From Gammaproteobacteria bacterium (GTDB lineage Bacteria; Pseudomonadota; Gammaproteobacteria; QZLD01), in assembly GCA_004796385.1 (NCBI GenBank), contig QZLD01000188.1:1-35051 (forward strand): DNA of 35,051 nucleotides. The letters run 5' to 3'. Position numbers and translations under genes: made by a program. Below are positions 1-35,051 of the stretch, one piece after another. Every line of letters starts with the position of its first letter. Position 1 is the stretch's first letter. The notes under the pieces were generated by a model. The model was not told the origin of the DNA. It was given only the letters and a program-made list of their open reading frames with translations, and did no database searches.

Positions 1-150
1 ATTATGCGTTTCATTACTGGCTCGATTGGGTAACCCGGCCGCGCTATACCCGCGCAGGCCGGTATTCAGAAACAAAGGAAACGTCATTACCCGACTTGAG
101 CGGGTAATCCAGAAAGAAACAACGTCATACCGGCGAAGGCCGGTATCCAG
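1..150. repeat. Cluster of four degenerate palindromic repeats
   Basis: Four related short palindromes lie in the first 150 bases. The two clearest are ATTACCCG/CGGGTAAT (86-93 and 101-108, 7-base loop) and ATACCGGC/GCCGGTAT (127-134 and 139-146, 4-base loop). Each is preceded by GTC or CGTC and followed by TCCAG, and the units start 41 bases apart (82 and 123). A degenerate pair of the same two types lies at about 9-36 and 44-69. This resembles the dispersed 'GTCATTCCCGC...GCGGGAATCCAG' palindromes common in proteobacterial intergenic DNA. The block is GC-rich compared with the AT-rich genes that follow, and it probably marks the left edge of the locus. It may continue beyond the window start. 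Confidence 0.7.
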
Positions 151-165
151 AATAGAAAAAAGTAG

Positions 166-1044
166 ATGAACCAAAACGAACAAAACACAAGCATAGCAAC
201 AGATGACGAAATAGACCTAATAGAACTATTCAAAGTCTTCTGGGCACACAAGCTAATGATTGTAATCATCACAGCAATCTTTACAGCAGGTTCGGTTGCG
301 TACGCACTATATTTACCAAACATCTACACTGCAGAAGTTACCCTTGCACCAGTTAGTTCTGATGGTAATTCTTTATCTGGTGGGTTAGGTGCATTAGGAG
401 GGCTAGCTTCCCTAGCAGGTATCTCAACCTCAAGCGGAGGAGATACTGCTGCTAATATAGCAGTAATAAAATCCCGCCAATTCATAATGGAATTCATAAA
501 AGAAAATAATCTGTTGCCAATACTTTTTGCAGATGCATGGGATGCAGAAAATAAAAAGTGGTTTGTAGAAGATCAAAAACAGATCCCAACATTGCAAAAA
601 GGCTATGCCAAATTCTCAAATTATGTTTTAAGTATCTCTGAGAATAAAAAAACAGGATTAATGACCCTCAAAACAAGTTGGTATGATCCGGAGTTATCGG
701 CAAAGTGGGCTAATACAGTAGTCGAAAAGGCAAACTTATTTTTAAAGCAAAAAGCTATTGCTGAGGCAAACCAAAGTATTGCTTATCTAAAAGACCAAAT
801 AAATAATACAAGTGAAGTTGGTATTCAAGAATTGCTTTATAAGTTAATTGAAAAAGAACTGCAAACAACAAAACTTGCCAATGTTAGAAAGGAATATGCG
901 TTTAAAGTATTAGATCCTGCTCTAGTTCCAGAGTTAAAAAGTAAGCCGAAGAGGTTGTTGATTTGTGTGTTCGGTTCTATGTTGGGTTGCATTTTTTCTT
1001 GTATTTTAGTTTTGGTAGTAACTTTCAGAAAAAGATGCAGTTAA
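166..1044 (+). CDS. wzz: Wzz-type polysaccharide chain-length determinant
   Basis: This is an inner-membrane co-polymerase that sets the modal length of the Wzy-made polymer. The 292-residue protein has the family layout: a short cytoplasmic N-terminus with an acidic 'DEIDLIELFKVFW' segment, a first membrane helix at about 30-50, and a periplasmic domain with a Gly-rich stretch near 71-86 and a charged helical part around 195-245. A second helix at about 262-286 follows the characteristic Pro/Lys-rich 'PELKSKPKR' motif. There is no C-terminal kinase domain, so it is an O-antigen-type Wzz and not a Wzc-like fusion. ATG 166 has only a weak upstream AG-rich site. It is the first gene of the plus-strand operon, and its last 10 bases overlap the next gene. 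Confidence 0.9.
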   Translation: MNQNEQNTSIATDDEIDLIELFKVFWAHKLMIVIITAIFTAGSVAYALYLPNIYTAEVTLAPVSSDGNSLSGGLGALGGLASLAGISTSSGGDTAANIAVIKSRQFIMEFIKENNLLPILFADAWDAENKKWFVEDQKQIPTLQKGYAKFSNYVLSISENKKTGLMTLKTSWYDPELSAKWANTVVEKANLFLKQKAIAEANQSIAYLKDQINNTSEVGIQELLYKLIEKELQTTKLANVRKEYAFKVLDPALVPELKSKPKRLLICVFGSMLGCIFSCILVLVVTFRKRCS

Positions 1045-1820
1045 AAAAATGGCTTTGGAAAGAATTATATTTTGATGGTGTTGATTTGAACGAATTTTGT
1101 TTGCAAGGTATGAATAGGTATATTCAACCGGATGTAGAATATGGAAATTCTATTGGTTTCTATTCCGCAAGTAAAGCAAAGGATTTGCCTTATTCAGCTC
1201 TGGTGAGCAAACCAAGTGGTTTTATTTGGAATGGGGCTTTAGAAAAGACATCCATATCGATAAAAGATAGTTTTTTTCTAAATAAAACAAAGCTTGATAG
1301 GAAATTGGAATTTAGTCTAAATGAAGAATCATTACTTTTTGATTTTGTAAGCCGATTTGTTGTAATAAGCAAAAATGAAAGGCCGGCTGAAATAGCAGGT
1401 CAGAAAGTCGAGCACAAAAGCAGCAATATATACCGTCAATATTCAGCATGTCATTCTGCAATAGTTCCAGTAGGAAATGATCTGTTATTGGAGTTTTCTA
1501 GCATTGGTGCAGAAATCCCTCCAGGGTTTGATGAGGTTTTTTATATAAGGGATGAATCTCAGAGAGCTGGCATATATCGTTGGATAGTTCATCATAGGCT
1601 AATTGTAAACCCGCTAAAGGCTAACTTAATTCTTCGTTGCTGCAACCCAAGATTTGAAGGTGTGGTGCCATGGCAGAAATTCATCCCAGGCCAGCTGAAG
1701 CGCCAATTATTTAGAATTAGAGAAAAGGCTTTGCCATCATTTCCATTTATGGTTGTCGGAGAAGTAAGCGTTTCTGCAGGTGCGGACGTGAAGCTCCATA
1801 CAAAAGTTGAAATTATATGA
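1035..1820 (+). CDS. Unrecognised 261-residue protein, first of a three-gene set
   Basis: I do not recognise this family. The ORF track opens at 963 inside wzz, but the first 24 codons simply re-read wzz in another frame. ATG 1035, overlapping the wzz stop by 10 bases, is the better start (261 residues). The product has no signal peptide or membrane segment. It is rich in short hydrophobic alternating stretches, suggesting beta structure, and has paired cysteines in 'LRCCNP' and a Pro/aromatic-rich C-terminal part ('ALPSFPFMVVGEVSV'). It ends in an ATGA overlap with the next gene, so the three genes 1035-3383 are probably translationally coupled and act together. Location between wzz and wzx suggests a role in polymer modification, but this is inference from context only. 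Confidence 0.6.
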   Translation: MQLKKWLWKELYFDGVDLNEFCLQGMNRYIQPDVEYGNSIGFYSASKAKDLPYSALVSKPSGFIWNGALEKTSISIKDSFFLNKTKLDRKLEFSLNEESLLFDFVSRFVVISKNERPAEIAGQKVEHKSSNIYRQYSACHSAIVPVGNDLLLEFSSIGAEIPPGFDEVFYIRDESQRAGIYRWIVHHRLIVNPLKANLILRCCNPRFEGVVPWQKFIPGQLKRQLFRIREKALPSFPFMVVGEVSVSAGADVKLHTKVEII

Positions 1821-2716
1821 GGTCATTAGAGTACAAAAAAAGCGCAAAGGAATTGCTGCAATATTTGAACTTTAAGTTGGATGCTATAGAGGGATTTCCT
1901 GATCAGCCAACGTGGGGTTATGCGTTTACATTGCTAGCAGCTTTACAATACGAAGCAGATTTGAATAAAAATGAATTAGCCCAAAAGGCTCTGGCGCTCT
2001 ATGAAAAGCAGTCAAAACCCCAAAAAATATTTTCATGGGAATTTACCACATTTGCAATTAATTTATCTGCTACTTTAACTAAGGAGCAAAGAATACTCGA
2101 TCTTTGTGCGTATAAAGCAAAAGGGACTAGAATGATTAACTGGGCGCTTTTGCGGCAGTTAAATAAGGTATATACAGGTAAAGATAGTATTGTTACGGGA
2201 TTTATATTAAGAATAATTAAGCTATTATTTACAACTTCAGATGGACAGATACTTGATGAGTTTTATACCAGGTCTTTACAATATCATGCCTTTTGCTTAT
2301 TTGTGCTAACGGAATTGGATAAAACCGGGCGATACCCTTGGGTTTCTGACTGGCTTATAAGAGGGTGTAGGTTTTCGAATAAGATGATATTAAATGATGG
2401 GACAGCACTTTATATTGGTAGGGGGCAAGAGCAGATATTTGGATATGGCGCGTTGATTTATGCTCTTGAATATGTTGATAAGCATTACAAGCAAAAGTTT
2501 GAGTCTTCAATTGAAAAGGTGTGGCATCATGTAAGTTCATTTCAACGAGAAGATGGGTCGTATCCTTTGGTTTTAAGGTCGTATCAGGCTGAACATGGCG
2601 ATATTTCATATGATTCTGATAAGCCGCATGGTTGGTATAGCTATAATACACTGTATGATTATCAGCCATTTTTGGCATATTGTTTGTTGATGGCGGCGAA
2701 TGAAAGTGAAAAATAA
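1817..2716 (+). CDS. Probable alpha/alpha-toroid protein of unknown function
   Basis: This 299-residue cytoplasmic-looking protein has no signal peptide or membrane helix. It is strongly helical, with recurrent Trp/Tyr/Phe-rich segments: 'GRGQEQIFGYG' at about 201-211, 'FQREDGSYP' near 242-250, and 'YSYNTLYDY' near 274-282. The spacing of helices and aromatic/Gly motifs resembles the alpha/alpha-toroid domain found in polysaccharide lyases of the heparinase/alginate-lyase type and in glucuronyl C5-epimerase C-terminal domains. I cannot assign it to either. It starts by an ATGA overlap with the previous gene and overlaps the next by 17 bases. Because ugd in the same operon provides glucuronate, a uronate-directed activity is possible. 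This is a hypothesis. Confidence 0.55.
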   Translation: MRSLEYKKSAKELLQYLNFKLDAIEGFPDQPTWGYAFTLLAALQYEADLNKNELAQKALALYEKQSKPQKIFSWEFTTFAINLSATLTKEQRILDLCAYKAKGTRMINWALLRQLNKVYTGKDSIVTGFILRIIKLLFTTSDGQILDEFYTRSLQYHAFCLFVLTELDKTGRYPWVSDWLIRGCRFSNKMILNDGTALYIGRGQEQIFGYGALIYALEYVDKHYKQKFESSIEKVWHHVSSFQREDGSYPLVLRSYQAEHGDISYDSDKPHGWYSYNTLYDYQPFLAYCLLMAANESEK

Positions 2717-3383
2717 GCTAGCCCCGAATATTGTTCAGTTAGATTGTGGAGCTCAGGTTGTTTGGTGTACTCCTACAGGTGGATATGGTCACGTAGCTGA
2801 TGAGCAGCCAATGCCCTACATCCACTATAACGGACAACCTCTTACTCCTCGTTTTGGCGGAGAGGAGTCTGTGCGAAAATGCAGTAATATGTCGCTGCCC
2901 CTGCCTTATGGAAAACTTGCTAAGTGGCCAATAAGTCAAGAAATTTTCAATCTGCTGAGAAGAAGGGTGAATATTTATTGGCGAAATATAGTTAAGTCTT
3001 TCAACTCAAAAAAGCCATATTTTTTGTTTGCGGAACAGTTAAAATTCAAAAGAACAGAAAGTGGCTTTTCTGGCGAAAGTCCAATAATTAGTTTTGAAAG
3101 GCAATTTAGATATAATAAAACAGGCGTAGATGTTTATGATCGCATTGAATTTAAATGCTATTTAGAATTTAGCGAATTTTATTATGCCATGTGTCCAGAA
3201 ATTGTTACTCAATTGATAAGCTCACAAATTGAACTTTTACCAAGTGAATCTTCAAACTATAAGTTTAATATATCCGCATCAACAGGTGAAGCAGTGGTAA
3301 AATGTAAATTATTAAAGAGTATAAAATTTAAAGCAGGGGATATTTTGAAAGTTCATTATAATTACAGGATAAAAGGCGAGTAG
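2700..3383 (+). CDS. Unrecognised 227-residue protein, third of the three-gene set
   Basis: I do not recognise this family. The protein is soluble-looking and has no signal peptide. Its second half is rich in beta-type alternation ('FERQFRYNKTGVDVYDRIEFKCYLEF', shown here only to illustrate the alternating pattern, then 'YKFNISASTGEAVVKCKLL'), fitting a beta-sandwich. It starts at ATG 2700 inside the previous gene and stops 5 bases before the flippase gene. Helical-toroid lyases often carry a beta-sandwich after the toroid, so this could be the detached second domain of a two-part enzyme formed with the 1817-2716 product. That is inference from order and predicted fold only. Confidence 0.55.
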   Translation: MKVKNKLAPNIVQLDCGAQVVWCTPTGGYGHVADEQPMPYIHYNGQPLTPRFGGEESVRKCSNMSLPLPYGKLAKWPISQEIFNLLRRRVNIYWRNIVKSFNSKKPYFLFAEQLKFKRTESGFSGESPIISFERQFRYNKTGVDVYDRIEFKCYLEFSEFYYAMCPEIVTQLISSQIELLPSESSNYKFNISASTGEAVVKCKLLKSIKFKAGDILKVHYNYRIKGE

Positions 3384-3388
3384 TTAAG

Positions 3389-4651
3389 ATGAGTTTAAAA
3401 AAAGCCCTTAGCTACAGCGCGGTTGAATCGATTGGCTCGCGGGTATTTGATTTCATTACTCTATGGGTTGTATTGAATACATTGGAGACATCTGACCTTG
3501 CCAAGTTTGGATTGGCAACTTCAGCAATATTTATGTTTAATATGTTTCTTATGGCCCCTGAGACTGCGCTGTTTAAGTATCAAAAACAATGGGGGAAAAG
3601 CGGAGTATTAGAAAAATATTTAAGTGCGTTTGTTTCTTTTTCAGTATTTAAAATTTCGTTACATTACATTGCTGCTATTGTCGTTTTAATTGTAACGAAA
3701 GAGTTGAGCTGGGCATTTTATGCCGTAGTATTTTCTGCGATCACTCAGCAAATTCAGGCTGCCGAAATATCTCGGATATTTCATAGAATGGAGCTGAAAC
3801 AACGCAAGGTTGCTCATTTTGAAATAGTAAGCAAGGTAGCTTTAATGGCACTTTGCTTAGTTCTTTTTTTCAAAGCCTCTATAAAGATATATTTTGCAAT
3901 ATATTTTGGCTGGAGCTTTTTTGTTGCATTTTTATGGTTGTACAATCTAAATAGGACAAATGCATTTTCCATTGGTTTTTCATTGGAAAATGCAAGGCTT
4001 GTAAGGGATGCGTTATCTGGATATTCTTTTTGGACGCATATATCAGGGGTTATGACAGTATATATTTATAACGGTAGTCTATTATTTTTAGGCTGGCTGG
4101 GGACGCATGAAAATGACATAGCTTTATACACGGTAATAAATAAAGTTGCCAATCTGTTTTTCGTTATCCCAATGTTTTTTCAATCATTTGTGCCGGTTGT
4201 ATTAGCTAATTCTGGTATTGAATATCAAAGAAAATTCAATAAAGTGTTATTAGCCTCTGGCGCATTTTCTGTCGCTCAGTTCTTGTTTTTTCTTTTGTTT
4301 GGTCGTTTATTAGGACAGGTTTTTGGCTTAGAAACCCAAAGTGAAATTAATACTTTTTATGAATTGGGTTTGATAGCATCTTCAGGGATTCTAATATTAA
4401 ATGTGAGCAGACCTATTAGCACATATTTGTTAATTAAAAGCTCTCCTAAGCGGGTAATGTTATGCGTATTTATGCCTGCTGTACTTTTTGCAAGCCTTAT
4501 TTTTCCGGTCGCAATTAAAAAATGCGCCTTGATGGGCGCTGCATATGCTAGTGCATTTATTTATTTATTCGTGGCGGCTTTGCTGCTAATTCAATACATA
4601 CAAACCTTAAAGAAAAACCATGAAGATATCTGTTGTTATTCCAACGTATAA
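3389..4651 (+). CDS. wzx: Wzx-like polysaccharide flippase (first copy)
   Basis: This is a 420-residue polytopic membrane protein of the MATE/MVF superfamily, predicted to flip undecaprenyl-diphosphate-linked repeat units to the periplasm. I see about 12 hydrophobic segments spread over the whole length. The N-terminal pattern 'LKKALSYSAVESIGSRVFDF' and the following 'LAKFGLATSAIF' segment are typical of oligosaccharide flippases. ATG 3389 follows the previous stop by 5 bases. The 3' end overlaps the GT2 gene by 32 bases. A second flippase-like gene lies at 25138-26577, so this locus may export two different glycans, or one copy may serve another purpose. Substrate specificity cannot be read from sequence. 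Confidence 0.8.
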   Translation: MSLKKALSYSAVESIGSRVFDFITLWVVLNTLETSDLAKFGLATSAIFMFNMFLMAPETALFKYQKQWGKSGVLEKYLSAFVSFSVFKISLHYIAAIVVLIVTKELSWAFYAVVFSAITQQIQAAEISRIFHRMELKQRKVAHFEIVSKVALMALCLVLFFKASIKIYFAIYFGWSFFVAFLWLYNLNRTNAFSIGFSLENARLVRDALSGYSFWTHISGVMTVYIYNGSLLFLGWLGTHENDIALYTVINKVANLFFVIPMFFQSFVPVVLANSGIEYQRKFNKVLLASGAFSVAQFLFFLLFGRLLGQVFGLETQSEINTFYELGLIASSGILILNVSRPISTYLLIKSSPKRVMLCVFMPAVLFASLIFPVAIKKCALMGAAYASAFIYLFVAALLLIQYIQTLKKNHEDICCYSNV

Positions 4652-5405
4652 ACGCCCAGATTTGTTAAATAGATTGTTAATTTCTATAAGGAAGCAAAGC
4701 TTGCAGCCTCAAGAGGTTGTAGTGGTTGATGACTGTTCTGGCATGAGCCAGGAATATAATGCTTGTATAGAGAAATTTTTGGATGAACAGTTTGCAGTAA
4801 AATATATTTGTTTAGAAAAAAATAGTGGTGCTCCGAAGGCAAGAAATACTGGTATATTGGCTGCAAAAAATGACTGGATAGCTTTGGTAGATGATGATGA
4901 TGAATGGATGCCGCAGAAACTTGAAAAACAAGCTTGTTTAGTTGACGCATCAAAAAATGAAAGGTTAGGCTTAGTATATACTTGGACGCATGCGAAGGGG
5001 GAAAAGGGTCAAGAATCATATGATAGCTGTATTTCAGTGAAAGGCAATGGGCGGCAAGCGTTATTGAAAACTAACTTTATTATGTCTGCCTCTGTGTTAG
5101 TGAAGAAAAAGGCTATTATTGAGGCGGGGTTGTTTGATTTACGTTTGCCAAGCTGCCAGGACTGGGATATGTGGACAAAAATAGCACTTACTGGATATGA
5201 GCTGGATGTGGTTGAGGAAATATTAACCATTTATCACCGGCATGGCGGAGAGTCTATCGGACTCTCTCCGAGAGCAAAACTGGGTTATCGTATGTTTTTA
5301 GAGGCCCATAAGTGGCAGATATTGAAAAATACAGGTCCACTGAATTGGATTAAGAAGTTTTGGTTGTATATAAATGTTTGGAGAGCAACTCAAGGTGTCA
5401 AATAA
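4620..5405 (+). CDS. GT2-family glycosyltransferase
   Basis: This is a cytoplasmic GT-A fold glycosyltransferase that adds one sugar to the lipid-linked repeat unit. The N-terminus 'MKISVVIPTYKRPDLL' and the nucleotide-binding 'VVVVDDCS' (about 33-40) are classic GT2. 'GAPKARNTG' (about 70-78) precedes the metal-binding acidic cluster 'DDDDEW' at 91-96 (DXD equivalent). A 'CQDWDMW' segment near 180 supplies the probable catalytic-base region (ED-like). Length 261 is usual for small GT2 enzymes. There are no membrane helices. ATG 4620 lies inside the wzx 3' end, so translation is probably coupled. Donor and acceptor are not predictable. Confidence 0.85.
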   Translation: MKISVVIPTYKRPDLLNRLLISIRKQSLQPQEVVVVDDCSGMSQEYNACIEKFLDEQFAVKYICLEKNSGAPKARNTGILAAKNDWIALVDDDDEWMPQKLEKQACLVDASKNERLGLVYTWTHAKGEKGQESYDSCISVKGNGRQALLKTNFIMSASVLVKKKAIIEAGLFDLRLPSCQDWDMWTKIALTGYELDVVEEILTIYHRHGGESIGLSPRAKLGYRMFLEAHKWQILKNTGPLNWIKKFWLYINVWRATQGVK

Positions 5406-5409
5406 GCAG

Positions 5410-6510
5410 ATGAAACTGTCGATTTTAACCAATATGGTAGCCCCTTATAGAGTTCCATTCTTCAAGGCTGTTGCAGGAAGCGATCAGGTATCCAAACTGG
5501 AAATACTAACCTGTGTTGGTCGGGAAGTTGACAGGCAATGGGATATTGAAAACGACAATAGTTATAAAGTGAAGAGGCTTGGGGGCATTACTCTTAATTT
5601 AAATAAGGGTACAGATGCAAAGCGTATATTACACTTTCGATTTGGTATTTTTATATCTTTGATTATTAGCCGTCCCGATATTTTGATTATTGGTGATGCT
5701 TCATGGACAAGTTTTCTTGGTGCATTAGCATGTAAATTGCTTGGTATTCGCTATGTGGTATGGAATGAGATTACTACCAGATCTAAAGTTTCTCATGGCA
5801 TTGCAGCTAAGTTAAGGCGGTGGATGTATAGAGGAGCTGCTAAATTAGTAGCATCCTGCCAGATGGCAAAAGACTTCTTGCTCGATAATGGAGTCCCAGA
5901 TTCAAAAATTGGTATTGTGAATAACGCCGTTGATAACGAGTATTATCTTGGAAAACGAGCTGAATTAGAGCCGCAAAGATCAAGATTACGAGATGACCTG
6001 GGTATAGGTGTGGATGCGTTTTGCTTTATTTATGTAGGGCAGTTAATATCCAGAAAAAGAGTGTTGGAAACGCTAGATTTAATTGCAAAAGTGTCTGAAC
6101 AAACGCCTGTTCATTTAATCGTAGCAGGAACCGGTCCGCTTGAAGGTGAGATGAAAAACAAAGCTAAAGAGGTAGGTTTTGAATCAATAAGTTTTTGTGG
6201 TTATGCTCAACCTGATCGTCTATGTGAGTTGTATGTAGCTAGTGATGCCTTGATTCTGTTATCCGAAGATGAGCCGTGGGGAATGGTGGTTAATGAGGCA
6301 CTGTTATTTGGTAAGCCATATCTTGTTAGTGATTCCGTTGCCGCAGGTGTTGAGTTGGTGGAAAAGTGCATTTCTTCATTGGTGATCAAAAGTGAAGGTC
6401 CGAATACATCTGATATACAGAAATTTATTGAGATGACTGCAGCTAAAGAAACTTCATTTGTACCTAACGGACCCATTCAAATGGCAGAAAATTTATTTCG
6501 TACTATATGA
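5410..6510 (+). CDS. GT4-family glycosyltransferase
   Basis: This is a GT-B fold retaining glycosyltransferase. From ATG 5410 it has 366 residues. The ORF track extends to 5374, but that adds 12 codons overlapping the GT2 gene, while 'MKLSILTNMVAPYRVPFF' is a standard GT4 N-terminus. The C-terminal donor domain begins near 'FIYVGQLISRKR' (about 206-217). It contains 'GTGPLEGEMK' and the EX7E motif 'EPWGMVVNE' (E288/E296), followed by 'GKPYLVSD'. It starts 4 bases after the GT2 stop and ends with an ATGA overlap into wzy. Sugar specificity is unknown; GDP-mannose is one donor made by this locus. Confidence 0.85.
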   Translation: MKLSILTNMVAPYRVPFFKAVAGSDQVSKLEILTCVGREVDRQWDIENDNSYKVKRLGGITLNLNKGTDAKRILHFRFGIFISLIISRPDILIIGDASWTSFLGALACKLLGIRYVVWNEITTRSKVSHGIAAKLRRWMYRGAAKLVASCQMAKDFLLDNGVPDSKIGIVNNAVDNEYYLGKRAELEPQRSRLRDDLGIGVDAFCFIYVGQLISRKRVLETLDLIAKVSEQTPVHLIVAGTGPLEGEMKNKAKEVGFESISFCGYAQPDRLCELYVASDALILLSEDEPWGMVVNEALLFGKPYLVSDSVAAGVELVEKCISSLVIKSEGPNTSDIQKFIEMTAAKETSFVPNGPIQMAENLFRTI

Positions 6511-7700
6511 GAATAGAAAGAACTGTAGGCTTTTTGGCTGCTTTTTTAATTTCAGGGGCAGTTGTTAATGATGCATTAATTGTTCCTTATAACACATTTG
6601 TAAGTTGGGCAAAGTTACTATTTTTACTTGCCTTTATGTTTTTAATGCTTGGTGTGTTCAAAGCTAAAAAGCTATCTTCTCCTGATGCTTTGGTGGCAAT
6701 TTATTCTTTTTTATTTGTTTTATTTACGGTGCTTATTTCAGGGGGGGGGGTTGGAGATAGATTTGTTAGTATTTCTACCTCATTTTTCATTGGGGTTGTA
6801 TTCTATTTTGTAATTACAAGAACATCTGTCAGATATTTAGACCTAAAGAAGGCTTTTCTATTTTGGGTTGCTTTGAGCGTGGCTTTGGGGGTGTTGCAAG
6901 CGGCAACCGGGAATTTCTTTTTTACAGATAGGGTGTTTATTTCTACAGTAATACCATCTTTATATAGAGCTTCTGGGATGATGGGTGATCCAAACTATTT
7001 TGCGCTAATATGTCTTTTGGGGGCTACTTTATCCATAGGTAGGTCAAAGCATATATATGTTGCTGTTCATGCAGTATGCTTACTAGGAATAATACTTTCT
7101 GGCTCCCGAAGTGGGCTGCTGTGTTATTTGCTGCTGTTGATTCTGAAACGTTTTGAGACCTTTTTTTCCATTAAAAAATTTATGGTAGGTTCGTTATTTA
7201 TTATCGCTTTCATTTTAACTATTTATATTTGCAAAGATTATTTGCCAAGCAGCATTGCTATGATTTTTGAATTGTCTTCTTATAGTGAAGAGGCAGGCAG
7301 AAATTCACTAAGTGATAGAATGAGCGCAATAACCGCAGGATATTATTCTTTCATTAAAAATCCTTTGTTTGGGTATGGTATCGGTAATTTGACTCAGCAT
7401 CCATTAAATAACCATGGGCAGATGTCTCATAATACAATAGTAGAAATATTAGCTGAAAATGGTTTAACAGGATTATTTTTATATCTTATATTAAATCTAT
7501 CAGTTCTCAGGCAGATTAATAAATACAAAGCATTAAAAAAAATAGAAACTAGATGCTTAATGCTTTTTGTTGTTGTATTTAATATTATGTCCCTTACTAT
7601 TGTAACGCATTATAGTCGGTTATTTTTCTTTGTGCTTGGGATGTCTATGTTAGCTTTGCAGTCTTTTGAGAAAGAAAGAAAAAATCATGAATTTCTGTAA
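6507..7700 (+). CDS. wzy: Wzy-type O-antigen polymerase with an internal G10 tract
   Basis: This 397-residue integral membrane protein has about 10-12 hydrophobic segments and a large periplasmic loop roughly between residues 245 and 310. Recognisable O-antigen polymerase/ligase (Wzy_C) landmarks are 'ASGMMGDPNYFA' (about 151-162), 'SGSRSGLL' (about 197-204) and 'HNTIVEILAENGLTGL' (about 304-319). It would join exported repeat units into polymer, with its length set by Wzz. Because it lies inside an operon with wzx and wzz, polymerase fits better than ligase. A run of ten G residues at 6741-6750 encodes Gly-Gly-Gly after codon 78. The frame is open in this sequence, but loss or gain of one G would truncate the protein. 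Confidence 0.85.
   Translation: MRIERTVGFLAAFLISGAVVNDALIVPYNTFVSWAKLLFLLAFMFLMLGVFKAKKLSSPDALVAIYSFLFVLFTVLISGGGVGDRFVSISTSFFIGVVFYFVITRTSVRYLDLKKAFLFWVALSVALGVLQAATGNFFFTDRVFISTVIPSLYRASGMMGDPNYFALICLLGATLSIGRSKHIYVAVHAVCLLGIILSGSRSGLLCYLLLLILKRFETFFSIKKFMVGSLFIIAFILTIYICKDYLPSSIAMIFELSSYSEEAGRNSLSDRMSAITAGYYSFIKNPLFGYGIGNLTQHPLNNHGQMSHNTIVEILAENGLTGLFLYLILNLSVLRQINKYKALKKIETRCLMLFVVVFNIMSLTIVTHYSRLFFFVLGMSMLALQSFEKERKNHEFL
6741..6750. repeat. G10 homopolymer tract inside wzy
   Basis: Ten consecutive G residues sit in an otherwise AT-rich coding sequence (context 'ATTTCA-G10-TTGGAGAT'). It is the longest G run I see in the window; the next is about six. Poly-G tracts of this length are known contingency loci in other bacteria (Campylobacter, Neisseria) where slipped-strand mispairing switches genes on and off. 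Here the reading frame is intact, so the sequenced state would be 'on'. Confidence 0.85.
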
Positions 7701-8685
7701 GCTATTGCTGTATAATTATTCTTCTGTGTTTGGTGGTCAAGAGCGATATGCAGAGCAACTGATTGAAAATCTGCCTAAAAAAGGGTTTGCGGTTTCGTTT
7801 GTTGGTTCCCCTTCTATTTTAGGTGAAAAAACTCAACCCATTGCTGACCAAAGCAATAAGAATAGGGTTGAATTACTTAATGGTAATAGGGCGTTGTATA
7901 AAAAGGCCCTGCGTTTTCCTAAAGCTGCATTCTGGGTTTATGTTCAGCACAGTAGTGTTAATGATGGGCAAGGCTCAAGCTGGAAGCGTATAGTGCGAAA
8001 ATGTCTGTTATGGTTGTTGCTTAACCGGGTGGATCTTGTTGTTCGGGTTTGTGACAATGCTTTGCCTGAGTATTATGCCTCTGGAAAAGTAAAAACCATT
8101 TATAACGGGGTTAAATTACCAGAATTCACTCCTTTTGTACCACCGCAAAAAAACATCAAATTGCTAATGGTTGGGGGAATAAATAGTAATAAAAATCAAC
8201 GCTTGGCTATCGAGACGTTAGTTCACTACAAACATGCTACTTTAACTATTGTAGGGAGCGGAGAACAACAAGAATACCTTGAACAATTAGCCGCATATCT
8301 GGGAGTGGCTGAACGGGTCAAATGGGTTGGGTTTGTAAATAATCCAGAATTATATTATAAAGATGCTGATCTTTTGTTGTTATTATCAAAGTTTGAGGCT
8401 TTTCCTTATGTTGTTCTTGAGGCGATGTCTTACTCGACCCCTGTTATTGCGAGCCCTGTGGGCGGTGTGCCTGAAATAATACAACACAACAAAAATGGTT
8501 GGCTATTTAATTCAAATAGCTCAGTTGTTTTGGCAACAATGATAAACGATATTCATAGGGATAATGAACATTTGGAGTTGGTTGGTAAAGAAGCTAGAGA
8601 AACAATTGAAGCTAAATTTACAGTTGATAATATGGTATCAAATTTGGTAGATGAGATTAATAATAGGATGGAACTTAGTGGATAA
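7687..8685 (+). CDS. GT4-family glycosyltransferase
   Basis: This is a 332-residue GT-B glycosyltransferase. ATG 7687 gives 'MNFCKLLLYNYSSVFGGQE', with the usual N-terminal 'GGQERYAEQL' acceptor-domain loop; the ORF track adds seven codons from within wzy. The C-terminal half carries 'LLMVGGINSNKNQ', 'IVGSGEQQEYL' and the EX7E motif 'EAFPYVVLE' (E237/E245), followed by 'STPVIASPVGGVPEII', which is typical of GT4. It overlaps wzy by 14 bases. Expected role: addition of one sugar to the undecaprenyl-linked unit on the cytoplasmic face. Linkage is unknown. Confidence 0.85.
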   Translation: MNFCKLLLYNYSSVFGGQERYAEQLIENLPKKGFAVSFVGSPSILGEKTQPIADQSNKNRVELLNGNRALYKKALRFPKAAFWVYVQHSSVNDGQGSSWKRIVRKCLLWLLLNRVDLVVRVCDNALPEYYASGKVKTIYNGVKLPEFTPFVPPQKNIKLLMVGGINSNKNQRLAIETLVHYKHATLTIVGSGEQQEYLEQLAAYLGVAERVKWVGFVNNPELYYKDADLLLLLSKFEAFPYVVLEAMSYSTPVIASPVGGVPEIIQHNKNGWLFNSNSSVVLATMINDIHRDNEHLELVGKEARETIEAKFTVDNMVSNLVDEINNRMELSG

Positions 8686-9760
8686 GTATGCAATTGATGT
8701 GCGCTGGATGATAGGGAATGTGCGTGGTATGGGGCGGTATGCACAGCAATTAATCGCACCTATTAAAGACAAGTGTATTGGGCTGGCCCCCAGAGGTATC
8801 CAGAAACAAGATTTGCCGACAATATCGCAAGGGAAATCCTTTTTCCCATATTGGGAGCAGATTGTAATGCCTAAGCTTGCTGTCGAACGAGCTGATGTGT
8901 TGATTTGCCCTTATAATACAGGACCACTTATTAAGCCAGAGGGGGTAAAATTAGTGGTTGTTGTTCACGATTTGATTTTTATGAGAACACTGAAAGAGCT
9001 GCCAGCCTCAGTTTCCTTATACCAAACGTTGGGACGTTTCTATCGTCGCCTAGTAGTTCCTAGAGTATTAAAACAGGCAGATATATTATTAACGGTTTCT
9101 GAATTTACTAAACGTGAAATACAAGAGCGCTATAATATAGGTAAGGATATTTGTGTTATACCTAATGCAATCTCATCTCATTGGTTAGAAGAAAAAAGGT
9201 TGCTTATAGCCGATAGAGGCAACTATATTTTTACAGTTGCCGGAGAGGCGCCAAGTAAGAACGTGGTTAGGTTGATTAAGGCATTTTCCTTAGCTAAAAA
9301 AAGTTTGCCGACAAATATGGCGTTGAAAATAGCTGGTATAAAGCCTGAACATCATGCTGGCTTTATAAAGGAAGCTATTGCATGTGGGGTTGAAAGCAGC
9401 ATTGATTTTTTGGGGTTTATTTCTGAAAGTGAGCTAAAAAAGCTATATCGTCAGGCTAGGCTATTTGTTTTTGCTTCGCTATTTGAAGGTTTTGGCATTC
9501 CATTGATTGAAGCTATGGCTTCAGGTACTCCTATTTGTTGTAGCAATTCGACATCTTTACCTGAAGTAATAGGTGAATGCGGTATTTTATTTGATCCTTT
9601 GAAAATCCATGAGATTGCAGAGGCAATGACTTGTTTGGCCCTCGATGATGATAAAAGTGAGAGACTAATAAATGAGGGAAGAAAGCGAGTGAAATTATAT
9701 ACAGAAGATAGAGTGAATAATTTATTCGCCCAGTTTTGGGAAGCTACGAATGCAAAATAA
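8678..9760 (+). CDS. GT4-family glycosyltransferase (mannosyltransferase-like)
   Basis: This is a 360-residue GT-B enzyme. I prefer GTG 8678, which has an AGGATGG ribosome site about six bases upstream and overlaps the previous stop by 8 bases. It gives 'MDKYAIDVRWMIGNVRGMGRY', matching the usual GT4 start ('...ID.R.....GIGRY'). ATG 8651 would add nine residues. Motifs are 'VHDLIFM' (about 97-103), 'VSEFTKREI' (140-148), 'VIPNAI' (160-165), and the EX7E pair in 'FEGFGIPLIEAMASGTPI' (E270/E278) with 'SLPEVIGE' after it. This pattern is common in mannosyl- and rhamnosyltransferases of O-antigen loci, and manB/manC make GDP-mannose here. The exact specificity is inference. Confidence 0.85.
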   Translation: MDKYAIDVRWMIGNVRGMGRYAQQLIAPIKDKCIGLAPRGIQKQDLPTISQGKSFFPYWEQIVMPKLAVERADVLICPYNTGPLIKPEGVKLVVVVHDLIFMRTLKELPASVSLYQTLGRFYRRLVVPRVLKQADILLTVSEFTKREIQERYNIGKDICVIPNAISSHWLEEKRLLIADRGNYIFTVAGEAPSKNVVRLIKAFSLAKKSLPTNMALKIAGIKPEHHAGFIKEAIACGVESSIDFLGFISESELKKLYRQARLFVFASLFEGFGIPLIEAMASGTPICCSNSTSLPEVIGECGILFDPLKIHEIAEAMTCLALDDDKSERLINEGRKRVKLYTEDRVNNLFAQFWEATNAK

Positions 9761-10958
9761 GGAAAAATTTTTGGTGCTAACTCCGCGTTTTCCATTTCCT
9801 GTAATAGGAGGAGATAGATTAAGGATCTATTTCTTATGCAAAGAACTTAGTAAAGAATATGATTTAACCCTGTTAAGTTTATGTGAAACTCAAGAAGAAA
9901 TGGAGATGGATGTTTCATATGATAAGGTGTTTTCAAGGGTGGAGCGTGTTTTTCTGCCGAAATGGCGCTCTTATATTAACTGCCTATTATCATTGCCAAC
10001 AAAAAAACCGCTTCAGGTTGCTTATTATCACAGTATTCATTTTAAAAATAAAATTCATGAACTTTTGCCAGGGCATGCTGGGGGTTTAGCGCATTTGGTG
10101 CGCACAGGGGGTTATATTAAGAGTTTGGATATTCCAAAGTTCTTAGAGATGACCGATGCGATCTCTATGAATTATGAGCGGGTTGGCAAGGTTGCAAAAT
10201 CATCTGGTCTTAAGAATTTTGTTTATTCAATTGAGCAAAAGAGGCTTAAAGTCTATGAAGAACAAATTGCTAAAGATTTTGATTGCTCACTATTAGTTTC
10301 CCAAGTTGACAAGGATTACCTTTATAATCCTGGCAGCAGCGTATATTCAAAGGTTTTAGTTTGCTCAAATGGGGTTGATACTGATTCAATGATATATGAA
10401 TTACCGAAAAAGTCTAAGCAGCTAGTTTTTATTGGAAATTTATTTTCTGTTCAGAACCTTGATGCCGCTCTTTGGTTTTCAAATAATATAATGCCATTGT
10501 TGCGGCGTCATGGGGATTTTACTTTTAAGGTTATTGGTAGAATAAAAGATAAAGACAGGCAAAAATTTTCTGGTATAGATGGAGTGGTTTTGACTGGTGC
10601 TGTTGATTCGGTTGTTGCAGAAGCAAGAGATGCTTTGGCGGGTATTTGTTCTGTGCGATTAGGAGCTGGTGTGCAAAATAAGATATTAGAATATATGGCG
10701 CTGGGGCTGCCGGCTATTACTTCGTCTGTGGGGTTGGAGGGGCTAGAAGCTAAGCCTGATAAAGATATATTGGTTGCAAATGCCCCAGAAGAATACGTGG
10801 AAGTAATTTTAAGTTTGGCTAAGGATTACGAATTAACCAAAAAAATATCAACTAATGGTCGCAAATATGTTGAAACTTATCACTCTTGGCAAAGCCGAAT
10901 GGCTCCAGCAATAGACATGATAGGGAAAATATTAAAAGGTAAGAAGGAATTGAAATGA
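9750..10958 (+). CDS. GT4-family glycosyltransferase, PEP-CTERM/EpsH-associated type
   Basis: This is a 402-residue GT-B enzyme. The N-terminus '[19 protein letters not shown]' and the donor-domain segment '[18 protein letters not shown]' resemble the sugar-transferase subfamily often found with EpsH/PEP-CTERM exopolysaccharide systems (TIGR03087-like). The resemblance is judged by eye. The end of the donor site is '[22 protein letters not shown]', in which the EX7E pair is less obvious than in the neighbouring GT4 enzymes. It overlaps the previous gene by 11 bases and ugd by an ATGA junction. Predicted role: one transfer step in repeat-unit assembly. Confidence 0.8.
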
Positions 10959-12121
10959 AAATTGCAGTTGCAGGTACCGGGTACGTTGGATTGTCGAATG
11001 CGGTCTTATTGGCTCAAAACAATGAAGTCGTTGCTGTTGACGTCATAGAAGAAAAAGTAAGATTAATCAATGATAGAAAATCTCCAATCGTAGATAAAGA
11101 AATCGAAGAGTTTCTGATAGAAAAGAGCCTTAATCTTAAAGCTACATTAAACATAGAAGAAGCTTACTCGGGAGCTGACTATACAATAATTGCCACACCA
11201 ACTGATTATGATCCTGAAACTAATTATTTTAATACATGCTCTGTCGAATCTGTTATAGGCGATGTATTAGATATCAACCCTAATGCTACAATGATTATTA
11301 AATCAACGGTACCCGTTGGGTATACAAAGCACGTAAAAGAGAAATTTAATTGTGAAAACATCATCTTTTCACCTGAATTTTTGCGTGAAGGCAAGGCTCT
11401 GTATGATAACTTATATCCTTCGCGCATAATTGTTGGAGAGAATTCTGAACGTGCAAGAGTTTTTGCAGACTTGCTTGCTGAAGGTGCAGTTAAAAAAGAC
11501 ATTCCCAAGCTATTCATAGAATCAACTGAAGCTGAAGCAGTTAAATTATTCTCTAATACCTATCTTGCAATGCGTGTTGCATATTTTAATGAGCTGGATA
11601 CCTATGCTGAAAAGCATGGCTTGGATACTCGTCAGATTATTGAGGGTGTTGGATTGGATCCCCGCATAGGCAACCACTACAACAACCCGTCGTTTGGGTA
11701 CGGTGGTTACTGTTTGCCTAAAGATACAAAACAGCTTTTAGCAAACTATCAAGAGGTTCCAAATAATATTATTCAGGCAATTGTGGATGCAAACACCACC
11801 AGAAAAGATCATATTGCCGATTCAATTATAGCCAAAAAACCTAAAGTGGTTGGTGTATACCGGCTGATAATGAAAGCGGGTTCTGATAACTTCCGAGCTT
11901 CCTCAATTCAGGGGATTATGAAGCGTGTTAAGGCAAAGGGGATAGAGGTTGTTGTATATGAGCCAGTTTTGCATGAGGAGGAGTTTTATAACTCGCGTGT
12001 AATTACTGATTTGGATGAGTTTAAACAGATTTCTGATGTTATTGTTTCAAATAGGCTTTCAGATGAAATAAAAGATGTGCAAGATAAAGTTTATACTCGT
12101 GATTTGTTTGGTAGTGATTAA
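10955..12121 (+). CDS. ugd: UDP-glucose 6-dehydrogenase
   Basis: This enzyme oxidises UDP-glucose to UDP-glucuronate with two NAD+, in the cytoplasm. At 388 residues it has the same length as E. coli Ugd. It shows the Rossmann motif 'GTGYVG' (7-12), 'KSTVPVGYT' (116-124), 'SPEFLREG' (139-146) and the catalytic cysteine in '[13 protein letters not shown]' (C253). The C-terminal UDP-binding part ('[16 protein letters not shown]') is also present. ATG 10955 overlaps the preceding stop (ATGA) and has an AAGGA site about six bases upstream. It gives the locus a glucuronate donor and is the basis for suspecting that the unknown genes at 1035-3383 act on uronates. Confidence 0.97.
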
Positions 12122-12155
12122 TTAGTAATGATGTTTAGTTTTCAAAGAGTAAGCT

Positions 12156-13520
12156 ATGAAAAAGTTAACCTGTTTTAAATCTTATGATATCAGAGGCAAG
12201 CTTGGAGAGGAGCTTGATTCTGATATTGCTTATCGTATTGGTCGAGCTTTTGCAGAGTACATTAAACCTAAAACTGTTGTGGTTGGTGGTGATGTACGTG
12301 CTACAAGTGAAGAGTTGAAATTGGCTCTTGCTGAAGGTTTGATGGATGCAGGGGTAGATGTAGTTGATATTGGTATGGTAGGTACTGAAGAGATCTATTT
12401 TGCCACTAAACATTTGCAAGTAGATGGCGGCATTGAGGTAACAGCTAGCCATAACCCCATTGATTACAATGGCATGAAGTTTGTGCGTGAAGACTCAAAA
12501 CCTATAAGTGGTGATACTGGGTTAAAAGAGATTCAGCGATTGGCAGAGGATAATCGTTTTTCTGCTAGCAGTGATAAGGGCAAATTAATAAAGCAATCAA
12601 CCTTAAAGGAATATGTTGATCATCTTTTGACATATATTGATGTTAAAGAATTGAAGCCGATGAAAGTTGTGGTGAATTCTGGTAACGGCGCTGCTGGACA
12701 TGTGATTGATGAGATCGAGGAACGCTTTAATGCTGCCAATATTCCTGTTGAATTTATAAAGGTTTTTCATGAGCCTGATCCGACTTTTCCTAATGGAATT
12801 CCTAATCCTATTCTTCCTGAAAATCGTAAGGCAACGGCAGATGCAGTGGTTACCAACAAGGCCGACTTAGGAATTGCCTGGGATGGAGATTTTGACCGTT
12901 GTTTTCTTTTTGATGAAAATGGAGAGTTTATTGAGGGTTATTATATTGTTGGTCTATTGGCGGAGTCATTTCTCAAGAAATCATCTGCTGAAAAGATAAT
13001 CTATGACCCGCGCCTTACGTGGAATACGGTTGATATTGTTGCTGAAGCAGGTGGTACACCTGTTATGTCTAAAACAGGTCATGCCTTTATTAAGGAGAGA
13101 ATGCGCAAAGAAAATGCAGTTTATGGTGGAGAGATGAGCGCTCATCACTATTTTCGTGATTTTGCATATTGCGACAGCGGTATGATTCCATGGCTATTAG
13201 TGATTGAGTTAATGTCAAAACAGCGAAAGAAATTGTCTGCAATGGTTGCAGAGCGAATTGAACTATTTCCATCATCTGGCGAGATTAATAGTAAGTTGGA
13301 GCAGCCTGAAGATGCTATACAGCGTGTATTGGAGTCGTATGAAAAAGATGCAATAAATATTGATTATACAGATGGTATCGCACTTGAATTTGCTGAATGG
13401 CGCTTTAATTTGCGCAGTTCAAATACTGAGCCTGTAGTTAGGCTTAATGTTGAATCTCGCGCTGACGAGAAGTTGATGCGGGCTAAGACGAAAGAGATTC
13501 TTGAAGCATTGCGAGCGTGA
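12156..13520 (+). CDS. manB: Phosphomannomutase (CpsG/ManB type)
   Basis: This enzyme interconverts mannose-6-phosphate and mannose-1-phosphate for GDP-mannose synthesis and may also act on glucose phosphates. The 454 residues match the CpsG/ManB length. All four alpha-phosphohexomutase sites are visible: the N-terminal 'SYDIRG' (9-14), the phosphoserine loop 'TASHNP' (S98), the metal site 'DGDFDR' (243-248) and the phosphate-binding C-terminal 'RSSNTEP'. It begins 34 bases after ugd, the largest gap in this operon, and is the last gene before the inverted wecA. Its partner manC lies at the far end of the window (34166 onward), so the GDP-mannose pair is split across the locus. Confidence 0.95.
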
Positions 13521-13577
13521 GTTATGTTGTTCTGGCTTGTGTTTTTGTAGGCTTGGCACGCACGAATGGATTTTAAT

Positions 13578-13600
13578 TTCCCTAGATAGCAGTCAGGGAA
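13578..13600. terminator. Weak hairpin between convergent manB and wecA
   Basis: An inverted repeat TTCCCT/AGGGAA with an 11-base loop lies in the 106-bp gap between the convergent stops of manB and wecA. The stem is short and no T-run follows on either strand, so it is at best a weak or bidirectional terminator. The rest of the gap shows nothing else. Confidence 0.2.
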
Positions 13601-13626
13601 CAAAGGTGGAATTTGCCTATAAACAG

Positions 13627-14661
13627 CTAAGTTTCTCCAGGTGCATAAATGGATGTGGCAGCAAAATATGCTACGAATAATAAAGCAAATGCAAGGAACA
13701 TAAGACTTTCGTTCAGATTGTAAATATGTCCTACTATGCCAATAAAAGCGCATGCCGTCGCTATGGTGTATATAGCTACAACGGATTTTCTTACGCTGAG
13801 CCCTTGGTCGATTAATATATGGTGAATATGGTCTCTTCCTGGGGTGAAGGGTGATGCGCCTCTTTTAATTCTGCGAATCATGGTTGAAAAAATATCAAGA
13901 AGTGGTACAGCAAATATCCATAGTGCGATTGCAGGGCGGATTATCTGGGTTTCTCCCTGAGTAAAAGATATCAGGAACCAGGCAATTATAAACCCAAGCA
14001 TCATGCTTCCAGAGTCACCTAGGAAAACAGATGCCCTTTTGTTCCAAGGAAATCTAAAGTTTAGCTGTAGAAAAGCAGCTACAGTACAGCTGAGAATTAT
14101 AATGAATGATAGTGGTGGGTCCATTTTGTTTATGTATGCAAGAATGCCTAAGCTGGAGAGCGTAATTAGTGTAAGCCCACCGGATAGGCCGTCGGCTCCA
14201 TCAGTCATGTTGTGAGCATTGATGCATCCACACACTGCGATTAAAGTAAGGGGGATGCTCAAGAAACCTAGGTCAATATCGCCTAAAAATAAGATGTCTC
14301 CAAATGAAGTTAATTTGTTATTCCCGAAGATGATCATAAGGAAACCAGCAAAAATCTGTATTGATAGCCTGTGCTTTACAGGTAGATTTTTTGCGTCGTC
14401 AATAGCTCCGACTAATAATAGCAGCCCTGATATTGTTACAAGTGGCAGGTAGTATTCAAATGATGAAGAACTATTTAGAGTAAATATAACAGTGCTAAAA
14501 AAAATGCCGAGTCCGCCAATAAGAGGGATGTCTCCCTGATGCCGCTTTCTGCCGCCGGGCGAATCAATTAAGCCAATATTTGAGGCAATTGGCTTTAGCA
14601 ACCATAGTAAGACTATAGTTGAAATAAAAGATGTAATGATTAGGGTGATATCTAGACCCAT
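13627..14661 (-). CDS. wecA: WecA-type undecaprenyl-phosphate HexNAc-1-phosphate transferase
   Basis: This polytopic PNPT-family enzyme starts glycan synthesis by moving a HexNAc-1-phosphate from UDP to undecaprenyl phosphate at the inner membrane. I use ATG 14661 (344 residues) and not the track's 14724, because it places 'MGLDITLIITSFIS' about 30 residues before 'GLID', as in E. coli WecA. Motifs are 'RKRHQGDIPLIGG' (38-50), 'GAIDDA' (85-90, Asp pair), 'NMTDGADG' (151-158), 'FLGDSGS' (213-219) and the WecA-type 'GRDHIHH' (275-281). About 11 membrane segments are present. It is the only minus-strand gene in the window, convergent with manB and divergent from legB, so it has its own promoter. 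A second initiating transferase of a different family lies at 31568-32128. Confidence 0.92.
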   Translation of the reverse strand: MGLDITLIITSFISTIVLLWLLKPIASNIGLIDSPGGRKRHQGDIPLIGGLGIFFSTVIFTLNSSSSFEYYLPLVTISGLLLLVGAIDDAKNLPVKHRLSIQIFAGFLMIIFGNNKLTSFGDILFLGDIDLGFLSIPLTLIAVCGCINAHNMTDGADGLSGGLTLITLSSLGILAYINKMDPPLSFIIILSCTVAAFLQLNFRFPWNKRASVFLGDSGSMMLGFIIAWFLISFTQGETQIIRPAIALWIFAVPLLDIFSTMIRRIKRGASPFTPGRDHIHHILIDQGLSVRKSVVAIYTIATACAFIGIVGHIYNLNESLMFLAFALLFVAYFAATSIYAPGET

Positions 14662-14963
14662 ATTGCTAACGCCTTTCCTTTGCTGGAAGCTGTTCCCCAG
14701 TCCAAAATCACTAATATCTATCATGCCTGTAGCTACTAGCCAAGTAAGTATAGAATATTATTTGCGAATAATACATATTAATTTGAAAAAACAGAAATAT
14801 TGAATTTAGAATTGTCGTTGTGTGTTAATAGAAGTGAATGCAATATATTTTGCAGTTAATAATAATATAGCTGCTATTTCTAGTGTAATATATTGCACAA
14901 AAGTGGTTTATAGAAATCAATTTGCAGTTTAAATAACTAGTTTTAAAGCTTGGGAATTAAAAT
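14662..14963. promoter_or_regulatory. Divergent control region between wecA and the legB operon
   Basis: This is a 302-bp AT-rich stretch without a gene. It must hold promoters for wecA (minus) and for the roughly 20-kb operon starting at legB (plus). Visible dyads are TATTATT/AATAATA with a 4-base centre (14756-14773) and an 11-base perfect inverted pair TGCAATATATT (14839-14849) and AATATATTGCA (14887-14897). A direct repeat TTTGCAGTT occurs near 14849 and 14921. On the minus strand a TATACT (-10-like, complement of 14747-14752) lies about 86 bases before the wecA ATG, without a good -35. No ORF or RNA gene is evident. Operator function is inference. Confidence 0.5.
14783..14812 (+). promoter_or_regulatory. 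Candidate sigma-70 promoter for the legB operon
   Basis: TTGAAA (14783-14788) and TAGAAT (14807-14812) each match the consensus at five of six positions and are separated by 18 bases. Transcription from here would leave a leader of about 145 bases containing the inverted pair at 14839-14897. The assignment is by eye and untested. Confidence 0.35.
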
Positions 14964-16154
14964 ATGACATCAACTTTGTCCCTGATAGGTAGAGAAAAAG
15001 AATTATTTACAGCAGATATAATCCAATGCGCGAAAGAGTTGCGTGAAATTATTGCGGAATCAAGTTTTCTAGTGCTTGGAGGTGCTGGGTCTATAGGTCA
15101 GGCTGTTACCAAAGAGATTTTTAAACGAAACCCTCAAAAATTACATGTCGTGGATATTAGTGAAAATAATTTAGTTGAATTGGTCAGGGATATAAGAAGC
15201 TCATTTGGGTATATAGGTGGTGATTTCCAAACTTTTGCATTGGACATAGGTTCTGTTGAATATGATGCTTTTTTTGAGGCAGATGGAGAATATGACTATG
15301 TTTTAAACCTATCTGCGTTGAAGCACGTTCGTAGTGAAAAAGACCCTTATACATTGATGCGAATGATTGATGTTAATGTTTTCAATACCGAGAAAACCGT
15401 TTTGCAGGCGGCCGCCAAAGGGGCAAGGAAATACTTTTGTGTTTCTACGGATAAGGCAGCTAATCCTGTTAATATGATGGGAGCCTCGAAGCGTATTATG
15501 GAGATGTTTTTGATGCGCTGCAGCTCTGAAATTGATATATCAACAGCAAGATTTGCAAATGTAGCTTTTTCTGACGGTTCATTATTACATGGATTTAATC
15601 AACGTATTCAAAAAAGGCAGCCAATTGTGGCGCCAAATGATGTTAAAAGGTATTTTGTGACTCCCCAGGAGTCTGGAGAGCTCTGTTTAATGTCGTGTAT
15701 ATTTGGTGAAAATGGTAACATTTTTTTCCCAAAGTTAAGCGAATCACTGCATCTAATCACTTTTTCTGAGATAGCAGAAAAGTACCTGCAGCAATTAGGA
15801 TATGAACCTTATATTTGCTGTTCAGAAGATGAGGCTCGTGAAATGGTGCGTGAGTTGCCAGATCAGGGTAAATGGCCTTGCCTATTCACTGAAAGTGATA
15901 CTACAGGTGAAAAGGATTTTGAAGAATTTTATACGGATTCAGAAACTTTGGATATGGAAAGGTTTGGTAACTTAGGGGTGATCGAAAAAGATCTGGATTT
16001 TAATAGTGAGTTGCTAAATTTGTTTGAGACAGAAATTAAGGGTATGAAGCAAGCAAAATCATGGAGTAAGAAACAGATAGTGGCTTTATTTAACAAGATG
16101 ATTCCCAATTTTGGGCATCTGGAAACTGGGAAATATCTTGATGGCAAGATGTAA
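14964..16154 (+). CDS. legB: NDP-GlcNAc 4,6-dehydratase, legionaminic pathway (LegB role)
   Basis: This is a 396-residue short-chain dehydrogenase of the polysaccharide-synthesis (FlaA1/WbpM) type. It makes the 4-keto-6-deoxy-HexNAc nucleotide that opens the legionaminic acid route. The NAD site is 'GGAGSIG' (39-45). 'SALKHVRSEKDP' (117-128) follows, and then the active-site block 'STDKAANPVNMMGASKR' (161-177). Here the usual YxxxK tyrosine is Met (M172...K176), as in WbpM and PglF, which fits C5-retaining dehydratases feeding bacillosamine- and legionaminate-type sugars and not the PseB route. It is the first gene of the right-hand operon, with legC 21 bases downstream. The nucleotide (GDP or UDP) is not decided by the sequence. 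Confidence 0.85.
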   Translation: MTSTLSLIGREKELFTADIIQCAKELREIIAESSFLVLGGAGSIGQAVTKEIFKRNPQKLHVVDISENNLVELVRDIRSSFGYIGGDFQTFALDIGSVEYDAFFEADGEYDYVLNLSALKHVRSEKDPYTLMRMIDVNVFNTEKTVLQAAAKGARKYFCVSTDKAANPVNMMGASKRIMEMFLMRCSSEIDISTARFANVAFSDGSLLHGFNQRIQKRQPIVAPNDVKRYFVTPQESGELCLMSCIFGENGNIFFPKLSESLHLITFSEIAEKYLQQLGYEPYICCSEDEAREMVRELPDQGKWPCLFTESDTTGEKDFEEFYTDSETLDMERFGNLGVIEKDLDFNSELLNLFETEIKGMKQAKSWSKKQIVALFNKMIPNFGHLETGKYLDGKM

Positions 16155-16175
16155 TAGATATTTGAGTAATAGAGA

Positions 16176-17342
16176 ATGACTATGATCAAAGCATTTATTA
16201 ATTATGCTCAAGACTTGTATCAAACAAGGGAATTTATTCCTCTACATGCTCCTAGCTTTCAAGGGAATGAGAGATTTTATGTTGTTGATACTATTGATTC
16301 CACTTTTGTCTCAAGCGTTGGAAAGTATGTCGATCAGTTTGAGAGCAGTATTGAGGAATTTACATCTGCAAATAAAGCTGTTGCTACCGTAAATGGCACT
16401 GCTGCACTGCATGCGGCGCTTTTTATGGCAGGAGTTGGAGCTAGGGATTTGGTAATTACTCAGGCGCTCACTTTTGTAGCAACGTGTAATGCTATCAGCC
16501 ACCTCGGAGCTGAACCGCTATTTGTTGATATTTCAAAGAAAAGCCTTGGGTTGTGTCCTGAATCAACAGAGGCATTCTTGATTGAAAATGCCTTTATTAA
16601 TGATGATGGTTATTGCATCCACCGGCAAACAAACAGGCATATTCGCGCATTAGTTCCAATGCACACTTTTGGGCATCCTGTTGAGCTAGATGAAATTACG
16701 GAGCTATGTTCTCGTTGGAATATTATTCTCATTGAGGATTCAGCGGAAAGCCTTGGATCCTACTATAAGGGACAGCATACAGGAACATTTGGCAGGTTTG
16801 GAGTTCTTAGCTTTAATGGAAATAAGGTAATTACTACTGGCGGAGGAGGCATGATTCTTTGTCAGGATAATGCTGACGGTATTCATGCAAAACACATAAC
16901 TACTACAGCCAAAAAGCCTCATGCTTATGAATTCTTTCATGATGAACTTGGGTTTAACTACAGGATGCCAAATATCAATGCAGCCTTAGGTTGTGCGCAG
17001 ATGGAGAGTTTGCAGCTGTTTTTGGATAAAAAGCGGGAGCTGGCAGATTGCTACAGTCAGTTTTTTGCAGGGTCTGAATTTAAGTTTGTAGAAGAACCTG
17101 GTTATGCAAAATCAAATTATTGGTTAAATGCTGTTATATGTGAGAGCTCCAGAGCAAGGGATAATTTTTTAAAAGAGACGAATGAAAACGGAGTAATGAC
17201 CAGGCCTGTATGGCAGCTTATGAATCGTTTGCCAATGTTTAGTGGTTGTATAAAAAATGATTTGCCAGTTTCAGAATATATAGAAGGGACTTTGGTAAAT
17301 ATTCCAAGTAGCCCGATTATTAATGAGCCTGTTATTAAGTAA
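16176..17342 (+). CDS. legC: PLP-dependent 4-aminotransferase, legionaminic pathway (LegC)
   Basis: This DegT/DnrJ/EryC1-fold aminotransferase puts an amino group at C4 of the keto sugar made by LegB. The PLP-lysine lies in 'SFNGNKVITTGGGG' (K217). 'IEDSAESLG' (about 186-194) gives the cofactor Asp, and 'NGTAALHAAL' (73-82) the phosphate-binding turn. The N-terminal 'FIPLHAPSFQGNE' is a hallmark of the LegC-type subgroup, as I remember it. Length 388 is normal. Two in-frame ATGs (16176 and 16182) are possible; an AGAGA site six bases before 16182 favours the second, which would remove two residues. Position directly after legB and before legG supports the role. Confidence 0.88.
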   Translation: MTMIKAFINYAQDLYQTREFIPLHAPSFQGNERFYVVDTIDSTFVSSVGKYVDQFESSIEEFTSANKAVATVNGTAALHAALFMAGVGARDLVITQALTFVATCNAISHLGAEPLFVDISKKSLGLCPESTEAFLIENAFINDDGYCIHRQTNRHIRALVPMHTFGHPVELDEITELCSRWNIILIEDSAESLGSYYKGQHTGTFGRFGVLSFNGNKVITTGGGGMILCQDNADGIHAKHITTTAKKPHAYEFFHDELGFNYRMPNINAALGCAQMESLQLFLDKKRELADCYSQFFAGSEFKFVEEPGYAKSNYWLNAVICESSRARDNFLKETNENGVMTRPVWQLMNRLPMFSGCIKNDLPVSEYIEGTLVNIPSSPIINEPVIK

Positions 17343-17371
17343 GCTATAAAAGGGAAGAAAAAAGAGAGTAG

Positions 17372-18532
17372 ATGATGCGTAGGATAGCAGTTTTTACAGG
17401 GGCAAGGGCGGAATACGGATTGCTTTACTGGCTAATGAAAGATCTTCAGGCAGATCCGGATCTGGAGTTGCAACTTCTTGTGTCAGGAATGCATCTTTCA
17501 CCTGAGTTTGGAAATACATACGAAAAAATTCTGGACGATGGTTTTGTAATCAATGAAAAAGTTGAGATGCTGTTATCTTCTGACACTCCGCAAGGTATAG
17601 CAAAAAGTCTGGGCATAGGGGTGATTGGTTTTACAGATGCCCTAACAAGATTAGCTCCAGATTTGATCGTTATTTTAGGTGATCGGTTTGAAGCACTGGC
17701 GGTAGCTCAAACTGCTATGCTTTTGCGCATACCAATTGCTCATATTCATGGGGGTGAAATTACTGAGGGTGCTTATGATGATTCCATAAGGCACGCTATC
17801 ACTAAGTTAAGTTATCTGCACTTCACTTCAACAGAAGATTATCGCAAGCGTGTAATACAGCTTGGTGAGCATCCGGAAAGAGTTGTTAATGTTGGTGCTA
17901 TTGGTCTTGATGCTTTAACCAAAAGCCCGGTAATGTCTTTGGAAGAACTTTCTGGCTCATTAGATATTGAGTTATCTCGGCCATACTTTTTGGTAACTTA
18001 TCATCCTGTGACGTTGGCTGATGAAGATCCGGAAGAGTCATTTCAGGTTCTGCTTGATAGTTTAGATAAGTATAAGGACCACCAGGTGATAATAACCTAT
18101 CCAAATGCTGATGACGGTGGGCGTAAGATTATACCTATGTTAGAAAGCTATGCGGCAAAAGACCCGCAAAGAGTGCTAGCTATACCTTCTCTTGGACAGA
18201 AGCGCTACTTGAGTGCAGTTAAGCATGCAGCAGCTGTGGTAGGAAATTCATCTAGTGGAATTATTGAAGTTCCTGCATTTGGTGTTCCGACAGTTAATAT
18301 AGGTGATAGGCAAAAGGGGCGCCTTGCTGCCAAAAGTGTGATTAACTGTAGATCCAGTCAAGATTCAATCACATCTGCAATTTCTGCAGCCATTTCTGGC
18401 TCATATAGGGAAAGTGGTGAAACAATTACTAATCCCTATGGGCAAGGTAGTGCCAGTGAGCAGATTGTAAATGCTCTAAAAAATGCAAAGCTGGATGTGC
18501 TTAAGTCTTTTTATGATTTAAACCCGGATTGA
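17372..18532 (+). CDS. legG: Hydrolysing NDP-sugar 2-epimerase, legionaminic pathway (LegG/NeuC family)
   Basis: This 386-residue GT-B-fold enzyme of the NeuC family inverts C2 and hydrolyses the nucleotide from the diacetamido sugar, releasing the manno-configured precursor for LegI. Motifs are 'GARAEYGLL' (10-18), 'GDRFE' (103-107), 'HIHGGE' (124-129), 'YHPVT' (H211) and 'GNSSSGIIE' (291-299), all conserved in hydrolysing 2-epimerases. The first is retained in its canonical acidic form, unlike the second NeuC-like protein in this window (27577). Adjacent ATGs at 17372 and 17375 follow a GAGAG stretch. It lies 29 bases after legC and 19 before legI. Confidence 0.9.
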   Translation: MMRRIAVFTGARAEYGLLYWLMKDLQADPDLELQLLVSGMHLSPEFGNTYEKILDDGFVINEKVEMLLSSDTPQGIAKSLGIGVIGFTDALTRLAPDLIVILGDRFEALAVAQTAMLLRIPIAHIHGGEITEGAYDDSIRHAITKLSYLHFTSTEDYRKRVIQLGEHPERVVNVGAIGLDALTKSPVMSLEELSGSLDIELSRPYFLVTYHPVTLADEDPEESFQVLLDSLDKYKDHQVIITYPNADDGGRKIIPMLESYAAKDPQRVLAIPSLGQKRYLSAVKHAAAVVGNSSSGIIEVPAFGVPTVNIGDRQKGRLAAKSVINCRSSQDSITSAISAAISGSYRESGETITNPYGQGSASEQIVNALKNAKLDVLKSFYDLNPD

Positions 18533-18551
18533 TTGTATTTGGAGTTTATGG

Positions 18552-19625
18552 ATGACTGTAATTATTGCTGAGGTTGGGGTAAATCATAATGGTAGCGAGA
18601 AACTTGCTTTTGAATTGGTTGATGCGGCTTATGATGCAGGGGCTGATGTAGTTAAGTTCCAAACATTTAAAACTGAAAATATGGTTACCGTTAGTGCGCA
18701 GCAAGCTGAATATCAAATAGAAAATACTGGGCAAAAAGAATCTCAGTTGGCTATGTTAAAGCGGCTTGAGTTAAGTAAAGATACCTATCATAAGTTGACG
18801 GATTATTGTTCTAAGATAGGGATTGAGTTTCTATCCACCCCTTTTGATTCTGAAAGCCTCGATTTTCTAGTAAATCAGCTTGGTATAAAGACTCTAAAAT
18901 TACCCTCTGGAGAGATCACTAACTTTCCGCTAGCTCTTGAATATGCTCGAACTGGCTGTAATATGATTGTTTCAACTGGTATGTCGACATTGGCTGAGGT
19001 TGAGGGAGTTTTGGGGGTGATTGCGTTTGGATACACTGCCGATAGCAATCAAAAACCAGGGGTTAAAGCCTTTCAAAATGCATTGATGTCCGAAAAAGGA
19101 AGGGAGGCTTTGCAGAACAAGGTGACTTTGCTTCACTGTACTACTGAGTACCCAGCACCTGTAAATGAAATTAATCTTTTAGCTATGGATACTCTTAAAA
19201 GAGAGTTTCATCTTCCTGTTGGATATTCCGATCATAGCTCTGGTATTGTTATACCAATTGCTGCAGTTGCCCGTGGCGCTGCGGTAATCGAAAAACACCT
19301 TACTTTGGACAGAAATATGGAGGGGCCAGACCATAAGGCCTCCATTGAGCCTAATGAACTAAAAGATATGGTTAAGGCGATACGAGATATTGAAGTGGCT
19401 CTGGGAAACGGGGTGAAAGAGCCATCTGAGTCTGAAATCAAGAATAAGGGTGTTGCCCGAAAAAGCCTTGTGGCTAAGCAACAGATAAAAGCCGGGGATA
19501 GGTTTGATACAGAAAACCTTGGAGTTAAAAGGCCAGGTAATGGAATAAGTCCTGCAAAGTATTGGAGTGTGCTTGGGGGGACTGCTAAAAGAAATTATGA
19601 GAAAGACGAGGTTATAATTGACTAG
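18552..19625 (+). CDS. legI: Legionaminic acid synthase (LegI, NeuB family)
   Basis: This TIM-barrel synthase condenses phosphoenolpyruvate with the six-carbon ManNAc-like sugar to form a nine-carbon acid. 'IIAEVGVNHNGS' (4-15) holds the catalytic Glu7. 'KFQTFKTENMV' (35-45), 'LSTPFDSESL' (93-102), 'KLPSGEITNFP', 'SDHSSGI' and 'EKHLTLDR...GPDHKAS' follow in family order. A C-terminal SAF (antifreeze-like) domain ends with 'KRPGNGISP'. The overall pattern is that of E. coli-type NeuB and LegI proteins. Length 357 is typical. A GGAG site seven bases before ATG 18552 fixes the start. Assignment to legionaminate and not Neu5Ac comes from the adjoining legB/legC. Confidence 0.88.
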   Translation: MTVIIAEVGVNHNGSEKLAFELVDAAYDAGADVVKFQTFKTENMVTVSAQQAEYQIENTGQKESQLAMLKRLELSKDTYHKLTDYCSKIGIEFLSTPFDSESLDFLVNQLGIKTLKLPSGEITNFPLALEYARTGCNMIVSTGMSTLAEVEGVLGVIAFGYTADSNQKPGVKAFQNALMSEKGREALQNKVTLLHCTTEYPAPVNEINLLAMDTLKREFHLPVGYSDHSSGIVIPIAAVARGAAVIEKHLTLDRNMEGPDHKASIEPNELKDMVKAIRDIEVALGNGVKEPSESEIKNKGVARKSLVAKQQIKAGDRFDTENLGVKRPGNGISPAKYWSVLGGTAKRNYEKDEVIID

Positions 19626-20265
19626 ACCTTTAATAATAATTGGTGCTGGAGGTCATGCCAGTGTTTTGGTAGATGTTTTACGGTTACAGCAACAGGAACT
19701 ATTGGCTATTGTCAGCCTGGATCGCATGCCTAAGCGTTTAGTGCTGGATGAAATAACTCAGTATTCAAATGATGATGATATTCTTGAGCATGATAAGAGC
19801 GAAGTTTTGCTTGTAAATGGTATTGGGTCAATGCCGGAGGGAAAAGCAAGATACGAAATTTTTAAAAAGTTTTGTTCTCTAGGTTATAAATTTGAAACCA
19901 TAGTTGCCCCCAGTGCGATTGTATCTCCATTTGCAAAGTTAGGGAGTGGTGTTCAAATTATGGCTGGAGCCATTGTTCAAGCCGGTGCCGTTATTGGTGA
20001 TAATACAATAATTAATACAGGGGCAATTATTGATCACGATTGTGTTATTGGGGCGAATAACCATATAGCTCCTGGAGTAACACTAAGTGGGCAGGTTAAA
20101 ACTGGCAATCATGTTCATATTGGCACAGGGGCATGTGTGATTAACTTGGTTAGCATTGGTGAATCTGCGGTTGTTGGTGTTGGTGCTATCATTAGTCAGG
20201 ATCTGCCTGCAGGGGAAACAGCCTATGGATATAGGGGCAAAAGTCAAAATGAATGGAGTAACTAA
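19618..20265 (+). CDS. neuD: NeuD/PglD-type sugar O/N-acetyltransferase (LegH role)
   Basis: This is a 215-residue left-handed beta-helix acetyltransferase. The N-terminal Rossmann-like domain has 'IIGAGGHASVLVD' (7-19), and the hexapeptide repeats run from about 95 to 190. The catalytic histidine sits in 'IIDHDCVIG' (H140), as in PglD. In this context it most likely N-acetylates the C4 amino group made by LegC; acetylation of the finished NulO is the alternative. The start is TTG 19618, overlapping the legI stop by 8 bases, with a GACGAGG site six bases upstream. It ends in a TAATG overlap with ptmE. Confidence 0.85.
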   Translation: MTRPLIIIGAGGHASVLVDVLRLQQQELLAIVSLDRMPKRLVLDEITQYSNDDDILEHDKSEVLLVNGIGSMPEGKARYEIFKKFCSLGYKFETIVAPSAIVSPFAKLGSGVQIMAGAIVQAGAVIGDNTIINTGAIIDHDCVIGANNHIAPGVTLSGQVKTGNHVHIGTGACVINLVSIGESAVVGVGAIISQDLPAGETAYGYRGKSQNEWSN

Positions 20266-21326
20266 TGGCTTATAGTTGGAAAAATGTATTAATCAGCCCA
20301 CAAGACACTATTCGCCAGACACTTATATTGATAGATAGTGAATCACTGCGCGTTGCTTTAGTAGTTGATGAACAGCAGAAGCTGTTAGGTGTTGTTACTG
20401 ATGGGGATATTCGTAGAGGACTGCTCAATGACCTGTCCCTTGATTCAAATATTGAGCTGGTAATGAATAGATCTCCAATTATTGCTTCTGATTCGTTATC
20501 CAGATCAGCTGTGATGAAGCTAATGGAAGACAATAAGATTCTTTCTGTTCCGTTAGTTGATGATGACGGAATAGTTGTTGGTCTTGAGACCTTTCATGGT
20601 GCGTTATCCGGACCGCGCTTTGAGAATCCTGTTTTTTTAATGGCAGGTGGATTTGGTACTCGTTTACAGCCACTTACTGATAATTGCCCAAAACCTATGC
20701 TAAAAGTTGGGGGTAAACCCATACTGGAAACTATTATCGATAGTTTTATAGAGGCAGGTTTCGTTAATTTTTATATCTCGACGCACTATATGCCCGAGCA
20801 AATTGTTTCCTATTTTGGTGATGGAAGCAGTAAGAAAATCAATATTGCATATGTCCATGAAGAGACTCCACTTGGCACCGGTGGAGCACTAGGGTTGTTG
20901 CCTGATGATTTGCCAGACTGTCCACTGATTATGATGAATGGAGATGTGTTAACCAGGGTGGATTTTGAAAGATTGCTGGATTTTCATGACTCCAATAGTG
21001 CTGATGTTACCATGTGTGTGCGGGAGTACGACTACCAAATCCCATATGGCGTAATAAGTGGTGATGGAAATAAAATAGTAAGTATGGAAGAAAAGCCAAC
21101 CCAAAGATTTTTTGTTAATGCAGGTGTGTATGTAATTAATCAAAAAGTGGTTAAAAGCGTTCCAAAAGATCATGTTGTTGATATGCCATCATTGGTTGAA
21201 CAAGAGATTGCGGATGGTGGTGAAGCTTTGATGTTTCCAATCTATGAGTATTGGCTGGATATAGGTCGCATGGATGACCTGAATAGGGCGCAGGCAGATT
21301 TTAATGCCTTGGGAATTGGGAAATGA
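20265..21326 (+). CDS. ptmE: PtmE-like glucosamine-1-phosphate nucleotidyltransferase with CBS pair
   Basis: This 353-residue protein fuses an N-terminal CBS-domain pair (about 8-60 and 65-115) to a nucleotidyltransferase domain. 'LMAGGFGTRLQPLT' (125-138) and 'CPKPMLKVGGKP' (141-152) bind nucleotide and phosphate, 'NGDVL' holds the metal Asp, and 'EEKP' follows. This domain order is that of C. jejuni PtmE, which forms GDP-glucosamine for the legionaminate route. Its presence here suggests GDP-linked intermediates for LegB, LegC and LegG. The CBS pair may sense adenine nucleotides. A GGAG site six bases upstream and a TAATG overlap set the start. Confidence 0.85.
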   Translation: MAYSWKNVLISPQDTIRQTLILIDSESLRVALVVDEQQKLLGVVTDGDIRRGLLNDLSLDSNIELVMNRSPIIASDSLSRSAVMKLMEDNKILSVPLVDDDGIVVGLETFHGALSGPRFENPVFLMAGGFGTRLQPLTDNCPKPMLKVGGKPILETIIDSFIEAGFVNFYISTHYMPEQIVSYFGDGSSKKINIAYVHEETPLGTGGALGLLPDDLPDCPLIMMNGDVLTRVDFERLLDFHDSNSADVTMCVREYDYQIPYGVISGDGNKIVSMEEKPTQRFFVNAGVYVINQKVVKSVPKDHVVDMPSLVEQEIADGGEALMFPIYEYWLDIGRMDDLNRAQADFNALGIGK

Positions 21327-22306
21327 GTAAAATAGTTGGGGTCATTGGGCTCGGCAGTATTTCATTGCGCCATCGCAAGAACTTAAAAGAGTTATTCCCC
21401 AGTTATAAGGTGATAGCCGTCTCAGCCAGAGGTGGAATACCAAATGAGGATGTTGAAGATGCGGATCTTATAGTATCTGGTGTTCAGGAACTATTAGATC
21501 TTAAACCATACATGGTTATTATAGCTTCACCAGCAACTCTACATGCTGAACATGCAATCGCAATGATTAAGGCAGGTGTTCCTGTATTGATAGAGAAACC
21601 GTTGACGGCGAGTGCAAGTGATTCGCAGGCAATTGTTAATGCATCGGTAAAATTTAATACTCCTGCAGTGGCAGGATACTGCTTAAGGTATATGCCATCT
21701 TCTCAAAAAGTAAAAGAAATTTTGGGGCAGGAGGTGATAGGGAATATTTATAATGCAAGTGTAAATATTGGTCAGTTTCTTCCACAGTGGCGCCCCGATA
21801 AGAACTATCTGCACTCAGTTTCTGCACAGCCATCTTTGGGCGGGGGTGTATTGCTAGAATTAAGCCATGAGTTTGATTATGTCCAGTGGTTGCTGGGTGA
21901 TATGACATGTGAATATGCTCAATTACGCAACTCTTCGGAGCTTGATTTAGAGGTAGAAGAGCTGGCAGATGTTGTTCTTAGCTCAAAGCTAGGAGTAGTC
22001 TGTAGTATTCATCTTGATTTTCTCCAAAAGCAGCCGCAACGAGTCTGCAGTTTAATAGGCTCAAAAGGAAGGATTGAGTGGGATTTATTGGGCAATTCAA
22101 TTACGTTATATACAAAGGACGCAGTTGAGGTTTTATATTCTGAGCCTAAATGGGATAAGAACAAAATGTATCTTAATATGTTGCGTGATTTTGATTCTAT
22201 GATTAAAGGTGAAAGGCATCAATGCATTGATCTTATCCAGGCATCAAAAACTATAGTCTTGATAGAACAAATCAAACAAAGTGCTGTTTGGGGAGCTAAA
22301 CAATGA
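21323..22306 (+). CDS. ptmF: Gfo/Idh/MocA-type oxidoreductase (PtmF-like)
   Basis: This is a 327-residue NAD(P)-dependent oxidoreductase. The Rossmann motif is 'GVIGLGSISLRH' (6-17), and the family signature 'LIEKPLTAS' supplies the active-site lysine of the EKP motif. A second domain begins near 'YCLRYMPSSQ' and ends with 'LLELSHEFDYVQW', which includes the usual histidine. In the C. jejuni flagellin-glycosylation locus a gene in this position between ptmE and the CMP-legionaminate synthetase is called ptmF and is linked to glucosamine-phosphate supply, but its chemistry is not evident from this sequence. It overlaps ptmE and legF by ATGA-type junctions. Confidence 0.75.
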   Translation: MSKIVGVIGLGSISLRHRKNLKELFPSYKVIAVSARGGIPNEDVEDADLIVSGVQELLDLKPYMVIIASPATLHAEHAIAMIKAGVPVLIEKPLTASASDSQAIVNASVKFNTPAVAGYCLRYMPSSQKVKEILGQEVIGNIYNASVNIGQFLPQWRPDKNYLHSVSAQPSLGGGVLLELSHEFDYVQWLLGDMTCEYAQLRNSSELDLEVEELADVVLSSKLGVVCSIHLDFLQKQPQRVCSLIGSKGRIEWDLLGNSITLYTKDAVEVLYSEPKWDKNKMYLNMLRDFDSMIKGERHQCIDLIQASKTIVLIEQIKQSAVWGAKQ

Positions 22307-23004
22307 TTTCACATGGGTTTGTTTTTGCACGTGGCGGGTCAAAAGGGCTGCCAGGTAAAAATATAAAACCATTGGCCGGTAAGCCGTTAATAGCGTACTC
22401 AATAGAAACTGCAAAACAGGTATCTGGTTTAGATAAGGTTTTTGTTTCCACTGATGATAAAGATATTGCGTCAATTGCGCTTGAATATGGTGCAGTTGTA
22501 ATTGAGCGTCCTGAAGAACTATCAGGTGATAATAGCCCGGAATGGTTAGCGTGGAGTCACGCGATAGATTGGGTAATTAGAAATTATGGGGTATTTAAAG
22601 GATTTGTTAGTTTGCCTGCAACAAGTCCTTTGCGTAGTGTCATCGATGTTGAGCTAGCAATGGATAGATTGGTAAAGATGAAAGGAGATATTTGTATTTC
22701 TGTTACCCCTGCAAATCGCAGCCCCTTCTTTAATATGGTTAAAAAGAACAGTGCAGGGTTTGTTGAGCTTGTAAACAAGCCGAATGTAGGTGTTTATCGT
22801 CGCCAGGATGCCCCCATAGTGTTTGATATTTCTACGGTAGTTTATGCTACAACCTGTGAGTTTATAAAAAATAATTCAGGTATTTTTGATGGTAATGTTG
22901 TCTGCATAGAAGTTCCAAAAGAGCGTGCGGTCGATATAGATGATATTTATGATTTCAAATTGGCAGAGGCAATTCTAACTGAGAATGGAACATCGCATGC
23001 TTGA
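22303..23004 (+). CDS. legF: CMP-legionaminate synthetase (LegF, NeuA family)
   Basis: This cytidylyltransferase activates the NulO with CTP. The 233-residue protein starts with the CTP-binding signature 'FARGGSKGLPGKNIKPL' (7-23), followed by 'VFVSTDDKDIAS' and 'SLPATSPLRS'. The metal-binding end motif is 'ERAVDIDDIYDF'. It is a single-domain NeuA without the C-terminal esterase. ATG 22303 overlaps the previous stop (ATGA). It completes the route begun by legB, and its specificity for legionaminate is inferred from the neighbours. Confidence 0.87.
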   Translation: MISHGFVFARGGSKGLPGKNIKPLAGKPLIAYSIETAKQVSGLDKVFVSTDDKDIASIALEYGAVVIERPEELSGDNSPEWLAWSHAIDWVIRNYGVFKGFVSLPATSPLRSVIDVELAMDRLVKMKGDICISVTPANRSPFFNMVKKNSAGFVELVNKPNVGVYRRQDAPIVFDISTVVYATTCEFIKNNSGIFDGNVVCIEVPKERAVDIDDIYDFKLAEAILTENGTSHA

Positions 23005-23758
23005 AAATAAAAAAATAGCGGTATTAGGTGCTGGAGGGTTATTAGGGAAATCCATAGTGACTTCTGCTCTGCAAGAAGGTGCACAAGTAGTTGCTGCTGA
23101 TATTGATATTGATGCTATGAGACAAAAATTGGCTGATAGCGGTGTTGATATAAGTTGCGGTGCATTGTCTATGTGTAGTCTTGATGTTACTGAGGAAAAA
23201 GATGTTAAGAAATTCTTTTATGAGCAAGAGGGGTTAACCGGAGTAGTCAATAGTACATACCCCCGAAACAAGACATATGGTGCTCATTTTTTTGATGTTT
23301 CTCTCGATAGTTTTAATGAGAACTTATCTTTGCACCTAGGCTCAACGTTTCTATTAAATCAGCAGAGCGCAACTTATTTTCAGGAAAACCAGAGTGAATT
23401 TTCTTTGGTTAATATTTCATCGATCTATGGGGCTATAGCACCAAAGTTTGATGTTTATGACGGAACCGCAATGACCGTGCCGGTCGAATATGCAGCCATT
23501 AAATCAGCAATTATTCACTTGAATAAGTATGTTGCAGCTTATGTTAATGACAGCCGTTTTCGTGTTAATAGCATTAGTCCTGGTGGGATACTTGATAGTC
23601 AGCCGCAAGACTTTCTTAAGGCATATAAGAAACATACCTTGGGAAAAGGGATGTTGCAGGAGGACGATGTTGTTGGCTCTGTTCTGTTCCTTCTTTCAGA
23701 CCATTCTAGGTTTGTTAACGGGCAAAATATTGTCGTTGATGATGGTTTTTCACTTTGA
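22997..23758 (+). CDS. ptmA: Short-chain dehydrogenase (PtmA-like)
   Basis: This is a 253-residue classical SDR. The NAD site is 'VLGAGGLLGKS' near the N-terminus. 'NISSIYG' holds the catalytic Ser, and 'EYAAIKSA' gives the YxxxK pair. 'NSISPGGI' and 'GQNIVVDDG' follow as usual. I use ATG 22997, which yields 'MLENKKIAVLGAGG'; the track's ATG 22985 adds four residues, and both overlap legF. In Campylobacter ptmA sits directly after the CMP-legionaminate synthetase, as here. Its role in NulO supply or modification is not settled by the sequence. Confidence 0.78.
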   Translation: MLENKKIAVLGAGGLLGKSIVTSALQEGAQVVAADIDIDAMRQKLADSGVDISCGALSMCSLDVTEEKDVKKFFYEQEGLTGVVNSTYPRNKTYGAHFFDVSLDSFNENLSLHLGSTFLLNQQSATYFQENQSEFSLVNISSIYGAIAPKFDVYDGTAMTVPVEYAAIKSAIIHLNKYVAAYVNDSRFRVNSISPGGILDSQPQDFLKAYKKHTLGKGMLQEDDVVGSVLFLLSDHSRFVNGQNIVVDDGFSL

Positions 23759-23785
23759 TTTTCAAAGAAGTCTAGGAGCGGTAAA

Positions 23786-25141
23786 TTGCCAGCCTTAAAA
23801 AAAGTGGTTTTTTCTGCTCCACATAAGCCAGCACTGTCCGAAATGATAGCTATTGCCAAATACTTACCTGAACATATTGCACCTATTTTTTTATTGCCTT
23901 TTTACGATAAAGAGTTGGACGAAAAAATGAACGCTGAGGGGTGGAGGGTTTGTTATTTTTGTCCAATTCCTAAAAATGGGGGCGATCGGCAAATCCACAA
24001 AAAAGCAGGATTTGTAAAAGGTTTGTTAGATAATGGCTGGTTTGGGTGCTTTGCTCAGGCATACCTACTTAAAGGTGTTTTTAAAAATAAACTCCTTCTA
24101 AGGTTAAATAAAATATATGATCGAATTGGCTCTGAACTTTGTAACGAAGAAGAAATTATCAAGGTAGTTATCTCAAATGACAGAAGTGCTGGGCTTGAGG
24201 CTGCATTAAATAAGTGGGCAATGGAACAAGGCATTGGGGTAATTATCCCTCCGATAGCATATGCATCAGACTTTTCTGCAGCAATAAAATTAAGAAAAGC
24301 ACGCATTTATGGTTTTGTACGGTCAGATATTCCAAAGGTAACTATGGAATTCTCGCATGGCGCGGTTATTAAGTCATTTTACCGCCCTTTTGAAACTGAA
24401 GCCTTAAAAGAGTTTGGGGTTCTTTCCTCTAACCCTTGGGTACTAGGATCCGGTCATTGTGATTTTATGTTAGTTGAAAGCGAAAGGGAGAAAAGAAGGT
24501 TAATTGCACTAGGGGGAGATAAGGAGAAGATGGTTGTTACCGGGCATCTTTCGCATGATTCCATCTGGAATGCCTTGAGCAATAAAGACGCAATAAAAAA
24601 ATCAATTATTGCTAAGTATAAACTGTCTGAAGACAAACCTTTTGTGCTTTTAGCGGCTCCTCAATATTGGGAGCATGGTTTGTGTGATAAGAAAAGTCAT
24701 TTCGATATTATTGAGCAGCTGTGCCAATCTTTGGGAGCTGAAAATAATCTAATAATATCTCTGCACCCCAAGATGGATCGAGCTGATTACAGTTATCTAG
24801 AGGATAAATATAGAGTAAAAATTGTACATGAATCTCTTAGGGATGTAATTGTTATTTCTGACTTATTTGTGGCAACATATTCATCGACTATCGCATGGGC
24901 TTTGTTGTGTAATAAAAAGGTTATGATCGTAGATTTTATTGGACTGTCATATAGCTCTTTCTATGAAGAGTTTGAAATTGACAGAATATGTAATACAGAG
25001 CAGCTAAAGGTCGCAATGCAATTTTTTGATAAGGAAGATATAAATAGATCTAATAAGGATAAGGAAGATCTTTGTGGTTTGCTATCACCATTTGATGGGG
25101 CGTGTGCTTCAAGAATTATTGATAACATCGTGGCGGAATGA
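23786..25141 (+). CDS. Unassigned GT-B-like protein; candidate NulO transferase
   Basis: This is a 451-residue soluble protein with a GT-B look. The N-terminal half carries Rossmann-like 'KKVVFSAPHK' and 'KVVISNDRSAG'. The C-terminal half has 'FVLLAAPQYWEHG', 'LIISLHPKMDRA' (about 325-336) and 'VATYSSTIAWALL'. This HP...SSx order is shared by CDP-glycerol phosphotransferase-, Kdo-transferase- and capsule sialyltransferase-like proteins that use CMP/CDP-activated donors. I cannot place it in a known sialyltransferase family. The start is TTG 23786 with a strong AGGAG seven bases upstream. Sitting directly after the legionaminate module, it is the best local candidate to transfer CMP-legionaminate. 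Confidence 0.65.
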   Translation: MPALKKVVFSAPHKPALSEMIAIAKYLPEHIAPIFLLPFYDKELDEKMNAEGWRVCYFCPIPKNGGDRQIHKKAGFVKGLLDNGWFGCFAQAYLLKGVFKNKLLLRLNKIYDRIGSELCNEEEIIKVVISNDRSAGLEAALNKWAMEQGIGVIIPPIAYASDFSAAIKLRKARIYGFVRSDIPKVTMEFSHGAVIKSFYRPFETEALKEFGVLSSNPWVLGSGHCDFMLVESEREKRRLIALGGDKEKMVVTGHLSHDSIWNALSNKDAIKKSIIAKYKLSEDKPFVLLAAPQYWEHGLCDKKSHFDIIEQLCQSLGAENNLIISLHPKMDRADYSYLEDKYRVKIVHESLRDVIVISDLFVATYSSTIAWALLCNKKVMIVDFIGLSYSSFYEEFEIDRICNTEQLKVAMQFFDKEDINRSNKDKEDLCGLLSPFDGACASRIIDNIVAE

Positions 25142-26577
25142 TGTTAGTTAAGAACTTATCAAGCTTTCTTGTTGTTGGCTTTTTGCCTTATGCCGTCAAC
25201 TTCTTTTTACTGCCACTATATGCCAAATATTTAGAGAGTGATGATTTCGGTATTATTGGAATGATCACTATGTACATTGCGCTTTTTGGAGCATGGGCTG
25301 CTTTTCAAATTCCCTCTTCGGTTGGAAGGTTGTATTTTGAATATGAAGGGGATGAAAAAAAATCATTGTTCACCACAATTTTTCTAGGGGTGATCGCTTC
25401 ATCGATCATTTTTGTCGCAATATATATCGCTAATGCTGAGTTGCTGTCTTCAATGATGTTTAATGCGGATGGCGATTTTAGCAAATACATAATTCTTGGT
25501 AGCATATCTATTTTTCTAACTGGAATAAACCAGCTATGTGAAAGATGGATGGTTGTTCAGCAGCGAGGACCTTTATTATTGTTAAGAAGTTTGTGGGCAC
25601 AAGTCATAAATGTATCGGCAGGAATAATCTTGGTTATATATTTCAAGATGGGGGTTGCAGGTTTTCTTCTTGCGATGATAGCTTCACAATTAGTTGTATC
25701 AATTGCCTCTGTTTGGGTGCTAAGGGAATTGTTAACGCGCAATGTGTCTTTTGCTTTGTTTAAAGAGTCTTTTTTATTTTCATACCCCCTGGTTTTTCAT
25801 GCCCTAGGTGGAATCGTGTTTATGTACTCAAGTGTCTTTATAGTTGAGAAATTTTTGCCCCTGAGTGTTTTGGGGGTGTTTGTTATTGCAGAAAAGTATT
25901 CGCAGGTAATTAAGGTTATTGTTAACCAAGTAAACAAAGTGGTTATGCCATTTTTTACGAAAGTGGCAAAGCAATCAGAGATTGGGGCTTTATCAAAGAT
26001 GCAAATAATTATCTCGGTTTGGATGCTGATTATTTTGATGACTGTATTTGCATATACCGCAATGTGTTATTTCTTTATCCCAAAGTTCATGGGGCAGGAA
26101 TACTCACAGGCTCCTGTATTGGTTGCAATTCTTGTTATTGGGTACATATTTAGAGGGTTTTATTGCTTTTCAAGCGCGACTTTGTTTTATCGTAAATTAA
26201 CTAATAAAATACCCAAAATTACAGTTGCGGCAGGGGTGTTTTCGATAATATCTAATGTGCTGATGATTCCTGTGTTTGGAGTTTATGGGGCAGCACTTTC
26301 AACCGTACTATCTTTCTTTATAACGTATCTGTTGGCGGATTATCTTGCACCAAAGGACTTTAAAATAGTGTATGACTGGATGGAGATGGGAAAAATTACA
26401 CTACTTCTATCTGGCGTTTATATTGTAATTTTTTGGGGAGCTACCTATTTGCCGCCAGTTGCTGCTATGATATCTGTTGCTATTACTAGCCTACTTATAT
26501 TTTATTGTATTTGGAGTTTTGGCATGTTTGATTTTAAGGAAAAGGTTGAAGTGTTGAGGAATGAATATGCCAAATGA
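25138..26577 (+). CDS. wzx: Wzx-like polysaccharide flippase (second copy)
   Basis: This 479-residue polytopic membrane protein has about 12-14 hydrophobic segments and belongs to the oligosaccharide flippase group. 'VVGFLPYAVNFFLLPLYAKY' is the usual first-helix pattern, and 'DFGIIGMITMYI' follows at the typical spacing. It is longer than the first copy (420) and shows little similarity to it by eye. ATG 25138 overlaps the previous stop (ATGA). Its 3' end overlaps the second NulO synthase gene. Lying between the two NulO modules, it is the likelier exporter for the NulO-containing unit. That is inference from position. Confidence 0.82.
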   Translation: MMLVKNLSSFLVVGFLPYAVNFFLLPLYAKYLESDDFGIIGMITMYIALFGAWAAFQIPSSVGRLYFEYEGDEKKSLFTTIFLGVIASSIIFVAIYIANAELLSSMMFNADGDFSKYIILGSISIFLTGINQLCERWMVVQQRGPLLLLRSLWAQVINVSAGIILVIYFKMGVAGFLLAMIASQLVVSIASVWVLRELLTRNVSFALFKESFLFSYPLVFHALGGIVFMYSSVFIVEKFLPLSVLGVFVIAEKYSQVIKVIVNQVNKVVMPFFTKVAKQSEIGALSKMQIIISVWMLIILMTVFAYTAMCYFFIPKFMGQEYSQAPVLVAILVIGYIFRGFYCFSSATLFYRKLTNKIPKITVAAGVFSIISNVLMIPVFGVYGAALSTVLSFFITYLLADYLAPKDFKIVYDWMEMGKITLLLSGVYIVIFWGATYLPPVAAMISVAITSLLIFYCIWSFGMFDFKEKVEVLRNEYAK

Positions 26578-27577
26578 TCATGTGTATATAATTGCGGAAG
26601 TTGGGCAGGCTCATGATGGTAGTTTGGGTATTTTGCATTCATATATTGATGCGATAGCTCAAACAGGGGTCGATGCAATAAAATTCCAAACCCATATTGC
26701 TGAGGCAGAAAGCAGTGAGTATGAACCTTTCAGGGTTAACTTTTCCTATGAAGATAAAACCAGATTTGATTACTGGAAAAGAGTGTCTTTTGATAGAGGG
26801 CAGTGGCTCGAAATAAAGCAGCACTGTAATCAGGTTGGACTGGACTTTATTAGCTCCCCATTTTCTATTGCGGCCGTTGAGTTGTTAGAGGGGATTGGGA
26901 TTGATAAATATAAAATTGGTTCTGGTGAAGTTAGTAATATGTTGATGTTGGAATTAATTGCTGAGACCAAAAAACCAGTTATATTATCAAGTGGCATGAG
27001 CTCTTATGCAGAACTTGATGCTGCAGTTGATCTTTTTAATCTTGATGATGGACTGCTGACGTTATTACAATGTACAACAAAGTATCCATCTGGCCCTGAA
27101 GATGTTGGCCTTAATGTGATTCAGGAGATGCGACAAAGATACGGCATCCCGGTTGGATTGTCGGATCATTCAGGGACAATCTACCCCAGTCTTGCGGCAG
27201 CAGCCCAAGGGGCCAATGCCCTTGAAGCGCATGTTGTTTTTGATAAAAGGATGTTTGGGCCAGATAGCGCATCGTCACTAACCGTTGATGAATTTAAAAT
27301 GTTGTCGGATGGAGTTAGATCAATTGAGAAGATGCATTCCTCTCCAGTTGATAAAAACGATAATCAGCAGTTTGCCGGGTTAAAGAAAATATTTGAAAAG
27401 TCGCTGGCTATAAACTGTGATTTAGATGCAGGTGAAGAAGTTAAACGTTATCATTTAGAGGCAAAAAAGCCTGCTGAAAAAGGGATACCTGCTTCAGAGT
27501 TTTCAAAGGTATTAGGTAAAAGGCTTATAGCATCTAAGAAGCAGTGGGATTTTATTAATTGGAGTGATTTTGAATAA
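26567..27577 (+). CDS. neuB: Second NulO synthase (divergent NeuB family)
   Basis: This is a 336-residue PEP-dependent nine-carbon acid synthase with a NeuB barrel and C-terminal SAF domain ('KKPAEKGIPASEF'). It differs clearly from LegI in the window. The catalytic segment reads 'IIAEVGQAHDGS' instead of 'NHNG', 'FQTHIAEAE' and 'YKIGSGE' recall the meningococcal NeuB type, and the product-site block is 'EAHVVFDKRMFGPDS' instead of 'EKH...GPDH'. The catalytic Glu and His are kept. GAGGA lies exactly six bases before ATG 26567, so I prefer it to the track's 26561. The gene overlaps the flippase 3' end. The product could be Neu5Ac or a different NulO. Confidence 0.82.
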   Translation: MPNDHVYIIAEVGQAHDGSLGILHSYIDAIAQTGVDAIKFQTHIAEAESSEYEPFRVNFSYEDKTRFDYWKRVSFDRGQWLEIKQHCNQVGLDFISSPFSIAAVELLEGIGIDKYKIGSGEVSNMLMLELIAETKKPVILSSGMSSYAELDAAVDLFNLDDGLLTLLQCTTKYPSGPEDVGLNVIQEMRQRYGIPVGLSDHSGTIYPSLAAAAQGANALEAHVVFDKRMFGPDSASSLTVDEFKMLSDGVRSIEKMHSSPVDKNDNQQFAGLKKIFEKSLAINCDLDAGEEVKRYHLEAKKPAEKGIPASEFSKVLGKRLIASKKQWDFINWSDFE

Positions 27578-28725
27578 TGATTAAGGTTTGTGTTGTTGTT
27601 GCTAGCCGTGCAAATTATGGGCGTATCAAATATGTTATGAAAGCGCTCGATGAGTCTGATGAAATAGAACTTCAGTTGGTTGTTGGTGCATCAACGCTTC
27701 TTGATAGATTCGGAAAAGCAATAAATGTAATCAAAGAAGATGGATTTGAGCCAAATAAGGCAATTTATTATACAGTTGAAGGGGAAACACTCCTTACTCA
27801 GGCAAAGTCTACGGGTTTGGGAGTTATTGAATTAGCGACAGCATTTGATGAGCTAAAGCCTGATTATGTTGTGTCTGTTGCTGATAGGTTTGAAACTATG
27901 TCTACAGCAATTGCTGCAACATATTTAAATATCCCACTAATTCATTTGCAGGGTGGTGAGGTTAGTGGAAATATTGATGATAGGGTTCGTCATGCAATAA
28001 CTAAATTGGCAGACTTTCACTTTGTTGCAACTGAGCAAAGTAAGGAGCGTGTGATTAAGATGGGGGAGAATGAGAACTCTGTCTTTAACTTTGGTTGTCC
28101 TGCGATGGATGTGATAGCAAATGCAGATCTAAGTATTGATAACGATATTATGAGTAGATATGGTGGGGTAGGCGTTAGCATAGACTGGACAAAGCCGTAT
28201 ATATTAATGATTGAGCATCCCGTTACAACGAGTTACGGTGATGGGTTTATGCAAGTAAATGAGTTGCTGCAGGCTCTGCTTGAATTTAAAGATTACCAAA
28301 AGGTTGTGCTGTGGCCTAACGCAGATGCTGGCGGTGAGGATGTTTCTAAGGGGATAAGGGTTTTCCGGGAAAATAATATGTCGGAAAATTTCCATTTTTA
28401 TAAAAATTTCTCCCCTGAAGACTACATACGAGTATTGGCAAATGCATCGTGTGCTGTTGGAAACTCTTCATCATTTTTGCGGGAAGGGTCATTTTTAGGT
28501 ATGCCTGCTGTTGTTGTTGGTGATAGACAGAACAATAGGGAGCATGGTGAAAATGTCGCTTTTGCAAATTATGAAAGGACAGATATTATTTCCAAGCTTC
28601 AAGGCCAGCTAGGGCATGGAAAGCATGAACCAAGTGATCTATTTGGTAAGGGTAATGCCGGACAATTAATAGCTGAGATTATCCCTTCATTAAAGCCAAC
28701 TGTTTTGAAACCCATTACCTATTGA
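27577..28725 (+). CDS. neuC: Second hydrolysing NDP-sugar 2-epimerase (divergent NeuC family)
   Basis: This 382-residue GT-B-fold hydrolysing 2-epimerase would release a ManNAc-type sugar from its nucleotide for the adjacent synthase. Family motifs are present in altered form: 'ASRANYGRIK' where LegG has 'GARAEYGLL', 'ADRFET' for GDRFE, 'HLQGGE', 'EHPVTTSYGD' and 'GNSSSFLREGS' where LegG has 'GNSSSGIIE'. These shared differences suggest a distinct subgroup that may take a modified substrate. The start ATG overlaps the synthase stop (TAATG). No dehydratase or aminotransferase accompanies it, so the simplest substrate is UDP-GlcNAc. Confidence 0.82.
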   Translation: MIKVCVVVASRANYGRIKYVMKALDESDEIELQLVVGASTLLDRFGKAINVIKEDGFEPNKAIYYTVEGETLLTQAKSTGLGVIELATAFDELKPDYVVSVADRFETMSTAIAATYLNIPLIHLQGGEVSGNIDDRVRHAITKLADFHFVATEQSKERVIKMGENENSVFNFGCPAMDVIANADLSIDNDIMSRYGGVGVSIDWTKPYILMIEHPVTTSYGDGFMQVNELLQALLEFKDYQKVVLWPNADAGGEDVSKGIRVFRENNMSENFHFYKNFSPEDYIRVLANASCAVGNSSSFLREGSFLGMPAVVVGDRQNNREHGENVAFANYERTDIISKLQGQLGHGKHEPSDLFGKGNAGQLIAEIIPSLKPTVLKPITY

Positions 28726-28739
28726 TCGAGGGCTTTTAC

Positions 28740-29441
28740 TTGAAAGCTAAAGCGCAAACTAAAGTTGCGGCCATTGTTCCTGCTAGGTCTGGATCAAAAG
28801 GATTTCCAGGCAAGAATATAGCCGAAATAAATGGCAAAACTCTGATTGAGTATGCCATTGAGAGCGGGGTGAGTTCGACAGCAGTTGATAAGGTATTTAT
28901 CTCAACGGACTCAAAACAGTATGAAGATATTGCCCAAAGAGCTGGTGCAGCTAGCTTAGGTTTAAGGCCAGAAGATCTTGCAAGTGATAGTGCTAAAACA
29001 GTAGATGTTATTCTTGAGATGCTAACGCATGATCAGATGTCTGATTTCACTCATGTAGTTCTTTTGCAGCCGACATCCCCAATTCGTCCCAAAGGTTTAA
29101 TTGATGAGGCAGTTTCACTTAGCCTGTCCTTTTCTGAATCAGTTGTTACGGTTGCAAAAGTCGAAGATCCTCACCCATATAAAATGAAGAGGATTGTTGA
29201 TGGTGTTCTGGAGCCATTTTTGCCTGATGGCATATCAGAGATTCCACGGCAGAAGCTCCCTATAGCTTATGAATTAACAGGAGCTATTTATGTTACACCT
29301 GTTTTATCTTTAGCTGAAAAGAGGTCTTTTTTTTCTGAGAATACTATTCCTTTGGTTTGCGAGGATTTTGTTAATATTGATTCAGAGAAAGACTTTCTGT
29401 TTTTGGAGTTTCTGGTTAAAAACGGGAAGGTTGAAGTTTAG
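28740..29441 (+). CDS. neuA: Second CMP-NulO synthetase (NeuA family)
   Basis: This is a 233-residue single-domain cytidylyltransferase with the CTP signature 'VPARSGSKGFPGKNIAEI', then 'VFISTDSKQYEDIA', 'LLQPTSPIRP' and the metal-site end 'VNIDSEKDFLFLE'. I choose TTG 28740 because GAGGG lies seven bases upstream. The track's TTG 28722 overlaps the previous stop and has no such site. It completes the second NulO trio. Sequence differences from legF through the whole length argue for a separate substrate and against recent duplication. A run of eight T at 29327-29334 is in frame. Confidence 0.83.
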   Translation: MKAKAQTKVAAIVPARSGSKGFPGKNIAEINGKTLIEYAIESGVSSTAVDKVFISTDSKQYEDIAQRAGAASLGLRPEDLASDSAKTVDVILEMLTHDQMSDFTHVVLLQPTSPIRPKGLIDEAVSLSLSFSESVVTVAKVEDPHPYKMKRIVDGVLEPFLPDGISEIPRQKLPIAYELTGAIYVTPVLSLAEKRSFFSENTIPLVCEDFVNIDSEKDFLFLEFLVKNGKVEV

Positions 29442-30653
29442 ATGAAAGTTGATTTTTTATTCTTGGTTGAGCATGAAGATCGAGAGCTATCGGTAGTAAA
29501 AGAAATATGCAAACTTTTGCGAAACAAAGGGTTTAGTTCAGTTGTCCTATCTGCAGAGTTTCATTGTCACCTATTCAGGTGTTATAAACCGCAGTGCGTT
29601 GTATTCCCGTATGCGACTGACTCAGATAATTGGCTCGTTAAATTTTTTTCCGCAAAAAAAGACTCCCCAGCATTTGTAACATTAAATTGGGAACAGCTTC
29701 TTAGCAATGCTAATAAGGCATTTAAAAGGCCAAGGGGTGAATTGATTCAAAAGCATTTTTATCACTTGGCATGGAGTGATGATTTTAAAAGTTTCTTGGT
29801 TGAGTCTGGTGTTGCAAAAGAAAATGTTGAAGTGCTTGGTAATCCTGCTGTTGAGCTACTCTATAGAGCTTGTCAGAACAATGAATATTGGAATGGCAAA
29901 TTAAGAGATAGCTATTATATTGCTAAAGATAAAAAGATAGTCTTTTTACCTATGAACTATGGGTGGGCTTTTTTTAGTGATGGTAAAATAAAAGCTAAAA
30001 TAGAAATGGGGTATGATAAAAATGTTGCCTGGGAGTATCGAGATTATTCTCAAAAGTGTCTTAAGGCCTTTGTTGGTTTTATACATGAAGTTTCAAAGAA
30101 TACCTCTTTGCACTTGGTGATAAGGCCCCACCCATCTATATCGATTGAGCAGTATTTTGAAATATTTGATAATCAAGGGCATGATATCAGGAAGGTAAAT
30201 AATATTACTCTAACCAAAGAATATACAATAAAAGAGTGGATAGCAGCTTCTGATGTAGTCGGTAGTTCCTGGAGCACTTCAGTTTGGGATGCAGTCTGCA
30301 TTGGCAAAAATGGTTTTCTTTATACCCCGTATGACCGTCCAAAGTGGTTGGAAACGAGTTGGAATAATAAAGTTCCAAATATCGATAAAGCAGAAGACGT
30401 TGAGCAAGTTATGAGCGCTTCCTTGGAGCCAGAAGTTGCTCCTGATACCATAATTGGGTTTATATCTGAATGGCTGGTAGACATATCTTTAAAAGGTGTA
30501 CATGCGGAATTAAAGTCTAAGAATGAAGCAAGGCTGATCGGATATTTGGTGAGGAGCAGGTTAAGGGATATATCGATGAAGTATCTTGGTGGGTATAAGA
30601 TACAAAAGGGGCTTCAAAGAGATTACTTTGAGCCAATTGAATATTTAAGTTAG
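29442..30653 (+). CDS. Unassigned GT-B-like surface-carbohydrate protein; candidate second NulO transferase
   Basis: This is a 403-residue soluble protein resembling the loosely defined 'surface carbohydrate biosynthesis protein' group. Landmarks are 'LVIRPHPSI' (225-233) and 'ASDVVGSSWSTSVWDAV' (269-285), again the HP...SSx order of GT-B enzymes with CMP/CDP donors. A Trp-rich mid region ('NYGWAFF', 'NVAWEYRDY') follows a 'VLGNPAVELL' hinge. The GGGAAGG upstream and direct abutment to neuA set the start. Its place straight after the second NulO trio mirrors the 23786 gene after the first, so transfer of the second CMP-NulO is the working guess. Donor and fold class are unproven. Confidence 0.62.
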   Translation: MKVDFLFLVEHEDRELSVVKEICKLLRNKGFSSVVLSAEFHCHLFRCYKPQCVVFPYATDSDNWLVKFFSAKKDSPAFVTLNWEQLLSNANKAFKRPRGELIQKHFYHLAWSDDFKSFLVESGVAKENVEVLGNPAVELLYRACQNNEYWNGKLRDSYYIAKDKKIVFLPMNYGWAFFSDGKIKAKIEMGYDKNVAWEYRDYSQKCLKAFVGFIHEVSKNTSLHLVIRPHPSISIEQYFEIFDNQGHDIRKVNNITLTKEYTIKEWIAASDVVGSSWSTSVWDAVCIGKNGFLYTPYDRPKWLETSWNNKVPNIDKAEDVEQVMSASLEPEVAPDTIIGFISEWLVDISLKGVHAELKSKNEARLIGYLVRSRLRDISMKYLGGYKIQKGLQRDYFEPIEYLS

Positions 30654-30697
30654 TGATAGATTGTTGGGTAGTCTAAATATTGAGAGTTGATAGCAGA

Positions 30698-31537
30698 ATG
30701 AATTTCACAGTATTGATGAGTGTATATTATCAAGAAGAGCCAAGGTTTCTTGATGAATCTTTGCAAAGTATATTTGATCAAACCCTTCCTCCTACCGAAG
30801 TAATTTTAATTGAAGATGGTCCTCTGACAAATGAGTTGGACAAAGTTGTCGATTCATGGTGTGAGAAAGAAAAATCTCTAAAGGTTGTTAAGCTTGATCA
30901 AAATAAAGGTCTGGGTGAAGCTCTTAGAATAGGAATGGGATATTGCTCCCATGCCATAATAGCTAGAATGGATAGTGACGATATTTCATGCAAGGATAGG
31001 TTTGAAAAGCAGATAAAGTTTTTACAAGATAATCCTGAGATCGATGTTGTTGGTAGTGATATTGCAGAGTTTAATAATGATCCGGCTGAAACTATTGCTG
31101 TTAGAAGAATGCCTTGTGAACACGGTCAAATTTCTGCAACAGCAAAAGTTCGCTGCCCTATGAATCATGTGTCAGTTATGTTTAGAAAGGAACAGGCTAT
31201 TTCTGCAGGAAGTTATGTGCTTATAACCGCAGGAGAAGATTATTATCTATGGGTAAGGATGATTCAGGCGGGGGCAAAATTTGCGAATATTCCTGAGTCA
31301 TTAGTGCATGTCAGAGTTGGTAGTGGGATGCTAGGCCGAAGAGTTGGTTTCAAATATTTGAAGGGAGAAATTAAGCTGCACACTATATTTTTTAAGACAG
31401 GTTTTTTGACGTTATTTGAGTATTTAAGAAATATTATGATTCGCGCAGTTATGAGATTTTTACCAGGCAAGTTGATGTCAAATTTTTATTCTTTTTTGCG
31501 TAATGATCGTATTCAGGGATTCTTGGCTGATAGATGA
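30698..31537 (+). CDS. GT2-family glycosyltransferase
   Basis: This is a 279-residue GT-A enzyme of the AmsE/WcaA-like group. ATG 30698 gives 'MNFTVLMSVYYQEEPRFL', the standard start for this group; the track's TTG 30680 adds six residues. Nucleotide-binding 'EVILIEDGPLT' (34-44) precedes 'NKGLGEALRIG' (69-79) and the metal motif 'RMDSDDIS' (90-97). 'GEDYYLWVRM' supplies the late acidic site. C-terminal basic and hydrophobic stretches may associate with the membrane. It is separated by 44 bases from the upstream gene and precedes the initiating transferase, so it may add the second sugar. Confidence 0.85.
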   Translation: MNFTVLMSVYYQEEPRFLDESLQSIFDQTLPPTEVILIEDGPLTNELDKVVDSWCEKEKSLKVVKLDQNKGLGEALRIGMGYCSHAIIARMDSDDISCKDRFEKQIKFLQDNPEIDVVGSDIAEFNNDPAETIAVRRMPCEHGQISATAKVRCPMNHVSVMFRKEQAISAGSYVLITAGEDYYLWVRMIQAGAKFANIPESLVHVRVGSGMLGRRVGFKYLKGEIKLHTIFFKTGFLTLFEYLRNIMIRAVMRFLPGKLMSNFYSFLRNDRIQGFLADR

Positions 31538-31567
31538 AATAAAATGCGTTGGCGAGTTTAAAGTGTA

Positions 31568-32128
31568 ATGAAAAGAATATTTGATTTAATCTTAGGCATA
31601 ATTATTGCAGGTATACTGTTTCTGCCTATGGTGCTTATTGCTTTTGCTGTCAAAGTTACATCAAAAGGCCCAGTTTTATATTGGTCTGACAGAGTAGGCT
31701 TGGATAATGTGATTTTCAAGATGCCAAAGTTTCGAAGCATGGTTATTGGAACCCCCGCAGTGGCAACGCACCTATTGGATCGTCCAGAGAGTGCGCTAAC
31801 CCCAATTGGGGGGTTCATTAGGAAGACCAGTCTTGATGAGCTTCCTCAGCTCTGGTGTGTTATTCGAGGTCAGATGAGTTTTGTGGGGCCACGGCCAGCG
31901 CTGTATAATCAAGAAGATTTAATATCTTTAAGGACCAAGAAAGGTGTGCATAGGTTTCTTCCAGGAATAACTGGTTGGGCCCAAGTGAATGGAAGAGATG
32001 AGCTGCCAATAGAAATAAAGGTTGATTATGATGCAGAATATGCCCTGAATTATGGCTTTTTGTTAGATATGAAAATATTATGGACCACTTTCATAAAGGT
32101 TCTTAAGCATGATGGTGTTTCTCATTAG
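31568..32128 (+). CDS. PglC-type initiating sugar-phosphate transferase
   Basis: This 186-residue monotopic phosphoglycosyltransferase (bacterial sugar transferase family) transfers a sugar-1-phosphate to undecaprenyl phosphate. One re-entrant or membrane helix lies at about 6-29, followed by 'KFRSM' (54-58), the catalytic Asp-Glu in 'TSLDELPQLW' (87-96), 'GPRPAL' and the usual 'PGITGWAQVNGRDEL'. It is the small form without the WcaJ N-terminal membrane domain. The adjacent WbpM-type dehydratase suggests a UDP-diNAcBac, UDP-QuiNAc or UDP-FucNAc type donor. Together with wecA it gives the locus two chain initiators. Confidence 0.9.
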   Translation: MKRIFDLILGIIIAGILFLPMVLIAFAVKVTSKGPVLYWSDRVGLDNVIFKMPKFRSMVIGTPAVATHLLDRPESALTPIGGFIRKTSLDELPQLWCVIRGQMSFVGPRPALYNQEDLISLRTKKGVHRFLPGITGWAQVNGRDELPIEIKVDYDAEYALNYGFLLDMKILWTTFIKVLKHDGVSH

Positions 32129-32181
32129 ATTTGGTGTGTGAGGTTTAATTTGTGCTTAACAGTATTAAGGGGTAAAACAAA

Positions 32182-34164
32182 GTGAGGTTAAAAGTGCCTT
32201 TCACAAATTGGCTGTTAAGCTTGCCGCGCACATATAAAAGTTTGTTGTTTCTTGTGCATGATATTGTGTTGCTGCCTTCTGCTCTTTTTGTCGCATGCTT
32301 TCTTACGACCGGTGGTTTAGCTTTATCTCAAACCATCCCATGGCATATTTATTATTCCTTTCCTTTTGTGGCTAGCCTATTCTTTCTAAAGTTTGGTTTG
32401 TATAGAGCAGTTGTTCGTTATATAGGGTATAAGGCAATTGTTTCAATTGGCTCTGCTGTAACAATTGCGATAATTTGGCTATATGCAAGTACCATATTAT
32501 TCCACAATAACTTTATTCCAAAGCGTGTATTTGTGATTTCTTGGCTTCTTTCGATAGTTTTTGTTGGTGGAAGTAGGCTTCTGGCATGCCAGCTGATTGA
32601 GATGACAGAAGGATCATCAAAAACTAAAGGTGGCAAGGAGTCTATAAAACGCATAGCAATATTCGGTGCTGATTCAACAGGTGTTCGTCTTTGCCGGTAT
32701 ATTAGAAAGCTAAAAGATTATCGTCAGGTCGCTTTTTTTGATGAGGATAAAAAGCTTGTTGGCTGCTCAATTGACGGCATTCAGGTAATGTATCCAACAA
32801 ATCTGTCCGAAATTTGTGGCAGGCTAAAGTTAGATGAAGTATTCCTGGCTATGCCAAATATCGAAAAGCAAAAAAGGAAAAAGATACTTGAGCAATTGCT
32901 TGAGTGTGGGATTAGGGTCAAAACTGTTCCAGGCTTTGCCGGGATTATTTCTGGAGAAGCTAGAGTTGAAGAATTAAGAGAGATATCTGTAGATGATATA
33001 TTGGGAAGGGATACAGTTCTTCCTAGAAAAGAGTTGCTAAGCGGGTGCATACAAGCCAAGACAGTATTGGTTACTGGCGCAGGAGGGTCTATCGGCTCAG
33101 AACTATGTCGACAAATAGTCATGTTAGGACCCCAAAAGCTGATCCTATTTGAAATTTCTGAATTCGCTCTATATAAGATTGAATCCGAGCTCAGGTCAAT
33201 GGTGGAAAAAGAATATTCTATTGATATTGAGATAATTGCACTGCTTGGCTCAGTGCAGCAAAAAAAACGACTTGCTCAGGTTATGAAAGCATATAGGGTG
33301 CAGACGGTCTATCATGCCGCCGCCTACAAGCATGTTCCAATAGTTGAGCATAATCCGATCGAGGGAGTTAGAAATAATATTTTTGGGACTCTTAATGCAG
33401 TGGCTGCTGCTGATGAGGCAGAGGCAGAGACGTTTATTTTAGTTTCTACTGATAAGGCGGTGAGACCCCAAAATATTATGGGGGCAACAAAAAGATTTGC
33501 AGAGTTGATTTTGCAGGGTATTTCTCAGACTGGAACTAAGACTAAGTATTGCATGGTAAGGTTTGGCAATGTCCTTAATTCATCTGGTTCGGTTGTTCCT
33601 TTATTTAGTAAGCAAATTGAAAACAAAGAGCCTGTTACTGTTACTCACCCAGAGGTAACTCGATACTTTATGACTATTCCAGAGGCTGCGCAGTTGGTCT
33701 TGCAGGCTGGGTATATTGCTAAGGGTGGTGATGTTTGTGTATTGGATATGGGGGGACCGATTAAGATTCTTGATCTGGCTCGCAAGATGATTGCTCTAAG
33801 TGGTTATAAAGAGAAAACGACTGGTTCAGATGGTGATATTGAAATCAAAATTGTTGGTTTAAGACCTGGTGAAAAATTATACGAGGAACTTCTGATTGGT
33901 GAGAATGTGTCAGGTACTGAACACCCGCTAATTATGAGGGCTGAGGAATCATATGTTTCATGGGATGAGCTCCATAAAGTAATTGATGATTTAGATGTGT
34001 GCTGCCATAATACGGATGTTAAGGGGGTAAGGGATGTTTTGCTTTCAGTGGTTTCTGGTTATGAGCCTCAATGTGATATTCAGGATAGGTTGTGGCTAGA
34101 AGCAAATTCAAAAGAGCAAAATAAGATTATCCCGTTTGAAGTATCTTCATCAAGGGAAGTTTAG
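32182..34164 (+). CDS. wbpM: WbpM/PglF-type UDP-HexNAc 4,6-dehydratase
   Basis: This is a 660-residue membrane-anchored dehydratase making UDP-4-keto-6-deoxy-GlcNAc. The N-terminal part has four membrane helices (about 20-140). A first Rossmann-like domain at about 155-250 ('IAIFGADSTGVRL') is followed by the catalytic SDR domain with 'GAGGSIGSE' (299-307), 'AAAYKHVPIVEHNP' and 'STDKAVRPQNIMGATKR' (422-438), where Met replaces the usual YxxxK Tyr (M433/K437). It ends with 'GLRPGEKLYEELL'. The start is GTG 32182 with AAGGGG nine bases upstream. It may serve both initiation sugars and other deoxy-HexNAc residues. Confidence 0.92.
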   Translation: MRLKVPFTNWLLSLPRTYKSLLFLVHDIVLLPSALFVACFLTTGGLALSQTIPWHIYYSFPFVASLFFLKFGLYRAVVRYIGYKAIVSIGSAVTIAIIWLYASTILFHNNFIPKRVFVISWLLSIVFVGGSRLLACQLIEMTEGSSKTKGGKESIKRIAIFGADSTGVRLCRYIRKLKDYRQVAFFDEDKKLVGCSIDGIQVMYPTNLSEICGRLKLDEVFLAMPNIEKQKRKKILEQLLECGIRVKTVPGFAGIISGEARVEELREISVDDILGRDTVLPRKELLSGCIQAKTVLVTGAGGSIGSELCRQIVMLGPQKLILFEISEFALYKIESELRSMVEKEYSIDIEIIALLGSVQQKKRLAQVMKAYRVQTVYHAAAYKHVPIVEHNPIEGVRNNIFGTLNAVAAADEAEAETFILVSTDKAVRPQNIMGATKRFAELILQGISQTGTKTKYCMVRFGNVLNSSGSVVPLFSKQIENKEPVTVTHPEVTRYFMTIPEAAQLVLQAGYIAKGGDVCVLDMGGPIKILDLARKMIALSGYKEKTTGSDGDIEIKIVGLRPGEKLYEELLIGENVSGTEHPLIMRAEESYVSWDELHKVIDDLDVCCHNTDVKGVRDVLLSVVSGYEPQCDIQDRLWLEANSKEQNKIIPFEVSSSREV

Positions 34165-34165
34165 C

Positions 34166-35051
34166 ATGTTAATACCAACAATAATCTCAGGCGGAGCAGG
34201 AACGCGCCTTTGGCCAGTTTCTAGAGAAACAGACCCTAAACCATTTATGCAGTTGCCAGATAGTGAATCAATTATCGGCAAAACCTTTTCTCGCGCAGCT
34301 AATCTTTCTGCTGTTGAGTCAATTCTTGCAGTAACCAACCAAAACTATTTCTTTCGTACCCGTGAGGAGTTTGAAAAGCACTGTGATGGTGTTAAGCTGG
34401 ATTTTGTGCTGGAGCCTTTTGGGAAAAATACAGCCCCTGCTATAGCAGCTGCAGCTTTACGGGTAAAGGAACAGTTTGGTGATGGTGCGGTAATGCTGGT
34501 GTTACCAGCAGATCACCTTATCCCGCAGCAGGATATCTTTCAGCAGGCAGTTAATAGCGCGGTAGAGCTTGCTGAAAAGGATATGCTGGTTACCTTCGGT
34601 ATTGAGCCAACCCATCCAGAGACTGGGTTTGGGTATATTGAAAAGGGTTGCTCGATTTCAGAGGCTGGTTGCCAGGTATCTCGTTTTGTGGAAAAGCCAG
34701 ACCTGCAAAAGGCCCAGGAGTATCTAAATTCCGGTAAATTTGTCTGGAATTCCGGTATGTTCTGCTTTAAGGCAGATGCCTTTTTGGAAGCGTTGAAACA
34801 AAATTCACCTGAGATATTTGAGCAAATTAGCAGCTGTTGGGAACAGACAGATACAGATAACTCTCCGCTTGTTTTAGACCCAGAGTCACTAAAGCAGGTT
34901 GAGGGAGACTCTATTGATTATGCTGTCATGGAAAAAGCGGATAATGTTGCTGTGGTATCTGCTGCATTTGAGTGGAATGATATAGGCTCATGGACAGCTC
35001 TTGCTGAAGTGTTTGATGTAGATAGTAAAGGCAATGCAGTTGATGGTGATG
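34166..35051 (+). CDS. manC: Mannose-1-phosphate guanylyltransferase, 5' part (cut by window end)
   Basis: This ORF is absent from the supplied track because it runs off the end; 295 codons are visible. It forms GDP-mannose from mannose-1-phosphate and GTP. The N-terminus 'MLIPTIISGGAGTRLWPVS' holds the nucleotidyltransferase signature (8-17). 'DPKPF', 'EPFGKNTAPA', 'LPADH', 'FVEKPD' and 'FEWNDIGSW' follow in the family order. A cupin (mannose-6-phosphate isomerase) domain may lie beyond the window. ATG 34166 comes 1 base after the wbpM stop with an AAGGGAAG upstream. It completes the pair with manB at 12156. Its base composition is visibly richer in GC than the preceding genes. Confidence 0.93.
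   Translation, partial: MLIPTIISGGAGTRLWPVSRETDPKPFMQLPDSESIIGKTFSRAANLSAVESILAVTNQNYFFRTREEFEKHCDGVKLDFVLEPFGKNTAPAIAAAALRVKEQFGDGAVMLVLPADHLIPQQDIFQQAVNSAVELAEKDMLVTFGIEPTHPETGFGYIEKGCSISEAGCQVSRFVEKPDLQKAQEYLNSGKFVWNSGMFCFKADAFLEALKQNSPEIFEQISSCWEQTDTDNSPLVLDPESLKQVEGDSIDYAVMEKADNVAVVSAAFEWNDIGSWTALAEVFDVDSKGNAVDGD

Follow-up and report, generated by a model that had tools for sequence, protein, structure and literature searches.

Distinct nonulosonate synthase and epimerase with altered sugar pockets, predicted from a gammaproteobacterial surface-glycan locus

Introduction

Among the closest described relatives of the locus studied here are the Neu5Ac systems of Neisseria meningitidis (NeuB/SiaC) and Moritella viscosa, in which a gene trio works without dehydratase or aminotransferase. 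In the N. meningitidis synthase (NmNeuB), Arg314 contacts the N-acetyl group of ManNAc, and the same paper reports, from an original mutant study, that the R314K variant retains activity (PMC6795526). The region of Nm positions 70-86 has a role in C4-C6 specificity (PMC7371886). For the epimerase, Glu134 of human GNE is a proposed contact of the 4-OH group, and the same paper states that Gln could take over the role of Glu at this position (PMC4793188). In Serratia marcescens, where the capsule product is mainly Kdn, the described genes are limited to neuA and neuB; the NeuB carries a fused isomerase domain, and no epimerase is described (PMC9000132).

We analysed a window of 35,051 nucleotides from a gammaproteobacterial contig (GTDB QZLD01), which contains a complete legionaminate gene set and, further downstream, a second trio of genes for a nonulosonate (NulO) synthase (SYN), an epimerase (EPI) and a CMP-NulO synthetase (CMPT). 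SYN and EPI are a distinct enzyme pair with altered sugar pockets, to our knowledge uncharacterised, and form a subclass of a known kind.

Results

Arrangement of the locus

The features are given in Table 1. No dehydratase or aminotransferase gene was found within 26561-29441, as an earlier note on this DNA had claimed; its location of the trio was also right, and the start that it gave, 26567, is the second ATG of an ORF that begins six bases before. The best solved match of CMPT is the N. meningitidis CMP-Neu5Ac synthetase 1eyr (100 bits). The putative NulO-using glycosyltransferase that follows scored below the cut-offs of TIGR04396 surf_polysacc (93.6, cut-off 125) and the BFO_1060 family glycosyltransferase (73.2, cut-off 200), and its relatives are present in 24 of the homologous loci described below, many of them 3-6 genes downstream of SYN. 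Iterative search placed the second glycosyltransferase in the same family; it lies directly 3′ of the legionaminate set, shows a weak match to the alpha-2,8-polysialyltransferase family PF07388 (E = 0.004, below cut-off) and is likely the legionaminate transferase. The legionaminate set itself (NCBIfam scores: LegC 534.7 bits, cut-off 420; NeuC 492.6; NeuB 495.6; NeuD 205.7) ends 2.8 kb upstream of the trio and is regarded as context, which the trio does not require.

Table 1. Positions of genes and residues in the window
Feature	Position	Strand	Remark
Complete GDP-type legionaminate set	14964..23758	+	LegB, LegC, LegG, LegI, LegD, PtmE-like, Gfo/Idh oxidoreductase, LegF, PtmA-like
Second glycosyltransferase	23786..25141	+	Directly 3′ of legionaminate set
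Wzx-type flippase	25138..26577	+	PF01943/PF13440; 17-base overlap with SYN start
SYN, NulO synthase (NeuB family)	26561..27577	+	338 aa; TIM barrel and C-terminal SAF/AFP-like domain
SYN residues 59-75	26735..26785	+	Replaced C4-C6 specificity segment (Nm 70-86)
SYN Lys303	27467..27469	+	Equivalent of NmNeuB Arg314
EPI, hydrolysing UDP-HexNAc 2-epimerase (NeuC family), SRANYGR subtype	27577..28725	+	382 aa
EPI Asn13	27613..27615	+	GNE Asp21; acidic in 27/27 other epimerases, 0/85 family members
EPI Thr40	27694..27696	+	GNE His49; His in 26/27 other epimerases, 0/85 family members
EPI Gln125	27949..27951	+	GNE Glu134; Gln in 84/85 family members
CMPT, CMP-NulO synthetase (NeuA-like cytidylyltransferase)	28722..29441	+	239 aa; PF02348
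Putative NulO-using glycosyltransferase	29442..30653	+	First base directly after CMPT end
Small phosphoglycosyl transferase and WbpM-like 4,6-dehydratase	31568..34164	+	Context; PF02397; PF02719, 406.8 bits
WbpM-like dehydratase alone	32182..34164	+	Downstream of trio

SYN belongs to a separate clade of synthases

SYN is a member of the NeuB superfamily (PF03102, 221.4 bits, cut-off 22.1), and its AF2 model (pLDDT 91) has full-length 1xuu as the best PDB match (TM 0.87); Foldseek supports the fold and is blind to the substrate. It scored below the PseI cut-off (209 bits versus 340.25), and although the fold, the PEP chemistry and Phe289 are shared with the pseudaminic acid synthase PseI (8h2c), SYN has Gly, like Neu and Leg enzymes, at the Nm Gly133 site, where PseI has Phe. 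It also scored below the cut-off of the N-acetylneuraminate synthase equivalog TIGR03569 NeuB_NnaB (284 bits versus 399.65). This was not taken as a signal because Moritella NeuB, described as a Neu-pathway enzyme (PMC7371886), falls below as well (381.7).

In the tree, the relatives of SYN formed their own clade (support 100/96), apart from all three groups sampled, namely the Neu5Ac synthases of Neisseria and Moritella and the synthases of Leg and Pse type, and the Nm/Mv clade (100/100), with about 30% identity to SYN, excluded it. The close grouping with characterised Neu5Ac synthases, by which the idea of an altered substrate was to be refuted, was thus not seen among those tested. Distant NeuBs were all that phage records yielded, and one of these, on a M. 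viscosa contig filed there, served as a Neu-pathway reference. The tree also included E. coli NeuB and human NANS, which had long branches, and no weight was put on their exact places. One annotated member of the clade is labelled only as an 'N-acetylneuraminate synthase family protein', and a search of open-licence papers found no study of the SYN/EPI clade. We know of no assayed enzyme of either clade.

Sugar contacts differ throughout both families

The five motifs that the earlier note had called unusual are all present, namely QAHDGS (residues 16-21) and FDKRMFGPDS (227-236) in SYN and ASRANYGR (9-16), ADRFET (102-107) and GNSSSFLREG (295-304) in EPI, and only part of them is informative. 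In SYN, the change at the usual NHNG is family-wide, with Asn29 replaced by Ala in 84 of the 87 family members and Asn kept in all 39 other synthases. GPDS in place of GPDH was rejected as a signal; the GPD and Asp247 are kept, and the Nm and Mv Neu5Ac synthases carry GPDI. Of the EPI changes, Asp21 to Asn and Gly111 to Ala extend through the family, and the other residues examined within the motifs (Arg113, Glu115, Asn300, Ser301, Ser302, Arg306 and Glu307) are ordinary. Since the motifs are conserved over dozens of genomes, chance or sequencing error is excluded.

SYN retains the catalytic, PEP and metal residues (Glu25, Lys53, Gln55, Lys129, Ser132, Glu134, Tyr186, Ser213, His215, Glu234, His236 and Asp247), and His57 and Gly131 are common to it and the Nm and Mv enzymes. 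Among the 13 listed sugar contacts of NmNeuB, 8 are conserved in the SYN family and the other synthases alike, while Asn74, Asn184, Phe288 and Arg314 (contacts according to PMC6795526 and PMC7371886) are replaced by Tyr, Thr, Ile and Lys. The Arg314 position is Lys in 87/87 family members and Arg in 38/39 other synthases. The specificity segment is also replaced, SYN F61, R68, Y71 and W72 corresponding to Nm positions 72, 79, 82 and 83, and 5 of the 23 family-fixed differences fall within the 16 Nm positions 70-85 (Fisher p = 0.003, uncorrected for relatedness). The most telling changes of SYN are Arg314 to Lys and residues 61-74, neither of which had been listed before.

EPI passes NCBIfam NeuC_NnaA (TIGR03568; 368.8 bits, cut-off 235.9), and human GNE (4zht) is its closest solved structure both by sequence and by fold (TM 0.87). 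The catalytic and acetyl-contact residues Asp112, Arg113, Asp143, His220, Ser302, Arg321 and Gln322 are kept, as are His132 and Arg306 of GNE and Moritella NeuC. When positions relevant to UDP-GlcNAc use were compared in the alignment, those at 21, 49 and 134 were changed, the family having Asn/Ser, Thr/Ala and Gln, respectively. Here too the most telling changes, His49 to Thr and Glu134 to Gln, were outside the earlier list. The coordinated change of both enzymes is supported, as a family-wide difference at sugar contacts with catalytic residues kept.

The pair is widespread and independent of legionaminate genes

Homologues were found with a seven-sequence profile search of genome contigs; the order of the host is represented by two genomes only, and 86 homologous loci were examined overall. 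The pair spans at least six phyla, indicating that the trio is no local oddity; the SYN clade occurs frequently in marine Bacteroidota and more sporadically in other groups, including Proteobacteria and Campylobacterota. EPI accompanies SYN in 84 of 86 loci (adjacent in 75), and a CMPT-type gene is at most 6 genes away in 79. No other gene was universal in these loci, which points to a universal UDP-sugar as the input. A 2-hydroxyacid dehydrogenase (cluster c6) adjoins the trio in about a quarter of the loci, an observation that the explanation preferred below leaves unaccounted for and that counts against it. At the bit thresholds used, a LegC-like protein occurred in 1/86 loci and a LegB-like protein in none.

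At the genome level, this synthase is the sole PF03102 protein in 19 of 32 genomes, and only 3 of the 32 passed the LegC cut-off. The search for genomes carrying the trio alone, which had been proposed as a check, yielded Vibrio neptunius S2394 and Marinobacterium sedimentorum OS208. In V. neptunius no other NeuB, no LegC match, no full-scoring DegT aminotransferase (best match 31.9 bits) and no WbpM/PseB/LegB-type dehydratase was found (best PF02719 66.5 bits, versus about 390-425 for true WbpM types), and in Marinobacterium no full-scoring DegT protein.

Discussion

The trio probably makes up a CMP-nonulosonate pathway that is complete in itself. Its starting sugar would be a common UDP-N-acetylhexosamine and its product Neu5Ac or a close variant, with neither a 4,6-dehydratase nor an aminotransferase required. 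From the input, most likely UDP-GlcNAc, EPI would remove UDP and invert C2 via a 2-acetamidoglucal-type intermediate to give an N-acyl-mannosamine, most likely ManNAc. SYN would then carry out the metal-dependent condensation of PEP with the aldehyde of this sugar, the nine-carbon product retaining its 7- and 9-hydroxyls, and CMPT would activate it with CTP. The adjoining BFO_1060-type transferase may place the NulO into a surface glycan, beside legionaminate, for export by Wzx. The conserved catalytic and acetyl-contact residues of SYN and EPI argue for a 2-acylamino hexose as the substrate, and the nearness of EPI to human GNE, its residues of GNE/Moritella type (Ile142, Pro184 and Arg306) and the shared His57 and Gly131 of SYN also speak for the pathway as proposed.

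Against this, SYN lies outside the group of Neu5Ac synthases tested, and the changes at Arg314 and segment 70-85 of SYN and at Asp21, His49 and Glu134 of EPI would also allow another C4/C6 configuration or N-acyl group. EPI and SYN might take a different universal or easily made UDP-HexNAc, for example UDP-GalNAc, which would lead to a C7 epimer of Neu5Ac, or a sugar bearing another N-acyl group. We consider such a new NulO rather unlikely, for all that sugar-pocket changes are fixed in both clades, including the N-acetyl contact, the specificity segment and the epimerase 4-OH contact (PMC6795526, PMC7371886, PMC4793188), and that a TviC-like C4-epimerase gene (c18) lies near the trio, at most 3 genes upstream, in 10 of the 86 loci. 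That gene is not universal, and both the R314K result and the stated equivalence of Gln at GNE position 134 weaken the argument from the pockets. Conserved pocket differences are no proof of a different substrate. Neu5Ac is also reached by enzymes of other clades with different pockets, such as E. coli NeuB. That SYN and EPI represent a fourth NulO class beside Neu, Leg and Pse, converting a UDP-N-acylhexosamine to a NulO of undescribed configuration or N-acyl group, is a tentative proposal.

The earlier note had also suggested that a 6-deoxy or 4-amino intermediate is borrowed from the neighbouring legionaminate or WbpM pathway. The complete legionaminate set and WbpM in the same window, an arrangement repeated in Marinomonas lutimaris, would fit this. 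However, nearly all homologous loci and V. neptunius are without dedicated LegB/LegC, V. neptunius lacks both enzyme types that borrowing would call on, and the legionaminate set owns an epimerase, synthase and CMP-transferase. Borrowing is therefore improbable. LegG and LegI, like the trio, combine a hydrolysing epimerase and a synthase of the NeuC and NeuB superfamilies; the Leg type has Leu24 in the epimerase and Phe57 and His248 in the synthase and needs LegB and LegC, whereas the trio family has none of these and stands alone.

A non-acetamido substrate, giving Kdn or another deaminated ulosonate, would fit the lost Arg314 contact and appears still less probable, since Asp112, Arg321 and Gln322, the proposed acetamido contacts, are retained in EPI. 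The Serratia system likewise has a ulosonate synthase and CMP-transferase serving a surface glycan, but its type of route, with a NeuB-isomerase fusion and no described epimerase, was rejected for the trio. That the trio enzymes are Leg paralogues which have degenerated or lost activity, as odd motifs next to a normal set might suggest, is least credible, with intact frames, kept catalytic residues, a deep separate clade and many genomes having this as the sole NeuB.

Genome-based prediction of NulOs rests almost wholly on the likeness of NeuB to Neu, Leg or Pse enzymes, and the SYN clade matches none of the reference groups tested. As V. neptunius S2394 and M. sedimentorum OS208 carry the trio alone, the question of the product can be tested directly. 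Should the product be Neu5Ac, sialic acid synthesis would have one more solution at the sequence level; otherwise a new and widespread sugar would be indicated.

Locus organization

The window is a surface-polysaccharide locus on one contig of a draft genome (2.77 Mb, 339 contigs), and its features are listed below with those of homologous loci (L labels).

Coordinates of features in the window and in homologous loci
Feature	Position	Remark
GDP-type legionaminate set, full	14964-23758	upstream of trio; own epimerase, synthase and cytidylyltransferase
Transferase	23786-25141	after the legionaminate set
Wzx flippase		5′ of SYN, overlapping it
Trio: NeuB-type synthase (SYN), hydrolysing NeuC-type 2-epimerase (EPI), CMP-sugar synthetase (CMPT)	26561-29441	contiguous
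Glycosyltransferase	29442-30653	no gap after trio
D-isomer 2-hydroxyacid dehydrogenase	L027:12844-13806; L010:10527-11459; L033:12173-13138	also in 20 other loci
KpsF/GutQ-type sugar-phosphate isomerase	L004:15282-16280	between synthase and epimerase, Rhizobium sp. WL3 plasmid
Trio region, Marinobacterium sedimentorum	L038:8023-12836	after lipid A acyltransferase gene, near Kdo-transferase-like gene
Gene immediately 5′ of that synthase	L038:8883-9992	no Pfam match

Sugar pockets of the synthase and epimerase

A maximum-likelihood tree built from 65 synthases placed the SYN family in a single clade (support 100/96). The Neisseria/Moritella Neu5Ac synthases (100/100), the PseI group and the LegI group all lay outside it, and the attachment of the SYN family near the Neisseria/Moritella group had moderate support only (93/87). 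The best structural matches were Neisseria meningitidis NmNeuB for the SYN model (pLDDT 91, TM 0.87, 30% identity) and human GNE for the EPI model (pLDDT 86, TM 0.87, 32% identity), whose numbering is used here.

When the published NmNeuB contacts (PMC6795526) were placed on the alignment, 8 of the 13, including those to PEP and metal, were conserved by family members and all other synthases alike, and one was fixed to a different residue, Arg314 being Lys in 87/87 family members. Arg314 contacts the N-acetyl group of ManNAc, and of the engineered NmNeuB variants R314K is reported as active and R314A as inactive (PMC6795526). Five of the 23 family-fixed differences fell within the 16 positions 70-85 (Fisher p = 0.003, indicative only, as the sequences are related), to which C4-C6 specificity is assigned (PMC7371886).

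EPI retains its catalytic set (Asp112, Arg113, Asp143, His220), and Arg321 and Gln322, which are proposed to contact the acetyl group, are retained as well. The acid at Asp21 occurs in 27/27 other epimerases and 0/85 of the family, His49 in 26/27 and none, respectively, and the Glu134 position is Gln in 84/85 family epimerases. Glu134 is tied to the 4-OH, and Gln, found there in 43 of 500 homologues, is stated to be able to fill the same role (PMC4793188). Because the acetyl contacts are kept and sugar-contact positions are changed, the C2 acyl-amino group is probably still recognised, and C4-C6 recognition appears, from the alignments, to be rebuilt in both enzymes. The motifs quoted in the earlier note were all found in the window; its observation is real and better founded than could be known then, although partly on other residues. 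A rebuilt pocket would fit either an unchanged sugar bound in another way or a change of sugar; an undescribed NulO as product, the main rival to a Neu5Ac-like one, is possible but rather unlikely.

Distribution and gene neighbourhood

A profile of seven sequences (SYN with homologues from class-level genomes and a Rhizobium plasmid) confirmed at least 488 relatives in species-level genomes, the best 80 of which show 55-65% identity and come from Bacteroidota, Gamma- and Alphaproteobacteria, Campylobacterota, Thermodesulfobacteriota, Planctomycetota and Nitrospirota. Genes were called in 86 loci: SYN is accompanied by an EPI gene in 84 of these, the two being immediate neighbours in 75 (median distance -3 bases), and 79 have a CMPT-like gene no more than six genes away. 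Only one locus, that of Marinomonas lutimaris with the same gene order as the window, encodes a LegC-like aminotransferase (>250 bits), and no LegB-like protein exceeded 200 bits in any of the 86.

Two EPI subtypes, SRANYGR (window-like, 63-76% identity) and TARPSYSR (41-51%), compared between L015, L022, L027, L033, L038, L052, L054 and L092 and the Bacteroidota loci, are paired with the same synthase clade. The phosphoglycerate-dehydrogenase-like 2-hydroxyacid dehydrogenase (cluster c6), near the trio in 23/86 loci, perhaps serves NulO chemistry through a hydroxyacid N-acyl group. The neighbours of the M. sedimentorum trio suggest lipooligosaccharide decoration. The phage-collection record FPLJ01000048 (L095) belongs to Moritella viscosa; it is a capsule contig carrying neuA-neuB-neuC.

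Proposed starting sugar and route

The earlier note also considered borrowing from the legionaminate or WbpM pathway. SYN is the only PF03102 protein in 19 of 32 trio-bearing genomes, in another three the only second match is very weak, and LegC exceeds its cut-off in three. Many Bacteroidota genomes hold DegT proteins slightly below that cut-off, so the argument for independence rests on two proteobacterial drafts, in which absences are strong evidence but not absolute. Vibrio neptunius S2394 gave no LegC match, a best DegT-family match of 31.9 bits and a best PF02719 match of 66.5 bits, versus the roughly 390-425 bits that genuine WbpM-type dehydratases scored in that search; M. sedimentorum has a WbpM-type protein and no full-scoring DegT protein. 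Trio genomes lacking these enzymes imply a starting nucleotide sugar universal in such cells, UDP-GlcNAc being the obvious one. We somewhat favor a route in which EPI would convert UDP-GlcNAc to a ManNAc-type sugar, SYN would extend this to a Neu5Ac-like NulO, and CMPT would yield the CMP-NulO. The trio is no new kind of system, and SYN and EPI represent a distinct NeuB/NeuC enzyme subclass that is apparently uncharacterised.

Partner transferases

By iterative search, the two transferases of the window, each following one NulO set, belong to one family, with remote relatives a few genes 3′ of SYN in many other loci. Their only library matches were below cut-off (BFO_1060-type glycosyltransferase, TIGR04396) or general (PF04464), apart from a weak polysialyltransferase match of the one after the legionaminate set. 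We infer one dedicated transferase per NulO. The order of legionaminate set, transferase, one Wzx, trio and second transferase (14964-30653) recurs in L015 of M. lutimaris, which suggests a single glycan repeat carrying two different NulOs.
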